A stretch of DNA of 64,000 nucleotides from Brooklawnia cerclae (GTDB taxonomy: Bacteria > Actinomycetota > Actinomycetes > Propionibacteriales > Propionibacteriaceae), in contig NZ_JAAMOZ010000001.1 of assembly GCF_011758645.1 (NCBI RefSeq), positions 62,001 to 126,000 of the forward strand. The letters run 5' to 3'. The notes under the pieces were generated by a model, which saw nothing but the letters and a program-made list of their open reading frames with translations, did no database searches and was not told where the DNA came from. The position numbers and the translations under genes were made by a program. Numbering within the stretch: the first letter of the stretch is position 1; each line of letters begins with the position of its first letter. Positions 1 to 64,000 of the stretch are shown piece after piece.

Positions 1-8
1 GCGCGTCC

Positions 9-965
9 CTACGGCGTGCCTTGTGAAGCCTGGTCTTCGGAGGCTCGTGCAGTGGCTGCCGCCTCAGCGAGCAGGATCGCGCGCACCGGATCGGCCGTGT
101 CGTCGGGACGCATCGGCCCGCCTGTTCCGCGGCGGCGCCCCGTTCCCGGGGTTCCGCGCCGGGCGAGCCAGCGGGCGAACCATGACAGCGACAGGTTGAT
201 CGTCAGGTAGATGGCCAGCGTGACGAAGAACAACGAGAACAGGTAGCGGTTGCCGTAGTACGCGCTCAAGTTGTTCATGGTCGTGCGGATGAGCTCGTTG
301 TAGCCCACGATGTAGCCGAGCGAGGTGTCCTTGAGCAGGACGACGAGCTGGGCGACGATGATCGGCAGCATCTGGCGGAAGGCCTGCGGGAACTCCACGA
401 GCATCTTCGACTGGAACGGGCGCATGCCGACGCTCAGGGCGGCTTCGCGTTGTCCGCGTGGCAGGGCGGCCAGGCCGGCGCGCAGCGCCTCACCGATGAG
501 GGTGCCGTTGTAGAGGATCAGCGCGACCACGACGGCGGTGAACTGGCCGGTCGAGCCCACGAGCAGGATGAACAGCATCATCAGCAGCACGGGCATGCCG
601 CGCAGGAACTCGAGCAGCCAGGCAACCGGCTTGCGCACCCAGGCGATCTCGGAGCTGCGCAGGAGCGAGAAGACCACACCGAGCGCCAGCGCGCCGACCG
701 CGGCCACGGCAGCGGCGCGCAGGGTGTTCAGCACGCCCTGGCCGATGAACAGCCACACGTCGGCCTCGGCGAAGATGTCCCATCGGCTCTCGTCGAACAT
801 GCCAGGCAGCGTGATGCCCCCGGATTGGCGCGGGGTGGCCAGGATGGTGACGGCCCACACGAGCACCGCAGCGATGAGGACCAGTCCCACGATCGAGCCG
901 ACACGCGAGATCGCGCGGGCACGTGGTCCGGGGGCGTCGAACAGGACGCTCGAGCCTGCGCTCAT
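9..965 (-). CDS. gluD: Polar amino-acid (glutamate-type) ABC transporter permease GluD
   Basis: Membrane permease subunit of a polar amino-acid importer, most like GluD of the actinobacterial gluABCD glutamate system. The 318-residue protein has a first hydrophobic segment at about residues 22-43 and four or so more. A cytoplasmic coupling loop (EALRAG at 159-164, EAALSVG at 174-180) would contact the ATPase. The last 45 residues are a polar Arg/Ala-rich tail. Its ATG overlaps the gluC stop by four bases, so the two permeases are translationally coupled. It is the last gene of the operon, and only 8 bases of the window lie beyond its stop. Glutamate as substrate is inferred from family and gene order. 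Confidence 0.88.
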   Translation of the reverse strand: MSAGSSVLFDAPGPRARAISRVGSIVGLVLIAAVLVWAVTILATPRQSGGITLPGMFDESRWDIFAEADVWLFIGQGVLNTLRAAAVAAVGALALGVVFSLLRSSEIAWVRKPVAWLLEFLRGMPVLLMMLFILLVGSTGQFTAVVVALILYNGTLIGEALRAGLAALPRGQREAALSVGMRPFQSKMLVEFPQAFRQMLPIIVAQLVVLLKDTSLGYIVGYNELIRTTMNNLSAYYGNRYLFSLFFVTLAIYLTINLSLSWFARWLARRGTPGTGRRRGTGGPMRPDDTADPVRAILLAEAAATARASEDQASQGTP

Positions 966-1615
966 CGCTGCACCACCAGCTTCTTCTCCAGGCGTGCGGC
1001 CAGTAGACCGAGCGGCACGGTGATCACCAGGTAGAAGGCTGCGGCGATGATCAGGATCGGTATCACCAAATCGCCGTGGCCGTTCGCGAGAGTACGCGTC
1101 GAGGCGAACAGATCCACGACGAAGAAACCGCCGGCCACCGAACTGTTCTTCGTCAGCGCGATGAACACATTGATGAGCGGCGGGATGGTCATGCGGAAGG
1201 CCTGCGGCAGGACGACCAGACTGACCGTCTGGCCGAAGCCCAGGCCGATCGACCGTGCCGCTTCAGCCTGCCCGACCGGGACGCCGTTGATGCCCGAGCG
1301 CAAAGCCTCGGCGACGAACGGTGATGTGTAGTACGTCAGGGCGCAGATGGCGAGGATCGTGTAGAAGTTCCAGTCCCAGCGCAGCCCGAAGAACGGGACG
1401 ACAAAAACGAAGAAGTAGAAGACGAGTGTCAGCGGCGTGTTGCGTCCGATCTCGGTCCACACCGTCGCGAAGACGCGTAGCGACCCGATCGGCGAGATGC
1501 GCATCGCGGTGATGATCGTCCCGAACACGAGCGAAGCCGTGCCCGAGATGACCAACAGCAGGAGAGTCATCTTGAAGCCCACCCAGAAGGCGGGCAGTAG
1601 CTCGATCAGATCCAC
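962..1615 (-). CDS. gluC: Polar amino-acid (glutamate-type) ABC transporter permease GluC
   Basis: Second permease of the importer, 217 residues, the usual length for this HisM/GlnP-type family. Hydrophobic segments lie near residues 12-38, 60-78, 84-102, 140-160 and 185-210. The EAA coupling loop (EALRSG, 103-108) is intact. The start is GTG, giving MDLIELL. It follows gluB after a 94-base gap that holds a strong hairpin, and overlaps gluD by four bases. GluC and GluD would form the heterodimeric channel served by GluA and the lipoprotein GluB. Confidence 0.88.
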   Translation of the reverse strand: MDLIELLPAFWVGFKMTLLLLVISGTASLVFGTIITAMRISPIGSLRVFATVWTEIGRNTPLTLVFYFFVFVVPFFGLRWDWNFYTILAICALTYYTSPFVAEALRSGINGVPVGQAEAARSIGLGFGQTVSLVVLPQAFRMTIPPLINVFIALTKNSSVAGGFFVVDLFASTRTLANGHGDLVIPILIIAAAFYLVITVPLGLLAARLEKKLVVQR

Positions 1616-1658
1616 ACGTCACCCTTCCCGAACACACGATTCCCGAACACGCACCCGA

Positions 1659-1692
1659 GGTGCGCCGGACCGATCAGCCGGCCCGGCGCACC
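1659..1692 (-). terminator. Intercistronic hairpin between gluB and gluC
   Basis: Perfect 9-bp inverted repeat: GGTGCGCCG at 1659-1667 and CGGCGCACC at 1684-1692, with a 16-base loop and no T tract. It lies directly after the binding-protein gene and before the permeases. In this position such hairpins often protect or attenuate the message so that binding protein exceeds permease. That role is inferred. Confidence 0.5.
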
Positions 1693-1709
1693 CGGAGGCG
1701 AGAAACCGA

Positions 1710-2579
1710 TCAGATCTCGTAGCGGTCGACCGCCGGCGGCTCGACGTACGGCAGGACGGTGCCCGCGGTGGAGTCCCAGGCCTCCTCGTAGCGGCCGTCC
1801 TCGTAGGCCTCCTCCAGCACGTCGTTGATCCACATGCGGAAGTCGGTGTCGTCATGGGCCAGACCGATACCGTAGGGCTCCTCGGTGAACGGCTCACCGA
1901 CGACCTTGAACTCGCCCTCGTTCTGTGCCGCGAGACCGGCCAGGATGACGTTGTCGGTCGACACCGCGACCACCTGACCACTGCGCAGCGGCTCGAGGCA
2001 GTTCGAGTAGGTGTCGGTCGCGAGCACCTCAGCACCCAGGGCCTCGAGGTTGGCCGCGGGGGTCGAGCCCGTCACCGAGCACACCGGCTGGCCGACGAGG
2101 TCGTCCTCGCTGGTGATGTCGTTGTTGTCGGCGAGCACGAGGATCGACTGACCGGCCATGTAGTACGGCCCGGCGAAGGAGATGACCTCCTTGCGCTTGT
2201 CGTTGATGGTGTAGGTCGCCACCACGATGTCGACCTCGCCGTTCTGGATGAAGGGCTCCCGGTTGGCCGAGACCGTCTCCACCCAGTTGATGTTGTCCTC
2301 CGAGATGCCCAGTTCACTGGCGATGATCTTGCCGATCTCGACGTCGAAGCCTTCGGGAGTGCCCGAAGGTCCCATGAGGCCGAAGAGCGGCTGGTCGAAC
2401 TTCGTCCCGATCGTGATCGAGCCCGCCTCGGACAGCTCTGCCATCGTCGTGCCGGCTTCGAAGGTCGGGGCCTCGCTCGGAGTGGCGTCGTCGCCGCTGT
2501 CGTCGCTGGACGAGCACCCGGCCAGGGCGATTGCGCCGGCAAGGGCCACGGCCATGAGGGACAGTCGCTTAGTCTTCAT
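1710..2579 (-). CDS. gluB: Glutamate-type solute-binding lipoprotein GluB
   Basis: Extracellular solute-binding protein (SBP_bac_3 family, PBPb fold), 289 residues. The N-terminus MKTKR is followed by a hydrophobic stretch and a lipobox LAGC with the modified Cys at 22, so it should be a membrane-anchored lipoprotein. A short Ser/Asp linker leads into the binding domain (SITIGTKFDQPLFG near residue 53, family hallmarks around GFDVEIGKI). It lies between gluA and gluC in the conserved order A-B-C-D. The substrate is probably glutamate or a similar acidic or polar amino acid. Confidence 0.88.
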   Translation of the reverse strand: MKTKRLSLMAVALAGAIALAGCSSSDDSGDDATPSEAPTFEAGTTMAELSEAGSITIGTKFDQPLFGLMGPSGTPEGFDVEIGKIIASELGISEDNINWVETVSANREPFIQNGEVDIVVATYTINDKRKEVISFAGPYYMAGQSILVLADNNDITSEDDLVGQPVCSVTGSTPAANLEALGAEVLATDTYSNCLEPLRSGQVVAVSTDNVILAGLAAQNEGEFKVVGEPFTEEPYGIGLAHDDTDFRMWINDVLEEAYEDGRYEEAWDSTAGTVLPYVEPPAVDRYEI

Positions 2580-2625
2580 GTCTTCATCCTTTGCTGTGTC
2601 GGGCCGCCTAGACGGCCGGTGCCTC

Positions 2626-2641
2626 GACCGTCGAGACGGTC
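2626..2641 (-). other. Short palindrome in the gluA-gluB gap
   Basis: GACCGTC and GACGGTC arms separated by two bases form a perfect 7-bp hairpin in the 69-base gap between gluA and gluB. It could be an mRNA processing or stability element for the highly expressed binding-protein cistron. No T tract follows. Confidence 0.3.
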
Positions 2642-2648
2642 AAGCCTG

Positions 2649-3446
2649 TCAGTGCGTGAGGATCTTCGAGAGGAAGTCCTTGGCACGGTCGGTCCGCGGG
2701 TTGGTGAAGAAGTCCTCGGGCGCGGCCTCTTCGAGAACCTGCCCGTCCGCCATGAACAACACCCTGTCCGCGGCCTTGCGGGCGAAGCCCATCTCATGGG
2801 TGACGACGATCATCGTCATCCCGTCCTGGGCGAGGCCGATCATGACGTCGAGCACCTCGTTGATCATCTCGGGGTCGAGCGCGCTCGTGGGCTCGTCCAT
2901 GAGGATGACCTTGGGGTTCATGGCCAGCGATCTCGCGATGGCCACGCGCTGCTGCTGCCCGCCGGACAGCTGGTTGGGCATCTTCTTCGCCTGGTTCGCC
3001 ACACCGACACGGTCGAGCAGCTCCATCGCTCGCTTGTCCGCTTCGGCCCGCTTCAACCCGCGTACCTTGATCGGCCCGAGCGTGACGTTCTCGAGCACGG
3101 TCTTGTGGGCGAACAGGTTGAACGACTGGAAGACCATGCCGACGTCACTGCGCAGCCGTGCGAGCGCCTTGCCCTCCTCGGGCAGCGGTTTGCCGTCGAT
3201 GGTGATGGTGCCGCTGTCGATCGTCTCCAGGCGATTGACAGCCCGGCACAGCGTCGACTTGCCCGACCCGGACGGGCCGATGACGACCACCACCTCACCC
3301 CGGTTGACCGTGGTGTTGATGTCCTTGAGAACGTGCAGTTCGCCGAAGTGCTTGTTGACATCCTTGATGACGACAAGCGGCTCGCCCCGTCCCACAGAGA
3401 TGCCCGACTCCGTGAGAGCGTCTTGTTCGTCGTCCAGTACTGCCAT
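2649..3446 (-). CDS. gluA: Polar amino-acid ABC transporter ATP-binding protein GluA
   Basis: Cytoplasmic ATPase of the glutamate-type importer. Walker [10 protein letters not shown] is near residue 57, the Q-loop VFQSFN follows, then the ABC signature LSGGQQQR, Walker B with DEPTSALD and the H-loop VVTHE. The ATG at 3446 (MAVLDD) gives 265 residues. An upstream in-frame GTG would add ten residues. A TAGGGT hexamer ends only seven bases before this ATG, so the transcript may be leaderless. It is the first gene of gluABCD. The 200 bp upstream carry an inverted repeat and a four-unit direct repeat that look regulatory. Confidence 0.9.
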
Positions 3447-3480
3447 GGGTTGCACCCTAAACGCCAAGTGGGCCATCTCG
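3447..3480 (-). promoter_or_regulatory. Candidate leaderless promoter of gluABCD
   Basis: Read on the minus strand, TTGGCG, about 19 bases, then TAGGGT, then seven bases to the ATG of gluA. TAnnnT is the usual actinobacterial -10 form. The short distance suggests that transcription starts at or next to the A of the start codon. Confidence 0.4.
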
Positions 3481-3497
3481 CCAATGGGGCACGCACT

Positions 3498-3517
3498 CGG
3501 TTACGCACCTGTAACCG
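3498..3517. promoter_or_regulatory. Inverted repeat upstream of gluA
   Basis: Perfect 7-6-7 inverted repeat, CGGTTAC and GTAACCG arms. It sits just upstream of the candidate gluA promoter, as expected for an operator. The GTAAC half-site resembles the GTnAC half of GlnR-type boxes. The binding protein is not known. Confidence 0.45.
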
Positions 3518-3562
3518 GCATGGCCGATTCCGGGCGGATTAGGGCAGGGACGCCGCGCGGCC

Positions 3563-3602
3563 GGTCACGGGAGGGTCACGAACCGGTCACGAAACGGTCA
3601 CG
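3563..3602. promoter_or_regulatory. Four GGTCACG direct repeats at exact 11-bp spacing
   Basis: GGTCACG begins at 3563, 3574, 3585 and 3596, an exact 11-bp period that puts the units on one face of the helix. OmpR-family regulators such as GlnR (GTnAC-N6 units) and PhoP (PHO boxes) bind direct repeats with this period. It lies about 120 bp upstream of gluA and just downstream of the iron-type binding-protein gene. A nitrogen or phosphate regulator acting on glutamate uptake is plausible but inferred. Confidence 0.55.
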
Positions 3603-3603
3603 G

Positions 3604-3619
3604 CCGGCGCGCGCCGGCG
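3604..3619. terminator. GC-rich palindrome after the iron-type transporter operon
   Basis: A 16-bp self-complementary stretch (GCCGGCGC and its mirror) 25 bases past the stop of the binding-protein gene. It could end the upstream operon on the minus strand. There is no T tract on that strand, so this is weak evidence. Confidence 0.35.
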
Positions 3620-3644
3620 TCCCCTTTTCTGTGGTTGGAAAGGG

Positions 3645-4652
3645 TCAGAACAGGTCGGGATGCAGCCAGGCGGCGATCTGCTCGAGGGCATCGATGCCGC
3701 CGGAACCCGACGACATGGCTGCTGCGCTGACCAGCAGAACCTGGTCGTCCGCCACCGCCGGGACGGCCTGCAGCCCGGGGTTGGACAGGAGCTCGTCGTA
3801 CTGGGACCGCCCCCGACCCGTGCTGTCGAGCAGGACGATACGCTCCGGCGCCGACTCGACGACCTGTTCGACCTCGGCACGCTGGGAGCTTGTCAGACCG
3901 ATGGTCTCGGAGGCCAGCGAGGCTCCGGCTGCCGACAGCACCGCCTGGTTGATCGAGCCGGGCCCGCAGTAGTAGATGCTCCCGGCGATGATCCTCAGCA
4001 TCGCGGTGCTGGGCTGGTCGTCGTCGGGGACGCCGGCCAGCGCATCGGTCACCTTCTGCCAGCGCTCGCCGTAGGCCTGGCTCACCGCAGCCGCCTCGTC
4101 CTCGGCGCCCAGGGCGCGTCCGATCACGGCGACGTTCTGCTGGAAGGTCTCGGGGGAGTCCCAGCCGTTGGTGATCGCGAGCACGGGCACGCCGGCCTGC
4201 TCCATCTGGTCGAAGGCGTCTGTTTCCGCGTCGTGCCGGGTGGTCACCAGCACCAGGTCAGGATCGAAGGCGAGCACCTCCTCGACCTCGGCGTTCGCGC
4301 CGCTGGCGAGGCTGCCCTCGATGGTGGCCGCCGTCTCGTACTGGAGCGACTGGTCGGCGCTGCGGTTGATGTCGGGGACGGCGGCGATCCGCGAGGCGTC
4401 CACCAGTTGCATGGCGACGTCGGCGACATCGGACGACAGGGCGACGATCCGCTGCGGCGCTTCGTCCAGGGTCACCGAACCGCCGTCGAACTCGATGGTC
4501 CTCGGCCAGCTCTCGGCGGACGAGGCCTGCGATGCCGAAGCCTCGTCCGTGGCGGCTGACGAGCCGCTGCAGGCGCCGAGGGCGAGCGCCAGTGGCGCGA
4601 TCAGGAGGCCCGCCAGCAGGCGGGCGGGGTGTGGCTTGCGAGATGGTGTCAT
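3645..4652 (-). CDS. Iron-siderophore/cobalamin-type ABC transporter substrate-binding lipoprotein
   Basis: Periplasmic-binding-type lipoprotein of the FepB/BtuF family (Peripla_BP_2), 335 residues. The signal ends in lipobox LGAC with Cys 28, followed by a Ser/Ala linker. The N-lobe opens with PQRIVALSSDVADVAMQL and FDPDLVLVTTRHDAETDAF, typical of class III binding proteins joined by a long helix. It is the last gene of a three-gene operon (permease, ATPase, binding protein). The substrate could be a ferric siderophore, heme or a corrinoid, and the sequence does not decide between them. Confidence 0.85.
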   Translation of the reverse strand: MTPSRKPHPARLLAGLLIAPLALALGACSGSSAATDEASASQASSAESWPRTIEFDGGSVTLDEAPQRIVALSSDVADVAMQLVDASRIAAVPDINRSADQSLQYETAATIEGSLASGANAEVEEVLAFDPDLVLVTTRHDAETDAFDQMEQAGVPVLAITNGWDSPETFQQNVAVIGRALGAEDEAAAVSQAYGERWQKVTDALAGVPDDDQPSTAMLRIIAGSIYYCGPGSINQAVLSAAGASLASETIGLTSSQRAEVEQVVESAPERIVLLDSTGRGRSQYDELLSNPGLQAVPAVADDQVLLVSAAAMSSGSGGIDALEQIAAWLHPDLF

Positions 4653-4667
4653 GTCCTTCTTTCCTGG

Positions 4668-5498
4668 TTATTCGTTCGCAGATGCCGTGGTCACGGCTGC
4701 CAGGGCGGTGACCGTGAGGGTGCCGAGGTCGGGATCGCGGCGGACTGCCGCACGGACGCCGAATGCCTCCGCCAGAAGCGCGGGGGTGAGCACCTGGTCG
4801 GCAGGTCCGTCGGCGAGCAGACGGCCGTCGTGCATCAGCAGCAGCCGATCGGCGTACCGGGCCGCGAGATCGAGGTCGTGCAGGACGAGGACGACGCACA
4901 GGCCTTCGCGCGCCAGGGCGCGGGCCAGGTCGAGAACGGCCAGCTGGTGGCCCAGATCGAGGGCGGAGGTGGGCTCGTCGAGCAGCAGCAGGCGGGGGCG
5001 CTGAGCGACCGCCTTCGCCAGCCAGACGAGTTGCCGTTCGCCTCCGGACAGCCTGGCCACCGACCGGTCGGCCAGGTGTGCGACGCCCACGCGGCGCATC
5101 GCCTCGTCCACGATGCGCCTGTCGTCCGGGCGCTCGGAGCCGAATCGGGGCAGGTGCGGGTGACGTCCCATCATCACCACGTCGCGGACGGTGAAGTCGA
5201 AGCCGACCACGGTGCTCTGCGGCACCGTCGCGATGGTGCGTGCCAGCTGCCGCACGCCGGTGCCGGCGAGCGGTCGTCCGTCGATCAGCACGTCACCGGA
5301 GCTCGGGATCAGGCCGGCGATCGCGCGGACGAGGGTGGACTTGCCGGCACCGTTGGGCCCGATGACGGCGAGGAGCTCGCCCTGATGCGCGCTCGTGGTG
5401 ATGTCGTGGACGAGCCGTCTGCCGCCGAGCCGGACGCCGACGCCGGCCAGGCTGAGCGTGGTCTCGGCGGCGATCGCGGTGCGGACGAGGGTGGTCAT
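4668..5498 (-). CDS. Iron-siderophore/cobalamin-type ABC transporter ATPase
   Basis: FepC/BtuD-type ATPase, 276 residues. Walker A GPNGAGKST, Q-loop TVPQSTVVGFDFTV, signature LSGGERQ, Walker [13 protein letters not shown] and an H-loop in VLVLHDLDLAARY. The DLxLAARYADR segment is typical of iron-complex importers. It overlaps the permease stop by four bases and is followed after 15 bases by the binding protein, so all three are co-transcribed on the minus strand. Confidence 0.88.
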   Translation of the reverse strand: MTTLVRTAIAAETTLSLAGVGVRLGGRRLVHDITTSAHQGELLAVIGPNGAGKSTLVRAIAGLIPSSGDVLIDGRPLAGTGVRQLARTIATVPQSTVVGFDFTVRDVVMMGRHPHLPRFGSERPDDRRIVDEAMRRVGVAHLADRSVARLSGGERQLVWLAKAVAQRPRLLLLDEPTSALDLGHQLAVLDLARALAREGLCVVLVLHDLDLAARYADRLLLMHDGRLLADGPADQVLTPALLAEAFGVRAAVRRDPDLGTLTVTALAAVTTASANE

Positions 5499-6556
5499 CG
5501 CGATGCCTGCGGCGAGCGGACGATGAAGTAGAGCAGCACGGGTGCCCCGACCAGCGCGGTCACCACGCCCACCTGCAGCACGACCGGCTCGAAGGCGGTG
5601 CGCGCGATGAGGTCGGCCAGGACGAGGAAGGTCGCCCCGCCCAGTGCGCTGGCGGGCATGAGCGTGCGGTGGTCGGGCCCGATGACGAGTCGGACGGCGT
5701 GGGGCACGACCACTCCGACGAAGGAGATCGTCCCGGAGACCGCGACCGAGACACCGATCAGGAGTGCCGCGAGCAGCAGGATGACGGTGCGCGTCCGGGC
5801 GACGTCCACACCGGCCGATCGCGCCTGGTCGTCCCCGAGGCCGAAGACGTTGAGATCACGGCTGAAAGCGGTGATGGCCACGAGGCCGACGAGTAGCGGG
5901 ACGACGACCATGCGGACGTGCTCCCAGGTGCGCGCGTCGAGGCCGCCCTGGAGCCAGAAGACGATTCCCCGCAGCTGGTCGTCGTTGTCGGCGGTGGCGA
6001 CCAGGACGCTGATCACCGCGCCGAGGAGCGCGTTGAGCGCTATGCCGACCAGGAGCAGGGTGGCTGTGCCGTTTCGCCTCGAGATTCCCTGGATGCCGAA
6101 GACCAGCCCGATGGTCAGGGCGGATCCGGTGAACGCGAACACCGGCAGCACCCACGAGCCGAACGCGGTCAGGCCGGAGGACAGGGCGATCACCGCGCCG
6201 AGAGCGCCTCCCGAGGAGACGCCGACGACTCCCGGCTCGGCGAGCGGGTTGCGGAACACCCCCTGCATGGCGGCCCCGGCCACGCCGAGCGAGGCGCCGA
6301 CGAGGGCCGCGATCACCACGCGGGGCGTCCGGATCTGGGTGACGACCACCACGTCGCGCAGGGTGTGGTCGGCGCCGCCGTGCAGGCCGAGCGACTGGGC
6401 GAGGATGCTCGCGACGTCGGCGACCGGTATGCCGACATTCCCGGCGGCGATGCCCACGGCAGCCGCGACAACCAGAGCCACCGCCAGGATCGGCAGGACG
6501 AGCACTCGGCGGACGGGGGCTGCGCGCGACGCGTCCATAACGGTACTGATATTCAT
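5495..6556 (-). CDS. FecCD-family iron-complex ABC transporter permease
   Basis: Polytopic permease of the FecCD/BtuC family, 353 residues, with about nine to ten hydrophobic segments. Family hallmarks include the loop RTPRVVIAALVGASLGVAGAAMQGVFRNPLAEPGVVGVSSGG near residues 75-120 and the C-terminal GTISFVGVVVPHAVRLVIGPDHR coupling region. Only one permease gene is present, so it probably works as a homodimer. The ATG at 6556 has no Shine-Dalgarno sequence. TACAGT lies about nine bases upstream, so the gene may be leaderless. An alternative ATG is six codons later. Confidence 0.87.
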   Translation of the reverse strand: MNISTVMDASRAAPVRRVLVLPILAVALVVAAAVGIAAGNVGIPVADVASILAQSLGLHGGADHTLRDVVVVTQIRTPRVVIAALVGASLGVAGAAMQGVFRNPLAEPGVVGVSSGGALGAVIALSSGLTAFGSWVLPVFAFTGSALTIGLVFGIQGISRRNGTATLLLVGIALNALLGAVISVLVATADNDDQLRGIVFWLQGGLDARTWEHVRMVVVPLLVGLVAITAFSRDLNVFGLGDDQARSAGVDVARTRTVILLLAALLIGVSVAVSGTISFVGVVVPHAVRLVIGPDHRTLMPASALGGATFLVLADLIARTAFEPVVLQVGVVTALVGAPVLLYFIVRSPQASR

Positions 6557-6563
6557 TATTGAC
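6548..6563. promoter_or_regulatory. AT-rich Fur/Zur-like palindrome over the permease start
   Basis: TGATATTCATTATTGA agrees with the Fur-family 7-1-7 box TGATAAT-n-ATTATCA at about 11 of 14 arm positions. It stands out in GC-rich DNA and covers the start codon and presumed transcription start of the metal-chelate transporter operon. Regulation by Fur or Zur is inferred. It does not resemble the DtxR/IdeR consensus. Confidence 0.4.
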
Positions 6564-6600
6564 GGACTGTAGCAGCGGAACGGGGGTTGCCGCGCAGAGG

Positions 6601-6621
6601 GGTCACCTACGAAGGGTGACC
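6601..6621. promoter_or_regulatory. Inverted repeat upstream of the iron-type transporter operon
   Basis: Perfect 7-7-7 inverted repeat, GGTCACC and GGTGACC arms, centred about 55 bp upstream of the permease start. It could be an operator for this operon or a relic beside the adjacent pseudogene. The binding factor is unknown. Confidence 0.35.
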
Positions 6622-6659
6622 GTCAGCGCGGTCGCGGAGCGTCACATCCCGCCGAGATG

Positions 6660-6881
6660 TCAGGGGCCGAGCAGGGCCAGCGGGACGACGGCGACGCCGT
6701 CGCGCCGGCGGTAGGCCCGTTTGCCCACGGTGATGACCATGGTGTCGACGACCTGATCAGGCAGTTGATCGCGCAGTCACCGCAAATGGTGGACGTCATC
6801 ATCGTTCGGCACTGCTGTGACCTTCACTTCGATCGCCAGGACGCGACCGTCGATAGTTTGGCCTACGATTTCGTGACTACC
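6660..6881 (-). pseudogene. C-terminal remnant of a DUF4143-type AAA ATPase, with an internal stop
   Basis: Translation of the minus strand gives SHEIVGQ, then DGRVLAIEVKV, then HHLR-stop-LRDQLPDQ, then VVDTMVITVGKRAYRR, ending in VPLALLGP and a TGA. This matches the conserved end of ATPases with a C-terminal DUF4143 domain, including the IEVK motif. The internal TGA stands where the family usually has Trp (a TGG to TGA change). No N-terminal ATPase part is found upstream (6882-7069). The rest of the 513-base gap holds only the regulatory sites described and no other feature I can see. Confidence 0.65.
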
Positions 6882-7069
6882 TACGCTACGTTTTCGGGAT
6901 TTGTCGCCTCAGTCGCAAGTGTGCGTCCGTCTGAGAGAGCGCGCCACCGCCAGGATCGGCAGCATGATCGCCCGGCGGGTGGGCGGACTGCGAACGCGGT
7001 TCCCCGCGCGGCGGGCCTGGTGACCGGACTCGCGAGGCGCCCGGCTGTGGTGCGCCTGTGTGCTAGACA

Positions 7070-7798
7070 GTGACTGTGGGGCGTGACGATGTGGTGCAGT
7101 TGCTCCGGCAGGCGATCGCCAGTGGGGCGCATCCTGTCGGCTCCAAGCTGCCGTCCGAGCGGGAGTTGGCCGAGCGTCACGGTGTGTCGCGGTCGGTGGT
7201 GCGTGAAGCCCTGCGCACTCTCTCTGAGCAGGGATTCATCACGATCGAGCCTGCCCGGGGGGCCTTCGTCCGGGAGTCACGTCCGACCGACGCTGCACCG
7301 GTGGTCGGACTCGTGCTCCGCCGCAGCGGTGTGACCGCCCGGGAAGTGATCGTCGCCCGCCGGGTGATCGAGGGCGAGAATGCGGCACTGGCGGCGCTGG
7401 CGCGGACTGCGGACGATCTCGGTCATATGCGTGAGGCCTTGGATGACTTCGCGAACGCCCCGACGCTGCTCGATGAGATTGCGGCCGACCTGGCACTTCA
7501 TACGGCCGTGGCTGCCGCCAGCGGGAATCAGGTACTCGAGGCGATGTTCGGCTCGGTGGCCGGTTTCGCAGCTGAGATCATGCTGCGCAGCCTCGGTGAC
7601 CCGGTTGTCACGGATCTCGCTGTGCCGCAGCACCGTCAAATTGTCGACGCGATCGAGGCGCACGACGCGGACGCGGCTCGTGAACTCATGGTGAGACACA
7701 TCGATGTCGCGCAGCAGCACTACGGGGCCGATCTTGATCGTCCGTTGGAGGCCGTTGCGCGAGGCCGGTTGGCCGACTTCCTGGAACGTCTCGGCTGA
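7070..7798 (+). CDS. FadR-family GntR transcriptional regulator
   Basis: 242-residue repressor-type protein. An N-terminal winged helix-turn-helix (SKLPSERELAERHGVSRSVVREALRTLSEQG, about residues 25-55) is followed by an FCD effector domain (about 85-225) with acidic and His ligand-type positions, including LALHTAVAAASGN. The start is GTG at 7070. GTG at 7076 is also possible. It is followed by a sugar-acid catabolic cluster whose promoter region carries a long palindrome at 7871-7903, the probable binding site. The ligand is probably an intermediate of that pathway. Confidence 0.85.
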   Translation: MTVGRDDVVQLLRQAIASGAHPVGSKLPSERELAERHGVSRSVVREALRTLSEQGFITIEPARGAFVRESRPTDAAPVVGLVLRRSGVTAREVIVARRVIEGENAALAALARTADDLGHMREALDDFANAPTLLDEIAADLALHTAVAAASGNQVLEAMFGSVAGFAAEIMLRSLGDPVVTDLAVPQHRQIVDAIEAHDADAARELMVRHIDVAQQHYGADLDRPLEAVARGRLADFLERLG

Positions 7799-7870
7799 AC
7801 CCTGTTCCGCTGGTCGCTCGGGCGCTGAGAACCCGTTCATTCCACCTCTTGCGGTGGGTCCTTCCTCGCG

Positions 7871-7903
7871 TTATGGTTGACCGGTCAGACCGGTTAACCA
7901 TAA
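7871..7903. promoter_or_regulatory. 33-bp operator palindrome overlapping a promoter
   Basis: Arms of 15 bp (TTATGGTTGACCGGT and ACCGGTTAACCATAA) with one mismatch and a 3-bp centre. A -35-like TTGACC at 7877 and a -10-like CATAAC at 7899 lie within it with 16 bp between, so a bound repressor would block the polymerase. It lies between the FadR-type regulator and the dehydratase operon and is the best candidate site for that regulator. Confidence 0.65.
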
Positions 7904-7950
7904 CGCTGTCGAATTGGATTCGATGCCGACGGCGATGACTAGGAGCGTCA

Positions 7951-7992
7951 ATGATGATGCGGACAACCCTGCGTCCGGCGGGTGAACGATGA
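7951..7992 (+). CDS. Possible 13-codon leader peptide upstream of the dehydratase
   Basis: An AGGAG ribosome site at 7941-7945 stands five bases before ATG ATG ATG. The reading frame encodes MMMRTTLRPAGER and stops at TGA 7990-7992, overlapping the dehydratase ATG at 7989 by the classic ATGA. The dehydratase has no Shine-Dalgarno sequence of its own, so translation may depend on termination of this short frame. It could also be chance. Confidence 0.4.
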   Translation: MMMRTTLRPAGER

Positions 7993-9206
7993 GCCTCGTA
8001 GATGCGAACCCCGGAGTAGGGGAGCCCGCTGTTTGCAGCGTCGGGAAGCTCGGTGCCCATGGGGCGACGATCAGTGCGGTGAGGACCTACGCGACGTTCG
8101 GAGGCGTGCGGAACTGGGTCTTCGTGCGTGTCGAGACGGCCGAGGGACTCTACGGATGGGGTGAGGCGTCCATGGAGCTGTGGCATGGCACGATGCGCGC
8201 TGCTATCGAGGAACTGGGCGCCCGGCTCGTAGGGATGGACGCGCTGGCGAGCGAGCGCGTGTGGCAGGTCGCGACTCGCCACGGGTTCTGGCGTGGCGGC
8301 GCGGTGCTGGCCAGCGCGGTCGCGGCGATCGACCAGGCGCTGTGGGATATCAGAGGCAAGTTCTTCCAGACCCCGGTGTACCGGCTGCTGGGTGGTCCGA
8401 CACGCGAGTGGGTGGAGACCTACCGTCACGCCGGCATCTATGACCCGGACGATCTCCAGGCCGATGCCCGTGCACTCGTCGACCGCGGAGTGCGCACCAT
8501 CAAGACCGGGGCGTGGGTCTCGGACTCGGTGTTGACGGAGACCGAGCGCCTCCGGCGTGTGCGGTCGCGGATGGAGGGCATCCGCGCGGCCGTGGGCGAC
8601 GACGTCGACATCCTCGTGGACTATCACGGACGTGCGACTCCTGACGAGGCGATCCGCCTCATCCAGGCCATCGCGGAGTTCCGGCCCCGTTGGGTCGAGG
8701 AGCCCATCGCGCCGGAGAGCCCGGAACTGATCGCGGACGTCACCGCCGAGGCGCACCGTCACGGGATCTCGATCGCGCTGGGCGAGCGCCTGTTCTCGCG
8801 CTGGGATTTCCGGACGGTGCTGGAACGCCAGCTCATCGACGTGGCCCAGCCCGACCTGTGTCACGCTGGCGGGATCACCGAGACGATGAAGATCGCCTCG
8901 CTCGCCGACCTTTACCGCGTCCAGATGGCGCCCCACAACCCAGCGGGGCCGGTGTCCACCGCGGCCGCGGCTCATGTAGCCATGGCCATCTCGAATTTCA
9001 GCATCCTCGAACAATGTATTGACGAGCCGCGATGGTCCCAGATCGTCGCCGAGCCGTGGAGCCGGGAGGGCAGTCGGCTCCTCGTCCCCGACCTGCCCGG
9101 GCTCGGAGTCGATCTCGATGTGAACGCCTTGAAGGCCGTCCCACCCGCAGAGATGGTCGTCCCGTCTGCGGCCTTCCGGGCGGACGGATCCGTAGCCGAC
9201 GTCTAG
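7989..9206 (+). CDS. Enolase-superfamily sugar-acid dehydratase (galactonate dehydratase-like)
   Basis: 405-residue mandelate racemase/muconate lactonizing-type enzyme. The capping domain spans about residues 20-140 and the barrel follows. Metal ligands appear as Asp in ILVDYHGR (near 209), Glu in WVEEPI and Glu in LGER. The His in VDYHGR and the His in MAPHNPAG match the acid/base pair of the D-galactonate dehydratase group. Such enzymes remove water from aldonates to give 2-keto-3-deoxy acids. The exact substrate is unknown. It is the first structural gene of the island, under the palindromic operator. Confidence 0.83.
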   Translation: MSLVDANPGVGEPAVCSVGKLGAHGATISAVRTYATFGGVRNWVFVRVETAEGLYGWGEASMELWHGTMRAAIEELGARLVGMDALASERVWQVATRHGFWRGGAVLASAVAAIDQALWDIRGKFFQTPVYRLLGGPTREWVETYRHAGIYDPDDLQADARALVDRGVRTIKTGAWVSDSVLTETERLRRVRSRMEGIRAAVGDDVDILVDYHGRATPDEAIRLIQAIAEFRPRWVEEPIAPESPELIADVTAEAHRHGISIALGERLFSRWDFRTVLERQLIDVAQPDLCHAGGITETMKIASLADLYRVQMAPHNPAGPVSTAAAAHVAMAISNFSILEQCIDEPRWSQIVAEPWSREGSRLLVPDLPGLGVDLDVNALKAVPPAEMVVPSAAFRADGSVADV

Positions 9207-9220
9207 GAAGACGACGCCGG

Positions 9221-9309
9221 TTGAGCTCGTCGAAGCCGTCCCTTCGACGGGCTCAGGGGCCCTTCGACGAGCTCAGGGGCCCACTGAAACGCTGGTTGAG
9301 CTTGTCGAA
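9221..9309. repeat. Cluster of CTTCGACnnGCTCAG-type palindromic units
   Basis: Four copies of a 14-16-base unit in alternating orientation (TTGAGCTCGTCGAAG, CTTCGACGGGCTCAGG, CTTCGACGAGCTCAGG, GTTGAGCTTGTCGAA) fill the gap between the dehydratase and transporter genes. The same unit recurs at 14933-14992 and, degenerate, near 57015. This is a REP-like intergenic family, perhaps acting as terminator hairpins. Confidence 0.7.
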
Positions 9310-9398
9310 ATCACCCACCAGCACCCGCAACGGCAGGACGTCAGCCCCTGCCTGCTCTCGATCACCACCAACGGACTGCGCAACAAAGGAGTTCCTGT

Positions 9399-10760
9399 AT
9401 GTCCACGACCGTGACGTCCGACACGTCCCAATACTCAATGAAGGACATCATCCGGGCCGCCGTATCTGGCTGGGCCGGCACCGCTCTTGAATATGTCGAC
9501 TTCCAGCTGTACGGCCTCGCGGCCGCCTTGGTCTTCAACCACCTGTTCTTCCCCGGCGCGGCCCCGGGGGTGGCGGTCGTCGCCGCCATTGCGACGTATG
9601 CGACGGGGTACTTCGTCCGGCCGCTCGGCGCTCTGTTCTTCGGGAGGATGGGAGACCGCTACGGTCGCAAACACGTGCTCGTCGTCACCATCATCCTCAT
9701 GGGCTCGGCGACCACGCTCATCGGCGTGCTGCCCACCTATGAGCAGATCGGCATCGCCGCGCCGATCCTGCTCGTGTGCCTGCGCCTGTTGCAGGGCTTC
9801 GGTGCGGGCGGCGAACTTTCGGGCGCGTCCGTGCTCATGTGTGAGTATTCCCCGGCCAACCGGCGCGGTCTGGTTGGCTCGCTGGTCGGCCTGGGAACGA
9901 ACTCGGGCACCTTCCTGGCCTCCGGGATCTGGAGCCTGCTGATCGCGGTGCTTCCCAGCGAGGACCTGATGTCGTGGGGATGGCGCATCCCGTTCCTCGG
10001 CTCCTGCCTCATCCTGGCCTTCGCGCTGTGGGTGCGTCGCAAGCTCAAGGAGAGCCCCGTGTTCGTGCGGCTCGAGCAGGCGGGTGTGGTCGAGGGGTCT
10101 GGGGACGCTGAAGGCGAGGCCGCGACGGCCCTTCCTGGTGCCGACGAGAAGAAATCGCACTCGGGCATGCGCGCGGTCGTCATCGCGTTCCTGCTCCGGT
10201 TCGGCATGTCTGGCAACTACGGCATCATCACGGTCAGCCTCGTGGCCTACCTCGCCACCAACCTCGGGGTCGACAAGAGTGTGGGCGCCAACGCGCTGAT
10301 GATCGGCTCGGTTGCTTCGTTCGCAGTGGTGCCCCTGGTCGGCACGCTCAGCGATCGAATCGGGCGCCGCCTTTCGTACATCATCTTTTCCATCGTGACG
10401 ATCGTGCTCATCGTCCCGACGATGCTTCTGATCAATTCCGTGGCGATTCCCCTGGTGTTCGTGGGATTCGTGGCCATCTACACCCTCGGACCCCAGACGC
10501 TGACCGCGGTGGAACCCGCGACGCTCGCCGAGGTGTTCGGCGCGAGGAACCGGTTCACGCGCATGGCGGTGACGCGGGAGTTCGGCGGATTCGGCGTCGG
10601 TCTCGGCTCGCTGCTGGCATCCTCGCTGATCGCCTGGACCGGGCATTGGTGGGCAGTGGCCATCGAGATGCTGGTCTTCGCCCTGTGCGCACTGGGCGCC
10701 GGGATCGCGATGCGGGAGGTCGCCGGTCGCGACCTGACGGACCTCCGGGACGGAGCGTAA
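9399..10760 (+). CDS. MHS-family (metabolite:H+ symporter) MFS transporter
   Basis: 453-residue secondary transporter of the ProP/KgtP/ShiA type with about twelve membrane segments. The N-terminus WAGTALEYVDFQLYG is the MHS family hallmark. The MFS loop motif GRMGDRYGRK lies between segments 2 and 3 and a second copy, DRIGRR, in the C-terminal half. A charged loop (about residues 225-250) links the halves. It stands between the dehydratase and two SDR genes, so it should import the acid or polyol degraded by the island. It follows a CAAAGGAG-type ribosome site. Confidence 0.85.
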   Translation: MSTTVTSDTSQYSMKDIIRAAVSGWAGTALEYVDFQLYGLAAALVFNHLFFPGAAPGVAVVAAIATYATGYFVRPLGALFFGRMGDRYGRKHVLVVTIILMGSATTLIGVLPTYEQIGIAAPILLVCLRLLQGFGAGGELSGASVLMCEYSPANRRGLVGSLVGLGTNSGTFLASGIWSLLIAVLPSEDLMSWGWRIPFLGSCLILAFALWVRRKLKESPVFVRLEQAGVVEGSGDAEGEAATALPGADEKKSHSGMRAVVIAFLLRFGMSGNYGIITVSLVAYLATNLGVDKSVGANALMIGSVASFAVVPLVGTLSDRIGRRLSYIIFSIVTIVLIVPTMLLINSVAIPLVFVGFVAIYTLGPQTLTAVEPATLAEVFGARNRFTRMAVTREFGGFGVGLGSLLASSLIAWTGHWWAVAIEMLVFALCALGAGIAMREVAGRDLTDLRDGA

Positions 10761-10820
10761 TCCCAAACACCATCCGCCTGGCGATCGGCCGGGCGGCGAC
10801 AACGGTTGAAAGGACATGAC

Positions 10821-11579
10821 ATGACAGGACGGCTCGATGGCAGGGTCGCGCTGGTAACCGGCGGTGGCGTCGGTATCGGACGGGGCATAGCGCTGGCGCT
10901 CGCGGACGAAGGGGCAACCGTAGCGGTGACCCATCGCACCCATACGCCGGACGAGGAGCTGCTCGAGCGGATCGGGCATGCCCCTGACGGATCGCCGTTG
11001 GCGTTCTCCCTGGAGGCAACGAACGAGGACGAGGTGGCGCGGACGATCCAGGCGGTCGTGGACGCGACGGGGTCGCTGGAGGTGCTCGTCAACAACGTGG
11101 GAGGGCTGATCGGCAGGTGTGACATCGGCGAGTTCGACCTCGCCATGTGGCGGGAGGTCTTCGCGGTCAACGTCGAGACCACCTTCTTGTTCACCAAGCA
11201 CGCGCTGCCCCTGCTGTCCGACGGCGGGCACATCGTCAACGTGTCCTCGGTGGCCGGACGCAACGGCGGCTCCCGGGGCGTAGGGGCCTACGCCGCAGCT
11301 AAGGCGGCGCTCTTCGCCTTCACACGCGCCACCGCGAAGGAGGCCGCCCCACGCTCGATCACGGCCAACGCCGTGGCCCCCGGCCTCATCCTCGACACGC
11401 CGTTCCACGAGACGTTCACCCCAGAAGCCGACCAGCGCGCCATCATCGCGGGCATCCCGCTCGGCCGGCCGGGGTATCCCGCCGATGTTGCGGGAGCGGT
11501 GACCTGGCTCGTGTCACAGGAGTCGTCGTACGTAACCGGCACCATCATCGACGTCAACGGGGGACAGTACTTTGCCTGA
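10821..11579 (+). CDS. Short-chain dehydrogenase/reductase (SDR), first of two
   Basis: 252-residue classical SDR. Nucleotide-binding TGGGVGIG is near residue 12, NNVGG follows, the catalytic Ser is in VNVSSVAG and the YxxxK pair in YAAAKAAL. The C-terminus VTGTIIDVNGGQY is typical of the family. The ATG at 10821 is chosen because GAAAGGA stands six bases upstream. It probably oxidises a hydroxyl of the sugar acid or polyol with NAD(P). It overlaps the next SDR by eight bases. Confidence 0.85.
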   Translation: MTGRLDGRVALVTGGGVGIGRGIALALADEGATVAVTHRTHTPDEELLERIGHAPDGSPLAFSLEATNEDEVARTIQAVVDATGSLEVLVNNVGGLIGRCDIGEFDLAMWREVFAVNVETTFLFTKHALPLLSDGGHIVNVSSVAGRNGGSRGVGAYAAAKAALFAFTRATAKEAAPRSITANAVAPGLILDTPFHETFTPEADQRAIIAGIPLGRPGYPADVAGAVTWLVSQESSYVTGTIIDVNGGQYFA

Positions 11580-12342
11580 CAGCCAGGGCTCCGTATGGGT
11601 CATCGGCGGCAGTTCTGGGATCGGGCGGGCAGTAGCCGTCCGCCTCGCTGCTCGGGGACGACGAGTCGCCGTGTCGGGCCGCGACGGCGACCGGGTGAAC
11701 GCCGTCGTGTCGGAGATCGTCGAGGACGGCGGGACGGCCACGCCCGTCGTCCTCGATGCGACGCGGCCCGAGGAGGTGTGCGAGGCAGCGGCCCGGGTCG
11801 AGGAGTGGACGGGTGGTCTGGAGACTCTCGTGCACTGCGCCGGCACAAACGTCAAGGAGCGCTGGTGGGATGACCTGTCCACCGAGGCACTCGATCGTAT
11901 CGTCCACACCAACCTGTCGTCGGTGGCCTATGGCATCCTCGCCGTACTTCCGGGGATGCGCACCAGACGCGACGGCAGGGTTGTCGTCGTGTCGTCTTGG
12001 GCCGCGTGGCAATACCTGAGTCTCGCCGGGAGTGCTTACAGTGCGTCCAAAGCCGGGCTGGGGCCGCTCGTGGCGTCGGTCAACGACCAGGAGGGGCGCA
12101 ACGGCATCCGGGCAACGCTCGTGTGCCCGGGTGAAGTGGCCACCCCGCTCATGCTCGATCGACCCGAGCCTCCGTCGGACGAGGACCTCGCGCGCATGCT
12201 CCAGCCCGAGGACCTTGCGGCGGCGGCGGACTACGTCGTGAGTCAGCCACCACGCGTGTGCGTCAACGAACTGGTCGTGTCGCCCGCGTGGAACAGGTTC
12301 TACGAGCGCTCCGGCGCACACGTGGGTGGGGCGCCCGACTAG
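11572..12342 (+). CDS. Short-chain dehydrogenase/reductase (SDR), second of two
   Basis: 256-residue SDR starting at TTG, with GGGGG about seven bases upstream inside the end of the preceding gene. The cofactor loop is IGGSSGIGRA, the catalytic Ser is in VVVSSWAAW and the YxxxK pair in YSASKAGL. It is only moderately like its upstream neighbour, so the two probably act on different steps or stereocentres of the same pathway. Its stop codon lies in the loop of a strong terminator hairpin. Confidence 0.84.
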   Translation: MPDSQGSVWVIGGSSGIGRAVAVRLAARGRRVAVSGRDGDRVNAVVSEIVEDGGTATPVVLDATRPEEVCEAAARVEEWTGGLETLVHCAGTNVKERWWDDLSTEALDRIVHTNLSSVAYGILAVLPGMRTRRDGRVVVVSSWAAWQYLSLAGSAYSASKAGLGPLVASVNDQEGRNGIRATLVCPGEVATPLMLDRPEPPSDEDLARMLQPEDLAAAADYVVSQPPRVCVNELVVSPAWNRFYERSGAHVGGAPD

Positions 12343-12358
12343 GCCCCGCCCACGTGTG
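12317..12358. terminator. Strong bidirectional terminator hairpin between convergent genes
   Basis: 16-bp arms CACACGTGGGTGGGGC and GCCCCGCCCACGTGTG pair fully apart from one G-T wobble, around a 10-base loop that includes the SDR stop codon. It separates the plus-strand SDR operon from the minus-strand oxidoreductase. There is no T tract, as is common in actinobacteria. Confidence 0.7.
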
Positions 12359-12387
12359 TCCGATGCCTGCGCCGGGGGTCGATCGCG

Positions 12388-13752
12388 TCAGGATCCGGCG
12401 GTGCCGCGCGCGTCCTCCCCGCCGGCCATCGCCTCGGTCTCGCGCCTGAGCTGTAGGGCAGGTTGATCCGGATCGCTGATGACCACGTCGTCCCACCGGA
12501 TCTGCCGGCCCGCCGGTATGTCGTGCACCAACTCCACACCGTGCGACCACGCGATCGGCAGCAAGCCGTGTTCCACCGAGGTCCTGGCCGAGACCAACTT
12601 GCCCCATACGGTGTAGCCGCCCTCACCGTCGAGCAGTTCCCCGGCCGAGAGCGCGCGTTTCGCGGTCGCAACCACGTCCCCGTGGAAGCCTCGTGGTGCG
12701 CCGGTGGGCTGCTCCAGGATGGCTGCGTGCGCGATCGAGATCGTGAGCTCGAGGCCGACGTAGTGGCACGGACGGTACAGCGCCATGTACTGGCCGGACG
12801 CGTCCGCGTGCCACGGATACTCCCGGAAACACCCGGAGACATAGGGGTTCGTCGCCTTGACGACGACGTACACGCCTTCCTGGATGTCGAAGGGGATGGG
12901 GTCGCCCGCCGGCGTGAGGCTCGACATGACGTCCACGGTGCCTTCGTGACCCAGCACGCCGCCGGCCTCGACCGGCCGGCAGATCGAGGCGATCTGCTCG
13001 ACGTTGCCGGGTGAGAACGTCAGGCCGTCGTCTGATGGGACCAGTTGCGCCGCGTTCGCCACGGCTGCCATCTCGATAGCGGCCTTCGTGCCGTCCCTGA
13101 AGGACGTGTGGAGGTACGGGTTGACCTGTCCGGAGTCTGTCAGCTCCTTGGAGAAGGGCCAGAAGTTCCAGACGTTTCCGGGGTTCATCTCGTGGTAGCC
13201 GTCCGCGAAACGCGTCCCCTTGCCGGCGCAGACGACCTGGAACCCGCACGATCGCGCCCAGTCGACCAACTCCATGATGATCGCGGGCTGATCGCCGTAG
13301 GCGAGTGAGTACACGACTCCGGCTTTCCGCGCCCTGTCCGCCAGCGCCGGCCCGACGAATGCGTCCGCCTCCACCGTGACCATGACGATGTGCTTGTGGG
13401 CGGCGATGGCACGGAGCGCGTGGTCGATGGCCGCGCTGGGCACGCCGGTGGCCTCGACGATGACGTCGATCTCCGCGCAGTCGAACAACTCGGCGGCGTT
13501 GTCGATCACGGCCACACGGTGCGTCCTGACTGCCGCCTCGACGCTGTCGACCGGCTGATCCGGCCATCCGACGAGGGTGAGCGCCGATACCGCGCGGGAG
13601 GTGTTGAGGTCGGCGATCGCGACGACCTGGATGCCGTCGATGGAATGCGCTTGAGCCAGGAACATCGTGCTGAATCTTCCGGCTCCGATGATTCCGATGC
13701 GAATCGGTTGTCCGGCGGACGCCCGAGACCCCAGCATTGCGTGAAGGTCCAT
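12388..13752 (-). CDS. Gfo/Idh/MocA- or homoserine dehydrogenase-like oxidoreductase with C-terminal SAF-type domain
   Basis: 454-residue NAD(P)-dependent dehydrogenase. The Rossmann motif GIIGAGRFS is near residue 20, and DVIVEATGVP and MVTVEADAFVGP follow. The C-terminal 100 residues (AKRALSAGELLDGEGGYTVWGK..., LVHDIPAGRQIRWDDVV) look like a SAF domain, as in a group of oxidoreductases found with sugar-acid pathways. The substrate is unknown. It is divergent from the LacI regulator, with a LacI-type operator in the shared gap, so it probably belongs to the same catabolic island. Confidence 0.75.
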   Translation of the reverse strand: MDLHAMLGSRASAGQPIRIGIIGAGRFSTMFLAQAHSIDGIQVVAIADLNTSRAVSALTLVGWPDQPVDSVEAAVRTHRVAVIDNAAELFDCAEIDVIVEATGVPSAAIDHALRAIAAHKHIVMVTVEADAFVGPALADRARKAGVVYSLAYGDQPAIIMELVDWARSCGFQVVCAGKGTRFADGYHEMNPGNVWNFWPFSKELTDSGQVNPYLHTSFRDGTKAAIEMAAVANAAQLVPSDDGLTFSPGNVEQIASICRPVEAGGVLGHEGTVDVMSSLTPAGDPIPFDIQEGVYVVVKATNPYVSGCFREYPWHADASGQYMALYRPCHYVGLELTISIAHAAILEQPTGAPRGFHGDVVATAKRALSAGELLDGEGGYTVWGKLVSARTSVEHGLLPIAWSHGVELVHDIPAGRQIRWDDVVISDPDQPALQLRRETEAMAGGEDARGTAGS

Positions 13753-13776
13753 TCTTTACTCCTATGGAAAGAAGGT

Positions 13777-13792
13777 GTAACCGTTTCCACAC
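13777..13792. promoter_or_regulatory. LacI-family operator between divergent genes
   Basis: TGTAACCGTTTCCACA is centred on CG and fits the LacI-family core AAnCGnTT. It lies in the 120-bp gap between the oxidoreductase and lacI genes. A TATAAC hexamer at 13795-13800 is a possible -10 for the regulator. It probably mediates control of the oxidoreductase and autoregulation. Confidence 0.55.
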
Positions 13793-13872
13793 GCTATAAC
13801 ATGGCCTTTGCCCCGTCAATCCGCACACTGCGGTGGGATGGTTCCCGGGGCCAGTGGGAGGCGGGGAGCAAC

Positions 13873-14913
13873 GTGCTGAAGGCAGCGACCATCCGCGACG
13901 TGGCGCGTGAGGCGGGAGTGTCGATCGCGGTGGTGTCGCGTGCGATCAACCCCGGTTCGGGGCCCGTCGCGCCCGAGACCCGGGATCGCGTGCTCGCCGC
14001 GATCGAGAAGCTGGACTACCGGCCGCGCGCAGCCGCCCGCGAACTCCAGGCGGGTGCCACGACGACCATCGCCCTGATGGTTCCCGACCTGATCAACCCG
14101 TTCTTCTCCGGGATCGCCGACGCGATCGTGTACGAGGCCCGGAGCCGTGGCGTCCACGTCATGGTGCTGACCACTCAGGAGGACCCGCACCTCGAGGCCG
14201 AACTGGTGCAGACGCTTCGCACCCGTTCCGTGGGCGCCCTGATCGTCGCCCCCACCGACAGCGGTACGAATCCTTTCGGACGCCTGGTGGACCTCGGCAT
14301 CCATGTGATCTGCGTCGATCGTGAGCTCGACGACTCCGCCGGCATCGACGTGGTGACCATCGACAACGAGAACTCAGCACGCACCGCGACCCAGCACCTC
14401 CTGCAACTCGGGCACGAGCGCATCGCGATCATCACCGGGCCGCAGCATTCCTCCTCGGCACGCTCGCGGCTGGTGGGGTTCCGCGGCGCCATGGCGGACG
14501 CGGGAGTCGAGGTCGACGAGCAACTCGTGCGTCCGATCGCCTATCGCGGGACGCTCGGCAGCGACGCGGTGGGTTCGCTTCTTGCGTTGCCGCACCCGCC
14601 CACGGCCCTGATCGTCGCCAACGGTGCGCAGGCCTTCAACTCGGTCAGGCGGGTGAGGCAGTCCGGCATCGGCGTCCCCGACGACCTCAGCCTCGTCGTG
14701 TTCGACGACAACCCCTGGACGGATGTGTTCTCGCCTGCTCTCACGGTGATCCGCCAACCCGTGAAGATGATGGCGATGCACAGCACGCAGATCGCCGTGT
14801 CCCGGCTGCAGGGCGACCGCCCGCCGGCACCGGTCCGGATCGAGCTGAGGGCCGAGTTGGTCCATCGGTCGAGTTGCCGGCCGCTGCGGGAGCCCCCCGT
14901 GGGCGGCGACTAG
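13873..14913 (+). CDS. LacI-family transcriptional regulator
   Basis: 346-residue regulator. The DNA-binding helix-turn-helix is at the N-terminus (ATIRDVAREAGVSIAVVSRAIN, residues 4-25) with hinge YRPRAAARELQ, followed by a periplasmic-binding-type effector domain (TTIALMVPDLINPFFSGIADAI onward). GTG at 13873 is chosen because GGGGAG stands just upstream and it puts the HTH at the N-terminus. A long upstream in-frame extension is non-family sequence. The ligand is probably an intermediate of the sugar-acid island. Confidence 0.86.
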   Translation: MLKAATIRDVAREAGVSIAVVSRAINPGSGPVAPETRDRVLAAIEKLDYRPRAAARELQAGATTTIALMVPDLINPFFSGIADAIVYEARSRGVHVMVLTTQEDPHLEAELVQTLRTRSVGALIVAPTDSGTNPFGRLVDLGIHVICVDRELDDSAGIDVVTIDNENSARTATQHLLQLGHERIAIITGPQHSSSARSRLVGFRGAMADAGVEVDEQLVRPIAYRGTLGSDAVGSLLALPHPPTALIVANGAQAFNSVRRVRQSGIGVPDDLSLVVFDDNPWTDVFSPALTVIRQPVKMMAMHSTQIAVSRLQGDRPPAPVRIELRAELVHRSSCRPLREPPVGGD

Positions 14914-15024
14914 GGAAACGCTGATCAACGATCCCTGAGCCTGTCGAAGGGTCGTGGAACTGCCATCCGGCAACGGGCTTCGACAGGCTCAGCCAGCGTT
15001 GCTCACATTGATCAGTGATTTCCC
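14913..15024. repeat. 112-bp compound inverted repeat (MITE-like)
   Basis: Outer ends GGGAAA-cg-CTGATCA (14913-14927) and TGATCAG-tga-TTTCCC (15009-15024) are inverted. Inner arms CTGAGCCTGTCGAAGG (14935-14950) and CTTCGACAGGCTCAG (14978-14992) are a second inverted pair and match the repeat at 9221-9309. The element begins inside the stop codon of the LacI gene. It has no coding capacity and no clear target duplication. Confidence 0.55.
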
Positions 15025-15130
15025 AGTCGATCGATGCCTTGCCGGTTCCGCGTCGTCCCGGTTGGTTCCGTGTCCCGGCTGAGCTGATGCTCCCTCGGCT
15101 GGTACGGCTCTCGCCGGTGGGCTCGGCCGC

Positions 15131-15220
15131 TTCCGGCGGGCGCCGCGTCGTTCGCGCGGGTCTCCGGAACTCCCGCGGGTCGTATAGCGCCCGCGTGAAG
15201 TTACGCGGCCCGCGTGAACT
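15131..15220. repeat. 90-bp direct repeat, copy 1
   Basis: Matches 16256-16345 without gaps at 77 of 90 positions by my count. The best-conserved part is CCCGCGGGTCGTATAGCGCC and the bases after it. Together the copies flank the AbiEi/DUF559-type gene. The unit is rich in CCGCGGG and GCCCGCG blocks. The rest of the gap 15025-15241 shows nothing else I can name. Confidence 0.7.
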
Positions 15221-15241
15221 CGCTCGTGGTGAGTGCAGCGG

Positions 15242-16165
15242 TCATGTGCGCTCAAGATGCCTGGCGTTTGGCCTGCTCAGTAGGAAATTTCTGAGGTTAC
15301 GGGCGAAAGCCGGACCGTCCCCCACGTCGTTCTGCGTCCAGCGCAGCACCCACCAGCCCCGCATCCGGAAACCGTTCTCCCGGCGCTTCTCGTGCATGAT
15401 GACATCTGCCGCGCTGGAGCCTGCGGGAACCAGATCGGAGTACTTCACCCGCCCGTCGAACTCGCCCAGCACCCCGTATTCGGGCCAGCCGAAGTCGCTT
15501 CGTCCCAAGAGCTTGCCGTCGTCGTCCCTGACCTCGAACTGCAGTACTGGTTTCGGAACCTTCCCCAGGATCATCCAGTAACGGCATATCGACTCTCCGG
15601 GGCTCTCCGACCGGGGATCGGCGTTTGCCAATGCCCAGCGGACGACCCCGGCCCCCCGTCGTCTGCGCGTGGTGGTCACCTCGGCGCGAAGGGCGCTTTC
15701 CTCCCCGAGCGCTCGCCAGCCCGCGTCCATCACGCCGAGGGCTTCGTCGCGGCGGCACAGGCCGCACAGGTCGATCACGGTGCGGGGCAACGACGTCAAT
15801 CGATATCCATCGACGTGAGTGGCGTCGTCCGGCCCGAGCGGAGGCGCATGCGTGACGACGTTGGCGCTCGCCCATCCACCCGACACCGCGTCTTTGGTCA
15901 CATGCACGCGATCGAGCAGGCGGTAGGGCACCGGCAGGCCCCACAGCAGTGCGGCCGACGCATGGCTGAGTACAGGATCGCCTCCGAGCAGCGGCAGCGT
16001 CGTGTCAAGGAGGACGCGGTGTCGTTCATGCGGACGATCGGGCAGCGGGCCGTCGATGTAGCCGTCCCGGCGTGCTCGGGTGAGTTCGCCGTTGTGCTGC
16101 ATCGATCGGATATCGGCGGCGGTGTAGCCGCTTTCGCGCAGATCTCGGTATCGAGTGGTGTTCAT
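15242..16165 (-). CDS. AbiEi-like N-terminal plus DUF559-like nuclease-domain protein
   Basis: 307-residue protein starting at ATG 16165 (MNTTRYRDLRESGYTAADI). The first about 60 residues look like the winged-helix domain of AbiEi-type antitoxins (ADIRSMQHNGELTRARRDGYI). The C-terminal 110 residues resemble the DUF559/Vsr-like endonuclease fold: ESICRYW, SDFGWPEYGVLGEFDGRVKY, HEKRREN and WWVLRWTQND. Such fusions are common single genes in actinobacteria and have no assigned function. No partner toxin is adjacent. About 90-bp direct repeats lie on both sides, suggesting gain as a cassette. Confidence 0.65.
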   Translation of the reverse strand: MNTTRYRDLRESGYTAADIRSMQHNGELTRARRDGYIDGPLPDRPHERHRVLLDTTLPLLGGDPVLSHASAALLWGLPVPYRLLDRVHVTKDAVSGGWASANVVTHAPPLGPDDATHVDGYRLTSLPRTVIDLCGLCRRDEALGVMDAGWRALGEESALRAEVTTTRRRRGAGVVRWALANADPRSESPGESICRYWMILGKVPKPVLQFEVRDDDGKLLGRSDFGWPEYGVLGEFDGRVKYSDLVPAGSSAADVIMHEKRRENGFRMRGWWVLRWTQNDVGDGPAFARNLRNFLLSRPNARHLERT

Positions 16166-16255
16166 ACTCCTGGTTGTTGGTGTCACGGCGGTGCGCGGAT
16201 CATATTGGCGCAGCTTGGGGAAAACTCTGCTCTCCGTCGGTTCACCTGCCGCGGG

Positions 16256-16345
16256 TTCCGGCGGGTGCCGTGTGATTCGCGCGGGTGTCGTGTGCTCCCG
16301 CGGGTCGTATAGCGCCCGCGTGAAGTTGTGCGGCCCGCGTGAGTT
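16256..16345. repeat. 90-bp direct repeat, copy 2
   Basis: Second copy of the repeat at 15131-15220 in the same orientation, starting 90 bases upstream of the AbiEi/DUF559-type gene. The distance between copies (1125 bp) spans that gene exactly, so recombination between them would remove it. Confidence 0.7.
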
Positions 16346-16348
16346 CAG

Positions 16349-16390
16349 GCGGCCCGCCTGAACGGGCCGCGCCCCGGAGTTCGTCCGGGG
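16349..16390. terminator. Two adjacent GC hairpins
   Basis: GCGGCCCG-cctgaa-CGGGCCGC is followed at once by CCCCGGA-gttcg-TCCGGGG (16372-16390). Both have perfect stems and neither has a T tract. They end the repeat region in the 573-base gap 16166-16738. The remainder of that gap (16391-16738) holds only weak open frames and nothing I can support. Confidence 0.45.
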
Positions 16391-16738
16391 AATGCTGACC
16401 GGGGCATGTTGTAGGTTGCGGAGATCGGCTTGTCCGAGGTTCGTGGTGCGTTCTCGGCCGGACGACGGCGAGGCGATCGATGGCTGCTCCAGCGCGCTCG
16501 TGTCGCACCAGGCCGCCCCCATCCTTTTGGCGGGACTCTGTCAGTGGCCCAGGTCACGAAATGCGGAAGTAGGACGGCGGTCGCTGGTTCCGCCCCGAGC
16601 CGGGTGGCTCCGCCAAATGGCAGGGGTCGCGCGGAGACCGGCATCGGGGGACGGTGTTTTTGTTGTGAGATGCAGGTGTCAGCATCACTGCCGAGGGGCT
16701 TCTTCGGGTCGTGGTGACACGGCGTCGAGGAGTTGACG

Positions 16739-17236
16739 GTGAGCGAAGATCTGGGCGGTACTGCGATCGAACCACTGCGCCGTCCTCGGCTGGTGCTGTT
16801 CTCCGCGCGTGATCGTCTCTACGCTTCGCGCACGGAGCGCCGCCGCCTGCTGCTGGCGATGCGTCCCGCGGACCCGACCGAACTGGGGCTTGCGGAGCAC
16901 GCGCAGGATCAACGCGTGGTGGGTGGCGCGTACTGGGAATACCTACGTGATGACGACACGTCCTTGTTCATGCGTGCGCACGACCTGGCGAGCAAACCCG
17001 ACGCCCGCGAAGACGCCCGAGCCGTCTACATGCAGGCCGACGAGATGCGGCTCGTGTACGTACGCGACCCCGCGACATATCGGTGGGGATGGTGGTTGGT
17101 GCTGGGCGCGGAAGTGATGCTGGTGGCCGGCCGCATGTGGCTGCCGGGGCAGCGCAAACAGGTCGTTCAAAACGCGCGGAAGGCGATCGCGGCGTTAGGA
17201 TCCTGGCCTGGCTGGGGCACGTATTACACACTGTGA
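16739..17236 (+). CDS. Conserved-looking hypothetical protein
   Basis: 165 residues from GTG 16739, chosen because GAGGAG stands six bases upstream. A TTG two codons earlier is the longer choice. The protein is soluble-looking and rich in Arg and aromatic residues (YWEYLRDDD, MQADEMRLVYVRDPATYRWGWWLVLGAEVML, WPGWGTYYTL). No signal peptide is seen and no family is recognised. Codon use is like its neighbours. It is alone between the repeat region and the convergent response regulator. Confidence 0.6.
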   Translation: MSEDLGGTAIEPLRRPRLVLFSARDRLYASRTERRRLLLAMRPADPTELGLAEHAQDQRVVGGAYWEYLRDDDTSLFMRAHDLASKPDAREDARAVYMQADEMRLVYVRDPATYRWGWWLVLGAEVMLVAGRMWLPGQRKQVVQNARKAIAALGSWPGWGTYYTL

Positions 17237-17304
17237 GCGTCCGTGCCGATCGTCCGGGGTTGTTCGTGTCTGTCGTAGGTTCACGCCGGGGGTCTCTGCC
17301 CCCG

Positions 17305-17979
17305 TCACTGTGAGGGGTTGAGCCCGCGTTGGACGGCCCAGAGCACCAGTTGGGTGCGGTCGCTGGCGCCGGTCTTGTCGAGCATGTTGCTGATGTGCCA
17401 CTTCACGGTGTTCTCGCCGAGGCTGAGGCGGCTCGCGATCTGTTTGTTGCTCAGCCCGTCGGCCAGTGCGGTGATGACCTCGAGCTCCCGGTCGGTGAGC
17501 ACCGAGGTGAGCCGCTGGTCTTCGCCGGCCCGTGTCCGTTGCCCACTGCGACTCGCCTCGCGCGCGAAATCGGCTTGCAGACGCGCCCGCACGGCGGGGG
17601 ATTGCAGCGCGTTCGCGTTGACGGCCGAGCGGACCGCAGCGGCGATATCCCCGGGATTTTTCTTGAGCAGAAATCCGACAGCCCCGCGCTCGAACGCACC
17701 GTAGAGGTATTCGTCGAAGTTGAACGTGGTGAACACGATGATCGGGACGGGTTTCTCGACGCCGATTCCCGCGAGCGCCTCGATGGCGTCCAGCCCGTCG
17801 CCGTCGGGCATCCTCAGGTCCATGAGCACCACGTCGGGGTGTAGCTGACGGGCGAGGCGCACCGCGTCGACGCCGTTCCCGGCCTCGCCGATCACCTCGA
17901 TGTCATCCGTGGTCTCGAGTACCAGTCGCAGGCTGGCCCGGACGGCCGCCGCGTCGTCGACGATGAGGGTGGTGATCAT
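17305..17979 (-). CDS. NarL/LuxR-family response regulator
   Basis: 224-residue two-component response regulator. Receiver domain at residues 1-120: acidic pair DD at 8-9, phospho-acceptor Asp in VVLMDLRMPDGD (about 55), and Lys in LLKKNPGD. The C-terminal LuxR-type HTH is LTDRELEVITALADGLSNKQIASRLSLGENTVKWHISNML. It overlaps the kinase gene by four bases (ATGA). Its targets are not shown. The divergent surface phosphate-type cluster is a good candidate. Confidence 0.9.
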   Translation of the reverse strand: MITTLIVDDAAAVRASLRLVLETTDDIEVIGEAGNGVDAVRLARQLHPDVVLMDLRMPDGDGLDAIEALAGIGVEKPVPIIVFTTFNFDEYLYGAFERGAVGFLLKKNPGDIAAAVRSAVNANALQSPAVRARLQADFAREASRSGQRTRAGEDQRLTSVLTDRELEVITALADGLSNKQIASRLSLGENTVKWHISNMLDKTGASDRTQLVLWAVQRGLNPSQ

Positions 17980-19394
17980 GCGAATACTCCCTTCTTGCCG
18001 GTCGTTCGGGCTTGGGGGACATCAGGAGGGGTGACGGGGGAGTGCTTGTGAGGGGCCGACGGGTCACTGTCCCGAACAGTGGTCGGTCGCAGGTGCTGGT
18101 CGCGGACGACGGGATGCGGCAGCAGCGCGTTGACGCTCCAGCCTCCGTTGCGCAAATGGCCGGTGCGCAGGCTGCCGCCCACGGCCACAAGCCTGTCGCG
18201 CATGCCGGGTAGCCCGTACCCGAGGCTGGGCCCGCGTCGTGTGGTGCCGGGGCCGTTGAGCGATGAGCCACCTCCGCTGTTCTCGACGCGCAGCAGCACG
18301 CTGGATCCGTCATCGCTGACGGTGATCGTGATCGCGGCGCCCGAAGCGTGTTTGCGCGCGTTGTTGAGAGCCTCCTGGATCACTCGATATGCAATGTGGC
18401 TACGGAATACTCCGAGGCGTTCGTCGATCGTGTCAAGGTCGGTGTCAGTGTCGAGAGTGACAGGCACATGTGCGGTGGCGCGGTGCTCGGCGGCGAGGGC
18501 CTCGATCTCGGCGATGCTGCGTTGATCGGCTTGCCGCTCGCCTCTGTAGTGGGTGGCGACCGTGCGATCTTCCTGGTACATGCCGGTGACCACCCGCTGC
18601 AATCCGTCGTAGAGGCGTTCGCCCTCATTGCGGATCTGCGCGATCAACTTGGCCTGGGGCAGCGGCAACGTGGTGGCTTGGGCGGCGATGATCAGCGCCA
18701 GCATCGCGGCCAGGTGGGCCGAGGTGGTGTCGTGGATCTCCTGTGCGATGGTCCGACGCTCGGCGGCGATGGCCTCGGCGGTGCGCGCGGACTCACCGCC
18801 GATGATGTGGTGGGCGAGTTCGGCGATTCGCTCGGAGCGGTCGCGCATCTGCCCGTACCAGACTCCGAGGAGAGCGGGCATCCCGACGGTCACCACCGCG
18901 ATCAGCACCGCTTGGACGATCAGCGCGGGACTCGTCCACACCGCTTTGCCGATCGGCCCGTACATTGCCTCGGCAGCAAGCATCGCGGCCGCGGTGCAGG
19001 GGACGCCGCCGAGGCTCAGGGCCAGCCGTAGTGGCCCGGCGCATTCGGTGGCGAAGGTGAACACGGCGAACATGACACCTGGTTGCACGGCGAGCGGGTC
19101 GTTGCCACCCACGAGGATGGCCGATTGCCACATGACCAGGGACGCGATCATCGTGCCGACCACCTGTTTGCGCATCCAGGCGAGCTGCATGGCCTGCATT
19201 CCCATGAGGCCCGACACGGTGACCAGGCGCCACGCATTGGTCTGCTGCTCGGTATCCGGCGCCAGTTGCATGACAAGTATGAGGCCGGCCACGTAGCAAC
19301 CGATGTTCGCGGCGAACGCGACGGGCACGTTGGTTCGTCCGACCCAGCGGGTGAAGCGGGGCAGGGGTTCGTCGGTCGACAATTCGAGTGGCAA
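17976..19394 (-). CDS. Membrane sensor histidine kinase (HisKA_3 type)
   Basis: 472-residue sensor kinase with about five membrane segments in the first 180 residues and only short extracellular loops, so it may sense a membrane or cell-wall signal. The H-box is TIAQEIHDTTSAHLAAM (His near 225). The ATPase domain has NNARKHASG and GYGLPGMRDRL. The start is TTG, with AGGAGGAG four bases upstream. Transcription diverges from the pstC-led surface cluster across a 478-bp gap. Confidence 0.88.
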   Translation of the reverse strand: MPLELSTDEPLPRFTRWVGRTNVPVAFAANIGCYVAGLILVMQLAPDTEQQTNAWRLVTVSGLMGMQAMQLAWMRKQVVGTMIASLVMWQSAILVGGNDPLAVQPGVMFAVFTFATECAGPLRLALSLGGVPCTAAAMLAAEAMYGPIGKAVWTSPALIVQAVLIAVVTVGMPALLGVWYGQMRDRSERIAELAHHIIGGESARTAEAIAAERRTIAQEIHDTTSAHLAAMLALIIAAQATTLPLPQAKLIAQIRNEGERLYDGLQRVVTGMYQEDRTVATHYRGERQADQRSIAEIEALAAEHRATAHVPVTLDTDTDLDTIDERLGVFRSHIAYRVIQEALNNARKHASGAAITITVSDDGSSVLLRVENSGGGSSLNGPGTTRRGPSLGYGLPGMRDRLVAVGGSLRTGHLRNGGWSVNALLPHPVVRDQHLRPTTVRDSDPSAPHKHSPVTPPDVPQARTTGKKGVFA

Positions 19395-19872
19395 CCCGCT
19401 CCTCCTTCCGGAGTGCTTTCAGGCTCAGGTTGTCTGTGGACGTCCTCCGCCCCCGGATCGATCGTCCTCCATTCATTCCAGATTCTGCCACCTGACCCCG
19501 GCGTCTCGAGAGGCCAGGCGTGTAGCATCGGGGGCACCATGGGTCGACGACGACCGATGAGTGCCCTCACGGGCTCCCGGTTCTCGCCGATTCCCCATTC
19601 TTTCGGGTGGTCTTTGTCGACGCTCGGCAGGCGCCTGGCTATCTGGTCGCCGCTGGACACGCGCCGGTCACTGGGGTCCGTCATCCTTTGTTCAATTACA
19701 TGTCTCCTTGTGTCTGCCGAGTTGTGGAACCGGTGGCGGTTGTAGTCCGTCAAGACCGGGTGTGAGCATGATCGCGTCGTGCAGTACCCGAGAGCGCGTC
19801 TCCCGGGGCCCGCGTACTGCGGTCGTCCCGGTCGCGTGCAGTCGATCTGGAATCCGGAGGCTATGTGCGCCC
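19395..19872. other. Divergent intergenic region, kinase versus pstC
   Basis: 478 bp without a confident gene. A 68-codon plus-strand frame from ATG 19539 (MGRRRPMSALTG..., with a hydrophobic stretch SVILCSITCLLVS) has GGGGG just upstream but no family. GGAGG at 19856-19860 is 12 bases before the pstC start. No clear PHO box (GTTCACC direct repeats) was found by eye. It presumably holds the promoters of both operons. Confidence 0.4.
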
Positions 19873-21000
19873 ATGCTGACTCCTGAAGGGCCGAACCCCG
19901 CCGACGATGGGGAGGCTCCGACCTCTCCGGCTTCGGCGCGCGATGCCGCGCTGGACCAACTCGATCGGGAACGGAGATCCATGCGCGAGTTGGGGCTGGA
20001 CCCCTCGCCCGCGCCTCGTGCGGCACGGGTCGACCCGAGCCGGGCGATCGCGAGCAGCGCCGGTATAGGCGATCGAATATTCAAGGTCACCGCGCACGGC
20101 GGCGGGGTACTGGTGCTGCTGATCATGTCGTTGGTCGGCCTGTTCCTGCTGTGGCGAGGTTTCCGTGCGATCGATGTCGCTGGCTGGTCGTTCCTCACCA
20201 CTCAGGATTGGGAGCCCAACAGCGGTCACTTCGGTGTCGCGGCGGTGTTGTTCGGGACGATCACGATCGCGCTGATCGCGATCCTCGTCGCCCTTCCGCT
20301 CGCATTGGGCGTCGCCACCTACATCTCGGAATACGCCCCCGAGGGTATGAAGCGCTTGTTCACCAACATCATCGATCTGATGGCGGCCATTCCTTCGGTT
20401 GTCTACGGCCTATGGGGGATGTTCTGGCTCGAGAACAGGCTGCTGCCGGTGGCGCAGTGGATAAGTACCTGGTTCGGCTGGATTCCCATCTTCTCGGTGA
20501 CCGCGTTCGATCCGGACAACCCGTTGGCCACCCCGACGGTGTTCACCGCGTCGGCCACGCTGGCAGGCCTGGTGGTGGCCATGATGGTCGCCCCGATCGC
20601 TGCCTCGATCATGCGTGAGGTGTTCGCGCAGGCTCCCACGGGCGAGCGGGAGGGCGCGCTGGCGCTGGGGTCGACGAAGTGGGGAATGATCACCTCGGTG
20701 GTGTACCCGTTCGGTGTCGGCGGCATCATCGGCGGGACGATGCTCGGCCTGGGCCGAGCGCTGGGCGAGACGATCGCCGTCTATCTGGTGATCAGCCCGA
20801 TCTTCGTCATCAACCCACATCTGCTGTCGACGGGCACGAACAGCATTTCCTCGTTGATCGCGCTGCGCTACGGCGAGGCGAGCGACTTCGAGCTGTCGGG
20901 CCTGATGGCCGCGGGTCTGGTCCTGTTCCTGATCACGATGGCCGTGAACTTCGTAGCCGGCTTCATCGTCAACCGATCCCGTTCCGGGGCATCGAGCTAG
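19873..21000 (+). CDS. pstC: Phosphate-type ABC transporter permease PstC
   Basis: 375-residue inner-membrane permease. A roughly 70-residue polar N-terminal tail precedes six or more membrane segments. PstC hallmarks are GVATYISEYAPEGMKRLFTNIIDLMAAIPSVVYGLWGMFW and the coupling loop GEREGALALGSTKWGMI. The ATG at 19873 is used because upstream in-frame codons lack start codons near the domain. It is followed after 13 bases by pstA with an AGGAGG site. The tail of acidic and Ser residues (ERRSMRELGLDPSPAP) is longer than usual for PstC. Confidence 0.88.
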   Translation: MLTPEGPNPADDGEAPTSPASARDAALDQLDRERRSMRELGLDPSPAPRAARVDPSRAIASSAGIGDRIFKVTAHGGGVLVLLIMSLVGLFLLWRGFRAIDVAGWSFLTTQDWEPNSGHFGVAAVLFGTITIALIAILVALPLALGVATYISEYAPEGMKRLFTNIIDLMAAIPSVVYGLWGMFWLENRLLPVAQWISTWFGWIPIFSVTAFDPDNPLATPTVFTASATLAGLVVAMMVAPIAASIMREVFAQAPTGEREGALALGSTKWGMITSVVYPFGVGGIIGGTMLGLGRALGETIAVYLVISPIFVINPHLLSTGTNSISSLIALRYGEASDFELSGLMAAGLVLFLITMAVNFVAGFIVNRSRSGASS

Positions 21001-21013
21001 GAGGAAGATCGCG

Positions 21014-22267
21014 ATGGCGATCTCTGTGGTGAATCCGCCTGTTGTGCGCACGCATGTGCCGGGTCGGGAGAAGGGGCCGGATGGCTCCATGCAGACCGCC
21101 CAGCGGGGGATAGAGCAGCGGCGCAATCTGGGGAAGATACGTCGCGAGGACGTGTTCCGGCTGGTCGGTGCCGTGGCGGGGGCGATCGGCATGACGAGTT
21201 GGCTGTTCACTCAGGTGACCCCGTTCCACGGCGGGTTGCCGTTCGTGCTGATCGCCTATGTGCTGTTTCTGGGGATGTTCGTCGTGCTGATCAGCTTCGA
21301 CGACGACCGGGTGACGATCAAGGACCGTGTGATGGCGGTGATCATCCACTCGGCGGCTGTGGTGCTCCTGTTGGCCTTGGTGGTCGTGGTGGTGTTCACG
21401 CTGGGCCGGGGCTCGGAGGCTTTCCTGCACTGGAACTTCTGGGTGCAGGACCTGGCATTAGCAGGCCCGCTCGATCCGTTGACCGTGGGCGGCATGGCGC
21501 ACGCGGCGCTGGGCACCCTGTACATGATCTCGATCTCGCTGGCGATCTCGATTCCGCTGGCGCTGCTGACGGCCGTGTGCATGTCGGAGTTCCCGTCGCC
21601 GTTCACCCGGATGGTGCGGACGGTGACCGAGGCGATGACGGCCCTGCCCTCGATCGTGTGCGGCCTGTTCATCTATGCCACGTACATCCTGCTGCTCGGC
21701 TTCGACAAGTCGGGGTTCGCCGCGAGTCTGGCGGTGACGATCATGATCCTGCCGATCATCACTCGTTCGGCCGATGTGGTGTTGCGCCTGGTGCCGCAGA
21801 CCCTGAAGGAGGCCGCCCTGGCCACCGGCGCCAGCCGTTGGCGAACCGTGTGGCATGTGGTGCTCCCCACCTCCCGGTCTGGCCTGATGACCGCGATCGT
21901 GTTGGGGACCGCCCGTGGTATCGGCGAGACCAGCCCGGTGCTCTTGACTGCCGGTTACACGACGTTCTTCAACCTCAACCCGTTCAGCGGCCCCATGGTG
22001 TCGCTGCCGTTCGCCACGTTCACCTTGGTGAAGAGCCCCGAGCCCACTCAGATCGCTCGTGGTTTCGGTGCCGCGGCGGTGCTCATGGTGCTCGTTTTCC
22101 TGCTGTTCATGATCGGACGCATCATCGGCGGCAACGGCGCAGGGGTTTTGACGCCCCGTCAGCTCGCTCGCACGCGACACGCCAGCCGTCGCGACCTGGC
22201 ACGGCTCGAAGGACGCTTCGGCGCGCCCTCATCGGCTCGCCAGGGGGCGGAGGTCAATCGTGTATGA
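21014..22267 (+). CDS. pstA: Phosphate-type ABC transporter permease PstA with extra N-terminal membrane segments
   Basis: 417 residues, well above the usual 280-300 for PstA. The core permease (from about residue 160) has ISIPLALLTAVCMSEF, VTEAMTALPSIVCGLF and the coupling loop LKEAALATGASRWRTVWHVVLP. Before it are three additional hydrophobic segments (about 45-65, 75-92, 112-130) and a basic 40-residue N-terminus. The C-terminal 50 residues are a charged tail. The extra segments may form a docking platform for the exported partners encoded downstream, which is inference. It overlaps the next small gene by eight bases. Confidence 0.87.
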   Translation: MAISVVNPPVVRTHVPGREKGPDGSMQTAQRGIEQRRNLGKIRREDVFRLVGAVAGAIGMTSWLFTQVTPFHGGLPFVLIAYVLFLGMFVVLISFDDDRVTIKDRVMAVIIHSAAVVLLLALVVVVVFTLGRGSEAFLHWNFWVQDLALAGPLDPLTVGGMAHAALGTLYMISISLAISIPLALLTAVCMSEFPSPFTRMVRTVTEAMTALPSIVCGLFIYATYILLLGFDKSGFAASLAVTIMILPIITRSADVVLRLVPQTLKEAALATGASRWRTVWHVVLPTSRSGLMTAIVLGTARGIGETSPVLLTAGYTTFFNLNPFSGPMVSLPFATFTLVKSPEPTQIARGFGAAAVLMVLVFLLFMIGRIIGGNGAGVLTPRQLARTRHASRRDLARLEGRFGAPSSARQGAEVNRV

Positions 22268-22607
22268 GGTTCAAAACGCCGATGTGGCTAGGAGAAACTC
22301 TTTGTTCACCCATTGGTTGCCATTGAAGGGCTGTGAATTTTCCTTGTCTGTCCCTAGCGTCAGTTATGCAAGTTTGCTGGATCTGAATCGCGTGAACGAC
22401 AACCCCCAAGCATTCGACACGTCGAGCGGTACACCCCCCGAAGACCACCAGTACAACGATGAGCAAGACCGGGTCTCTGTGACGAGCCGGTCGAAGGGAG
22501 CCGATCCCGAGAAGTCGGCATATTACGACGACAAGCTCGCCGAAATTCTTGACGAGAGATTCGCCCCCGCTGTCGCTGATGACTCCCCCCAGGAGAACAA
22601 ACGATGA
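22260..22607 (+). CDS. Small acidic hypothetical protein in the Pst surface cluster
   Basis: 115 residues from GTG 22260, with GGAGG six bases upstream. It overlaps the pstA stop and ends in an ATGA overlap with the next gene, so it sits inside a tightly coupled operon. The second half is very polar and acidic (PPEDHQYNDEQDRVSV, SAYYDDKLAEILDERFAP). No signal peptide or family is seen. The DNA is lower in GC than its neighbours. A later GTG at 22393 is an alternative start. It is possibly a cytoplasmic accessory of the transporter. Confidence 0.5.
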   Translation: MYEVQNADVARRNSLFTHWLPLKGCEFSLSVPSVSYASLLDLNRVNDNPQAFDTSSGTPPEDHQYNDEQDRVSVTSRSKGADPEKSAYYDDKLAEILDERFAPAVADDSPQENKR

Positions 22608-24442
22608 TCGTCATCGCCCGTCTTCTTCACGTCGGTTCGCGCCGCGCTGCCCGCGTGGGCCTGCGCCGCACCCTTGTGATGCTGCTCAGCCTGGCGATGG
22701 TCGTGGCGGGAATGTTCGGGGGCGGATCGCAAGCCATGGCTGAGGGTGCGTTCCACTCGCCGATCACCGGTTCCGGGTCCACCTGGTCGGCCAACGCTTT
22801 GCAGGCGTGGATCCGCAATGTGTGGGCGAACTACCAGTGGAAAATCACCTACAGCGAGTCGGGTTCGACGCAAGGCCGCAACGACTTCGCGAACGGCACC
22901 GCCGACTTCGGTGTCTCCGAGATTCCCTACGCCATCTCGAACTCCAACGAGGGCGATTCCCGCCCGGCCCGCGGCTTCGCCTACATGCCGATCGTGGCCG
23001 GCGGCACGAGCTTCATGTACAACCTTCAGATCGGTGGCAAGCAGGTGACCAACCTGAGGCTGTCGGGCGAGACGATCGCGAAGATCTTCACCGGGGTGAT
23101 CACGGTGTGGAACGATCCGGCGATCCAGGCGGACAACCCGCAGCTGGCCCTGCCGGCCACTCCGATCGTGCCGGTGGTGCGCTCCGACGGCTCGGGAACC
23201 AGTGCCCAGTTCACGCTGTGGATGCGCCAGGAGCAGACCTCGCTGTGGAACGACTACTGCAACAAGGTGGGCCGCCCGCTCATCAACGGGGCGTGCGGCG
23301 TCACCTCGAACTACCCAGTGGTGGCGGGCAGCGGGTTCGTCTCGCGGGCGGGCGCCAACGGTGTGGCGGGATATGTGGCTCAGTCGCATGCAGTGGGCTC
23401 GATCACCTTCGTGGAGTACTCGTACGCCCTGAACTCGAAGTTCCCGGTGGTGAAAATGCTGAACAATGCCGGCTACTACGTCGAGCCGACGGCCGCCAAC
23501 GTGGCGGTGGCGTTGTTGCAAGCCCATATCAACGAGGACGAGTCGAGCCCCGACTACCTCACCCAGGACCTGCACGACGTGTATGGCGACACGGATGCGC
23601 GCACCTACCCCCTGTCGAGCTATTCGTACATCATCCTGCCCACAACGCTGGGCTACAACTTCACCGAGGAGAAGGGCCTGACGCTCGCGGACTTCGGAGC
23701 CTACTTCTTGTGCGAAGGCCAGCAACAGGCCGAGTCGCTGGGCTACAGCCCCCTGCCGATCAACCTGGTGCAGGGCGGTCAGAAGCAGATCCAGAAGATC
23801 AAGGGCGGAAACCCCACCATCAAGGGCATCGGCGACTGCAACAACCCGACATTCACCACCGACGGCACGAACCGGCTCGCCAACGAGGCGCCGTACCCCG
23901 CCGACTGCGACAAGCAGGGTCCCATCCAGTGCTCCAAGGGCACCGGCGGCGCCAAGGACACCGAGACCGACACGACCCGGGATACCGACACCAGCAGTGG
24001 TGGTGACGGCGGCGACAGGACGGGCGGGAATGGCACCAACGGGAATGGCACCAACGGCGACAACACGTCGGACAACCCGGACGCGGCCACTGATGCCGTC
24101 AGCGACGGGTCGACCGGCAGTGGCTTGAACAACCAGAACGGCGCGGCCGCCGTGGTGGCCGGGAGCCCGCAGTCCGTCCCTGTCGCCTGGACGAATCCCT
24201 TCCTGGTGCTGGCCATGATCGCGGTCGGCGCGATGGGTGTGGGCTTGGCGGTGCTTCCGCCCCTGGTGGTCGCCCGGCGCCGCCGTGGTGCGCCGGCCGT
24301 TGACCTCTCGGTTGATCTCTCGGTCTTGCCACCACCTGCCCCGCCGGCCCCGCCCGCTTCTTCACCGGTTTCCAGTTCGACCGCGCCGGCTTCTCCCCGG
24401 AACGGTCAAGTCATCCCGTTCGCGAGGAGGTACCAGGCATGA
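22604..24442 (+). CDS. Membrane-anchored PstS-like phosphate-binding surface protein
   Basis: 612 residues. A signal peptide ends near AMA-EG at 46. A PstS-type domain (about 47-390) carries the ligand-loop motifs: ITGSGSTWSANALQAW, YSESGSTQGRNDFANGTADFGVSEIPY and RSDGSGTSAQFT, which in PstS bind the phosphate oxygens. A Gly/Asn/Thr/Asp linker of about 90 residues follows (GGNGTNGNGTNGDN). One membrane helix (about 535-557) and a basic then Pro-rich cytoplasmic tail complete it. Most PstS proteins are free or lipid-anchored, so C-terminal anchoring is unusual. It starts in a four-base overlap with the gene before. Confidence 0.8.
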   Translation: MIVIARLLHVGSRRAARVGLRRTLVMLLSLAMVVAGMFGGGSQAMAEGAFHSPITGSGSTWSANALQAWIRNVWANYQWKITYSESGSTQGRNDFANGTADFGVSEIPYAISNSNEGDSRPARGFAYMPIVAGGTSFMYNLQIGGKQVTNLRLSGETIAKIFTGVITVWNDPAIQADNPQLALPATPIVPVVRSDGSGTSAQFTLWMRQEQTSLWNDYCNKVGRPLINGACGVTSNYPVVAGSGFVSRAGANGVAGYVAQSHAVGSITFVEYSYALNSKFPVVKMLNNAGYYVEPTAANVAVALLQAHINEDESSPDYLTQDLHDVYGDTDARTYPLSSYSYIILPTTLGYNFTEEKGLTLADFGAYFLCEGQQQAESLGYSPLPINLVQGGQKQIQKIKGGNPTIKGIGDCNNPTFTTDGTNRLANEAPYPADCDKQGPIQCSKGTGGAKDTETDTTRDTDTSSGGDGGDRTGGNGTNGNGTNGDNTSDNPDAATDAVSDGSTGSGLNNQNGAAAVVAGSPQSVPVAWTNPFLVLAMIAVGAMGVGLAVLPPLVVARRRRGAPAVDLSVDLSVLPPPAPPAPPASSPVSSSTAPASPRNGQVIPFARRYQA

Positions 24443-27400
24443 GCCTCGTGTCGCGCATCCTGCGTGCCCGGTGGGCCGGGATCCTCCGTCCCTGGAACGC
24501 CCCCCACATGGGCCGGAATGGCGTTCTCCCATGCTCCGTGGGCGAGGGATTCACCTCGCTCCCGGTCGCTCTCGCCGCCCGGCGCGGCGAACAGACCAAT
24601 CCCCCAGGAGGCGCACCCCATGGAACGGCAGAAGGATCGACGGCGACGCGAGCGCGAGCAGCAGAAGAGGCGTCAGCAGAAGCTCTTGCGCAGGAAACAC
24701 AGGGATCAAGGCCCGAAGAAGGGTTCCGCGCAGGCCAAGGAGATCGCGCTGGCCAAACGACAGGCGAAGCTCATGAGGGTCGAGGAACAGACCTCTCTTC
24801 CCTCTCTTCCGGCTCGTCTTCTGCCGTCGCTCGGGAGTTTCCGTTTGCCGGAGTTGCGCGGCCGAAACGCCTTCGGCCCCGCGCCGGAGCGCTGATCGCG
24901 GCCCTGGCACTGGTCGCTGCGTTCGGGAGTACCGGCCTCTCACCGGTGATGGCCAGCGCCGACGAGACGGACTCGGGCTCGTCGCTGACGGTGAAGTGGC
25001 TGAACGACGATTCGACCGCCGCCAGCCTGCAGCCGGAGCGCGAGACGACGTGGCTGAGCGAGGAAAAGGGACTGTCGCGGAACCCGCACTACGACGACTT
25101 CAAGAACCTGCAGGTCACGGTCAGCCAGACCGAGGACCTGACCGACCAGACGATCACCATCGACGTGACGGGCATGCCGGGAGGCAGCGTATCCGGACAC
25201 TCGGGCATGCCGGGGATCAGCTCGTCCACCGGCTACCCGTCGTACGTGCAGAACTACCTGCAGGTGATGCAGTGCTGGGGCGACCCGACGGACGACGATT
25301 TCGAGGAGACCTGCCAGTGGGGCGGGCTTGTGTTGGGCAGTAGTAGTTCGCAGGCGCTCGTCGCCCAGACGGTGGTGTACACCGATGGGGGCGCTCGCGA
25401 CGGGTCTGTCCCGTTCCGCACGGTGCAAGACAAGGAGTACTGGTCAAACGAGTACCTCGCCCCCGACGGTGCCTCGCTGTTGGGCAATCTGCTCAGCCCC
25501 TCGACGACCAACGACGTGCTGGCCTGGCCGGTGAAGGCCGACGGCACGACGGCGGTGCACTTCGCTCTGCAGAGCAGCACCTCGGCGCCGTGGCTGGGCT
25601 GCGGCGCCGACGACGACGGGAGTCCGCGCTCCTGCTCGATCGTGATCGTGCCCCGAGGCACGATCTACGGTAAGTCGAGTTCGCACTACGGCGCCTCCTA
25701 CGGCCAAGCCGGGGCGCAGTGGGGCGGGCCGCTGGACACCGACGCGGACTACTGGGACAACCGGATCGTGATCCCGCTCGACTTCCAGTCCCCAACCACC
25801 GCCTGCGACGCTGCCGGCACGACGCACACCGTCGGCGGCTCGCAGCTGATGATCCAGGCGATGCAATCGTGGCAGCGCGGCATTTGCACCGACGAGGGCC
25901 AGGGCTACAGCTACAGCACCGCCTCCGACTCACGGGCCCGCAGCAACCTGCTACAGGGCATCTACGATTTCGGCCTCACCTCGCGCGCGATCAAACGCGA
26001 AGAGCTGGACGAGACGGACTACGACGCCTACGACAACGCCGAGGTGGCCTATGCCCCGCTGGCGATCTCCGGTATCACGATCGGCTTCAACATCATCGGC
26101 ACGAAAGGCGTGCAGAACGATATCAAGCTCACACCGCGGCTCCTCGCGAAGCTTTTGACGCAGTCATACACGTCCGCGGTGCCGTCCTACACGTCCAACT
26201 TCCACTACGAGCACCTGTCGTCCAAGAATCCGAGCACCCTTCTGAACGATCCCGAGTTCAAGGCGCTGAACCCCGATATCAGCGTTAGCCCGTATCCCTA
26301 CGGCCTGGCCGACATGATCATCATGGGCCCCTCGGGCTCCGACGGCATCCGCCTGCTGTGGCAGTACCTGCAGTCTGACGACAAGGCCCGGGCCTTCCTG
26401 GAGGGGAAGACCGACAACGTGCTGGCCGGTGACGAGGGAAACTCTGGCATGACGATCAACCCCTACTACCTGCCCAAGGGCGATCCGAACGCGAAGGTAC
26501 CGGAGACCGAAGAGGTGGTCACGACCGAAGGGGCACAGACGGTCAGCACCATCCAGCTGGTGACTGACGCGAGCGGCAACACGGTGTACCGCGAGGTCGG
26601 GCTCACCGACTCCGACGGTAACCCGCTGAACCTTGCCACAGGCGTAATCGATACTTTCCCGCAGGCCGACGAGACCGAAGTTCCGTGGAGGATCGTAACC
26701 GCGGGTGGGCTGGCGACCGCCGTGCGCTCGCGAACGGACACCACGGCCTACAACCCCTACGGCGAGACCTTCTCCGACGTCGCGAGCCGGGTGGCCAAGG
26801 CCGACACGAAGCGGGCGACGTGGGACCCCACCGCCATGAACAGCGCACAGGAGGCTGGCGTGTGGAAAACCAGCGACAGCGTGCAATTCCCGCCCAGGAT
26901 CGGGGTGCTGGGCACTACCGACACGGCCTCGGCCGAGAAGAACGCGCTAGCCACGGCGCAGCTGCAGCTGCCCAACCAAGAGGGCGTTTTCGTCTCGCCC
27001 ACCGAGGGCACGATGACCGCGGCGCTGTCGGCGCAGACCGCACAGGATGACACGTCGGGCACCATTTGGGCCGACTTCTCGAAGCTCTCCAGCGACTCCT
27101 ACCCGCTCACACTGGTGACCTACGGGGCGCTGGACCTGCCTGAGGTGAGCGCCGAGGACCGGGAGTCCTACGCCGACCTGATCGAGTTCGCGGTCACCAC
27201 GGGGCAGGCGTCCGGAACCCGCCCTGGCCAGCTGCCATGGGGCTACGCGCCACTGACCGATGAGCTGGTGGCTCAGGCCCTGGCCGCGGCCGAGCGCATC
27301 CGCAACTGGCTGCCCTCCACGGGTGATGGCGACACGGGTAGTGGCGGCACGACCTCGGATGGTGACCAGAGTTCCTCGACGGGCGACGGGTCGGCTGGCA

Positions 27401-27612
27401 CTCAGGCCACGAACCCTGCGACATCGGCGGACGACTCCACGCCGAGCTCCAACGCCTCGCAGTCGACCACCGAATACAGCCAGGCCGCCACTACCGAGCG
27501 CGGCTCGACCGCCGCGTTCATCGGCGCCGCCGCGCTCGGCGCCATGCTCCTGGTGGGCAGCGTCGGCGCGGCGGTGGCGCCCCTCCTCCTGCGGCGCAGG
27601 AGCGACAAATGA
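24439..27612 (+). CDS. Large membrane-anchored PstS-like surface protein (start uncertain)
   Basis: The frame runs 1057 codons from ATG 24439 (ATGA overlap with the preceding stop), but the export signal (RAGALIAALALVAAFGS) lies only at about residues 148-165, and no ATG, GTG or TTG occurs in frame near it. From 24620 to 24895 another frame is better coding sequence, so the N-terminus is unresolved. The ectodomain (about 175-1000) contains a PstS-like lobe (GVQNDIKLTPRLLAKLLTQ, VSPYPYGLADMIIMGPSGSDGIRLLWQYL). A Ser/Thr linker, a membrane helix (about 1026-1048) and the tail RRRSDK end it. It is the second anchored binding-type protein of the cluster. Confidence 0.65.
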   Translation: MSLVSRILRARWAGILRPWNAPHMGRNGVLPCSVGEGFTSLPVALAARRGEQTNPPGGAPHGTAEGSTATRARAAEEASAEALAQETQGSRPEEGFRAGQGDRAGQTTGEAHEGRGTDLSSLSSGSSSAVAREFPFAGVARPKRLRPRAGALIAALALVAAFGSTGLSPVMASADETDSGSSLTVKWLNDDSTAASLQPERETTWLSEEKGLSRNPHYDDFKNLQVTVSQTEDLTDQTITIDVTGMPGGSVSGHSGMPGISSSTGYPSYVQNYLQVMQCWGDPTDDDFEETCQWGGLVLGSSSSQALVAQTVVYTDGGARDGSVPFRTVQDKEYWSNEYLAPDGASLLGNLLSPSTTNDVLAWPVKADGTTAVHFALQSSTSAPWLGCGADDDGSPRSCSIVIVPRGTIYGKSSSHYGASYGQAGAQWGGPLDTDADYWDNRIVIPLDFQSPTTACDAAGTTHTVGGSQLMIQAMQSWQRGICTDEGQGYSYSTASDSRARSNLLQGIYDFGLTSRAIKREELDETDYDAYDNAEVAYAPLAISGITIGFNIIGTKGVQNDIKLTPRLLAKLLTQSYTSAVPSYTSNFHYEHLSSKNPSTLLNDPEFKALNPDISVSPYPYGLADMIIMGPSGSDGIRLLWQYLQSDDKARAFLEGKTDNVLAGDEGNSGMTINPYYLPKGDPNAKVPETEEVVTTEGAQTVSTIQLVTDASGNTVYREVGLTDSDGNPLNLATGVIDTFPQADETEVPWRIVTAGGLATAVRSRTDTTAYNPYGETFSDVASRVAKADTKRATWDPTAMNSAQEAGVWKTSDSVQFPPRIGVLGTTDTASAEKNALATAQLQLPNQEGVFVSPTEGTMTAALSAQTAQDDTSGTIWADFSKLSSDSYPLTLVTYGALDLPEVSAEDRESYADLIEFAVTTGQASGTRPGQLPWGYAPLTDELVAQALAAAERIRNWLPSTGDGDTGSGGTTSDGDQSSSTGDGSAGTQATNPATSADDSTPSSNASQSTTEYSQAATTERGSTAAFIGAAALGAMLLVGSVGAAVAPLLLRRRSDK
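24620..24895 (+). CDS. Small very basic protein overlapping the large surface-protein frame
   Basis: 91 residues in the +1 frame relative to the large frame. ATG 24620 has AGGAGG at 24606-24611 with good spacing, the strongest ribosome site in this stretch. Third positions are strongly G/C, unlike the competing frame here. The first half is a Lys/Arg/Gln-rich helix (MERQKDRRRREREQQKRR...). Its TGA (24893-24895) overlaps a CTG that is in the large frame, right at the signal peptide. Either this is a separate gene, or a frameshift joins it to the surface protein. Confidence 0.5.
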   Translation: MERQKDRRRREREQQKRRQQKLLRRKHRDQGPKKGSAQAKEIALAKRQAKLMRVEEQTSLPSLPARLLPSLGSFRLPELRGRNAFGPAPER

Positions 27613-27623
27613 ACAACACAAAG

Positions 27624-27728
27624 GTTTCTTCCCCCGGCACCCGCCGGACAAGGGAAGGAAACGGCCCGGCGTAGTCCCCTGGGAAAGGTCACACCGGGCC
27701 GCATGGAGCCTCCCACCTGGGTGGCTCC
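27624..27728 (+). other. Three-hairpin structured leader before the third PstS-like gene
   Basis: Stem 1 pairs GTTTC-TTCCC (27624-27633) with GGGAA-g-GAAAC (27652-27662) around an inner CCGGC-accc-GCCGG hairpin. Stem 2 pairs CGGCCCGG (27662-27669) with CCGGGCCG (27694-27701). Stem 3 pairs GGAGCC (27705-27710) with GGCTCC (27723-27728), continued by CCC and GGG. It lies in the 146-base gap after the large surface protein and could be a terminator-attenuator or an RNA regulatory element. No known riboswitch consensus was recognised. Confidence 0.5.
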
Positions 27729-27758
27729 TGATACAACCAGAAGAGGATAACTGGCAAA

Positions 27759-29054
27759 ATGAAAACAATCAAAAGAGTCGTGATCGGTGCCCTCGCGGGC
27801 ATTCTCACGACCGGGCTCGCGCTGACTGGCTTCAGCAGCCAGGCCTCCGCCGATCCGGCCTCGACGAGCACCTATGGTCAGCTCGTTGCGGTCGGCAGCG
27901 ATACGCTGCAGGACTTCGGCAACGGCCTCAGCACCGCGCTCGGCAACGTCAGCGGCACCAGCACGCTCAAGCTGGCGTCCTACGACGCGACCGGCAGCTC
28001 CACGATCCAGACCCGTTCCGGTGGCGTGTCGTTCACCCGGCCGAACGGCTCGGGCGACGGTGTCAAGGCGCTGAGCGCCTCGGCACAGGGCACCATCTGG
28101 GGCGGCGCGAACCTCTCCGGTCAGGTTGACATCGCTCGCTCCTCGAGCAAGTACACGACCTCTACGGTAAGCGCGCTGGCCTACGTGCCGGTCGGTGTGG
28201 ACGCCGTCACCTACGCGACCTCGTCCGACTCGGCCATTCCGAGTGGGATCTTGGAAGGTGACGTCTCCCAGGATGGCGTTGGAACGTGGGATTCTGAGAC
28301 GGGGACGGTCCACCCTGCGGATCTGACTCTGCGGAACATCTTCCAGGGTAACGGCTATCTGGAGGGCACGATCAGCAGCGTCACCTACAAGTTCTACTCC
28401 GGCGCGGGCAACCCTGCTGACGGTTCGGGCTACACGAAGCTGAACGTCTACGTGCCACAGTCCGGCTCGGGCACCCGCTCGTTCTGGGCGAGCACCCTTG
28501 GCTTCAGCAACAGCAGTCTGCCGGCTGGAGTGAGTGACACATTCGGGCTGTACAACCCCGACACCGAGGTCACCACAACGACCGATGTGCAGGAGCACAA
28601 CGGGCTTGTGGTGACTAAGCCGGAGGCTGCGACGGAAACCGAGCAGGCCGAGCAGGGCAACCAGAACTGGGAGACGGCGATTGTGCCGTTCTCGATCGCG
28701 CAGTACGTCGCGCAGACCAACGCGGCAGAGGGCACCCTTTCCGGTGTGACTGATCGTCGTCACGGCGCAGAGTTGAACTCGGTCGGTAATGTAGCTCCGA
28801 CTAGCGGCGGGGCGCTGAACTCGAGCTTCCCGATCAAGCGGGACGTCTACTTCGTGGCCACCACCGCGCGTCTGACCAACCCGACCACGGATGCGGACAG
28901 GCTGCTGGCCAAGTTCTTGATCAACAGCGGCACTGCGGACATCCCGTGGATCGGCAGCACCGCGCTGCAGAGCACGATCACCAACTACGGCTTCGGCACT
29001 GGCACCGCTGACACGCTTGGTGCAATCGCAGGCTACAACTCCTACCAGTCCTGA
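27759..29054 (+). CDS. Secreted PstS-like substrate-binding protein
   Basis: 431 residues. A signal peptide (MKTIKRVVIGALAGILTTGLALTG...) is cut near SQASA-DP at 32. The mature protein begins GQLVAVGSDTLQDFGNGL and later has VPQSGSGTRSFW, corresponding to the PstS oxyanion loops, and ends FGTGTADTLGAIAGYNSYQS. It has no C-terminal membrane helix, lipobox or sorting signal, so unlike its two partners it is released or held by protein contacts, perhaps through the WxL/DUF916 pair. AGAGGA lies 11 bases before the ATG. A strong terminator follows. Confidence 0.75.
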   Translation: MKTIKRVVIGALAGILTTGLALTGFSSQASADPASTSTYGQLVAVGSDTLQDFGNGLSTALGNVSGTSTLKLASYDATGSSTIQTRSGGVSFTRPNGSGDGVKALSASAQGTIWGGANLSGQVDIARSSSKYTTSTVSALAYVPVGVDAVTYATSSDSAIPSGILEGDVSQDGVGTWDSETGTVHPADLTLRNIFQGNGYLEGTISSVTYKFYSGAGNPADGSGYTKLNVYVPQSGSGTRSFWASTLGFSNSSLPAGVSDTFGLYNPDTEVTTTTDVQEHNGLVVTKPEAATETEQAEQGNQNWETAIVPFSIAQYVAQTNAAEGTLSGVTDRRHGAELNSVGNVAPTSGGALNSSFPIKRDVYFVATTARLTNPTTDADRLLAKFLINSGTADIPWIGSTALQSTITNYGFGTGTADTLGAIAGYNSYQS

Positions 29055-29095
29055 GCCATCGAATCTAGATCTCGTTTGAGACCTAGATGAAGAAC

Positions 29096-29135
29096 GTGGT
29101 TCCGGGGCGTTGCCGGTTCAACGCCCCGGAACCAC
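29096..29135 (+). terminator. 17-bp perfect hairpin after the third PstS-like gene
   Basis: GTGGTTCCGGGGCGTTG and its exact complement enclose a six-base loop, 42 bases past the stop. There is no T run, but the stem is the strongest in the window outside the tRNA-side repeat. It probably ends or attenuates transcription between the PstS-like genes and the WxL-type genes. Confidence 0.7.
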
Positions 29136-29281
29136 CCGGGATCGTCATCTACGGCCCGGATATTGAACCCAGAAGCGCTTCGGACCAGAAGTGTAGAGCC
29201 GGTCGTTAAGCAGCAAGGTCCCGGGGGCGGAGACGTCGTTCCCCAGGGCCGTTGCCAGCAGACCGAGAAAGGTACTTAGTG

Positions 29282-30625
29282 ATGACTATCAACCGATCCC
29301 AGGCCTCTCGTCGGTTGCGGGCCTGTTTCGTGGCGGCCGCCGTCGGTGCCCTTGCGGCTACAATGTTCAACACTGTTTCTGCCCACGCCGCTATAGGTGA
29401 CTCCACCGACTCCAACTACCTTGGGGAGTTGACGGTCACCCCGACGAGCGGCAACTCGACCGACACCCCGCCGTTCACGCAGCTCTCAGCCCAGCGGGCC
29501 GACGGTACCGGCTGTCCTGATGGCTACAGGACGTGGTCGCGTGTGGTCTTGTTGAATCCGGCGACCGGCTCGTTCAACAGCATCGCAACCATCCGTTCCA
29601 CTACCGGAAACACGACCGGCTTGAACGGCAGCGCGATCGTGCTGACCGGAAATTATGCGGCCACCACATCACGGGCTCTAAACGACAGGGCCGCGTGGAC
29701 TGAGGTCAGCGTAGGGGCGTCGGCAAAGGTTCTTCTGACATGTGAGGCCACCTACGATCCGAACACTGGCGCGCTCACTCCGTTGGATAGTGCGCTGTAC
29801 TTCGCCGCTACCATCCAGAAGGACACCGACACCACATGGAAGATCGTGTCCGGCACCTCGACGGAGAAGACCCCGACCACCACGACGGTCGCGTCCTCGA
29901 ATGTGGCCCAGACCTCGGCCACGTTGACCGCCACAGTGTCCCCGGCTGAGGCCACCGGCACGGTGACGTTCACCAGCGGCAGCATTACCGCGACCGGAAC
30001 GGTGACCGATGGCGTGGCCACGGCGGATGTGCCGGGCCTGACTGCGGGCACCGAGTACACCTTCACCGCTGCCTACCCCGGTGATGATGCCTACGCGGCG
30101 TCGGACAACACGGTCACCTTCACCACTCTCGCCGCAGAGGAGCCCACTACACCGAGCGACAGCAATGACACCAACATCAAGGTGAACGTGCCCGAGGTCG
30201 GCGGCACCACCGTGGCCGGCGGCTTGACGATCTCCCTTGCGCCGGGTGTCAGCACCCTGACCGGTGGGGCTCGTTCCGAGGGCCAGGCATGGGAGGCCAC
30301 CGGCCAACTCGGCTCGGTGACCGTGAATGACGATCGCCGGGACGCGAGCGCCGATGCGTGGACGCTCAGTGGTACGGCTTCCGACTTCACCGGTGCGGGA
30401 ACGATCTCGGCGTCCGCGCTGAGCTGGACCCCGAGCAAGGAGTCCGGTGCGGGCGAAGCGGGCAGTGCGTCCAGCGACCTGTCGAAGTCCTCGCCGCTGG
30501 CCACCGGCGCCGCCTCGGCCGACACGAACGTGACGACCACGGTGAACGCTGGCCTCAAACTGGTCGTCCCGAGCGACAGCGCTGCGGGCAACTACTCCTC
30601 GAAGCTCACCCTGATCCTCATCTGA
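29282..30625 (+). CDS. WxL-domain surface protein with an Ig-like repeat
   Basis: 447 residues. The signal peptide ends near SAHA-AIG (about 36). After a 150-residue N-terminal region there is a bacterial Ig-like domain (TTTTVASSNVAQTSATLTAT..., YTFTAAYPGDDAYAASDNTVTF). The C-terminal about 150 residues look like a WxL domain: IKVNVPEVGG, SVTVNDDRRDASADAWTLSGTASDF, and the closing KLVVPSDSAAGNYSSKLTLILI. WxL domains bind peptidoglycan non-covalently and pair with DUF916 proteins, and such a gene is next. The ATG at 29282 has AGAAAGG nine bases upstream. Confidence 0.7.
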   Translation: MTINRSQASRRLRACFVAAAVGALAATMFNTVSAHAAIGDSTDSNYLGELTVTPTSGNSTDTPPFTQLSAQRADGTGCPDGYRTWSRVVLLNPATGSFNSIATIRSTTGNTTGLNGSAIVLTGNYAATTSRALNDRAAWTEVSVGASAKVLLTCEATYDPNTGALTPLDSALYFAATIQKDTDTTWKIVSGTSTEKTPTTTTVASSNVAQTSATLTATVSPAEATGTVTFTSGSITATGTVTDGVATADVPGLTAGTEYTFTAAYPGDDAYAASDNTVTFTTLAAEEPTTPSDSNDTNIKVNVPEVGGTTVAGGLTISLAPGVSTLTGGARSEGQAWEATGQLGSVTVNDDRRDASADAWTLSGTASDFTGAGTISASALSWTPSKESGAGEAGSASSDLSKSSPLATGAASADTNVTTTVNAGLKLVVPSDSAAGNYSSKLTLILI

Positions 30626-30803
30626 TCCCGGCTTGAGCGATGATGTTCGGGTGCTCTCGTCGTCCGGTTCATGCCGGGCGACGGGAGCATTCGCGCGGTG
30701 CCGCCCCGTCTTCGATGCCCGTCGGCTTTCCGACCTTGTGTCCGCTGTTTCCCATGCCTGTCTCTGCTCACGTTTTCAGCCACTGGCCGTTGGAGTGCTC
30801 CCG

Positions 30804-32021
30804 ATGATCTCTCGCCGTCCTGTCCTTCTTTCTCCCGAGCCTTCTTCGGCCCCGGATTCTGTTTTTTCCCTCGTTCCGCTCACTACCCGAACTCCGAATA
30901 GTTCTACGACGGGTCGTCTTTCCGCCCATGGGCTAATCCACCGTCTCGGTGTGCTCAGCGTCGTACTGCTCGTCGTGGCCTCGTTCGCGGGTGTGGGCGG
31001 TGGAAGCCAAGCGTTTGCCGACGCGGCAGACGTCACCTTCGGTGTACAGCCATCGACGGCGACCGGCCCCGACGGGCGCGAGCGGTTCGACTTCAATGTG
31101 GCGCCCAGTACGGTGATCAGCGACTGGGTGGCCGTGACCAATTCGTCGACGAGCGAGATAACCGTTCGGCTGGTGGGTGAGGACGCCACCACCGACTACG
31201 GTTCCGGTGAGTTCACCTTGGTGGGCACAGACGTGCCCTCCACCGATATAGGGGCATGGACGTCGGTGAACGGCGAAGCGTCCACCTGCCCCGACATCAC
31301 CGCCGATCAAGCGCAGGCATGTCTGCCGACATTGGGTGCCGCTGTGAGGCTGCAGCCCGGCGAACAAGCCAACGTGCCATTCACGTTGACCGTGCCGGCC
31401 GACGCGACCCCGGGCGACCACGCGGGCGGGATCGCGGCGATCTACACGACGACGCAACCGGGGTCGGACGGAATCAGCACGCCGGTGGAGGTGCATGTGG
31501 GCACCCGGGTGTACTTGCGGGTGGACGGCCCGGTGAGTCCAGGCATGACGATGAGCGGCCTGGTGTCGGGCTACGACGGCGGCTGGAATCCGTTCGACGG
31601 CACGGCGCGGGTGAGCTTCGATCTGGCGAATGCGGGCAACTCGCGGGTGTCCGCGGCCACGAGTGTTGTCGTGAAGGGGCCGTTCGGCCTAGGACGGCAT
31701 GAGTGGCAACTGGCCGACACGAAGAATCTGATGCCGGGGAAGACGGCGCACATCACCGCGGACCTAGAAGGCGTGCCGGCGTGGTTGCTGCTGTTCGCCG
31801 ACGTGACGGTGACTCCGTTGGCGGCCGACGGGACGGCGGCTTCCGATCCCCTGCCGGATGCTGTGACGGCTTCGACGATGACGTGGGCTGTGCCATGGAC
31901 GATCCTCGGAGCGATCGTGGTGGTGGCGGGTGTGGTGCTGCTGGTGCGTTGGCGACGTCGTGAGCGGCGTCTGCTGGACGAAGCCCTCGCCGCCGCTCAG
32001 ACGCAGCAGCCGGCGAACTGA
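30804..32021 (+). CDS. DUF916-type (WxL-interacting) membrane-anchored protein
   Basis: 405 residues from ATG 30804, with GGAG eight bases upstream. A longer in-frame extension has no signal. The signal helix is GVLSVVLLVVASFAGVGGGSQAFA-DA (about 49-75). The DUF916 domain follows (VTFGVQPSTATGPDGRERFDFNVAPSTVISDWVAVTN and TPGDHAGGIAAIYT). A second beta domain leads to one membrane helix (AVPWTILGAIVVVAGVVLLV) and a basic tail. In Firmicutes, DUF916 proteins hold WxL proteins at the wall. Here it directly follows a WxL protein. Confidence 0.78.
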   Translation: MISRRPVLLSPEPSSAPDSVFSLVPLTTRTPNSSTTGRLSAHGLIHRLGVLSVVLLVVASFAGVGGGSQAFADAADVTFGVQPSTATGPDGRERFDFNVAPSTVISDWVAVTNSSTSEITVRLVGEDATTDYGSGEFTLVGTDVPSTDIGAWTSVNGEASTCPDITADQAQACLPTLGAAVRLQPGEQANVPFTLTVPADATPGDHAGGIAAIYTTTQPGSDGISTPVEVHVGTRVYLRVDGPVSPGMTMSGLVSGYDGGWNPFDGTARVSFDLANAGNSRVSAATSVVVKGPFGLGRHEWQLADTKNLMPGKTAHITADLEGVPAWLLLFADVTVTPLAADGTAASDPLPDAVTASTMTWAVPWTILGAIVVVAGVVLLVRWRRRERRLLDEALAAAQTQQPAN

Positions 32022-32121
32022 GGGGAGCGGTTTTCCACAGGCCGAGTTCTTTTGACCATCGGCGCGGTACGTCACCAATAGTCATGGTGTCGTCGCGCCG
32101 GTGTGCGGCAGAATGGAGGCC

Positions 32122-32535
32122 ATGATCGTGACGGTCGAGGTGTGGAGTGCCATCCTCACGGGCCTTGGCGTGCTCGTCGCGGTGCTAGTCGGTATGTGGG
32201 GCATGTTCACTTGGTCGCACAAGCAGATAAAGACCGATATGGACGCTGGTTTCGCCCGTGTCGATGAGCGTTTCGTCCGTGTCGATGAGCGGTTCGAGCA
32301 GGTCAATCGACGGCTTGAGCAGGTTGACCGACGGTTCGAGCAAGTCGATCAGCGCTTCGACAGGATGGATCAGCGTTTCGAGAAGATGGAACAGCGTTTC
32401 GAGAAAATGGATCAGCGTTTCGAGAAGATAGATGGGCGGCTGGCCGGGATCGACAACAGGCTCGGGGAGCTGGGTGAACGTATCGCCCGTCTTGAGGGCC
32501 CCGAGCCGCGGTTGTACGTACCCGCCCGTCGTTAG
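32122..32535 (+). CDS. Membrane-anchored heptad-repeat coiled-coil protein
   Basis: 137 residues from ATG 32122. GTG 32128 has a better-spaced GGAGG, and ATG 32113 is also possible. The N-terminal helix (VWSAILTGLGVLVAVLVGMWGMFTW) is a membrane anchor. It is followed by about eleven near-perfect seven-residue units of the type (V/M)D(E/Q)RFE(Q/K), a parallel coiled coil, then a short tail. At DNA level the units form a 21-bp tandem repeat that could change number by slippage. A palindrome follows the gene. Its role is unknown, perhaps a spacer or trimerising stalk. Confidence 0.7.
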   Translation: MIVTVEVWSAILTGLGVLVAVLVGMWGMFTWSHKQIKTDMDAGFARVDERFVRVDERFEQVNRRLEQVDRRFEQVDQRFDRMDQRFEKMEQRFEKMDQRFEKIDGRLAGIDNRLGELGERIARLEGPEPRLYVPARR

Positions 32536-32572
32536 CGCGATCCGGAGCGATCAGACTCCGAGAAGAAGAACT

Positions 32573-32590
32573 CCGGGCATCGATGCCCGG
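32573..32590. terminator. Palindrome after the coiled-coil gene
   Basis: CCGGGCATCGATGCCCGG is fully self-complementary and is followed by CCCCTTCTTTTGG, so it resembles a factor-independent terminator for the plus strand. Confidence 0.55.
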
Positions 32591-33090
32591 GAACACCCCT
32601 TCTTTTGGATGGTTTTCACCGGCTGCTCGGCGAGTTGACCTGCCCGGGATGCGGCCCGAATAGCGAGCTTTGTGGTCAGCCCCTCAAACCTGAAGGGTAA
32701 GGCGGCTTGTCAGACTTCGTTGCGACGTGCAACGAAGTCGAAGAGCAGGCTTGTCACTTGCTGTTCATGTTCAGGTTCCCTGTTGTGTGCCCAATTGGCA
32801 TGCCACAACGGTTTGTACCTCGTAGCGGGCGATGTGAGCATGGGTGAGACGCCGAATCTCCAAGGCTCGGCGTGGTGCGCCAACCCCGGGTCGCGCTGTC
32901 GATCAGGAGCATGCAGTCCACGGCGCATTGGAGGACCTGTGTTGACGATTCATGCCCGTCCTCGCCTCGGCCCTGGGCCGGGTGCGTTAGCGACATTCCG
33001 TGTTCCGGTGTCCCCTTTTCCGGGGCAGCACATGCTTGCCCCCAAATCTGCCACCGCGGCAACCGTGCCAGAGAGAAAGAAGAAAGCACA
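32591..33090 (+). other. 500-base structured gap upstream of the anchored surface protein
   Basis: No gene is supported. Hairpins are seen: GACTTCGTTGC-gacgt-GCAACGAAGTC (32713-32739, perfect 11 bp), ACGCCGA and TCGGCGT (32849-32873), and CCCC-ttttcc-GGGG near 33012-33025. GGCTTGTCA occurs twice around the first hairpin. It may be a long structured 5' leader. Confidence 0.4.
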
Positions 33091-33957
33091 GTGAAGTCAG
33101 TCCGTAGCCGCACCCTCCGCGCCCGGTTTGTCGCCGGCTGGGCAGTCCTGCTGTGCGCAGCCCTGGTGGTGCCTGGTGCGGCCCGCGCACAGGCGGAAAC
33201 GAACGCCACCAACGACTCTGATATCAACGTCGTGGTGCCGGAGGCAACGCCGACCGCCACAACGCCGCCGCCGACCACGGCGCCACCGACTACAACGCCG
33301 CCTACTGCCGACGGGGACAACAACGGCGGCGGCAACAACGGAAATGGTGGCGGCGGTAGTGGCAACAACGGAAACGGCAACAACGCAGGCACCGGCGGTG
33401 GCGTCAGCGTCACGAGCACACCGTCGTCGTCCGCCAATACGACCAGTTGTGCGTCCACCGAGCCCTCGGTGCCGAGTTCCCCGGCCAAGGCCGGCAACGA
33501 AGCTAGCTTCGACAAGGACATCTACTACCAGGGAGACACCGTCAACGTGACGGCCAATCGGTTCACCGCCGGTGAGCAGGTGCAGTTGGTGGTGTTCTCA
33601 GACCCGACGCTGATCGGAACTTTCGCCGCGGACGAGACGGGCACCGTGCGCGCGACGTTCACGGTGTCCGACTCCATGACGACCGGAGCGCACACTCTGC
33701 AATTCACTGGTTGGTGCAAGACGGTGGCACTGGGCAGCGTGCTGATCGGCTCCACCGGGCAGGGGCAGGCGCACACCTGGCTGGCCTCTGTTCCTGTCGC
33801 GGTGTGGTGGATCCTCGGCGTGCTACTGGTGCTGGCGCTCGCCTACGGCGCGTGGCGCGTTTGGCGCGTCCTGTCCGAATCGGACTCCGACAGCGGTCGG
33901 CCGGCCGACGGACAGCAGATCAACGGGGCGACTACGAAACCGGGGGCGTCCGCGTGA
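33091..33957 (+). CDS. Membrane-anchored surface protein with Thr/Pro and Gly/Asn linkers
   Basis: 288 residues from GTG 33091. The signal peptide ends near ARA-QA (about 33). Then come NDSDINVVVPE, which echoes NDTNIKVNVPE of the WxL protein, a Thr/Pro stretch, a Gly/Asn stretch, and an Ig-like domain (about 125-215: DIYYQGDTVNVTANRFTAGEQVQLVVF). A membrane helix (WWILGVLLVLALAYGAW) and a polar cytoplasmic tail end it. There is no LPxTG signal. It overlaps the sortase-like gene by four bases, so the two products are probably made together. Confidence 0.72.
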   Translation: MKSVRSRTLRARFVAGWAVLLCAALVVPGAARAQAETNATNDSDINVVVPEATPTATTPPPTTAPPTTTPPTADGDNNGGGNNGNGGGGSGNNGNGNNAGTGGGVSVTSTPSSSANTTSCASTEPSVPSSPAKAGNEASFDKDIYYQGDTVNVTANRFTAGEQVQLVVFSDPTLIGTFAADETGTVRATFTVSDSMTTGAHTLQFTGWCKTVALGSVLIGSTGQGQAHTWLASVPVAVWWILGVLLVLALAYGAWRVWRVLSESDSDSGRPADGQQINGATTKPGASA

Positions 33958-35033
33958 GCAGTGGAACTGATCGTCCGACGCAAGGCCCTCAGCTGACGCC
34001 CGCTTCGTCGGGGAGCGGCACTCAGGTCACGTCCGCCGACGAAGGCTCGTCCCCTGGAGTGGGGAGCGCCCCCGGCGCGGGCACGACGCCGGCGACCGAG
34101 ACTCCCGCACGACCGATTCCAGCGAGGATTCAGCGGCGCGTCGAACGGCTGCGGGCGGCGTCGGCGAGGCCTCGTCAGCCTGTGGAGCGGAACGGGCGGT
34201 GGTGGTTCGGGGTCGTGGAACTGACGATCTCGCTGCTGTTGCTCGCCTTCGTGTTCCACGCCACGCTGTTCACCTCGTTTCAGTTCCGTGCCGCACAGAG
34301 CAACGCCTACGACCAACTGCGCACCGAACTGGCGAAGGCGGAGACGCCGACCGGCCCGCTGAACACCGATGAGAATTTGGTGGTGGCAGGTTCGCCGGTG
34401 GCTCTCCTGCAGGCGCCTTCGATCGGGCTGAGCGTGACCGTGCTCGAAGGGTCGTCCTCCGAGGTGCTGCGCAGCGGCGCGGGCCACCGACGCGACACGG
34501 TGATGCCGGGGCAACCCGGCACCACCGTGATACTGGGGCGCCAACTGACGTACGGCGGTCCGTTCGGCAGCCTGAAGGATCTGCAACCCGGTGACGAGAT
34601 CACCGTCACCACCGGGCAGGGGGTGAGCGTCTACCGGGTTTTCGGCCTGCGCCGCGCGGGCGATCCGCTCCCCGAAGCACTCCAATCCGGCCAGGGCCGG
34701 TTGGAACTCATGACCGCCGATGGGCTCGCACTGTTTCCCTCCGGTGTGCTGCACGTGGACGCCGAACTCATCACGAAGACCAACAAGGCGGCCGCTCAGG
34801 TGATCGCCTACTCAGCACTGCCGGCCGGCGAGAAAGCCATGGGGCAGGACCAGGGCGCCTGGTTCATCGCGTTCTTCTGGGGGGTCTTCTTCGTGCTCGC
34901 GGGCGTGACCGTGGCATGGCTGTGGAGGAATTGGGGCAAATGGCACGCATGGGTGGTCGGAATTCCTGTGTTGCTCGCCCTGGGCGTCACCACTGCGGAT
35001 GCCGTTATGAACGCATTGCCGAACCTTTTGTAA
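33954..35033 (+). CDS. Sortase-fold membrane protein lacking catalytic His and Cys (pseudosortase)
   Basis: 359 residues from GTG 33954 (GTGA overlap). A disordered 75-residue N-terminus is followed by a membrane helix ([18 protein letters not shown]) and an external sortase-like domain: [61 protein letters not shown]. At the catalytic His site (normally GH) it reads GR, and where TLxTC is expected it reads LELMTAD, with no Arg after it. So it keeps the fold but not the triad. Two C-terminal membrane helices follow. A binding or scaffold role is likely. Confidence 0.75.
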
Positions 35034-35080
35034 CTCCAGACCTGTTGGATTTTCCGAATGTCGAAAAGGAACGTGAACAC

Positions 35081-36202
35081 ATGAGCTTTGAAAACGAAAC
35101 CCCGGGAGGGGTCGCCCACGACCAAGCTGGGCGCGGGCAGTTCGCTTCGGGGCAGGCAGTGATCGGCCCTGACGACAAGACGCAAGTGCTGCCACCCGTC
35201 GTCCCCGGGACGACTCCCGCGGCTCCAGCAGGCTACGAGGTCTCGACATCGAGCGAAGTCGGAGCCGACGTGGCCGGATCTGCTCACGCCGAAGCCGCTC
35301 ACGGCGAGCGCGGCTACACGGAGCCCGTCTACGTCGAAACCACCGATGGCGAGACCACCCACGTTGGGGCTGCGGTCAGGTCGGCCGAGGAGGAACCTGT
35401 GGCGCCGGTTTCGGTGTCGGGTGGTGGTTTGTCGTTGTTGGAGGCGCGGGGGGTGTCGGCGTGGTTTGGGTCGCATCGGGTGTTGGAGGGGGTGTCGTTG
35501 GTGATGGGGGCGGGTGAGGTGACGGCGTTGATTGGTCCGTCGGGGTGTGGGAAGTCGACGTTTTTGCGGGTGTTGAACAGGATGCATGAGTTGGTGCCGT
35601 CGGCGTCGTTGGCTGGTGAGGTGTTGTTGGATGGTGGGGATGTGTATGGGCGGGGGTGGCGGTTGCAGGATGTTCGTCGGGATATTGGGATGGTGTTTCA
35701 GAAGCCGAATCCGTTTCCTGCGATGTCTATTTACGACAATGTGGTGTCGGGGTTGAGGTTGACGGGTCGGCGGGTGTCGCGGGATGTGAGGGATGAGATT
35801 GTGGTGCGGTCGTTGGTGAGTGCGGGGTTGTGGGGGGAGGTGCGGGATCGTTTGCGGCAGCCGGGGGGTGGGTTGTCGGGTGGTCAGCAGCAGCGGTTGT
35901 GTATTGCTCGGGCGTTGGCGGTGCGGCCGCGGGTGTTGTTGATGGATGAGCCGTGTTCGGCGTTGGATCCGACGTCGACGCGGGTGATTGAGGAGACGAT
36001 GGGGCAGTTGCGTCGTGAGGTGACGATTGTGATTGTGACGCATAATATGCAGCAGGCTGCTCGGGTGTCGCAGCGGTGTGCGTTTTTTTTGGCGTCGCAG
36101 GGGATGCCGGGTCAGATCGTGGAGTATGGGGATACTGATGCGATGTTTTCTGAGCCGCAGGATGAGCGCACCTTCGACTACGTCAACGGCCGCTTCGGAT
36201 AA
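35081..36202 (+). CDS. pstB: Phosphate-type ABC transporter ATPase PstB with N-terminal extension
   Basis: 373 residues. A 110-residue acidic, disordered N-terminus ([15 protein letters not shown]...) precedes a standard PstB domain: Walker [19 protein letters not shown], signature LSGGQQQR, Walker [20 protein letters not shown] and [10 protein letters not shown]. Ordinary PstB is about 255 residues. Between about 35396 and 36163 the third codon positions are nearly all G or T, while both ends of the gene use C-rich codons like the neighbours. This points to a recombined or foreign core. It closes the cluster that begins with pstC and pstA 13 kb upstream. No phoU is present. Confidence 0.85.
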
Positions 36203-36232
36203 ACCCGCACGATCCGCGCTGAATGACGTGTC

Positions 36233-36370
36233 GTGAGAGAGGGACTGGGCGCGGGGTGGCCGTTGCGCGTCGCCACCGGTGACGTCGACCCCTACCTGGA
36301 AGCGACGTTGTGGGTGCTCGATCATCTGGACGGTGTGGCGGTCGCCGGGCCGGTCCCGCGTCCGGACGAT
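36233..36370 (+). pseudogene. Possible coding fragment after pstB
   Basis: A frame from GTG 36233 reads GWPLRVATGDVDPYLEATLWVLDHLDGVAVAGPV with G/C-rich third positions, then runs into the antisense of the GntR gene. It looks like a piece of a real protein but no family is recognised. It is possibly the remnant of a truncated gene. Confidence 0.25.
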
Positions 36371-37053
36371 CAGCCCCAGCCCATGCGTCCGAAAGCGGCG
36401 AGCACCAGGCGTTCGCTGCGCACCAGGTAGGCCTCGAGCTCGGTCGCGGCTTCGGCCATCTTCCCTTGTTCCAGCAAGATCGTGAGGTCTTCGTTCTGAT
36501 CGACGAACGGGGCGTGGAGGTATTCGGGGGAACTCAGCGACACGAACGCGATCCGCAGTTCGGCCAGGACGTTCTGGAAGAAGGTGCTCAGCCTCGGGCT
36601 TTCGGCCAGGTCGACGATGGCGGAGTGAAACTCCATGTTGGCGGTGCCGACGACCGTCCACTCGGGGATGTCTCTTGCTCGCTTCGCACGTTCGACGGCC
36701 GCGCGTGCGTCCGCGATCGCCGGGTGCTTCGGCAGCGCCTCACGCACGGCCATCACCTCGATGGCCCGCCGCACACGGAAGACGTCCAGGACGCTGGAGA
36801 CCGATGGCACGCGGACGAACACGCCGCGATTGGGGATGCGTTCCAGCGAACCCTCGTGGATGAGAATCCGGAAAGCCTCGCGCAGCGTGTTCCGCGAGAC
36901 CTCCAGGTCGGTGGCGAGCGCCGCTTCGGAGAGCTGCTCGCCGGGCACCGCGGCACCGGTGATCAACCGTTCCCGCAGGATCTGCGCCGTCCGTTCGGCG
37001 AGGTCGAGGCCGTCGTCTTCCGTCACGGGATCAGCGTAGGGCGCAGGCCGCAC
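36370..37053 (-). CDS. GntR-family (FCD) regulator of the 5-oxoproline island
   Basis: 227 residues from GTG 37053. GTG 37026 is an alternative, and neither has a clear ribosome site. The winged HTH is SEAALATDLEVSRNTLREAFRILIHEGSLERIPNRGVFV (about 40-80). The FCD domain (about 90-215) has the ligand-site pattern FHSAIVDLAESPRL. It is divergent from the transporter-led 5-oxoproline operon across a 200-bp gap that contains a matching inverted repeat. The effector may be 5-oxoproline or a related compound, which is inferred from context. Confidence 0.83.
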   Translation of the reverse strand: MRPAPYADPVTEDDGLDLAERTAQILRERLITGAAVPGEQLSEAALATDLEVSRNTLREAFRILIHEGSLERIPNRGVFVRVPSVSSVLDVFRVRRAIEVMAVREALPKHPAIADARAAVERAKRARDIPEWTVVGTANMEFHSAIVDLAESPRLSTFFQNVLAELRIAFVSLSSPEYLHAPFVDQNEDLTILLEQGKMAEAATELEAYLVRSERLVLAAFGRMGWG

Positions 37054-37114
37054 GTGCGGCGATCGATTGGAGGGCGTTCACGGTATGAAATGTGAACGTA
37101 ACGGGATGGTTACA

Positions 37115-37139
37115 TGAACAATCTCCCAGAGATCGTTCA
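37115..37139. promoter_or_regulatory. Operator-like inverted repeat in the divergent gap
   Basis: TGAACAATCTC and GAGATCGTTCA are 11-bp arms with one mismatch around cca. TAGGGT at 37147-37152 is a possible -10 of the plus-strand operon, so a bound repressor would sit upstream of it. It is the likely site of the adjacent GntR regulator. Confidence 0.55.
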
Positions 37140-37252
37140 ACAGTCCTAGGGTGACGGCAGTTCCACCCGAAGGAGCGGACCACGCGGGCTGTGGTCGCCT
37201 TCGGTGCACCCGACAGACCCTCCCCGGCTCGACCGGCAAACCAGGAGTCACC

Positions 37253-38530
37253 ATGACCGCAGAGTCAACGACCCTTCCCGCATCGCCGTCCGGTTCTGAG
37301 GGCGGCGACCTGAAGAGCTTCGCCAAGAAGCGCCGCTCGTCCCTCATCGGGGCCATCTTCCTGATGGCCACCAGCGCCATCGGCCCCGGCTTCATCACCC
37401 AGACCGCCACCTTCACCTCGACGATGGGCGCCGCGTTCGCTTTCGGCATCCTCGCCTCGGTGCTGATCGACTTCGCGATCCAGACGAACGTCTGGCGGAT
37501 GATCACCCTCAGCGGCAAGCGGGCCAGCGACCTGGCCAACGCCGCCCTACCCGGCTCCGGCTACGTCCTCAGCGTGCTGATCGTCTTCGGCGGGCTGGTG
37601 TTCAACGTCGGCAACATCGCGGGTGCCGGGCTCGGCCTCAACGCCATGCTCGGTGTGGACGCCAAGATCGGTGGCCTGATCTCCGCCTTGCTCGCCATCG
37701 GCATCTTCCTCTACAAACGGGCCGGAATGGTCGTCGACCGCGTGGTCGTCGTCCTGGGCCTGGTCATGATCGGCCTCACGCTCTACGTCGCGATCGTCTC
37801 GGGGCCGCCGATCGGCACTGCGCTGCGTCAGACCGTCTGGCCCGACACGATCAACTTCGCCACCATCACGACGATCGTGGGCGGCTCGGTCGGCGGCTAC
37901 ATCACGTATTCCGGCGCCCACAAGCTGCTCGACAGCGGGAGCGCCGGCCCGGAGCACATCAAGCAGGTCACCCGCTCGGCCCTCACCGGCATCGCCGTCA
38001 CCGGTGTGATGCGCTACGTGCTGTTCCTCGCGATCCTCGGCGTCGTCTCGTCGGGCGTCGTCCTCGACACCTCCAGCAGCGCCGCCAACCCGGCCGCCCA
38101 GGCCTTCCAGAGCGCTGCCGGAGAGTTCGGCCTGCGTGCGTTCGGCCTGGTGTTCTGGGCGGCAGCCCTCACCAGTGTGATCGGCGCCGCGTTCACGTCC
38201 GTCTCCTTCATCACAGTCTTCGCCAAGGAGGGCATGACGGAGCGCACACGTAACTGGTGGACGGTCGGGTTCATCCTGGTCAGCCTGGTCGTCTATCTGG
38301 CGCTCGGTGCCGCGCCCGCCGCGCTGCTGGTCTTCGCGGGCGGCTTCAACGGGCTCGTGCTGCCGATCGGCCTGACCTTGTTCATGTACATCGGCTGGTT
38401 CCACGCCAAGAAGCTCCTGGGCGGCACCTATTCTCGCTTCCTGCTCGTGGTGGGCACCCTCGCCGCAGCACTGTCGTGGTACATGGCGATCGTCTCGATC
38501 GTCCCGGTGTTCCAGTTCCTCGGGAAGTGA
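37253..38530 (+). CDS. NRAMP-family (YcsG-like) transporter without the metal-binding signatures
   Basis: 425-residue polytopic protein with about eleven membrane segments. ATG 37253 has AGGAG five bases upstream. In helix 1 the usual DPGN of metal-transporting NRAMP proteins is replaced by [11 protein letters not shown], and the helix 6 MPH motif is replaced by [11 protein letters not shown]. YcsG-type members accompany pxpA genes and probably move something other than divalent metal, perhaps 5-oxoproline or a related organic acid (inference). It overlaps the next gene by four bases. Confidence 0.8.
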
Positions 38531-39336
38531 GCACGGTGGAGACAGCAGTGCCCGTACTCGGCGCGTCCTCGACCCCGGCCGAGGCGCGAGCCGCCTTCCG
38601 GTCAGGGGTGATCCGCCCGACCGCGGGGCTGTCGCAGGGCCACGCGCAGGCCAACCTCATCACGCTGCCGCGCACCGATGCCGCCGACTTCCGCGAGTTC
38701 GCCCGGCTGAACCCCAAGCCCTGCCCTCTGCTCGACGTGCTGGAGGGCACGGTCACCCCGGCGATCGCGTCCGGGGCCGATCTTCGGGTCGACCTGCCGC
38801 TCTACCGCGTCTGGCGGGACGGCGAACTCGTCGACGAGGTGAGCGACGCCACAAAGGCCTGGGGCGACCCTGGCGAGCTGGTGAGCTTCCTCATCGGATG
38901 CAGCTTCACCTTCGAATGGGCGCTGCTGGACGAGGGCATCCCCGTCCGCCACATCACGGCCGACCGCAACGTCCCCATGTACCGGACGAACGTGCCGTGC
39001 GCGTCGGCGGGGGCGTTCTCCAGCCCGCTCGTGGTGTCGATGCGCGGCATCCCGGCCGACCTGGTGGACGAGGCCGTCCGCGTGAGCGGGCGATACCCCC
39101 TCGTCCACGGGGCACCCGTGCACGTGGGCAGTCCCGAGGACCTCGGCATCGACGACCTGGATCGTCCCGACTACGGCGACGCGCCCATCCTCGAACCCGG
39201 CGACGTCCCCGTATTCTGGGCCTGCGGCGTGACCCCGCAGGCGGCCGTGGTCGCGTCCCGCCCCCGGTTCGCGATCACGCACGCTCCCGGGCACATGTTC
39301 ATCTCCGACGTCCCGAACGATCGGTACCTGGCCTGA
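38527..39336 (+). CDS. DUF1445 (YcsI-type) putative hydro-lyase
   Basis: 269 residues from GTG 38527 (GTGA overlap with the transporter stop). It matches the DUF1445/YcsI family: [44 protein letters not shown], and near the end [26 protein letters not shown]. The family is related to the D-glutamate cyclase domain, which interconverts D-glutamate and 5-oxoproline. That fits its place beside the 5-oxoprolinase genes. Its exact reaction here is inferred. Confidence 0.83.
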
Positions 39337-39383
39337 CCGATCGTCCCCGGGACGCCACCGGGAGCAAGGAAGGAAGCACACGC

Positions 39384-40157
39384 ATGACCGAGCCAGTCGC
39401 ACGTGTCGATCTCAACAGCGACGTGGGCGAGAGCTTCGGGCGCTGGACGCTCGACGACGCCGCCATGCTCACGACGGTCTCCAGCGCGAACATCGCCTGC
39501 GGTTTTCATGCCGGCGACCCGTCGAGCATCCGCAGGTCGCTGACGGTGGCCGCGGCCAACGGGGTCACCGTGGGAGCCCACGTCGGGTATCGCGACCTCG
39601 TCGGCTTCGGCCGCCGCGACCTGGACGTCGACACGCCCGATCTGATCGCCGACGTCATCTACCAGATCGGGGCGCTGCAGGCGCTGGCCGTCGGAGCGGG
39701 CACCCGCGTGAGCTACGTCAAGCCGCACGGGGCGCTGTACAACCGGATCGTGCACGACGAGCGGCAGGCCGAGGCAGTGGTCACCGCGATCACCGAGCTG
39801 GACCCGTCCCTGGTGCTCCTCGGCCTGCCGGGGTCGGTCGTCCTCCACCTCGCCGAACGAGCCGGGGTGCCGACCGCGACCGAGGCCTTCGCCGACCGGG
39901 CCTACACCCCCGAGGGGAAGCTGGTCTCACGTCGTGTGGAGGGCTCCGTTTTGCACGACCCGGAACTGATCGCCGGCAGGATCCTGCGGTTGGTCGAGAC
40001 CGGGACGATCACAGCCATCGACGGCACCGAGGTGCGGTTGCACGCGGACTCGATCTGCGTCCACGGCGACACGGACGGTGCGGTGGAGGCCGCGCGTGCG
40101 CTTCGGGCCCGTCTGACCGGGGCCGGCGTCCGGATCACCGCCTTCGCGGGCGCCTGA
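39384..40157 (+). CDS. pxpA: 5-oxoprolinase subunit A (LamB/YcsF family)
   Basis: 257 residues. Family motifs are [12 protein letters not shown] at the N-terminus, [29 protein letters not shown] and [12 protein letters not shown] 39384 has GGAAGG upstream. PxpA works with PxpB and PxpC to cleave 5-oxoproline to glutamate with ATP. The fused PxpB-C gene starts one base after its stop, so the enzyme is made as a unit. Confidence 0.9.
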
Positions 40158-40158
40158 C

Positions 40159-41799
40159 ATGGGCGATCGGCGTTCCACGCCCCGAATCCTGCCCGTGGGC
40201 GAGCACGCGCTGCTTGTGGAGTTGCCCGACCTGGCAGCGACGCTCGGCTTCTTCGACGAGGTCCGCGCCGCAGCGCTGGACGGCGTGATCGAGGCGGTTC
40301 CGGCAGCCCGCACCGTGCTGGTGAAGTACGCTCCGCATGCTGTCTCGTACGCCGACCTGGCCGCCCGGCTGGCCCGGTTGGACGCGGCCGACGGTGCCTC
40401 GTCCGGCGGGCGGCTGGTGGAGATACCCGTCCACTACGACGGTGCCGATCTCGCCGATCTCGCCGGGCTCCTCGGGGTCAGCGCGGACGAGCTGGTCCGG
40501 CGCCACCGCGGCTCGGAGTACCGGGTGGCCTTCGGTGGGTTCGCCCCCGGATTCGCCTACCTGTCGGGTGGTGATCCGCTGCTGGATGTCCCGCGCCGTG
40601 CGACGCCGCGCACCCGGATCCCGGCCGGCGCCGTCGGCCTGGCCGGCACGTTCTCCGGGGTCTATCCGCGCGAGAGCCCGGGCGGCTGGCAGCTCATCGG
40701 CCACACGGACATGGTGATGTGGGACCTCGACCGCACACCACCTGCGACCCTGCAACCCGGCGATCGGGTGAGGTTCCTCGACGCGGGACCCGCGAGAGCC
40801 GCCGTCGTGCGGGCAGCCGCCCCATCGGACACCGTGACCCCCCGGCGCGTCGTCGATCATTCCGGACCCGCTCTCGAGGTGCTGCGTCCCGGGGCACAAG
40901 CCGTGCTGCAGGACGAGGGCCGGGTCGGCGTCGCGGGCCTCGGCGTCACCGGGTCGGGGGCGCTGGACCGTCCGGCGCTCCACGCGGCGAACAGACTCGT
41001 CGGGAACGGCCCTGGCGAGGCAGTCATCGAATTCGCCCAGGGAGGCGAGGTCGGGGCGCACGGCGAAGTCGTCGTCGCGGTCACGGGTGCACGGGCCGAA
41101 CTGCGCCTCACCCGGCGCAGCGGGCGCGTCGACATGATCGCGGGCCCCTCGCCGATCGCGCTCGGGAACGGGGAGCGCCTGGCCATCGTCCCTGATCAGG
41201 GGCTCCGCAACTACATGGCGGTCCGTGGCGGCTTCGACGTGCCCGCCGTGCTGGGCAGCCGGGCGAGCGACACGATGTCAGGCATCGGACCGGCCCCCCT
41301 GACCATGGGATCGGTGCTCGGCGTCCGGACGACGAACTCCGTCCCTCTTCCGCCGGTGGGGGATCCCGAACCCTGGCCCGCCGACCGCCTTCCCGCCGAC
41401 GTGGTCGAGCTTCCGGTCGTACTGGGCCCCCGGGACGACTGGTTCACCCCGCACGCCCTGGACGTCTTGTTCACCCAGCCGTGGCAGGTGACCCGGCACT
41501 CGAACCGCGTCGGGCTCAGGCTGGCGGGCGACGTCCCGCTGGAACGCGCCATCACCGCGGAACTACCCAGTGAAGGGGTCGTCCCCGGGGCTGTGCAGGT
41601 GCCGGCCAGCGGGCAACCCGTGCTCTTCCTCGCCGACCATCCGGTCACCGGCGGCTACCCGGTGATCGCGGTGCTGACGACGCGGGCGCTCGCGGTCGCC
41701 GGCCAGCTGGCGCCCGGGGCCGTGATCCGTTTCGCGCCGGCCGGTGACTCGCTCACCCCGCGCCTCGTCCGTACCCCGACCCCCCTGGAGCTGTCATGA
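40159..41799 (+). CDS. Fused 5-oxoprolinase subunits B and C
   Basis: 546 residues joining two proteins that are usually separate. Residues 1-215 are PxpB/KipI-like ([57 protein letters not shown]). Residues 230-546 are PxpC/KipA-like ([67 protein letters not shown]). The product should form the catalytic heteromer with PxpA in the cytoplasm. It overlaps the biotin carboxylase gene by four bases. Confidence 0.9.
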
Positions 41800-43526
41800 A
41801 CCGGATACTGATCGCCAACCGCGGAGAGATCGCCGTCCGCATCGTGCGTGCCTGCCACGACTCCGGACGCGTCGCGATCGCGGCCTACGCCGATGCCGAC
41901 GCCGATGCCGAGTTCGTGCGGCTGGCCGACGAGGCCTGGGCGCTGGAGGGCTCAACCCCGGCCGAGACCTACCTCGACGTGGCCAAGTTGATCGGGATCG
42001 CGCGACGGGCCGGCGCCGACGCAGTGCATCCTGGCTACGGTTTTCTCGCCGAGAACGCAGACTTCGCCCGCGCTGTGCTCGCGGCGGGCCTGGTGTGGAT
42101 CGGGCCCCCGCCCGAGGTCATCGACCTGCTGGGCGACAAGGTCGCGGCACGGCGCCTGGCCCAGCGGGTGGGGGCGCCGCTCGTGCCCGGCACCCCGGGG
42201 CCGATCGGCGGTGCGGACGAGGCCGTCGCCTTCGCGGCGGAACACGGCCTGCCGATCGCGATCAAGGCAGCGCACGGAGGCGGCGGCCGAGGTCTGCGGG
42301 TCGTGTGGCGTGCCGAGGACGTCGCCGAGCAGTACGACGCCGCGGTTCGCGAGGCCACGCAGGCGTTCGGACGTGGCGAGTGCTTCGTCGAGCGCTACCT
42401 CGACCGCCCCCGCCATGTGGAGGTCCAGATCCTTGCCGATTCCCACGGCACGGTCGTCCCCGTCGGGACGCGCGACTGCAGCCTCCAGCGCCGTAATCAG
42501 AAGCTCGTCGAGGAGGCTCCGGCTCCGTTCCTCACCGCCGCCCAGCATGCGCTGATCACCGGGGCCGCGCGCGACATCTGCGCAGCCGCAGGCTATATCG
42601 GGGCAGGGACGGTCGAGTTCCTGCTGGCGGCGGACGGAACCGTCTCGTTCCTCGAGGTCAACACCCGGCTCCAGGTCGAGCACCCGGTCACCGAGGAGAC
42701 CAGCAGGGTCGACCTGGTGTTGGAGCAGTTCCGGCTGGCCGAGGGCGGCAGGCTCGACCCGACGCCGCCGCCCGTGCACGGGCATGCGATCGAGTTCCGT
42801 ATCAACGCGGAGGACCCGTCGCGGGGATTCCTGCCCGTCGCCGGCACGGTGACGGGGTTTCGTCCCCCGTCGGGGCCGGGCGTGCGACTGGACTCGGGGG
42901 TGAGGCGCGGCTCCGTGGTGCCCGGGACGTTCGACTCGTTGCTGGCCAAACTCGTGGTGTGGGGGCCGACGCGGGACGCGGCACTTGCCCGCGCGCGCCG
43001 TGCGCTGGACGAGTTCGAGGTCGACGGGTTGCCGACCGTCCTGCCCTTCGACCGGGACGTGGCGGCCGACCCGGCTTTCACCGGGGAACCGTTCGGTGCC
43101 CACACTCGCTGGATCGAGACCGACTACGTGACTCGGACTGAGCCGGAGCCACTGCCGGAGCCCCCCACCGGTGCCGATGTGGTGCGTACGTGGGTGGAAC
43201 TCGACGGCCGGCGGGTGCGGCTCGGGATACCCGCCACGATTCTGGCGGCGGGCTCGTTGGCAGCCCCCGCCCTTCCGGGTGGGGGCAGTGCCGTGGCGGC
43301 GGCACCCGCGCTCCCCGAGGGGGCGGTCGTGTCGCCGATTACTGGCAGCCTGGTGCGCTGGCTGGCGTCCGACGGAGCGGTGGTCGCCGAGGGTGAGGCT
43401 GTCGCGGTGCTCGAGGCGATGAAGATGGAGACCTCGGTCCTCGCCCCTCGGGCGGGGACGCTGGCCGTATCGGCCGCCGAGGGGGACGCCGTCGAGGCGG
43501 GAGGCGTCCTCGGGATCGTGGAGTGA
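41796..43526 (+). CDS. Fused biotin carboxylase and biotin carboxyl carrier protein
   Basis: 576 residues. The biotin carboxylase N-domain starts [17 protein letters not shown]. The ATP-grasp domain has [14 protein letters not shown] and [17 protein letters not shown]. The C-terminal biotinyl domain carries EAMKME, with the biotin Lys near 543. No carboxyltransferase gene is in the island. Biotin carboxylase and carrier genes accompany pxpABC in many bacteria, and the acceptor may be 5-oxoproline-related or the KipI/KipA-type subunits. That link is inference. Confidence 0.88.
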
Positions 43527-43595
43527 CCGCGTTCGGGGCCGGGCGGCGCGTTCAGCCGGGACAATCGGGTTCGTCGAGACCGGTCTGTCCGGACG

Positions 43596-43709
43596 GCCGT
43601 GACTCAGTTCCTTCAATTTGGTGCGAAGCCCGCAGGGCGCAAGCGTTTCAGCTTGTCAGGGCGGGGCGCTTGCGGGCATCCGGTGGTTTTGAAGGAATCC
43701 TGTCACGCC
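43596..43709. mobile_element. 114-bp element with terminal inverted repeats, copy A
   Basis: The ends are inverted copies of about GGCGTGACnnAGTTCCTTCAA (21 bp). An internal stem (CCCGCA...GCGCAAGCG against CGCTTGCGGG) lets the whole unit fold. Copy B at 47714-47827 has the same length and ends but a different interior. It has no coding capacity, and no target duplication is obvious. It lies in the 276-bp convergent gap 43527-43799, where nothing else is seen. Confidence 0.55.
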
Positions 43710-43799
43710 TGTCGGGCGAGACGCCCGCAGTGAAGGACACGAACGGCCCGAGTTCGTCGACTCCGCGGTCGGATACCCGCTCTACCCGGGCATGGAACG

Positions 43800-44855
43800 T
43801 CACCGCCAGCCGAGTTCCGGTGCCACCTCGGTGAGGATCGCTTCTATCACATGAGCGTTGTACTCCACTCCGAGCTGATTCGGGACGGTCAGCAGAAGAG
43901 TGTCGGCGGCGGCGATGGCTTCGTCCTCGGCGAGCTGCCGGACGAGCACGTCCGGCTCGGCGGCGTAGCTGCGCCCGAAGATCGAGCGGGTCGTCGCATC
44001 GATGTAGCCGACCTGATCGGAGTCCTGGTCGCCGTGGCCGAAGTAGGTCCAGTCCTGGTCGTTGACCAGCGGGAAGATCGACCGGCTGATCGAGACGCGA
44101 GGTTCGTGCTCATGCCCGGCGGCCTTCCATGCCTCGCGGAAGACCTGGATCTGCTCGGCCTGCTGCACGTGGAACGGCTTGCCGTTCTCGTCGTCCTTGA
44201 GCGTGGAGCTCATCAGGTTCATGCCGAGTCCGGCAGCCCATGCCGCGGTCGAGTTCGAACCGGCACCCCACCAGATGCGATCGCGTAGGCCCTCGGAATA
44301 GGGTTCGAGCCGCAGAAGGCCCGGCGGGTTGGGGAACATCGGGTGCGGGTTGGGGTCGGCGAAGCTCCTGCCCTCCAGCAGCCCCAGGAGTGTCTCGGTA
44401 CGCTCGCGCGCCATGTCGGCCGCGGTCTGTCCCTCCGCAGGCTCGTAGCCGAAGTAGCGCCAGCCGTCGGCGACCTGCTCGGGCGATCCCCGGCTCACTC
44501 CGAGCTGCAGTCTGCCACCGGAGATGAGGTCCGCGGCGCCGGCGTCCTCGGCCATGTAGAACGGGTTCTCGTAGCGCATGTCGATGACCCCGGTGCCGAT
44601 CTCGATCCGGCTGGTGCGCGCCCCGATCGCGGCCAGCAGGGGGAACGGCGATCCGAGCTGGCGGGCGAAGTGGTGGACGCGGAAGTAGGCGCCGTCGGCG
44701 CCCAGTTCTTCGGCGGCCACGGCCAGGTCGATGGACTGACCGAGCGCGTCGGAGGCCGATCGCGTCGTGGAGTAGGGCGATGGCGTCCAGTGGCCGAAGG
44801 AAAGGAATCCGATCTTCTTCACAGAAAGTAGAACATTCAATGAGTCGCGGATCAT
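43800..44855 (-). CDS. LLM-class (luciferase-like) flavin-dependent oxidoreductase
   Basis: 351 residues of the bacterial luciferase-like monooxygenase fold: KIGFLSFGHW at the first strand, DLAVAAEELGADGAYFRVHHFARQLGSPFPLLAAIGARTSRIEIGTGVIDMRYENPFYMAEDAGAADLISGGRLQLGVSRGSP covering the flavin and dimer regions. It uses FMN or F420, and which one cannot be told. The start is uncertain: ATG 44855 or GTG 44821 (VKKIGFLSF). It is divergent from mntH with a palindrome in between. Confidence 0.8.
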   Translation of the reverse strand: MIRDSLNVLLSVKKIGFLSFGHWTPSPYSTTRSASDALGQSIDLAVAAEELGADGAYFRVHHFARQLGSPFPLLAAIGARTSRIEIGTGVIDMRYENPFYMAEDAGAADLISGGRLQLGVSRGSPEQVADGWRYFGYEPAEGQTAADMARERTETLLGLLEGRSFADPNPHPMFPNPPGLLRLEPYSEGLRDRIWWGAGSNSTAAWAAGLGMNLMSSTLKDDENGKPFHVQQAEQIQVFREAWKAAGHEHEPRVSISRSIFPLVNDQDWTYFGHGDQDSDQVGYIDATTRSIFGRSYAAEPDVLVRQLAEDEAIAAADTLLLTVPNQLGVEYNAHVIEAILTEVAPELGWR

Positions 44856-44897
44856 ACCGTTGTGGACTCCCGCGCTTCGCCGAAGAAGAGGCGCGCT

Positions 44898-44919
44898 AAA
44901 GTTAGAGCCATCTAACTTT
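44898..44919. promoter_or_regulatory. Perfect palindrome upstream of mntH (candidate MntR box)
   Basis: AAAGTTAGA-gcca-TCTAACTTT is a perfect 9-4-9 inverted repeat 17 bp before the mntH start. A DtxR/MntR-type regulator is encoded 1.3 kb downstream, and family boxes have this size and TTAG/CTAA content. It may also affect the divergent LLM gene. Confidence 0.6.
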
Positions 44920-44935
44920 CATGAGAAGGTGGCTC

Positions 44936-46207
44936 ATGTCGTTGTCATCGCCCGCGCCGGCCGTGCAGGACGCCGCGCCGTCGAAACCGTCGGTCAAGGC
45001 CGGCCGGTTGGTCAGCCTGTTCGGTCCGGCGTTCGTCGCCTCGGTCGCCTACGTCGACCCCGGGAACGTGGCCGCGAACCTGTCGGCCGGTTCCCGCTAC
45101 GGGTATCTGCTCGTATGGGTGCTCGTCCTGGCCAACTCGATGGCCGTCCTCGTGCAGTATCTGTCGGCGAAACTGGGCCTGGTGACCGGCCGAAGTCTTC
45201 CCGAGCTGCTGGGCGACCGGATGCCGCGCGTCCCGAGGATCCTGTTCTGGCTGCAGGCCGAGATCGTGGCCGCGGCGACCGATCTTGCCGAGGTGATCGG
45301 CGGCGCGCTGGCCCTCCACATCCTGTTCGGGACGCCGTTGCTCGCCGGGGCGATCATCGTCGGGGCGGCGTCCATGCTGCTGCTGGTCCTGCAGGTGCGC
45401 GGGGGACAACGTTGGTTCGAAGGCGTCGTGATCGCGCTGCTCGGAGTGATCACGTTCGGCTTCATGGCGGGGCTGTTCGTCAGCCCGGTCGACTGGGGCG
45501 GTGCCGTCGACGGCCTGGTGCCCCGGTTCGCTGGCACCGGCACCGTGCTGCTCGCCGCGAGCATGCTGGGAGCCACCGTGATGCCGCACGCCATTTACCT
45601 GCACTCGGCGCTCGTCCGCGACCGTCATGGTGTCTCCAGCGAGGGCCGATGGACCCGGCGTCTGCTGACCGCCACCCGGTGGGACGTGGTGTGCGGCCTG
45701 GCCGTCGCCGGAACCGTGAACATCGCGATGCTGCTCATGGCCGCCGCCGCGCTGCCGGGCGTCTCGGGCACCGACACGATCGAGGGCGCCGCGGCGGCCA
45801 TCTCGACGCATCTGGGGCCTGCCATCGGGGTGATCTTCGGCGTCGGCCTGCTGGCCTCGGGGCTCGCGTCCACCTCGGTCGGGTCCTACGCCGGCGCCGC
45901 GATCATGGGCGGACTGCTGCACGTCCAGATCCCGTTGCTCGTCCGGCGGCTGATCACCCTGATTCCGGCGATCCTCATCATCTGGCTGGGTGCCGACCCG
46001 ACATGGTCGCTGGTGCTCAGCCAGGTGTTGCTGTCGGCCGGCATTCCCTTCGCCGTGATTCCCCTGGCATGGTTGACGAGCAGGCGTAGCGTGATGGGCG
46101 ACCTCGTGAACGGCTGGGTGGTGCGTGTGCTGTCGGTCGTGGTGGTGGTGCTGATCGTGGCGCTCAATGTGGCGCTCCTCGTTCTGACCGTCGCCGGGGT
46201 CGAGTGA
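44936..46207 (+). CDS. mntH: NRAMP-family Mn2+/divalent metal transporter
   Basis: 423-residue proton-coupled metal importer with about eleven membrane helices. The metal-site motifs are present: DPGN at 41-44 in helix 1 and MPHAIY in helix 6. ATG 44936 is preferred over the ATG at 44921 because AGAAGG stands six bases before it. It is followed after 40 bases by an MntR-like regulator. It contrasts with the NRAMP-like protein of the 5-oxoproline island, which lacks these motifs. Confidence 0.9.
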   Translation: MSLSSPAPAVQDAAPSKPSVKAGRLVSLFGPAFVASVAYVDPGNVAANLSAGSRYGYLLVWVLVLANSMAVLVQYLSAKLGLVTGRSLPELLGDRMPRVPRILFWLQAEIVAAATDLAEVIGGALALHILFGTPLLAGAIIVGAASMLLLVLQVRGGQRWFEGVVIALLGVITFGFMAGLFVSPVDWGGAVDGLVPRFAGTGTVLLAASMLGATVMPHAIYLHSALVRDRHGVSSEGRWTRRLLTATRWDVVCGLAVAGTVNIAMLLMAAAALPGVSGTDTIEGAAAAISTHLGPAIGVIFGVGLLASGLASTSVGSYAGAAIMGGLLHVQIPLLVRRLITLIPAILIIWLGADPTWSLVLSQVLLSAGIPFAVIPLAWLTSRRSVMGDLVNGWVVRVLSVVVVVLIVALNVALLVLTVAGVE

Positions 46208-46247
46208 ACGACTAGTGGACGAGGCGGACGACCGCGGGAGGAGGTGG

Positions 46248-46943
46248 ATGCCAGTGGACGATGAGCGCCCGGACGGCCAGCTGAATCGCGTCGCCGAGGA
46301 CTACCTCAAAGCTGTCTGGTCCGCCTCCGAATGGGGCGGCGGCCCGGCCACCGTGTCGTCCCTTGCCCAGAGGTTCGCCACGACGAAGGCGACGGTGTCG
46401 GCGAACCTGAAGCGTCTGGTGTCGCAGGGGCTGGTCACGCACGACCCCTATCGTCCGATCGAGTTGACCGACGCGGGCGAGCAGGTGGCCCTGACGATGG
46501 TGCGGCGCCACCGCATCCTGGAGACCTTCCTCGTGGAACTGCTCGGATACGAGTGGGACGAGGTGCACGACCTGGCCGAGCGGCTGGAACATGCGGCGAC
46601 GAGCGAGATGATCGACCGGGTCGACGCCCTGCTCGGGCATCCGGAGGCCGACCCGCACGGCGACCCGATCCCGTCGAGCACCGGTGAGGTGCCGTACCTG
46701 GCCGGTGCACGGGTGATGAACACCGCCGAGCCCGGACGATACGAGATCCTGCGCATCTCCGACGCGGTCGCGGATCAGTTGCGCAGCTTTGCCGACCATC
46801 AGATCCGGCCCGGCGCGGTCTTCTCACTGGAGGACGCGCGCCCGGGCGTCCGCGCGATCCGGCTTCGCGACTCGGGTGCGCGGCTCGAGGTCAGCGACGA
46901 GACGCTCGCCAGCGTCATCGCCCGGCCCGCCGACGAAGGGTGA
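46248..46943 (+). CDS. DtxR/MntR-family metal-dependent regulator
   Basis: 231 residues from ATG 46248 behind GGAGGAGG. GTG 46254 is also well placed. It has an N-terminal winged HTH (DYLKAVWSASEWGGGPATVSSLAQRFATTKATVSANLKRLVSQGLV), a metal-binding and dimer domain (RRHRILETFLVELLGYEWDEVHDLAERLEHAATSEMIDRVDALLGHP, with Glu, Cys-free and His ligands as in MntR), and a C-terminal SH3-like FeoA-type domain. It probably represses mntH through the palindrome at 44898-44919 when Mn2+ is plentiful. Confidence 0.86.
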   Translation: MPVDDERPDGQLNRVAEDYLKAVWSASEWGGGPATVSSLAQRFATTKATVSANLKRLVSQGLVTHDPYRPIELTDAGEQVALTMVRRHRILETFLVELLGYEWDEVHDLAERLEHAATSEMIDRVDALLGHPEADPHGDPIPSSTGEVPYLAGARVMNTAEPGRYEILRISDAVADQLRSFADHQIRPGAVFSLEDARPGVRAIRLRDSGARLEVSDETLASVIARPADEG

Positions 46944-47641
46944 GCCGTCCGGTCGAGGCTGGGCATCGTCCGTCCGGTTCCGGTGATCGCCCGCTCGCCG
47001 AGGTGCGGTTGGAACCCGTGCTGGACGTCCTTCTGGCCGAGTTGGGCCCGCAGGGATGGTGGCCCGCGCACAGCGCGTTCGAGATGATGGTCGGCGCGAT
47101 CTTGGTGCAGAACACCAGCTGGCGCAACGTCGAGACGAGCATCACGAACCTCGCGGGGCTCGGCCTGCTCGATCCCGCGTCGCTCCTGGCGTGCGGCGTG
47201 GCGACGCTCACCGAGGCGATCCGGCCCTCCGGATTCATGACCGCCAAGACGAGAGCTTGCCGGGGAATGGCCGAGTGGTATCAGGTGAACGACGCGGACG
47301 ACGGCCGGGCGATCGGCCGGATGCCGGACGATGAGTTGCGCCGCAGCCTGCTGGCGCTTCCCGGCGTCGGGCCCGAGACCGCCGACGTCATCTCGCTCTA
47401 TGCGTTCGGGCGGCGGGTGTTCGTCGCCGATGCCTATGCCCGGCGTGTGCTGCGGGACCTGGGGTTCGCGGTGCCCGGCTCATACCCGGCTACGCAGACG
47501 CAACTCGCTCCCGTGATGGTTCGTTCCTCCTTGTCGGAGGCCGATCTTGGAGAACTGCACGGGCTCCTCGTGGCCGTCGGGAAGCTGTTGGGCTCACAGG
47601 CCGGGGATGTCCTGTTGGCGCGGCTCCGAGCCGCGGTCTGA
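46940..47641 (+). CDS. Endonuclease III-like (HhH-GPD) protein
   Basis: 233 residues from GTG 46940 (GTGA overlap). The HhH-GPD fold is clear: AFEMMVGAILVQNTSWRNVETSI, the hairpin LPGVGPETADVISLYAFGRRVFVADAYARRVL with the conserved Asp. The catalytic Lys of endonuclease III (LPGVGRKTA) is replaced by Glu, and no C-terminal iron-sulfur Cys cluster is seen. It resembles the endonuclease III-related/MagIII group and may be a base-repair glycosylase. Why it is coupled to a metal regulator is unclear. Confidence 0.8.
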   Translation: MSRPVEAGHRPSGSGDRPLAEVRLEPVLDVLLAELGPQGWWPAHSAFEMMVGAILVQNTSWRNVETSITNLAGLGLLDPASLLACGVATLTEAIRPSGFMTAKTRACRGMAEWYQVNDADDGRAIGRMPDDELRRSLLALPGVGPETADVISLYAFGRRVFVADAYARRVLRDLGFAVPGSYPATQTQLAPVMVRSSLSEADLGELHGLLVAVGKLLGSQAGDVLLARLRAAV

Positions 47642-47713
47642 GGCTACTTTCTCCTGCGCGGCGAGAATCTCGGGTGGGCCGGCCATACCGCGTGACGTCC
47701 TTTCCCTCGGGGC

Positions 47714-47827
47714 AGCGTGACTGAGTTCCTTCAAATTTGGTGGTGACTGCCGGGTCTGAGGCTGTGACAAGGGACATCAGTGCGGCGCTGCGGCGAGCCA
47801 GGTCATTTGAAGGAACTGTGTCACGCC
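47714..47827. mobile_element. 114-bp element with terminal inverted repeats, copy B
   Basis: It starts AGCGTGACTGAGTTCCTTC and ends with the inverted GGAACTGTGTCACGCC. Length and termini equal those of copy A at 43596-43709. The internal 70 bp differ. It lies in the 320-base gap 47642-47961, in which no gene or other feature is seen. Confidence 0.55.
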
Positions 47828-47961
47828 GCGGGTTCCTGCCCGCCGCTAACGCGCCCCAGCCACCGATCGTGATGTCGGATGCCGCCCCTAGACTGACGTC
47901 GAAGACGACGATGTGCGGCGATGCGGCGCACACGATGCGGGCCGGGGGAACGGGGAGGGGC

Positions 47962-49770
47962 ATGTCCGAGCAGGGCGGTGTTCTTCCTCGTGAGCAGGAG
48001 GTCAACCGGAGGTACCAGGAGATCCTGGCGGCGATGCCGGAGTACACCGAGATCGACGGTACTCGGGTGCGGGTGCCTCGCGCGGTTCGGGGCCCTCTGA
48101 CCGGGAGAGTCCGGATGCGCCATCCCGGCGACGACGAGGACGACGCCTTCTACATCGGGCCGACGCACGTGTCCGTCGACCTGGGCGGGGGACGCGAGAC
48201 CCAGGTGGTCAGCTGGGCGGCGCCGGCGGCGGCCGCCTTCTTCGAGCGGCACTACGACAGGGGTCTGGTCAAGGTGCGCCGACACTTCGACGCGGCGGCC
48301 GAAGGCGATGCGCTGACGAAGGTGTGGGACGAGTGGCTGACCGAGCGGGACGGCGTGGCCTTCGAGGGCGACCCCGATGCGGATGCCGCGGATCACGATG
48401 GGGTCGAGAACGCGTCCCTGACAGCCGAGGACGCGCTGCGTGAGCGGCTGCTCGCCCCGCGCACGCCGCTCACCGCGCTGCTCGGTACGCTGCAGCCGGA
48501 GCAGTACGCTCTGGTGTCCGCCGACCCTGCGGTGTCCCTGGTGGTGCAGGGCCACGCCGGTACGGGAAAGACGGTGGTGGCCACTCACCGCGCCGCGTGG
48601 CTGACCCATGCCGAGCGGGAGCACCGGCTGGGACGCGTCCTGCTGCTCGGTCCGACACCCACCTGGGCCATGCACATCGCGCCGGTCATCGCGGAGCTGG
48701 GGACGCCCGACACGATCGTCGTCCGATCGCTGACACAGGTGCTGGCCGAGTTGCTGGGAACGGACGCGCAGGCGTCGCGCAGCACGTTCGACGGCGCCGA
48801 TGTGGTGCACGCGACCTCGGAACAACTGGGCAGGACGCTCGCCGTGGTCGTCGCCGATCAGTTACGCGCCGACCCGGAGCTCACGCCCGCCAGGGCCTAC
48901 GACGCCTTCCTCAAGACCAACCGGGTGGCGGCACCGGGCGGTACGCGCCGCGACTTCGCCGAATGGCGGGAAACCCTGCCCCGCACGTTCGACGCGGCGA
49001 TGAATGACATGCGCCTGTGGCCGCTGCTGGCGTATCTGGTCGTCCTGCTGTCGGAGCCGGAACGCCACGCACATGTGATCGTGGATGAGGCACAGGATCT
49101 GCGTCCGCTGGAGTTGCTTGTGCTGGCCAGGCTCGATGCCGGCACCTGGACGCTGATCGGCGACATGCGGCAGCGGCGCACCAGCTACACCCCCGGCACG
49201 TGGAAGCGTGTGCGCAAGCTGCTCGGCATCGAGGAGCAGCCCGAGAAACAGCTCGCCGGCGGTTACCGGAGCACCCAGGCGATCATCGACTTCGCGGGTT
49301 CCCTGCTGCCGAGGTCGGACGCACGGCGCAACCCGGCGGTGCTCGGGGCCGGGGCGCCGCCTCGCGTGGTGGACGCGTCCGCGCGGGGAACAGACCTTCC
49401 CGCGACGGTGCTGGACGAGGCACTCCGGCTCGTCGACGCTCATCCCGACGGTGTCGTGGCGGTGATCACCGCGCTCGTCGGCGACGTCGCGGAGCGCGCG
49501 TCCGATCAGGGCTGGCGGACCGACGCGAGCCAGGTCTGGAGGGACGAGTCGGGCCGTCGGTTCAGTCTGCTGACCTCCGAGCAGGCGCGGGGCCTGGAGT
49601 TCGACGCGCTGGTGGTCGCCGAGCCCGCCGCCTTCCGGGAACGGGCCGGGGATCTCGGTCCGCTGTACACGGCGCTGACGCGCGCCAATCTCGAGTTGAC
49701 CGTGGTTCATCGGCGCTCGCTGCCGCCTGCGTTGGTCCGCTACATCCGCGAGCATCCCGACCGATTCTGA
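47962..49770 (+). CDS. HelD-like superfamily 1 ATPase
   Basis: 602 residues from ATG 47962, with GGGGAGG just before. The N-terminal part has DAFYIGPTHVSVDLGGGRETQVVSWAAPAAAAFFE, matching the HelD pattern YIGR...VDWRAPVA..F. Motor motifs: GHAGTGKT (about 196-203), VIVDEAQD (about 372), GGYRSTQAI, and the C-terminal LTSEQARGLEFDALVV and LYTALTRA. HelD proteins pull stalled RNA polymerase off DNA. This one is shorter than typical actinobacterial HelD and is grouped with a ParA-like ATPase, so its role may differ. Confidence 0.78.
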   Translation: MSEQGGVLPREQEVNRRYQEILAAMPEYTEIDGTRVRVPRAVRGPLTGRVRMRHPGDDEDDAFYIGPTHVSVDLGGGRETQVVSWAAPAAAAFFERHYDRGLVKVRRHFDAAAEGDALTKVWDEWLTERDGVAFEGDPDADAADHDGVENASLTAEDALRERLLAPRTPLTALLGTLQPEQYALVSADPAVSLVVQGHAGTGKTVVATHRAAWLTHAEREHRLGRVLLLGPTPTWAMHIAPVIAELGTPDTIVVRSLTQVLAELLGTDAQASRSTFDGADVVHATSEQLGRTLAVVVADQLRADPELTPARAYDAFLKTNRVAAPGGTRRDFAEWRETLPRTFDAAMNDMRLWPLLAYLVVLLSEPERHAHVIVDEAQDLRPLELLVLARLDAGTWTLIGDMRQRRTSYTPGTWKRVRKLLGIEEQPEKQLAGGYRSTQAIIDFAGSLLPRSDARRNPAVLGAGAPPRVVDASARGTDLPATVLDEALRLVDAHPDGVVAVITALVGDVAERASDQGWRTDASQVWRDESGRRFSLLTSEQARGLEFDALVVAEPAAFRERAGDLGPLYTALTRANLELTVVHRRSLPPALVRYIREHPDRF

Positions 49771-49806
49771 CAAGCCGAACCCCAGCCGAAGGAGACGCCA
49801 CCGACG

Positions 49807-50670
49807 ATGACGCACGTGATATCCCTGCTGAACATGAAGGGCGGGGTCGGCAAGACCACGACCACCGTGATCCTGGGGGAGTTCCTCGCCGGGGAACTCG
49901 GACGCAAGGTGCTGCTGATCGACATGGATCCCCAGATCAGCCTGTCGATCACGATGCTGGGTGAGAGGCAGTGGGTACTGCTCAACGACGGAGGCCACAC
50001 GCTCGCCCAGCTGTTCACCGATGCCCTGAACGAGGGGGACGAGCCCCGGTTCGATCTGGACACGGCGCTGCAGCGCAACGTCTCCAACGTCAAGGACGTG
50101 GCCAACGTCGATCTGCTGCCCTCGTCCCTCGACATCATCCCGCAGCTCCCGCACCTGGAGGCCATCAGCGCGGCGGCGCGATCGGCCGACCCGCCGGTGT
50201 GGGACATGTTCCGTGAGGGTATCGGGCCGATCCTGGACGCCTATGACTACGTGTTGGTGGACTGCCCGCCCAACCTTGGGGTCATGACGGCCAGTGCCCT
50301 GCGGATCAGTGAGGGGTACGTCATCCCGACGATCCCCGATGTGCTGTCGACCTACGGCATATCCGCTGTCCAGCGCGAGGTGAAGCGGTTCGCCAGGACC
50401 GCGGGCATCCCCGAGCCGGTGGAGTTCGGCACGATCGTCACGAAGCACGAGAAGCGGTCGCCGGTGCACCGGAGCCAGATGGCGCGGTTGAAGAACGACC
50501 CGGCCATTCCGCCGCTGCTCCATCCATCCATTCCGCAGAACAGCAAGATTTCCGGAGGGGTCGAGGGCCCGTTCAAGTCGCTCAAGGGGAAGTACGGTGC
50601 GCGCGACTGCTACGACGTCCTCTTCGACCTCACGGAGGCATTCCGGCAGCGCATCGAGGAGGGCGAATGA
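49807..50670 (+). CDS. ParA/Soj-like ATPase
   Basis: 287 residues. The deviant Walker A KGGVGKTTT is at residues 11-19, followed by VLLIDMDPQISLSI and YVLVDCPPNLGVMTASALRISEGYVIPTIPDVLSTYGISAV. This is a cytoplasmic MinD/ParA-type ATPase that would bind DNA nonspecifically as an ATP dimer. It follows the HelD-like gene by 36 bases and overlaps the next by four. No ParB or parS is seen. It is not the chromosomal parA, which would lie next to parB near the origin. Confidence 0.83.
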   Translation: MTHVISLLNMKGGVGKTTTTVILGEFLAGELGRKVLLIDMDPQISLSITMLGERQWVLLNDGGHTLAQLFTDALNEGDEPRFDLDTALQRNVSNVKDVANVDLLPSSLDIIPQLPHLEAISAAARSADPPVWDMFREGIGPILDAYDYVLVDCPPNLGVMTASALRISEGYVIPTIPDVLSTYGISAVQREVKRFARTAGIPEPVEFGTIVTKHEKRSPVHRSQMARLKNDPAIPPLLHPSIPQNSKISGGVEGPFKSLKGKYGARDCYDVLFDLTEAFRQRIEEGE

Positions 50671-51506
50671 ACCCGGCGGCGAAGCAGGCTGCCTCGCGGC
50701 AGATCCGACGGGCGACCGAGGCCCTGAATGCCCTTGCGGCACGCGATGATGAGGGCGCGGCCCTGGCGGGGCAGCTCGCTGGTCTGGTGGCCGTGCTCGC
50801 CGAGACCGCTGCCGAGGGGACGCGGTTCAATGCCGACCTTGTCGCGGCACTCGCGCCGGGGGTGGAGCCGGCGCGTACGCCAGGAGCGAGGTCGGCGACG
50901 ACAGAGTCGGTGGCGACGACGGAGGAGTCCGGCCCGAGCGGGGTCGCCGGTGCCCTGCGGGAACGGCTGGGGACGATGACCGTGGCGGAGCTACGGGCGC
51001 TCATCCGGGAACGCGGGATCCCGCATCCGCGGCTCAAGGCCCTGTCCAAGGCCAGGAAGGCAGAGCTGATCGAGGTCGTCCTCGTGGCAGAGGCGGACGA
51101 GGAACGACTGCCGGACGCTCGGTCGGCCTCGGCCGCTGATGCGGCGATCCCCGGCACGGAGGTGGTGGATGCGGCGCCCGCAGGTCTCGCGTCCGCCGGA
51201 GCGACGCCGACGAGCGTTGCGCCGAGCGCTCGGCAGGGCTCGGGCAGGGGAAGGCGTCGACCCAGCGTCCTCGACCCGTACGCACTCGCCCGCCAGGAGG
51301 GTGAGACCGGGCTCCGAGCCCGCTTGGACGCCCTCGATGCCGACCAGCTCAAGGACATCGTCCGCGACTACGGCATGGACTACGATCGCCGGGCGATGCG
51401 GTGGACCGATCAGCAGCGGCTCGTCGGCCGCATCGTCGAGCGGGTCGACTTCGGCACGACGCAGGGGTCGGCCTTCCGGGGTGGGGAGCCGCACAAGGAC
51501 GCATGA
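50667..51506 (+). CDS. Hypothetical protein with two SAP-like segments, partner of ParA-like ATPase
   Basis: 279 residues. The N-terminal helix is AAKQAASRQIRRATEALNAL. A first SAP-like segment is LGTMTVAELRALIRERGIPHPRLKALSKARKAELIEVV (about 93-130). A disordered Ala/Ser/Arg linker follows, then a second similar segment, LDALDADQLKDIVRDYGMDYDRRAMRWTDQQRLVGRIVERV (about 225-265). SAP-type helices bind DNA, so this may be the DNA-binding or adaptor partner of the ParA-like protein. No full-length family is recognised. Confidence 0.65.
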   Translation: MNPAAKQAASRQIRRATEALNALAARDDEGAALAGQLAGLVAVLAETAAEGTRFNADLVAALAPGVEPARTPGARSATTESVATTEESGPSGVAGALRERLGTMTVAELRALIRERGIPHPRLKALSKARKAELIEVVLVAEADEERLPDARSASAADAAIPGTEVVDAAPAGLASAGATPTSVAPSARQGSGRGRRRPSVLDPYALARQEGETGLRARLDALDADQLKDIVRDYGMDYDRRAMRWTDQQRLVGRIVERVDFGTTQGSAFRGGEPHKDA

Positions 51507-51647
51507 CACTCCCTGTGACTGGTAGTCGGAGGGGAGAGCCCACCGCCTCCTGCCCGGGAAGCAGCGATGAGTGTTGTTCCCGGTGTCTCTACACTGCTGC
51601 GGGTGCAGCGAGGAAGTGGTTGACTCGCGCCATGTTAACCTCCCGCC

Positions 51648-52190
51648 ATGGAGGGGCTCCGGCGCACGACCTATCAGTTGATTCTGCCCATGGCGGTCGT
51701 CCTGCCGGTGTGGATTTCGTTCGGACGAGCGGTATTCGGCTCGGGCGGTTGGCTCATGGTCATTTTCACCGTCACGCTTGCACCGGCTCTGTGCGTCCTG
51801 CTCATCGTCTGCCGGTTTCTGATTCCGGTCGGGCTCGACGCCGCTGGCCGCAAGACGATAGGCGAGGTCGAGGCGATACTGCTTGCCGTGCTCTACCTTC
51901 AGGTCTTCTTGTTCGGCTTCTTCGTGGTGGACGGTGGCGACACGCTGGACAGCGTCGGATCGGTGGCCACAGAGATCTTCGGCAAGGGGTTCGAGGAGGC
52001 GTCGTCGGTTCTCAGCGGCGTGACGTTCGTCGCAGCAGTTGCCCTCGCGGTGACGATCCTGGTGTACCTCGCAGTCCAGCGGGCCAAACTCCGGCGAACC
52101 CGTCAGCCAGGGTCGGGATTCTGGCGGCCCTCGCAGGTGTCCGATCCGGTGGGGCCGTCGACGCCCGGACGGCAAAAGCCGCCCCGCTAG
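51648..52190 (+). CDS. Hypothetical membrane protein
   Basis: 180 residues with four hydrophobic segments (about 11-27, 34-62, 77-96, 122-145) and a polar basic C-terminus (RAKLRRTRQPGSGFW...). No family is recognised. No ribosome site is obvious before ATG 51648. The 141-base gap before it shows nothing else. Its 3' end overlaps a stem that probably terminates the facing tRNA gene. Confidence 0.55.
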   Translation: MEGLRRTTYQLILPMAVVLPVWISFGRAVFGSGGWLMVIFTVTLAPALCVLLIVCRFLIPVGLDAAGRKTIGEVEAILLAVLYLQVFLFGFFVVDGGDTLDSVGSVATEIFGKGFEEASSVLSGVTFVAAVALAVTILVYLAVQRAKLRRTRQPGSGFWRPSQVSDPVGPSTPGRQKPPR

Positions 52191-52218
52191 CATTATCTTT
52201 ACTAGTCAGAGCGGCTTT
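52175..52218 (-). terminator. Terminator-like stem after tRNA-Pro
   Basis: AAAGCCGC (52175-52182) pairs with GCGGCTTT (52211-52218), with an inner AGCGG-cttt-CCGCT overlapping. Read on the minus strand it follows the tRNA 3' end and finishes in CTTTTGCC. Confidence 0.45.
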
Positions 52219-52225
52219 CCGCTGG

Positions 52226-52302
<77 letters not shown>

Positions 52303-52425
52303 GTTGAAGGCCGACCGCTAGCCTAACGCACCTGCGTCCTGGCTACCAAGTCGTGCCGACGCCACCGCCTGAGCGTCCACTGGAGGGGCGCGGTATCGCC
52401 CGCAGGGGCGCGCCCGCCCTGTTGT

Positions 52426-52485
52426 CGCGGATGAAATCTGTTGTTGCGGACAAGATCTCATCCGCAACAACAGATTTCGTCCGCG
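52426..52485. repeat. Near-perfect 25-bp inverted repeat beside the tRNA
   Basis: Arms 52426-52450 and 52461-52485 are complementary apart from one position. Each reads CGCGGA(T/C)GAAATCTG and continues through TTGTTGCGGA. The 10-base spacer CAAGATCTCA is itself partly palindromic with its borders. It is AT-richer than the surroundings. The gap 52300-52656 holds nothing else supported. Confidence 0.75.
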
Positions 52486-52656
52486 GAAACGGAGACGCGG
52501 AGCGACGTGCTGAAGCACCGGCCGAACGCGCAGCGATTTCGGCCGGGGGTCCGAGTCGTGCGCCTCGTGCCAGTTCTTATAGAGAAGCGGTGCTGATGGG
52601 ACGACCACTACGTGCGATAGCGCTGATGGCGGCGTGTGGCCTTCTGGTCTCTGGCG

Positions 52657-53562
52657 TCAGGCTCGCGCCGTCAGACGCAACAGTGTCGCCTCGGGACGAC
52701 AGAACAGCCGAATCGGCGCCATGGGGCTCGTCCCGATGCCCGCCGAGACGTGCAGCGGCGCGGTACGTCCCTCGCTCGTCCACGAACTCAGGCCGCTGGC
52801 CTGGCTGGTCGGCAGATCACAGTTGTCGATGATCGCACGGTTGACGGGCAGGCAGATCTGGCCGCCGTGCGTGTGCCCGGCGAACACCATGTCGACGCCA
52901 TCGGCCACCATCGCGTCGAGGACGCGGCGGTAGGGGGCGTGCGTGACCCCCAGCGTCAGGTCGGCGTCGGACGACGGCTGCCCGGCCACGGCGGAGTAGT
53001 CGTCCAGGCCCGCGTGGGCGTCGCCGGTTCCGCGCAGGTCGATCGTCCGGCCGGCGACCTCCAGGCGCGCACGCTGGTTGTCGAGGTCGGCCCAGCCGCG
53101 CGAGGTGAAGGCCGCCTGTAACTCCCACCACGGCAGCTCCGCCCCCGCCTTGTCGGGCGTGGAGTTGCGGAAGAGGTAGCTCGCGGGGTTGTGGAAGGTC
53201 GGCTCGGCGAAGTCGTTCGAACCGAACACGAACACCCCCGGCACGTCCAGCAGAGGGCCCAGCGCGTCCACGAGCGGCCCGATCGCCTCAGGGGACGACG
53301 CATGGTCGCCGGTGCTGACGACCAGGTCGGGACGCAGCCCGCCGAGGTCGGCGAGGAAGTCGATCTTGCGGTGCTGGTAGGGCATGAGGTGCATGTCGGA
53401 GATGTGCAGCACCCGGAGCTCACGCTGCCCGGCGGGTAGCACCGGCACCTCGACCCGGCGGACGATGAACGCGCGGGCCTCCACCCAGGCGCCGAAGGTG
53501 ACCGTGGCGCCCAGACCCGTGACGGCGGCGAGAGCGCCGCCGAGGCGGCGTCCGGCACTCAT
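52657..53562 (-). CDS. Metallophosphoesterase
   Basis: 301 residues from ATG 53562, in ATGA overlap with the penicillin-binding protein gene upstream. The calcineurin-like motifs are present: HISDMHLMPYQ, STGDHASSPEA, GSNDFAEP, THAPYRR and FAGHTHGGQI. A hydrophobic N-terminus (LGGALAAVTGLGATVTFGAW) acts as a signal anchor, so the catalytic part is probably outside the membrane. The order PBP then phosphoesterase next to whiB matches the ponA2 locus of mycobacteria. Confidence 0.87.
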   Translation of the reverse strand: MSAGRRLGGALAAVTGLGATVTFGAWVEARAFIVRRVEVPVLPAGQRELRVLHISDMHLMPYQHRKIDFLADLGGLRPDLVVSTGDHASSPEAIGPLVDALGPLLDVPGVFVFGSNDFAEPTFHNPASYLFRNSTPDKAGAELPWWELQAAFTSRGWADLDNQRARLEVAGRTIDLRGTGDAHAGLDDYSAVAGQPSSDADLTLGVTHAPYRRVLDAMVADGVDMVFAGHTHGGQICLPVNRAIIDNCDLPTSQASGLSSWTSEGRTAPLHVSAGIGTSPMAPIRLFCRPEATLLRLTARA

Positions 53563-55739
53563 CGGGTCGTCTGGCTGGTCGGCGAGGAGTTGCTCGACCC
53601 CGAAGGTGCGGCCGGAGCCACCCACTGGGTGAACTGGGACGCGGGCATGCCCTGCATGACGGTCTCCATGAAGGGCTTCCACATGATGCCGGAGTGCTGA
53701 TTGCCCAGGGAACTTCCGAGCGGTGTGAGCGCGATTCGCGCCACGTTGCGCGACTGCTCGGGGGTGTCGGCCCACGATGCGTCGGTGTTGTCACCCGCGA
53801 TGATCGCCGACGCCGAGATGTCGGGGGTGTAACCCACGAAGGCCGACGACGACGCGGAGTTGTCTGAAGTACCGGTCTTGGACGCCTGGGCGATGCCGTT
53901 GTTGATGTACATGGTCGACGACAGACCCGACGTCTGGGTTCTCTGCAGTACGTAGTTGATGGCGTCGGCCACCTGCGGGTCGATCGTCTGCTGGCAGTCG
54001 GCGCTCGGGACGGGCACGTCGGTGCCGTCGTCGGTCGTCACCGATGCCAGGATGATCGGGTTGCAGCGGATGCCGCGGTTGGCGAAGGTGCCGTAGGCCA
54101 CGGCCATCGACAGCGGCGACACCTTCACCGAGCCGAGGGTGAACGACGGGATCTGCCCCCAGTCGGAGAGGGTGTCGGCCTGGCCGTCACCGTTCTCGTC
54201 GAGTTCGGGGTACGAGATCTCGACGCCCGCCCGCTCGGCCATGTCGGCCGCCTGGCACGGGCCCACGGTCTGTTCGAGCGAGATGAAGTAGTTGTTGACC
54301 GACCACATCATGCCGGTCACCATGTTGAAGTTGCCGGTGTCCTCGCCGGAGACCGCATTGGTCGTCGAGTACGTGTCACCGAGCCTGAAGGTGTCGTCCC
54401 CGCAGCCCCGGAAGGTCTTGTTCTGCCACTGCATGGTCTTCTGGACGTTGTAATAGGTGGTGTCGGGGAAGTGTCCTTGTTGCACGGCCGCCGCGGCCGT
54501 GAACGGTTTGAACGTCGACCCGAAGAAGTACCCTTCGGTGCCGCCCATGTCATGGGTGACCGAGTAGTTCCAGTTCGTCTCGCCCTCGCCGTCGCCCCAG
54601 GTCGGCCGTGACTGGGCCATGGCGAGGATGCGCCCGGTCTTCGGGTCCACCGCGTCGAGCACGCCGATCACCGCATCGGTCGGGCCGACCACCGAGCTGA
54701 CGGCGTTCTGGGCAGCGTCCTGTGTCGCCGGGTCGATGTGGAGCGTTATCGTGAGTCCCGCTCGCCGCAACGTGTTCAACCGCTCCTCGTAGGTGGCTCC
54801 CAGCGACGACATCTCGTCACTGGTGAGCACGCGCGTGGCGTAGTCGCAGATGAACGGGTAGCGGCTGTCCGGGCATCCGTTGCTCATCTCCTGCACCTGG
54901 CCGGCGTCGAAGGGCACAGCGGCCGCGGCATCGGCGACGTCCTGGGGCATGCCCTGGTAGCGCACCTGGGCGTCGAGCACCGCCGCGCGCCGCTCGAGGG
55001 CAGCGTCCAGGTTGTTGACCGGATCGGTGCCGCTGGGGTTCTGCACCAGGCCGGCGAGCATCGCCGACTCGGCGACGTCCAACTCGGACGCGTTCTTGTT
55101 GAAGTAGTGCTTCGCAGCGGCCTGGACGCCGTAGGCGCCGTCGCCGTAGTAGGCGATGTTGAGGTAGCGCTCGAGGATCTCGTCCTTCGTCAGGCTCTGT
55201 TCGAGGGCGATCGCGTAGCGCATCTCGAGCATCTTGCGCTCCATGGTCTGTGCCTGGGCTTCCGAGACACATTCCTGCTCGCCGTCGCACAACTGGATGC
55301 GTACGAGCTTCACGTACTGCTGGGTGAGCGTCGAGCCGCCTCCGCTGACCCCGCCGCCGGCTGCGTTGCCGAGAGCCGCGCGGACGACCGACTGGAAATC
55401 GATGGCGCCGTGCTCGTAGAAGCGGTGGTCCTCGATGGCCACCTGTGCCTGCTGCATCTCGGAGGAGATCTGGTCGAGGGTCACGTACTCGCGATCCTCG
55501 TCGAAGAACCGTGCCAGCAGCGAGCCGTCGGCCATGAGCATCTCGGACGCCTCGTTCTGCTCCGGCACCGCGAGATCGGCAGGCAGATTCTGCAGTGCCT
55601 CCGCCGAGGCGCGCGTCGTGCCGGCCGCCAGCGCGACCAGGGGGACGCCCAACCCCGCCACAAGCACCCCTGACAGGACGCTGACAGCGAGGAACATCAG
55701 CACCGAATAGGTCTTGTTGCTCACAGTCTTCGCGCTCAC
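53559..55739 (-). CDS. Class A penicillin-binding protein (PonA2-like)
   Basis: 726 residues from GTG 55739. A membrane anchor (about 11-35) precedes the GT51 glycosyltransferase domain, with EDHRFYEHGAIDFQSVVRAALGN, GGSTLTQQYVKL and KDEILERYLNIAYYG. The transpeptidase domain has SxxK in GSTFKPF, SxN in SVNNYF and KTG in ASKTGTSDNS. It polymerises and cross-links peptidoglycan at the outer membrane face. No PASTA domain is present. It is divergent from whiB. Confidence 0.92.
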   Translation of the reverse strand: MSAKTVSNKTYSVLMFLAVSVLSGVLVAGLGVPLVALAAGTTRASAEALQNLPADLAVPEQNEASEMLMADGSLLARFFDEDREYVTLDQISSEMQQAQVAIEDHRFYEHGAIDFQSVVRAALGNAAGGGVSGGGSTLTQQYVKLVRIQLCDGEQECVSEAQAQTMERKMLEMRYAIALEQSLTKDEILERYLNIAYYGDGAYGVQAAAKHYFNKNASELDVAESAMLAGLVQNPSGTDPVNNLDAALERRAAVLDAQVRYQGMPQDVADAAAAVPFDAGQVQEMSNGCPDSRYPFICDYATRVLTSDEMSSLGATYEERLNTLRRAGLTITLHIDPATQDAAQNAVSSVVGPTDAVIGVLDAVDPKTGRILAMAQSRPTWGDGEGETNWNYSVTHDMGGTEGYFFGSTFKPFTAAAAVQQGHFPDTTYYNVQKTMQWQNKTFRGCGDDTFRLGDTYSTTNAVSGEDTGNFNMVTGMMWSVNNYFISLEQTVGPCQAADMAERAGVEISYPELDENGDGQADTLSDWGQIPSFTLGSVKVSPLSMAVAYGTFANRGIRCNPIILASVTTDDGTDVPVPSADCQQTIDPQVADAINYVLQRTQTSGLSSTMYINNGIAQASKTGTSDNSASSSAFVGYTPDISASAIIAGDNTDASWADTPEQSRNVARIALTPLGSSLGNQHSGIMWKPFMETVMQGMPASQFTQWVAPAAPSGSSNSSPTSQTTR

Positions 55740-55963
55740 CCCCTCAGCCTACGTGACGGGCCCGAGACAACTGACCCCCAGGGCGCCGATTCACAGCTCG
55801 ATTCACAGTCGTTGAATGCGGGTATTCGGGATGATGCCGAAGGCGGGTGCCCGGCCCTTTTCCGTACGCCGACAGCGGAAGCCCAAGTCAATGCCACAAG
55901 GAGGTTCCCACAGCTTTGCTTGAGGTGTAGGTTTACTCCAACCGCCCAAGGAAGGAGCGCTCG

Positions 55964-56365
55964 ATGGCCGTCCCTGACCCCGAAGACTGGCCGCTGCGGG
56001 CCAAATGCCGAGGAATGAATGATGCCCTGTTCCCCGAGGGTAAAGACCAGAAACGTGCGAAAACGATATGCATGGGTTGCCCCGTGCGCGCGCATTGTCT
56101 GGCCGAAGCCCTCGACAACCGGATTGAGTGGGGGGTGTGGGGCGGCATGACGGAGCGGGAGCGGCGTCAGTTGCTGCGCCAACGCCCCGATGTGAAGTCG
56201 TGGTCCGTCGTGCTCAACGCGGCGATCTCGTCCTCCGCCACCGTCCGCGTCGTGGATTCGACGTTCGACATCCCTGAGTCCCGGCCCGAGCCGGGACGAC
56301 CGGCGCAAGCCGGTGCCGCGGAGCTCGAAAGCCCTGCGCGCAAACAGACGGTGTCGACGAAGTAG
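55964..56365 (+). CDS. WhiB-family iron-sulfur regulator (WhiB4-like by context)
   Basis: 133 residues. Cluster ligands are Cys 15, 36, 39 and 45 (AKC, CMGC, HC), and the G(V/I)WGG turn is at 57-61 followed by the basic segment ERERRQLLRQRP. ATG 55964 has GGAAGGAG six bases upstream. The C-terminal 60 residues are variable. In mycobacteria whiB4 faces ponA2 and a metallophosphoesterase in the same way, so this is probably its counterpart, sensing oxygen or redox state. Confidence 0.87.
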   Translation: MAVPDPEDWPLRAKCRGMNDALFPEGKDQKRAKTICMGCPVRAHCLAEALDNRIEWGVWGGMTERERRQLLRQRPDVKSWSVVLNAAISSSATVRVVDSTFDIPESRPEPGRPAQAGAAELESPARKQTVSTK

Positions 56366-56385
56366 CCACCAGGCGTCCTGGAGGC

Positions 56386-56402
56386 CGGCCCTTAGCGGGC
56401 CG
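56386..56402 (+). terminator. Hairpin after whiB
   Basis: CGGCCC and GGGCCG arms around five bases, 20 bases past the whiB stop, with no T tract. The remaining gap to 56717 (about 315 bases) shows no supported feature. Confidence 0.4.
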
Positions 56403-56717
56403 TGCTGTGCTGGTTTGTGCGTGCTGCCGATTCGTTGTTCCGGCTTGTCTCTGTGATTCGTCTCGGCGGACTCTTCCCGCACGGTGCCGCTCCGGGTTCT
56501 GGCTTGTCCGGTTGCGTACCCCGAGGGACGCGTGACCGGCCGCTGGGCCGACAGAATCTGTGGTGTGCCCATTTCGCGAATCGGTCGCGGACAAGGTTCC
56601 TTGCGCGCGTGGCGCGCCCTCAGGCCCTGGCTCGTTTCGCGCTGGGTCGGCGCGTGGGTTCCGTAGGGCCTCGGCGTCGTCGCTCGGTCTGGTGCGCCGT
56701 GACGATAGGAGACGAGA

Positions 56718-56954
56718 ATGACATGGGCTGGCGAGGCGATTGTCGAATCCTGGAACCGTGACGAGGGCTGGGGAGTTCTGTTGCTGGGTAACGGCGAGCG
56801 GGCGTGGGCACACTTCTCGATGATCCGCGGCTCTGGGTTCCGTGCGCTGGCCCCGGGGCAGCGGGTCGCTGGAGAATTCGAACGCAGGCCGGCGAACTAC
56901 CCGGTCGAGGATGACAGGTGCGCGTGGATCGCCCAGACCGTCCACCGCGAGTAG
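56718..56954 (+). CDS. Cold-shock-domain-like small protein
   Basis: 78 residues with TAGGAG seven bases before ATG 56718. The pattern AIVESWNRDEGWGVLLLGNGERAWAHFSMIRGSGFRALAPGQRVAGEFE follows the cold-shock fold: a first strand like GTVKWFN, a GWG in place of GFGF, AHFS like VHFS, and GFRAL..GQ.V. The RNA-binding aromatic residues are only partly kept. It probably binds nucleic acid, but it is a divergent member. Confidence 0.7.
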   Translation: MTWAGEAIVESWNRDEGWGVLLLGNGERAWAHFSMIRGSGFRALAPGQRVAGEFERRPANYPVEDDRCAWIAQTVHRE

Positions 56955-57091
56955 GAGTCAGAGCTCACTGCTGATTGTCCGCGTTCTGCTCGCGTCCTTC
57001 AGCGATGTCTGCGTCAGTGAGCTTCAGCTCTTCGACAGGTTCGCTCAGCGGTTAGCTCGCGCGTCCTGTGGCGCTGCTGCTCGGCTTGCCC

Positions 57092-57529
57092 CTATGCCGT
57101 GCGTGCACCGGGGCGAAGCGCGAGCGAGGTCTGGGTCTGCGCGGCTCCTGCCTCGTTCTTGAGTCTGCGGAGAAGCCGGTCGAGCGTGGCCGTGTCGGGG
57201 ACGCGTACGTGCAGCAGGTAGTCGTATGCGCCTGTGACGTGGACGGCGTCCTGGATCTGCGTGTTGCGGCCGGTCCAGGCCAGGAAATCCTCGGAGTCCT
57301 GGTCGAGGCGGAGGCGGACGTCGATGAACGCCTCCAGGCCCGCCACCGGATCGGGCTCGTCCTCGGCAAGAACGGCCCGATAGCTGAGGATGATGCCGAG
57401 ACGTTCGAGACGATGCACTCTGGCAGCTGTGGCATTGGTGCTCAACCCGACCCGTCGTCCGATATCGCTGAACGATGCGCGGCCATCGGTGCGCAAAATG
57501 GTGAGAATCTCTCCGTCCAAAGCATCCAT
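57092..57529 (-). CDS. Lrp/AsnC-family regulator
   Basis: 145 residues from ATG 57529, a normal length for the family. The N-terminal HTH is LDGEILTILRTDGRASFSDIGRRVGLSTNATAARVHRLERLGII. The RAM ligand domain follows (AFIDVRLRL, VHVTGAYDYLLHVRVPDTATLDRLLRRLKN). A longer in-frame extension to 57763 is antisense to lysE and is rejected. It is divergent from the LysE-type exporter, which it probably activates in response to an amino acid. Confidence 0.86.
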   Translation of the reverse strand: MDALDGEILTILRTDGRASFSDIGRRVGLSTNATAARVHRLERLGIILSYRAVLAEDEPDPVAGLEAFIDVRLRLDQDSEDFLAWTGRNTQIQDAVHVTGAYDYLLHVRVPDTATLDRLLRRLKNEAGAAQTQTSLALRPGARTA

Positions 57530-57664
57530 GTGGTTGATCGTCCCATAACTACGTGATGTTTGTCTGCCATCGGGGATGGGGTGGCCGATGCTTGTGGACG
57601 TGAGATCGCACAGAGATCGCGATGTCGGTCGAGGCCGCGTCCTCGTGCTGAACAGGGGGTAGTG

Positions 57665-58279
57665 ATGGGCGAGGCGGCGATTGCGGGCCTGATCGCCGGT
57701 TATGCGATCGCGATACCCGTGGGGGCGATCGCGACGTTGATCATCGTCGCGGCGGCGCAACACGGTTGGCGGGTCGGTGTCGCGGCGGGGCTCGGGGCGG
57801 CCACGGCCGACGGGCTGTACGCGGCGGTCGCGATCACCGTGGGAGCCTCGTTGTCACCGCTGATCGAGGCGGTCGCCAATCCCTTGCGCTGGGTGGCGGC
57901 GGGAGTGCTCGTGCTCCTCGGGGTGAGCATGATCGTCCAGGCGCGGCGAGAGAGCGAGGGCGTTCCCGGCGCTCCCCAGCGGTCACCGGTCCGCTCCTAT
58001 GCCGCGGTTCTCGGTATGACGATCGTCAACCCCGCTACCGTGATCTACTTCGCCGCACTCGTCGCGGGCTCGGCATACACCGTGCTGGACGACACGGCGA
58101 ATCGGGCGCTCTTCGTGGTCGGCGCGTTCATTGCCTCGGCATCCTGGCAGACGACGCTGGCTCTCGGCGGGGCTGTGCTCGGCAGGTATCTCACCAGCCC
58201 GCGTGGGCGCCGCTGGACGGCCGTGGCCGGAGGATCGGTCGTGATCCTGCTCGCTGTCAGGACCGCGCTCGGGGCCTAG
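57665..58279 (+). CDS. LysE-family amino-acid exporter
   Basis: 204 residues, about six membrane segments, the usual length of LysE/RhtB/ArgO exporters. Family features are GYAIAIPVGAIATLIIVAAAQHGWRVGVAAGLGAATADGLYA and GMTIVNPATVIYFAAL. ATG 57665 has AGGGGG upstream. GTG at 57662 is adjacent. The substrate is probably a basic or other amino acid in excess, under the divergent Lrp-type regulator. Confidence 0.85.
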   Translation: MGEAAIAGLIAGYAIAIPVGAIATLIIVAAAQHGWRVGVAAGLGAATADGLYAAVAITVGASLSPLIEAVANPLRWVAAGVLVLLGVSMIVQARRESEGVPGAPQRSPVRSYAAVLGMTIVNPATVIYFAALVAGSAYTVLDDTANRALFVVGAFIASASWQTTLALGGAVLGRYLTSPRGRRWTAVAGGSVVILLAVRTALGA

Positions 58280-58389
58280 GTTCGGGGTGTCGTCACGGCT
58301 CTGGGCGCATCCGTTCGTCACGCTGCTGGCCGCAAGGGCCGCCGGACAGCGCGAGACGGTTGCGTCGTCCGAGAGCGACCGGACGCTGG

Positions 58390-58833
58390 TCAGGACGCGA
58401 GCAGCGCGTCGCGGCAGGCGGCCAGGAGTGCGGTGAGCCGGTCGAGGTCGGTGGTGCTGAGCTGGCCGGTCATCGTTCCCACGACTGCGGCGACGTCGGC
58501 GCGTGCACGATGCGTCAGTTCCACGGCTGCGGATGTGGGTGTCGTGGCGCGTTCGCGTCTCGGCCCGGGCTCGTCGGACCGCTCGATCAACCCGCGCTTC
58601 TCCAGCCCCTGCAGAAGGACGTTCATGGACTGGCGTGACACGAAGGTGCGCCTGGCGAGCTCCGATCCGGTGATGCCCGGTGTGTCGAGCAGTGCTTGCA
58701 GGCATGCGTATTGAGCCACGCTGAGGCCGAGCGGCCGCAATCTCTCGTCCATTCGTTGGTGCAGGATCGCCTGCGTCTCCTTGATCAGGACGCCCAGCTC
58801 TTCCGGCAGGGTTCGGTGATCCACGTGTGTCAT
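58390..58833 (-). CDS. MarR-family regulator
   Basis: 147 residues. The winged HTH is LSVAQYACLQALLDTPGITGSELARRTFVSRQSMNVLLQGLEKRGLIERSDEPGPRRERATTPTSAA, the standard MarR core, with dimer helices at both ends. ATG 58833 is inside the first of two identical-geometry operator sites in the divergent gap. It probably represses itself and the VOC-protein gene, and is released by a small electrophile or phenolic ligand. Confidence 0.87.
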   Translation of the reverse strand: MTHVDHRTLPEELGVLIKETQAILHQRMDERLRPLGLSVAQYACLQALLDTPGITGSELARRTFVSRQSMNVLLQGLEKRGLIERSDEPGPRRERATTPTSAAVELTHRARADVAAVVGTMTGQLSTTDLDRLTALLAACRDALLAS

Positions 58834-58848
58834 GTCAATAGTTTGACA
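58833..58848. promoter_or_regulatory. MarR operator site 1
   Basis: TGTCA-N6-TGACA palindrome overlapping the marR start codon. It has the same geometry as site 2 and is 30 bp from it centre to centre. Confidence 0.6.
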
Positions 58849-58862
58849 TACGCTCATATAAG

Positions 58863-58878
58863 TGTCAGTGTATTGACA
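58863..58878. promoter_or_regulatory. MarR operator site 2
   Basis: TGTCA-N6-TGACA palindrome, identical in geometry to site 1, 34 bp before the VOC-protein start. The pair is the most likely target of the divergent MarR regulator. Confidence 0.6.
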
Positions 58879-58911
58879 CTAAGAAAGACGCATGAGAACA
58901 GGAGCAGTCCC

Positions 58912-59286
58912 ATGACGATCACGACGAGTGGACCCGATTTCGTGTCCTTCCAGGTGCGCGACCGCGAGGCGTCCGCGCGGTTCTACGAGGATGTGGTCGG
59001 GCTGACCCGGCTTCCCGGCGCCAACCCGGCTGCAGCGGTTTTCTCCGCAGGTGGCACCGCGTTCGCGGTGCGTGACCGGATCCCAGGGGCGGGTCTCGAT
59101 GAGGTGGGCCAACTCGGCGCGGGTATCGGGGTGTGGTTCCACAGCGAGGACGCGGCGGGGCTTCATGCGCGTCTGGTGGACAGCGGCGTGCCGATCGTGC
59201 AGGAGCCGTTCGAGGGCCCGTTCGGACTGCAGTTCGCCTTCCGCGACCCCGACGGGTATGTGGTCACCATTCACTCCAAGGGCTGA
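58912..59286 (+). CDS. VOC-superfamily (glyoxalase/dioxygenase-fold) protein
   Basis: 124 residues, a two-module beta-alpha-beta-beta-beta protein: DFVSFQVRDREASARFYEDVVGLTRL and, in the second half, GPFGLQFAFRDPDGYVVTIH. The Glu/His metal positions are incomplete in the first module. ATG 58912 has AGGAG upstream. It is divergent from marR. It may be a detoxification or antibiotic-sequestering protein, but the substrate is not evident. Confidence 0.8.
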   Translation: MTITTSGPDFVSFQVRDREASARFYEDVVGLTRLPGANPAAAVFSAGGTAFAVRDRIPGAGLDEVGQLGAGIGVWFHSEDAAGLHARLVDSGVPIVQEPFEGPFGLQFAFRDPDGYVVTIHSKG

Positions 59287-59344
59287 GGTGCGCCGACGGG
59301 AGTACGGCACGGGGTGCGGTCCAGATGAGTGACCAGACGTCGCC

Positions 59345-59707
59345 TCACACGCCACCGAGCCCGGCGACATGTCGTCCGACATCGGCGAGCGCCTGGGGCT
59401 GAATCGTGTAGTAGGCCCACTTGCCGCGTTGCTCGCGCGTGACGAAGCCCGCCTCGGCCAGGAGCTTCATGTGGTGGGAGACCGTGGGCTGGGTGACGCC
59501 GAGGGGCTCGGTGAGATCGCAGATGCACGCTCGGCCGCCGGGATGCGCTGCGACGAGTTCGAGCAACTGAAGCCGGGTCGGGTCGGAGAGGGCCTTGAGT
59601 CGGAGGGCGAGATCGCGGCTTGCCGCGGGGTCGGGGACCATGTACGGCGATGAGTCGCAGCACACGGCGTCCTGCTTCGTCACAGGTGTGGGCAGCGCGA
59701 TCGGCAT
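59345..59707 (-). CDS. ArsR-family arsenic-type regulator
   Basis: 120 residues. The winged HTH is LKALSDPTRLQLLELVAAHPGGRACICDLTEPLGVTQPTVSHHMKLLAEAGFVTREQRGKWAYY. Cys residues in AVCCDSS (about 15-16) and RACICDL could form an arsenite site. It is divergent from arsM with a palindrome between them. It probably derepresses the arsenic genes when As(III) binds. Confidence 0.86.
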   Translation of the reverse strand: MPIALPTPVTKQDAVCCDSSPYMVPDPAASRDLALRLKALSDPTRLQLLELVAAHPGGRACICDLTEPLGVTQPTVSHHMKLLAEAGFVTREQRGKWAYYTIQPQALADVGRHVAGLGGV

Positions 59708-59728
59708 GGACGTATTCTGCCACACGCA

Positions 59729-59750
59729 TTGACATCCATCGATGGATCAA
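59729..59750. promoter_or_regulatory. ArsR operator overlapping a -35 box
   Basis: The region TTGACATCC-ATCGAT-GGATCAA contains the perfect palindrome ATCCATCGATGGAT (59735-59748). TTGACA at 59729 is a good -35. A further ATAGA-N6-TCTAT inverted repeat lies at 59766-59781. It lies in the ArsR/ArsM divergent gap. Confidence 0.6.
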
Positions 59751-59795
59751 ACCATGATGTATCCGATAGATGAGTGTCTATGTGAGGAGACTGTG

Positions 59796-60617
59796 GTGGA
59801 CGACGACGCATTGCGGATCCGGGAACAGGTACGGGATCGATACGCCCAGGCGGCCCGAGCCGTCAGCACGGGTGGACGCGAACTGCTGCTCGAAGTCGGG
59901 GACTGTTGCGCGGGTAGCACCTGTTGCAGCCCGGCGGGTTCAGAGGCGTTCGAGGTCGACGAACGGTTCGGCGCCGGACTGTACGGCGCGGGGGATGCTG
60001 CCGACGTCCCTGCCGAAGCCTTGGCGGCGAGCCTCGGCTGCGGCAACCCGACCGCCGTGGCTGAGCTTCGTCCCGGTGATCGGGTGCTCGATCTGGGGTC
60101 GGGTGGTGGCATCGACGTGTTGCTGTCGGCCCGCAGGGTCGGCCCGTCCGGATTCGCCTACGGCGTGGACATGACCGACGAGATGCTGGCCCTCGCCCGT
60201 GCCAACGCGGCCAAGGCCGATGCGAACAACGTCGAGTTCGTGAAGGGAACGATCGAGGACGTGCCCCTGCCCGACGCGTCGGTGGACGCCGTGATCTCGA
60301 ACTGCGTCATCAACCTGTCGGCCGACAAGCCGAAAGTGCTGGCCGAGATGTTCCGCCTGCTTACTCCCGGTGGCCGCATCGGGATCGCCGACGTCGTGGC
60401 CGAGGACGATGTGACTCCGGCCGAGCGAGCCGAACGCGGCTCCCACGTCGGTTGCATCGCCGGGGCGTTGTCTCGCACCGAGTACCTGGACGGGCTGGCC
60501 GAGGCCGGTTTCACAGGGACGAGCGTCGAGTTCACCCATGAGGTCGCACCCGGCATGCACGGGGCGATCATCAAGGCGACCAAGCCGGAGCACGACAGCA
60601 CGGCGGCGCGGCGCTGA
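59796..60617 (+). CDS. arsM: Arsenite S-adenosylmethionine methyltransferase ArsM
   Basis: 273 residues from GTG 59796, chosen for GAGGAG six bases upstream. The in-frame ATG at 59742 lies inside the operator. The SAM site is VLDLGSGGGIDVLLSARRVG. The three conserved arsenite-binding Cys are present: in SLGCGNP, ISNCVINLS and HVGCIAG. CC pairs at 37-38 and 43-44 (DCCAGSTCC) are extra and also typical of the family. It methylates As(III) in the cytoplasm. Confidence 0.9.
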   Translation: MDDDALRIREQVRDRYAQAARAVSTGGRELLLEVGDCCAGSTCCSPAGSEAFEVDERFGAGLYGAGDAADVPAEALAASLGCGNPTAVAELRPGDRVLDLGSGGGIDVLLSARRVGPSGFAYGVDMTDEMLALARANAAKADANNVEFVKGTIEDVPLPDASVDAVISNCVINLSADKPKVLAEMFRLLTPGGRIGIADVVAEDDVTPAERAERGSHVGCIAGALSRTEYLDGLAEAGFTGTSVEFTHEVAPGMHGAIIKATKPEHDSTAARR

Positions 60618-60678
60618 TCGCGTGTGCCGTCCCGCTCGGTGGCCACCGGCGGGACGGCCCGAACCGAACGGACCTTCC

Positions 60679-62043
60679 ATGCATCTGCTCATCATCGGCG
60701 GCTCGGACGCCGGTATCTCGGCCGGCCTGCGTGCCCGCCAGTTCGACCCCACCTGCGAGGTGACCCTGGTCGTGGCCGACGCCTACCCCAACTACTCCAT
60801 CTGCGGAATCCCGTACCACGTGGCGGGTGATGTGGCCGACTGGCACAGCCTTGCACACCGTACGCAAGCGGATCTGGAGGCGGCTGGGCTGAGCCTGCGT
60901 CTGAACACACTCGCCACCCACATCGACCCCGGTGCCCACGCCGTCACGGTACGCACCGCCGACGGAGGTTTCGAGACGATCGGCTACGACCGGCTCGTCG
61001 TCGCCACCGGGGCGGGCCCGGCTTCGGCGGGCATCGTGGGCCTCGACGGCCCCGGTGCGCTCGGCCCGGACGACGGCGTTCACCAACTGCACACGATGGA
61101 TCACCTGCATGCGGTCCAACGCGATCTCGCCGCACGCAGGCCAGGGACCGCGGCCATCGTCGGGGCGGGATACATCGGCCTCGAGATGGCCGAGGCACTC
61201 ACCCGGCGAGGACTCGCGGTCACGCTGGTTCAGCGCGGGCCCGAAGTGCTCCCGACCCTCGATCCCGACCTCGGTCGACTGGTCCACGACGAACTCGACC
61301 GCTGCGGCGTCCGGGTCGTCACGGGAGCTGCTGTCCGCTGCATAGAGCGTGGGTCGAACGGGCCGGTCGTCATCGGCCGGAGAGGAACCGACGAGTACCG
61401 CGTCGAGGCCGATCTCGTGCTTGCCGTCACAGGCGTGCGGCCCAACACGCGCCTGCTCGTTGAAGCCGGCGCGTCCACCGGCCCCGCTGGGGCCATCGCC
61501 GTCGACGACCACATGTGCACCGGTCTACCCGATGTATTCGCTGCCGGTGATGGTGTCGTCACTGCGCATCGGCTCCTCGGTGAGGTCTACCTGCCCCTGG
61601 GAACCACCGCCCACAAGCAGGGCCGGATCGCCGGAGAGAACGCGACCGGCGGCGACGCGGTGTTCGCGGGCATCCTCGGCACCCAGGTCGTCAAGGTGTT
61701 CGACCTAGTCGCAGCCCGCACCGGCCTGCGTGCCAGCGAGGCGACCCGCGCAGGCGCCCAGCCTCGTTCGGTCACTGCCGTTCCGGACGATCACAAGGCG
61801 TACTACCCGACCGCACACCCCATCACCGTCCGCCTCACCGGCGATGCGGTCACAGGTCGGCTGCTCGGCGCGCAACTGGTCGGCACGTACGGCACCGAGG
61901 TCGCCAAGCGCGCCGACGTCCTCGCCGCGGCCATTCACGCAGGGCTCGCCGTTTCCGAACTGTGCGACCTCGATCTGGCCTACACACCGCCGCTGGCTGC
62001 GCCCTGGGACGCCATCCAGGCAGCCGCGCAGCTGTGGCAGTAG
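60679..62043 (+). CDS. FAD/NAD(P)-dependent disulfide reductase, CoA-disulfide-reductase type
   Basis: 454 residues. The FAD site is LLIIGGSDAGISAGLRAR. A single redox Cys 42 in NYSICGIPY is characteristic of the CoA-disulfide reductase/NADH oxidase group. The NAD(P) site is AAIVGAGYIGLEMAEAL, followed by DVFAAGDGV and a C-terminal dimer domain. It is 61 bases after arsM and probably in the same unit. It may regenerate thiols or carry persulfide used in arsenic handling, which is inferred. Confidence 0.83.
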   Translation: MHLLIIGGSDAGISAGLRARQFDPTCEVTLVVADAYPNYSICGIPYHVAGDVADWHSLAHRTQADLEAAGLSLRLNTLATHIDPGAHAVTVRTADGGFETIGYDRLVVATGAGPASAGIVGLDGPGALGPDDGVHQLHTMDHLHAVQRDLAARRPGTAAIVGAGYIGLEMAEALTRRGLAVTLVQRGPEVLPTLDPDLGRLVHDELDRCGVRVVTGAAVRCIERGSNGPVVIGRRGTDEYRVEADLVLAVTGVRPNTRLLVEAGASTGPAGAIAVDDHMCTGLPDVFAAGDGVVTAHRLLGEVYLPLGTTAHKQGRIAGENATGGDAVFAGILGTQVVKVFDLVAARTGLRASEATRAGAQPRSVTAVPDDHKAYYPTAHPITVRLTGDAVTGRLLGAQLVGTYGTEVAKRADVLAAAIHAGLAVSELCDLDLAYTPPLAAPWDAIQAAAQLWQ

Positions 62044-62053
62044 CGACCGTGCC

Positions 62054-62887
62054 TCAGTCGCCGACGGCGACGGGCCGCGACAGGTCGCTCGACCACCCCG
62101 ACCACGACGGCGGATACAGCGCGGCGTCGACACCGACACTGGCGAGGGCCAGGACGAGCTGGCATGCCGATACGCCCGACCCGCAGTAGACAGCGACGGG
62201 CTCGTCCGAGGGCAGAGCCAGCAGGTTGCGCACGGTCTGCTCGTCCGGAAGCGTCCCGTCGGCGGCGAAGAAACCCGGCACCGGACGATTCACGGCGCCG
62301 GGGATGTGTCCGGCCATTGGGTCGATGGGCTCCGACAAGCCTTGGAACCGATCTGCGGTGCGCGCGTCGATCAGCGTGCCGGGGAACTGCTCGGCCTCGT
62401 CGGCGGTGATGGTCGGCATGTGACCGGTGGTCAGCGCAAGCGTGGTGGGTTCGACCGGAACCTCGCCGGTTTCCAGTTCGCCCCCGGAGACCACCCAGGC
62501 GGGCAGCCCACCGTCGAGCACACGGGCGTCGAGCCCGGCCCAGCGCAGCGTCCACCAGGCTCGACCGGCAGCGAACGAGCCCGGTTCGTCGTAGACGACG
62601 ACGGGCAACCCGGAATGGATGCCCAGTGCACCGAGCCCGGCCGCCAGCTGATCAGCGCCCGGCAGCGGATGACGTCCGAGGGCAGGATCGGCCGTCGGGC
62701 CGGTCAGCACCGTCTCCAGGTCGCAGTAGCGAGCGCCGGGGATGTGGCCCTCCAGGTAGGCGGCCCGTCCCGCGCTCGCCTCCGCCCCGAGGCCCCACCG
62801 CACGTCCAGCACCTGAACGGCTTCGCCCCCCGCCAGCGCGTCCTTCAACTCGTCCACCGTGATCAGCACGTCTCGTCTGTCGCTCAT
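62054..62887 (-). CDS. Tandem-rhodanese sulfurtransferase
   Basis: 277 residues, two rhodanese domains: an inactive first (VLDVRWGLGAEA, GHIPGARYCDLE) and an active second with Cys about 235 in YCGSGVSA. The loop CGSGVxA is the 3-mercaptopyruvate sulfurtransferase (SseA) type rather than the CRKGVTA thiosulfate type. It is convergent with the disulfide reductase gene. It may supply persulfide sulfur. Confidence 0.87.
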   Translation of the reverse strand: MSDRRDVLITVDELKDALAGGEAVQVLDVRWGLGAEASAGRAAYLEGHIPGARYCDLETVLTGPTADPALGRHPLPGADQLAAGLGALGIHSGLPVVVYDEPGSFAAGRAWWTLRWAGLDARVLDGGLPAWVVSGGELETGEVPVEPTTLALTTGHMPTITADEAEQFPGTLIDARTADRFQGLSEPIDPMAGHIPGAVNRPVPGFFAADGTLPDEQTVRNLLALPSDEPVAVYCGSGVSACQLVLALASVGVDAALYPPSWSGWSSDLSRPVAVGD

Positions 62888-62947
62888 CGCTTGCTCCTTG
62901 GGCTATGGGCTTCCAGCGTCCCACACCCCGCAGCGTAGGCTCAGGGC

Positions 62948-63694
62948 ATGATCACAGAGGTCGTCCCGCTTTCCGGCAATCCGGACGCGACCCTCACCAC
63001 TTACCTGCACGCGCGGTCGCCGAAGCTGGCGAACGTCGAGGTGCGTCCGGCCGTGCTCGTGATACCGGGCGGGGCCTACGAGCACGTCTCCGACCGCGAG
63101 GGTGAGCCCGTGGCGCTGGAGTTCTTCGGTGCCGGGTATCAGGTGTTCGTCCTGCGGTACTCGGTCGGGGGCGCGGCTGCGTGGCCCAACCCGCTCACCG
63201 AGGCCGAGAACGCTCTGGGGCTGATCGCGGGGCACGCTCGCGAGTGGGGTGTGGATCCCGACCGGGTCGCCGTCCTCGGGTTCTCCGCCGGTGGTCACCT
63301 GGCGGCGTCACTGGCTACGCACGGACGCATGCGTCCCGCCGCTCTGATGCTGGGATACGCGGTGACGACCGCAGGCACCCTGAAGATCTGTCATCCCGCC
63401 TCGCATGCGGCGCCCGACGTCATCGCGGCCGTCGACCCGCGCACCCCGCCCACCTTCTGCTTCCACACCGCCACCGACGCCAGCGTGCCGGTCACGGACT
63501 CGCTCACGTTCTGTGCGGCGCTCGCCCGAGCCGGCGTCCCGTTCGAGTTGCATGTCTTCCCGCACGGTGCCCACGGCCTGGCCCTGGGCACCCCGTTCAC
63601 CTCGACGGGTCGGCCGGAGATGGTCGAGCCCGCCTTCGCCGGCTGGGTGGCGCTCGCCGTCGCCTGGCTCGGACGGCTGTTCCCGGTGGCCTGA
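62948..63694 (+). CDS. Alpha/beta hydrolase (esterase/acetylxylan-esterase-like)
   Basis: 248 residues. The oxyanion region is VIPGGAYEHVSDREGEPVALEFFGAGYQVFVLRYSV. The nucleophile is Ser in VLGFSAGGHLA, the acid is Asp in TATDASVPV, and the His is in FPHGAHGLALG. No signal peptide is present, so it is cytoplasmic. It belongs to the BD-FAE/prolyl-oligopeptidase-like esterases that often deacylate sugars. The substrate is unknown. Confidence 0.84.
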   Translation: MITEVVPLSGNPDATLTTYLHARSPKLANVEVRPAVLVIPGGAYEHVSDREGEPVALEFFGAGYQVFVLRYSVGGAAAWPNPLTEAENALGLIAGHAREWGVDPDRVAVLGFSAGGHLAASLATHGRMRPAALMLGYAVTTAGTLKICHPASHAAPDVIAAVDPRTPPTFCFHTATDASVPVTDSLTFCAALARAGVPFELHVFPHGAHGLALGTPFTSTGRPEMVEPAFAGWVALAVAWLGRLFPVA

Positions 63695-63817
63695 GCCGCC
63701 ACGTCGGGGGTCCGCAGGCTTCCTCACAAGCGGGGCGGCACGGGGTCCGCGTAGAATCCAGCTACCCCTGTGTCCCATCGCCGGTGACGCCGGGGATTCG
63801 GCGGATGAGGAGCGGGT

Positions 63818-64000
63818 GTGGCCAGGGCGGACGACAGGTCCCAGAGCAGGGACGATGTGGTGCAACCCGCACCGGTGTTGCACGAGTCGCATTCCGACAC
63901 GCTGGGGCAGGAGATCGTCGACGGCGTGCTTCCCGCAGGGACGGTGCTCACTCTCGAGACGATCCAGGACAGGTTCGGGGTGTCGCGAACGGTGGCGCGG
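63818..64000 (+). CDS. GntR-family regulator, 5' part only (cut by window end)
   Basis: 61 codons from GTG 63818, with GAGGAG five bases upstream. The protein begins VARADDRSQSRDDVVQ and reaches the winged HTH: DTLGQEIVDGVLPAGTVLTLETIQDRFGVSRTVAR. This is the start of an FadR-type GntR domain. The effector domain lies beyond the window. Confidence 0.75.
   Translation, partial: MARADDRSQSRDDVVQPAPVLHESHSDTLGQEIVDGVLPAGTVLTLETIQDRFGVSRTVAR

Follow-up and report, generated by a model that had tools for sequence, protein, structure and literature searches.

Which regulator reads four identical half-sites, spaced at exactly 11 bp, ahead of a glutamate importer? The question is posed by a locus of Brooklawnia cerclae (host genome, 3.79 Mb) within the 64,000-nucleotide stretch of DNA analysed here, hereafter the window. 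An ABC transporter operon occupies the minus strand from 9 to 3446, and encodes an ATPase, a family 3 solute-binding protein, and two permeases. The ATPase gene gluA (2649..3446) carries an ABC_tran match, and its reading frame can be extended to 3476. It is followed by gluB (1710..2579), whose product has as its closest solved structure 5eyf, titled glutamate ABC binding protein, and by the permease genes gluC (962..1615) and gluD (9..965), assigned from open reading frames together with domain matches. Because only one permease domain passed the NCBIfam cut-off among models for the four operon proteins, the name gluABCD is sound but not certain.

Upstream, and in the same direction as gluA, lies a gene for a periplasmic binding protein (Peripla_BP_2, BtuF/FecB-like; 3645..4652, minus strand). 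In Streptomyces coelicolor, gluABCD is reported in a review to be controlled by GluR-GluK, and the present locus resembles that system in its target operon and in pointing to a regulator of the OmpR family. It is unlike that system in its neighbourhood: none of the first three genes upstream, all within the window, belongs to a two-component system, and the other side of the operon lies beyond the window. In S. albus, gluA-D are reported to be up-regulated with glutamate as nitrogen source.

The four-unit array

The initial annotation described four GGTCACG units with an 11-bp period, and the units are found exactly so, starting at 3563, 3574, 3585, and 3596. Read on the gluA strand, the array (3563..3602, minus) is CGTGACC-GTTT-CGTGACC-GGTT-CGTGACC-CTCC-CGTGACC; its centre lies at about -136 relative to the gluA start, a long way from the promoter. 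All 28 of the 28 core bases are identical across the four units, and the spacers have diverged: the four nucleotides 3' of successive GGTCACG units are GGAG, AACC, AAAC, and GCCG, the last of these following unit 4. Identical cores beside drifted spacers argue for selection on the 7-mer. Half-sites of 7 bp in every 11 bp fit operators of the OmpR/PhoB family, which bears out the earlier proposal of an OmpR-type regulator on one face of the helix.

Chance origin is excluded. In 6 Mb of sequence simulated with a third-order Markov model, GTCAC chains reached two units at most (eight cases) and GGTCACG formed no chain; in the host genome, the array is the sole exact four-unit chain. Within the window, it is also the only GTCAC chain with an 11-bp period. 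The form GTNAC-N6 in four copies, allowing up to two mismatches, occurs at four places genome-wide (reversed control, 0), exactly at the gluA array only; the other three places carry two mismatches each, and one of them lies within 16S rRNA.

The genome scan proposed at the outset thus gave no second exact four-unit array, and one exact two-unit copy before an uptake gene. The exact pair GGTCACG-N4-GGTCACG is present as three overlapping pairs at the gluA array and in one further copy at C2:33520, in front of a gene for a DctP-type binding protein and 27 bp upstream of a promoter-like TTGACC-N17-TAGGAT. Both loci with exact pairs are intergenic (2/2, by a coding-frame heuristic); among the imperfect pairs that were extracted, none of the six with one mismatch and none of the 20 with two mismatches is intergenic. 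The genome searches gave 99 and 38 places, of which those extracted as loci were inspected; intergenic positions were called by a heuristic based on G+C content by codon position, independently of annotation.

The intergenic region as a whole was searched in 198 genomes of the family. Of the 197 genomes other than the host, 58 gave matches, all of them short fragments (about 20-50 nt). The region in its full length is absent from the rest of the family, which makes the array a local elaboration. The same fragments led to rejection of a mobile element or conserved block, and a riboswitch or other known RNA was rejected after Rfam returned no match within 3400-3750 up to an E-value of 1.

The proximal box and the gluA promoter

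A second element, also noticed initially and placed correctly as nearer the promoter than the array, is the 7-6-7 inverted repeat CGGTTAC-AGGTGC-GTAACCG (3498..3517, minus). Its core, GTTAC-N6-GTAAC (3500-3515), is centred about 61.5 bp before the gluA ATG. The repeat is a candidate GlnR box, and it recurs at this place in gluA promoters of other actinobacteria.

Upstream regions of gluA were collected from 110 loci, of which 109 could be parsed (the exception is L094). A TANNNT hexamer stands within 22 nt of a start in 71 of the 109 promoters, and 12-14 nt before the start in 63; this position points to a leaderless gluA transcript. In the host, the corresponding -10-like hexamer would be TAGGGT (3454..3459, minus), 13 nt before the gluA ATG, with a possible but weak -35 hexamer, TTGGCG (3479..3484, minus), across a 19-nt spacer. 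A scan for sigma-70 consensus promoters found none upstream of gluA, so the promoter is placed here by conservation.

A box was then counted where GTnAC-N6-GTnAC matched at 7 or more of its 8 positions and began between 70 and 36 bp ahead of the hexamer. Left out of this count were the 38 of 109 promoters with no TANNNT within 22 nt (mostly from Streptomyces) and one with too little upstream sequence; 34 of the 80 named loci had been viewed by eye beforehand. Among 65 dereplicated promoters, the window excluded, 36 carry the box, as against a mean of 0.57 and a maximum of 3 in shuffles. Four windows of equal width further upstream hold 0-1 boxes each, and the interval from 105 to 70 bp before the hexamer holds a box in 8/65; among those inspected, most come from the family f2. 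Given the 36 promoters and the shuffled mean, the proximal box is, as judged from conservation, an old and shared operator of gluABCD. It is better supported than the array, and is the most solid part of the observation. The conserved promoter, leaderless and carrying its box, suggests that glutamate import came under nitrogen control earlier, and in more lineages, than the few species studied would indicate.

Genomes of f2 (L044, L045, L052, L056, L057, L059) also show a hairpin upstream of gluA that contains GTGAC-N6-GTCAC or a near form. It sits above a conserved GATCGTTACC..GTGG box, even where the upstream gene differs.

Regulators and their motifs

The host genome contains 11 matches to Trans_reg_C. 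GlnR is encoded (L153), with an atypical receiver; its best PDB hits, 8hih (E 2e-59) and 8hig (E 2e-56), are presumably GlnR complexes, their titles being generic, and the receiver matches 4o1h, titled GlnR (E 3e-13). RegX3, the counterpart of PhoP, is encoded as well (PDB 2oqr, E 3e-103), as is MtrA (NF040689, 371 bits against a cut-off of 300). In the alignment with 2gwr, the host MtrA and that of Mycobacterium tuberculosis differ very little over the second half of the DNA-binding domain.

Candidate sites were scored against consensus strings from PMC10704036, PMC6988585, PMC5650626, PMC6265350, and PMC3087709. Two describe MtrA sites (PMC6265350, PMC5650626): in M. tuberculosis, c-G-T/A-n-A-C/T-c twice with a 4-nt spacing; and in S. 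coelicolor, G/T-T-G/A-A-C-C-N5-G-T-G/T-A-C, that is, KTRACC-N5-GTKAC. The array matches them at 12/12 and 11/11 positions, respectively. Against GlnR strings it scores 8/8 (S. venezuelae, also the AfsQ1 form), 7/9 (S. coelicolor), and 8/10 (M. smegmatis), and against the PHO consensus 10/14. The proximal repeat scores 8/9 (gTnAc-n6-GaAAc), 8/8 (GTnAC-n6-GTnAC), and 8/10 (M. smegmatis) for GlnR; 10/12 (M. tuberculosis) and 8/11 (S. coelicolor) for MtrA; and 8/14 for PHO.

Sites at the host's own nitrogen and phosphate genes serve as controls. Boxes at glnA (9/9), amtB (9/9), and gltB (8/9) conform to the S. coelicolor GlnR box, with GAAAC half-sites at glnA and amtB, GTAAC at gltB, and GTGACC at none. 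The pstS box, GTTCACC-N4-GTTCACC, agrees with the PHO consensus at 14/14. Half-sites of the array type had been expected near nitrogen or phosphate genes, an expectation that failed at all four of glnA, amtB, gltB, and pstS. Consensus scores and host controls together set the array apart from both the host PHO box and the host GlnR half-sites: the array has GTGAC where the nitrogen genes have GTAAC, GTTAC, or GAAAC. It shares 11-bp direct repeats and a TCAC core with the Streptomyces PhoP PHO box (GTTCACC, 11-nt repeats), but every unit has G for T at position 2 and G for C at position 7.

By sequence, the closest published match of the array is MtrA: half-site, flanks, and 11-bp period agree fully, and the same 7-mer stands in all four units. 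The two-unit DctP site likewise scores 12/12 with the MtrA motif. With one mismatch allowed, 5 of 21 MtrA-type sites in the host genome are intergenic, compared with 14% of random positions, and imperfect sites of this type are not clearly enriched between genes. The array differs from known MtrA sites in having four half-sites in a row and in its target, a glutamate importer; the literature searched yielded no report of MtrA acting at gluABCD or a glutamate importer. It differs also in its genomic company. MtrA autoregulation and the classical targets were considered and dropped: the 400 bp upstream of host mtrA, read by eye, contain no array-type site, and a scan of the dnaA region found no GTnAC-N6-GTnAC pair at 7/8 or better. 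Both are MtrA targets elsewhere, and these two results count against MtrA.

GlnR, MtrA, PhoP, and AfsQ1 share a near-identical half-site, which of them reads a given box being a live question in actinobacteria. The initial annotation was right that GTCAC-N6 has the GTnAC-N6 form of GlnR boxes, and GlnR is at hand; chains of this form are a published arrangement for GlnR, AfsQ1, and MtrA alike. At amtB and glnA of S. venezuelae, the GlnR layout is GTnAC-n6-GTnAC-n6-GTnAC-n6-GTnAC (PMC3087709), so sequence alone does not separate MtrA from GlnR at the array. MtrA has itself been reported to bind GlnR boxes (PMC9739842, PMC6988585) and to regulate phosphate genes. Taken with the motif scores, the reported binding of MtrA to GlnR boxes and the fourfold GlnR layout suggest that the array belongs to the MtrA type, or serves both MtrA and GlnR.

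GTCAC arrays across the family

Exact GTCAC triples occur in 18 of the 198 family genomes; they number 20, while the reversed control has 2. Outside the host, 15 of 17 array loci are intergenic, as against 11.9% of random positions at the same loci, by the heuristic described above (two settings, both giving 15/17). One of these loci (L192, G227:C58) carries the family's second four-unit GTCAC-N6 array, at 1501-1538, upstream of a gene for a family 5 (peptide-type) solute-binding protein. The arrays are thus rare and mostly intergenic, and several precede genes for uptake or phosphate release.

Neighbouring genes were scanned for 20 proteins at 16 of the 17 loci, together with the neighbour at the seventeenth (L192). 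Five of the 17 arrays adjoin PAP2, Exo_endo_phos, GDPD, or PhoH genes, a link noticed post hoc, after annotation; two of these five are the same PhoH locus type within one genus. The PHO consensus is matched by the family arrays at 8 to 12 of its 14 positions. These five neighbours keep RegX3/PhoP alive for the family class, less so for the gluA array. A broader proposal is that exact GTCAC-N6 arrays of three to four units form a recurring operator class, bound cooperatively by stacked dimers of a single OmpR-family regulator, which at gluABCD would be layered over an ancient and widely shared GlnR box and merge a second stress signal with nitrogen state. As a general scheme this is rather unlikely.

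Three PstC-like loci above the family cut-off were seen in the host genome (L169-L171), one of them inside the window (20071 onward). A binding-protein gene together with a canonical PHO box was seen solely at C1:260763.

Who might read the array

The reading preferred here, with a probability of roughly 0.45, is that the array is a four-half-site operator of the OmpR family, most likely for MtrA and perhaps shared with GlnR, stacked above the conserved GlnR box. What is observed directly is the sequence and how rare it is, that the proximal box is conserved and the regulators are encoded, and that published motifs match; from this we infer the binding protein, whether it activates or represses, and what it responds to. 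A leaderless promoter would drive gluABCD, with two stacked operators for winged-helix regulators of the OmpR/PhoB family. The proximal box (3500-3515, around -61) matches a GlnR box and sits where an activator would be expected, and GlnR bound there would switch on glutamate uptake when nitrogen is limiting. The four same-facing half-sites of the distal array would leave room for two tandem head-to-tail dimers. Most likely a strong site for MtrA, or for MtrA and GlnR in common, the array would add to the nitrogen input a further signal (the state of the envelope, osmotic conditions, or nutrient richness). The GlnR control initially proposed for the array is better supported at the 3498-3517 repeat, which is conserved and resembles the glnA, amtB, and gltB boxes, the array itself being closest to MtrA.

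Alternatively, the array could be a double GlnR box in an a-b-a-b order (GTnAC-n6 in four copies) with the proximal repeat as a third box, as at amtB. The S. venezuelae amtB and glnA precedent (PMC3087709) and the 8/8 score against that species' box speak for such an arrangement, as do the gene for GlnR itself (L153) and the AC-n9-AC element, described as key to the M. smegmatis GlnR site (PMC3662644) and present in the array. A related target is on record too: glnQ, a glutamate ABC transporter gene, appears in a review among the GlnR targets of S. erythraea (PMC10704036). The host, however, writes its glnA and amtB boxes with GAAAC and its gltB box with GTAAC, never with GTGACC, and the array reaches only 7/9 against the S. 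coelicolor box. Moreover, a C flanks the core on both sides in all four units, invariant and yet superfluous for the 5-bp GlnR core. Three GlnR boxes at one promoter therefore seem somewhat unlikely. Control by phosphate is improbable: PHO boxes are built as 11-nt direct repeats (PMC6988585), a period that the initial annotation saw in the array, and RegX3 is there to bind it and couple glutamate import to phosphate, but 10/14 compares poorly with the 14/14 of the host's own pstS box. The five phosphate-type neighbours in the family favour this coupling, yet they were recognized after the fact beside arrays of modest PHO likeness, and MtrA, too, has phosphate genes among its reported targets.

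An imperfect, G+C-rich inverted repeat encloses the array (3546..3625; arms of roughly 20 bp) about 20 nt past the stop of the upstream gene, so the array could instead be the loop of a hairpin at the end of the upstream operon's transcript, or else a neutral tandem duplication, with no regulator involved in either case. The predicted fold, -46 to -48 kcal/mol, is only about 2 s.d. better than that of shuffles (z about -2); the T-run is on the strand opposite to that of the upstream gene; and Rfam offers no match. Neutral duplication would leave unexplained the fully identical cores beside diverged spacers, and the other exact copy in the host genome is intergenic as well. An origin free of any regulator is thus very improbable. 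Through its shape alone the bracket may terminate transcription of the upstream operon, or it may be meaningless. At 3606-3621 there is a terminator-like hairpin with a T-run, in the plus-strand orientation only; both neighbouring operons are on the minus strand.

With MtrA, or MtrA and GlnR, as the favoured readers, the array is a striking four-half-site form of a known operator type, and the find is real but mostly ordinary. A four-copy array of an invariant 7-mer and a clean GlnR box at one promoter make a natural test piece for separating these regulators.

Other half-site groups

GTnAC-N6-GTnAC pairs occur at two further places in the window: at 37098-37113 (GTAACGGGATGGTTAC), and at 7596-7611 (GTGACCCGGTTGTCAC), the latter inside an open reading frame (7070-7798) that resembles a GntR-type regulator. 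Three dyad-symmetric GTnAC half-sites, GTTACGGCCGCGTAACGATCCCGTTACGCGGCC, precede an apparent GntR-type regulator gene at a separate locus (L168; G000:C1:1490000-1490400).

Follow-up and report, generated by a model that had tools for sequence, protein, structure and literature searches.

Across the actinobacteria, beside the ordinary phosphate transporter, there is an apparently undescribed kind of phosphate-type transporter, the phylum-wide core of which is pstC, pstA, two PstS-fold proteins (PstS1 and PstS2), usually a third (PBP3), a sortase-fold protein without the sortase active site (the pseudo-sortase) and pstB. On balance, it is probably an ancient paralogous and envelope-spanning PstCAB importer that takes up phosphate or a similar oxyanion and is scaffolded by PstS2 and the pseudo-sortase, both the ligand and the manner of assembly being putative. 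Little is understood of how nutrients cross the thick Gram-positive wall and reach transporters in the membrane, and a widespread, conserved gene set seemingly built for such passage has apparently gone undescribed so far. A review of actinobacterial phosphate transport mentions neither sortases, nor WxL proteins, nor a second pst set (PMC7866108). No description of the gene combination was found in the open literature searched, in keeping with the original prediction, from one such cluster, that its composition matches no known described system. From a different perspective, the module offers clear and directly testable cases both of selection maintaining a sortase fold in the absence of catalysis, and of a substrate-binding protein remaining with its transporter after losing its site.

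Pst genes, their lineage and their distribution

The stretch analysed (the window) is 64,000 nt of Brooklawnia cerclae contig NZ_JAAMOZ010000001.1, positions 62,001-126,000; coordinates below, except those prefixed C1, are those of the window, all of its genes given are on the plus strand, and the gene list is based on open reading frames, their translations and profile searches. The permease genes pstC (19873-21000; TIGR02138, 250 bits) and pstA (21014-22267; TIGR00974, 197 bits) are over the curated Pst equivalog cut-offs. The product of the ATPase gene, pstB (35081-36202), has its Walker motifs, Walker B included, and scores 329 bits with TIGR00972 (E 1.6e-98), just under the cut-off of 343. 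From the end of pstA at 22267 to the start of pstB at 35081 is 12.8 kb, in good agreement with the approximately 13 kb of surface genes originally predicted to separate pstC-pstA from pstB, and the genes lie where they had been placed.

A second, diverged cluster in the same genome (cluster B, C1:428044-441385; that in the window being A) has the identical order pstC-pstA-PstS1-PstS2-PBP3-WxL-DUF916-surface protein-pseudo-sortase-pstB. As the PstC proteins of the two belong to separate branches of the tree, the clusters do not stem from a recent duplication. A third set, at approximately C1:258.8-263.0 kb, is an ordinary pstSCAB beside a polyphosphate-kinase-like gene (a neighbor recognized by eye). 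The menG/nuo genes beside cluster B were considered as a conserved chromosomal neighborhood, and this was dropped with 0/43 other loci searched having them.

Canonical PstSCAB and the module have in common PstC, PstA, a PstB-type ATPase and a PstS with its phosphate loop. The module differs in adding PstS2, PBP3, the pseudo-sortase and wall proteins, and its PstC is a separate clade: when 43 PstC sequences from modules and 23 canonical ones were placed in a maximum-likelihood tree, those of the module, that in the window among them, were monophyletic and formed one side of a branch with 100/100 support. The two types coexist: in 26/26 carrier genomes tested, another PstC that exceeds the curated cut-off is encoded outside the module, which implies an additional function for the module.

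When the PstS2 family was used as the query, 15 of 198 genomes of the family had a full-length match (the genus's seven other genomes had none). At the level of the order, matches were strong in approximately 63 of 298 genomes, and there were also matches in deeper branches of the phylum. Neighborhoods were fetched around the matches and then scanned with HMMs of the components. The seven further loci fetched first, six of them from genomes of the family and one from Microbacterium album, have the same order, with PBP3 not being recognized at the M. album locus. In all, 64 module loci across Actinomycetota, including both of this genome, were examined, and as they were found via PstS2, the counts are of what accompanies PstS2 and not of how often a PstC of the clade lacks it: pstC, pstA, PstS1, PstS2 and the sortase-fold protein are all present, barring losses at the ends of contigs or fetched regions, pstB is present nearly always and PBP3 in most. 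Gene order is constant within each lineage. The co-occurrence of surface and pst genes in these 64 loci is as the original prediction would have it. One weak PstS2 match (L091) is an ordinary Pst locus, and carriage on plasmids was rejected, there being no match in 72,556 plasmids.

Probable receptors, and two folds without their sites

PstS1 (22604-24442), a membrane-anchored receptor of phosphate-binding type, is clearly a PstS (PF12849, 3.6e-37; TIGR00975, 8.8e-60). It can be aligned along its length to PstS proteins of solved structure, its phosphate loop is kept, and it retains the motifs GSGST, GST and RSDGSGTS, with Glu at the position of Asp56 in E. coli PstS. PstS2 (24439-27612) is a giant anchored protein with an extra N-terminal region together with a PstS fold whose anion site is degenerate, and PBP3 (27759-29054) is a PstS-fold protein that is secreted and unanchored. 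Neither of these two matches a Pfam family, and their folds were assigned from single-chain AlphaFold2 models of moderate confidence (pLDDT 61-65). For PstS2 (pLDDT 65, core >90), Foldseek has PstS or phosphate-binding-type proteins as its best 22 hits (target TM-scores 0.61-0.80), and hhalign aligns residues 298-799 of its folded segment with PstS1 (E 4e-11); for PBP3 (pLDDT 61.5), the best 22 hits are all phosphate-binding-type proteins. At the Asp56 position, PstS2 proteins have Arg, Lys, Tyr, Glu or other residues, and their loop no longer has its SGT; an SGSGTR loop is kept in most PBP3 proteins, that in the window included. The prediction of three exported PstS-like proteins is thereby upheld, PstS1 by profile and the others by fold. 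Their casting as capture proteins holds for PstS1, which has all the canonical phosphate-site motifs, in part for PBP3, but not for PstS2, where they are lost, and from this gradation two of the three are likely receptors and one a scaffold.

Several PstS proteins per genome are also a feature of mycobacteria (PstS1 and PstS3), and PstS2 of the module matches the folds of Mtb PstS3 and PstS1. The multiple mycobacterial PstS proteins are lipoproteins and are not known to be accompanied by a pseudo-sortase or a giant PstS2. The canonical PstS of the B. cerclae genome is also a lipoprotein as judged by its lipobox (LSAC), whereas module PstS1 has a C-terminal helix anchor instead. A C-terminal hydrophobic anchor is present in PstS1 of 44/44 loci scanned and in PstS2 of 42/44 (the exceptions being one broken frame and one fused reading frame); PBP3 and the WxL-like protein considered below have a signal peptide only, without a C-terminal anchor. 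That the PstS1 and PstS2 anchors are sortase sorting signals was rejected, LPxTG occurring in 1/64 PstS1 and 0/64 PstS2 proteins.

The pseudo-sortase (33954-35033) matches PF04203 (5.4e-16) and sortases in the PDB, and scores 87 bits with the class E sortase model, below its cut-off of 160. In the PDB alignment, Arg stands opposite the sortase catalytic His. That His is absent in 43/43 module loci scanned, and the catalytic Cys in 42/42 that reach the Cys region; as a control, a sortase encoded at another place in this genome is intact (GHR...LVTC). The original description of a catalytically dead sortase-fold protein is thus confirmed, and, going by sequence, the pseudo-sortase would not be an enzyme. 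Its median dN/dS of 0.27 (close pairs) indicates that it is maintained as a protein by purifying selection. Its C-terminal membrane helices end in LPNLL, and a motif like this at the C-terminal end is conserved in most pseudo-sortases. Class E sortases (e.g. Streptomyces SrtE1, 5cuw) have the N-terminal part of the sortase fold in common with the module members, which differ from them in being without the active-site His and Cys and in having C-terminal membrane helices.

What the module may do

If the module is a Pst importer that arose anciently as a paralog in Actinomycetota and is specialized for the thick cell envelope, PstCAB would be its working ABC transporter. PstS1, fixed at the membrane by its helix, would bind phosphate or a similar oxyanion and pass it to PstCA, while PBP3, as another receptor, would be set free in the wall space and probably collect ligand further out. 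PstS2 and the pseudo-sortase would have a structural role, keeping the receptors positioned above the channel, and the WxL-like and DUF916 proteins, where present, would tie the complex to peptidoglycan. The ligand, its hand-over, the physical complex and its attachment to the wall are what we infer. Anchors on PstS1, PstS2, the DUF916 protein, the surface protein and the pseudo-sortase, together with the secreted nature of PBP3 and the WxL-like protein, would fit an envelope-spanning complex. Transport is argued for by the motif GR[AGS][LIVF]GE, present in 43/43 module PstC, and by the RSDGSGTS-type loop kept in nearly all module PstS1, such conserved transporter motifs and PstS1 site pointing to real uptake. 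Loss of the ligand or catalytic residues of PstS2 and the pseudo-sortase, with retention of selection, points to scaffolding. A bolder proposal, to which we give tentative and distinctly lesser credence, is of a second class of Pst, spread over the phylum, in which the pseudo-sortase and the pseudo-PstS, converted to structural use, form a membrane-to-wall conduit bringing ligand to PstCA, with the outer subunits being block-exchanged between strains.

It is rather unlikely, though deserving of attention, that the module imports a different anion, such as another oxyanion, an organophosphate or a fragment of polyphosphate, whose non-phosphate part would be recognized by PstS2 and PBP3. A long branch sets the module PstC apart, the module is always additional to canonical Pst, and the nine Microbacteriaceae-type PstS1 aligned have Glu in place of Asp56. 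With Asp or Glu there elsewhere in the phylum, ligand specificity may differ between PstS1 proteins; however, the Asp kept in many of them speaks against a different anion, and Glu as a signature of the module was rejected on that account. PstS1 moreover keeps its phosphate loop and scores as a PstS, and both it and PstC still match phosphate equivalog models. Regulation is also pertinent. A perfect PHO box (GTTCACC-N4-GTTCACC) accompanies canonical pstS, whereas upstream of pstC in clusters A and B none was found matching at least 11/14 positions, which lends weight to another ligand and counts against the phosphate-type importer preferred here. A PHO box is a property of promoters that membership of PstSCAB does not require, and a relative (L042) has one matching 13/14.

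More improbable is that the ABC core mainly senses, or powers changes in, an outer surface complex with a role in adhesion, wall remodeling or signaling, and that uptake is secondary. There is far more protein outside than uptake would call for, two members appear not to catalyze or not to bind, and variation is greatest in the outermost proteins, two pairs of close relatives having replaced blocks with sharp boundaries; however, the PstC transport motif and the PstS1 site are conserved throughout, and casual inspection of the conserved core showed neither phoU nor a kinase. From 27 close pairs, which are not independent of each other, median dN/dS values are 0.13-0.15 for PstC, PstA and PstB, 0.23 for PstS1, 0.34 for PstS2 and 0.58 for PBP3. 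Uniqueness of the raised values of PBP3 and PstS2 was rejected: canonical PstS likewise evolves faster than canonical PstC, and the gradient is therefore unremarkable alone, with only the bounded blocks of raised dS being notable. In the pairs L032/L140 and L037/L038, the cluster is approximately 80-95% identical outside one such block, which comprises PstS2, PBP3 and the N-terminal half of the WxL-like protein and is mostly 55-75% identical; PstS2 dS is near 1.2-1.4 in both pairs versus 0.3-0.5 elsewhere. The block looks like a replacement by recombination, and this suggests that its three proteins may be matched to one another or be exposed on the outside.

That an unrelated surface island was inserted between pst genes is scarcely credible and for the core is refuted by its phylum-wide presence, in 64 loci with their own monophyletic PstC; with some clusters being without WxL/DUF916 and the host locus differing, insertion is a possibility just for these accessories and the coiled-coil reading frame dealt with below. 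The original prediction had been prepared to fall if the arrangement occurred only here or its surface genes were a separate island, but with the module being phylum-wide, twice in this genome and with its own PstC clade, the surface genes are conserved together with the pst genes as a unit, and neither is so.

Accessory proteins and minor features

The cluster had been thought to be built around WxL/DUF916 proteins. These are accessory, occurring in a minority of module loci (they are absent, for example, from L079 and L080, genomes of Streptomyces size, and from most loci of family f2), and it is PstS1, PstS2 and the pseudo-sortase (plus PBP3) that with PstCAB constitute the core. The secreted protein encoded at 29282-30625, with a variable N-terminal part, a Big_3_5 Ig-like domain and a conserved C-terminal domain, had been taken for a WxL-domain protein. 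It is WxL-like, its family having one invariant W-x-L motif (9 sequences) and not two, but it has no match to Pfam WxL (PF13731) even at E<=1. The DUF916 (WxLIP PGBD)-type partner (30804-32021) was correctly recognized: PF06030 is over the cut-off, the domain is found in 9/9 relatives, and a C-terminal membrane helix anchors the protein, with no DUF3324/HBD match at E<=0.01. WxL/WxLIP (DUF916-DUF3324) clusters are known from Firmicutes (PMC10599100, PMC9772566), the source of >91% of described WxL proteins (PMC9772566), and there, as here, a secreted WxL-like protein adjoins a DUF916 protein that ends in a membrane helix. However, the Firmicutes clusters have a small and a large WxL protein (definition in PMC10599100), in contrast to one WxL-like and one DUF916 protein here, and the single WxL motif, the lack of a Pfam WxL or DUF3324 match and the tie to a transporter are further differences.

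The type A surface protein (33091-33957) is anchored by a C-terminal helix as anticipated, but its supposed Ig-like nature was not borne out, no Ig family being matched in a Pfam search; in other clusters its slot has a DUF916-like protein instead (type B). The coiled-coil membrane reading frame (32122-32535), also anticipated, is present in the window's cluster without belonging to the conserved set, as it was not found at the equivalent place in other clusters. A possible small gene (22260-22607; 115 aa) that overlaps pstA and PstS1, and is absent from the gene list of the original prediction, may be mere spacer: its third-position GC is 0.64 versus 0.74-0.87 for other module genes (the coiled-coil reading frame, at 0.72, being an exception), and it has no family match in a Pfam search. 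A GC-rich stem-loop of 17 bp is located 3' of PBP3 (29096-29135), and hairpins 3' of PBP3 are stronger than those after other module genes.

Divergence and possible sequence exchange within the module

The ATPase gene pstB of cluster A and that of cluster B, the second, diverged copy of the module in the same genome, share a near-identical tract of 798 bp with a single mismatch (window 35413-36210; G000:C1:440588-441385), while outside this tract identity between the two clusters is at best 72-85%. Either a recent gene conversion event at pstB or an artefact of the assembly could account for it. Between close relatives, the clusters of the locus pairs L032/L140 and L037/L038 are 80-95% identical apart from one sharp-edged diverged block, which extends from PstS2 through PBP3 to the N-terminal half of the WxL-like protein. 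In L037 (G008:C9), the PstS2 reading frame is broken close to its 3′ end.

Flanking and internal features of the cluster

Directly upstream of pstC, on the minus strand, are a NarL-type histidine kinase (HisKA_3) and a probable regulator (window 17305-19394). PBP3 is followed by a 17-bp GC stem-loop (window 29096-29135), and in a comparison of 57 loci the hairpins at this position are stronger than those after other module genes, with a median best 50-nt energy of -34.9 versus -19 to -26.

Related proteins outside the module

The host genome has a further sortase-fold protein away from the module (L210; G000:C3:122763-123158), which also seems to lack both the His (VAGYR) and the Cys (LVTSQD). 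Solo DUF916 proteins with no adjoining Pst module occur elsewhere in the family (L034, L036 and L039-L041), some of them in the same genus.

Follow-up and report, generated by a model that had tools for sequence, protein, structure and literature searches.

A Sortase-Fold Protein without the Catalytic Triad Is Encoded in a Conserved Pst-Like Transporter Cluster of Actinomycetota

RESULTS AND DISCUSSION

The Pst-like gene cluster

We analyzed a window of 64,000 nucleotides (nts) of Brooklawnia cerclae DNA, the whole stretch introduced above. The genes discussed here are all on the + strand, in the order PstC, PstA, PBP612, BIG1057, PBP431, a Big/WxL-like protein, a DUF916 protein, p361, the pseudo-sortase that is our subject, and PstB.

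19861..21000, +, PstC-like permease (TIGR02138, 250 bits; the ORF runs from 19561 and its start is uncertain)
21014..22267, +, PstA-like permease (TIGR00974, 197 bits)
22604..24442, +, PBP612, PstS-like, with a C-terminal transmembrane (TM) anchor (PF12849, E 3.6e-37; TIGR00975, E 8.8e-60)
24439..27612, +, BIG1057, enlarged PstS-fold protein with a C-terminal TM anchor (TIGR00975, partial, 4e-9)
27759..29054, +, PBP431, secreted protein and the third PstS-like candidate (its family is conserved in the cluster; Pfam gave no match)
29252..30625, +, protein with a Big_3_5 domain and a WxL-like C terminus (PF16640, 8e-12)
30633..32021, +, DUF916/WxL-interacting protein, TM-anchored (PF06030, 31.8 bits versus a cut-off of 27.3)
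32872..33957, +, p361, TM-anchored surface protein whose stop overlaps the pseudo-sortase start
33954..35033, +, pseudo-sortase, 359 amino acids (aa), GTG start, TAA stop
35081..36202, +, PstB-like ATPase (TIGR00972, E 9.9e-99; 329.7 bits, just under the cut-off of 343)

The cluster has in common with the PstSCAB phosphate importer its PstC, PstA, PstB, and PstS-fold components, and these genes together make up the gene set of a Pst importer. It differs from PstSCAB in having three PstS-like proteins or candidates that are TM-anchored or enlarged, the pseudo-sortase, and WxL/DUF916 proteins, and in having no PhoU; PhoU (contig C3) and another PstS-type gene are encoded elsewhere in the genome. 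Judged from its sequence, the cluster would encode a second, surface-elaborated Pst-like importer, with phosphate as the putative substrate. In most homologues of PBP612, the DFxxSE motif has Glu at the position where PstS is expected to have its phosphate-contacting Asp. A Pfam search of the window copy of BIG1057 gave no match. The AlphaFold model of BIG1057 (pLDDT 80.6) had PstS proteins as all of its best Foldseek matches (E 4.5e-13, ∼490 columns). BIG1057 is uncharacterized; it carries an additional N-terminal region and has six invariant Cys residues. No WxL domain was matched by Pfam in the 457-aa Big_3_5 protein. An ORF inside the cluster at 32101-32535 encodes 144 aa with a coiled-coil-like repeat, RFEQVDRRFEQVDQRF, and is present in hardly any other cluster.

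This genome contains another complete Pst-like cluster (G000:C1:427000-446500, L036), which has its own pseudo-sortase, 39 to 41% identical to the first. A stretch of 798 bp of the PstB gene (35413-36210) is 99.9% identical to the PstB of this paralogous cluster (L036:13589-14386, ∼340 kb away), and outside it the two clusters have diverged much further. Either gene conversion or copying in the very recent past would account for this identity.

The pseudo-sortase has a sortase fold and three TM helices

Sortases are the enzymes that attach proteins to the cell wall, and they have been investigated for their enzymatic activity and as targets for drugs. To our knowledge, annotation pipelines count every match to the Pfam family PF04203 as a sortase. 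The pseudo-sortase has such a match (E 5.4e-16, 58.9 bits versus a cut-off of 26.6), which covers only profile positions 1 to 83 of 125, leaving the Cys/Arg half outside. The GTG start of the gene overlaps the TGA stop of the upstream ORF (32872-33957) by 4 nts. An AlphaFold model of the protein (pLDDT 90.8, pTM 0.86) has one N-terminal TM helix, an extracellular sortase barrel, and two C-terminal TM helices. The parts of the protein, and the codons at the catalytic positions as aligned to intact relatives, are as follows.

34209..34334, +, N-terminal long helix including the first TM helix (residues 86 to 127, AlphaFold model)
34395..34769, +, sortase beta-barrel (about residues 148 to 272)
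34539-34541, +, Arg196 codon, catalytic His position
34716-34718, +, Ala255 codon, catalytic Cys position ("LMTADG")
34746-34748, +, Val265 codon, catalytic Arg position
34851..35015, +, two C-terminal TM helices (residues 300 to 327 and 329 to 354), followed by an LPNLL end

When this model was compared with the PDB by Foldseek, the top matches were sortases only, among them SrtD5 (4d70, E 2.3e-11) and SrtE (5go5, TM-score on the target 0.73, 30% identity). PF04203 was found in 62 of 62 family members at an E value of ≤0.001, with the window copy above the cut-off. The best NCBIfam model was class_E_sortase (NF033747), to which the pseudo-sortase scored 86.9 bits, below the curated cut-off of 160; the intact three-TM relatives described below scored 162 to 188 bits. 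By both fold and sequence profile the protein belongs to the sortase superfamily, as the preliminary description had supposed when it recognized a sortase framework.

Three TM helices and an extracellular domain are also what might be expected of a membrane sensor, and PhoU is encoded away from the cluster. The protein could then be a regulator that signals the state of the importer, in the manner of PhoU or PhoR, and not a transport subunit. However, no cytoplasmic signaling domain was recognized in it, and its N-terminal tail is of low complexity and poorly conserved. We consider a regulatory role quite improbable.

The catalytic triad is lost throughout the family

The preliminary description read Arg for the catalytic His (GR instead of GH), LMTAD for the Cys motif, and no Arg following it. 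Alignment with homologues confirmed all three readings. When 73 degenerate proteins from Actinomycetota were aligned together with 34 intact class-E-like outgroup sortases, the His column had R in 68 and K in 5 of the degenerate proteins versus H in 34/34 intact sortases. The Cys column, C in every intact sortase (34/34), has A in 55 of the degenerate proteins, S in 12, G in 3, T in 2, and V in 1. Thus, His and Cys are missing from 73/73. The catalytic Arg column, in strand 8, is R in 34/34 intact sortases and V, A, I, T, or L in nearly all of the degenerate proteins, the Arg being retained in L244. A separate set of 64 members collected by profile, nearly all of one class, gave R in 59, K in 4, and one gap at the His column, and A in 46, S in 13, G in 3, T in 1, and V in 1 at the Cys column. 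The universality of these counts rests on the profile searches and not on a pattern-collected set, which was biased toward degenerate members by patterns containing "GR" or "GHRRDT." In a profile alignment with solved sortases, the GR of the family was also placed on the sortase GH.

Class E sortases, such as SrtE1 of Streptomyces coelicolor, whose triad is His251, Cys320, and Arg329 (PMC5148588), and SrtE of S. avermitilis (5go5), have the same barrel and the same order of motifs. The pseudo-sortase differs in having Arg, Ala, and Val at the equivalents of the triad, two extra C-terminal TM helices, and a shorter interval between the His and Cys positions. Because this interval is ∼9 residues shorter in the family than in canonical sortases, the original peptide groove may no longer exist, and a partner then need not be a peptide tail.

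We looked for substitute catalytic residues in the family alignments and found no other conserved His or Cys except His178 of a GxGH motif, which is the only conserved His in the family and is common to intact sortases too. An alternative triad was rejected, as no His, Cys, or Ser that could form one is conserved. The presence of Ser at the Cys position in 12/73 proteins, together with retention of the fold, might suggest an enzyme still active by a changed mechanism, with Ser or another residue as the nucleophile. This is very unlikely, however, because the same position is Ala in 55 and Gly in 3 of the 73, no His, Cys, or general base is conserved that would stand in for the triad, and the catalytic Arg is lost as well. 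That the protein is a pseudoenzyme, without the residues of the sortase reaction, is well supported.

Other residues have become nearly invariant in the degenerate family: Arg233, Gly236, Gly257, Pro262, and Asp269. Together with the always basic His position, these appear to mark a rebuilt site whose ligand could be a protein or an anion. Should it be an anion, the protein might be an accessory that senses the importer substrate or passes it on, the Arg or Lys that replaced His forming with other Arg residues a site for an oxyanion such as phosphate or a phosphorylated polymer. The basic residue at position 196 in 73/73 proteins is consistent with such a site, as are the Arg residues that are conserved or newly conserved (R233 in 69/73, R180 in 62/73, and R249 in 65/73) and the phosphate-binding-protein fold of the partners. 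But the Arg residues could equally well have other roles, such as a salt bridge to Asp269 or contact with a protein, and we regard anion handling as unlikely.

The triad was lost once, and the family is under selection

A search across the phylum Actinomycetota showed that three-TM relatives with the complete triad occur in its other classes (L245-L252 and L264-L274). These have the same layout as the pseudo-sortase and a similar LLPxx end and differ from it in having the full triad. In a tree of 70 proteins, a branch (99/98.9) separated all 36 pst-linked degenerate proteins from the intact sortases, of which 20 have three TM helices and 14 have one. Intact homologues at the same alignment columns do not refute the loss, because they are an outgroup and because the eight examined in 17 to 20 kb (L245-L252) lie outside the Pst-like cluster; instead, they date it.

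L244, which branches deepest among the degenerate proteins, is encoded in a Pst-like cluster. Arg replaces its His and Ser its Cys, but the catalytic Arg is still present. Because this branch is already in the cluster without His and Cys, the family was inactivated as it was recruited: these two residues disappeared with entry into the cluster, and Arg was lost later. Each of three genomes (G526, G615, and G456) has a degenerate copy inside the Pst-like cluster together with an intact one at another site. The HMM that defined the family was seeded with pst-linked members, and its scores for intact and degenerate proteins come close to each other (151.6 for the intact L245, 176.9 for the degenerate L244, and down to 133 for degenerate fragments); therefore, the groups are defined by context and residues and not by score. 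The nearest relatives of the window protein (60 to 67%; L128-L145) include Bifidobacteriaceae MAGs, Microbacterium, Cryobacterium, and Promicromonospora.

Loss of the triad might also mark a decaying pseudogene. We rejected this reading, which is extremely improbable given the open frames across many families, the new near-invariant residues, and the dN/dS values of 0.07 to 0.37 between close pairs of pseudo-sortases; because of these values, we conclude that the gene is under purifying selection. The loss of the triad has a single, ancient origin and is not local decay.

The gene neighborhood is fixed

The pseudo-sortase was described at the outset as part of a surface transporter cluster, and the neighborhood is indeed fixed across the family. 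Among 105 family loci, each of at least 15 kb, BIG1057 was present in 102, PBP431 in 101, PBP612 in 99, and PstB in 98. The clusters often include WxL/DUF916 proteins as well. Every assigned immediate upstream gene and 95/96 downstream genes were on the same strand as the pseudo-sortase, and the cluster gene that comes next downstream was PstB at 73 loci and PBP431 at 23. In contrast, PstC, PstA, PBP612, BIG1057, and PBP431 were each found at 0 of 18 control loci of canonical sortases.

At the level of genomes, the pseudo-sortase and BIG1057 occurred together in 28, and each was found without the other in 2. Of the four exceptional genomes, three are 76 to 78% complete, and two genomes (G072 and G115) perhaps fell outside the sample of 200 genomes searched for BIG1057. 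No Pst-like permease, PBP612, or BIG1057 was present within 17 to 20 kb at the eight intact three-TM loci L245-L252; the other intact relatives were covered by flanks of ∼1.5 kb. One of the eight, L247, adjoins cytochrome c maturation genes. An ATPase near some intact three-TM sortases was scored as PstB but was rejected as such; it is CcmA-like, belonging to cytochrome c maturation and not to Pst. The gene neighborhood shows linkage, not a complex.

Sortase substrates

The surface proteins of the cluster are TM-anchored and do not need a sortase. A C-terminal TM anchor was found in 112/115 members of the PBP612 family and in 137/147 of the BIG1057 family, and only a minority of cluster proteins have pentapeptide-like matches before the TM helix. 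True LPxTG tails occur only in a few p361 homologues (Phytohabitans). The preliminary statement that the cluster has no LPxTG-type signal holds in that it has no sortase substrate, but it was not literally correct: BIG1057 (1,057 aa) contains LPSTG at aa 958 to 962. We rejected this as a sorting signal because it lies ∼70 residues before the C-terminal TM helix.

Proposed role of the pseudo-sortase

The protein probably binds or organizes an uptake machine rather than cutting, and a binding or scaffold module, as first suggested, would be the most economical reading. We propose that a class-E-derived, three-TM sortase fold joined a Pst-like ABC importer, losing its His-Cys-Arg triad in a single ancient event as it did so, and that it serves the importer today as a non-catalytic membrane subunit. 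The old active site would have been rebuilt around Arg196 with Arg233, Gly236, Gly257, Pro262, and Asp269, and the exposed barrel would hold the membrane-tethered PstS-like proteins and surface partners beside PstC/PstA. On balance, we favor the view that it is such a subunit, tethering or coupling the anchored PstS-like proteins to the permease; membership in the complex, the tethering, and the choice of bound partner are all to be read as proposals. A stronger version is rather doubtful: that the active site of a sortase became a basic binding site, turning a former anchoring enzyme into an extracellular subunit that an ABC importer cannot do without, and that an ancient conserved lineage thereby acquired a new molecular function.

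SipA of Streptococcus pyogenes (PMC4049620), a signal peptidase that is catalytically dead but required to assemble the pilus, is likewise a surface-peptidase fold that has been retained as a non-catalytic partner in surface assembly and serves for binding. The analogy is one of principle: SipA has another fold, is from another phylum, belongs to a pilus system instead of an importer, and has no homology to the pseudo-sortase. It is not a relative, but it shows that such reuse of a dead enzyme fold happens. We found no description of pseudosortases or of a link between sortases and Pst in open-license PMC papers. A phylum-wide lineage in which the triad was lost once and which is kept under selection indicates that the sortase fold has been put to a second, non-catalytic use. 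The lineage also draws attention to an uncharacterized, surface-elaborated Pst-like importer with enlarged PstS.

Other degenerate or broken sortases

A second, independent degenerate sortase occurs in the genus of the window (G000:C3:122751 [L002:721-1917]; L030, L031, and L032). It has Tyr for His (AGYR) and Ser for Cys (TSQDLLP) and keeps Arg. In the window genome it adjoins an ORF resembling orotate phosphoribosyltransferase, and in other genera of the family its relatives retain both His and Cys. In another genome (G536), a three-TM sortase gene with an intact triad (L254:11632-12624) is interrupted by an in-frame TAG.
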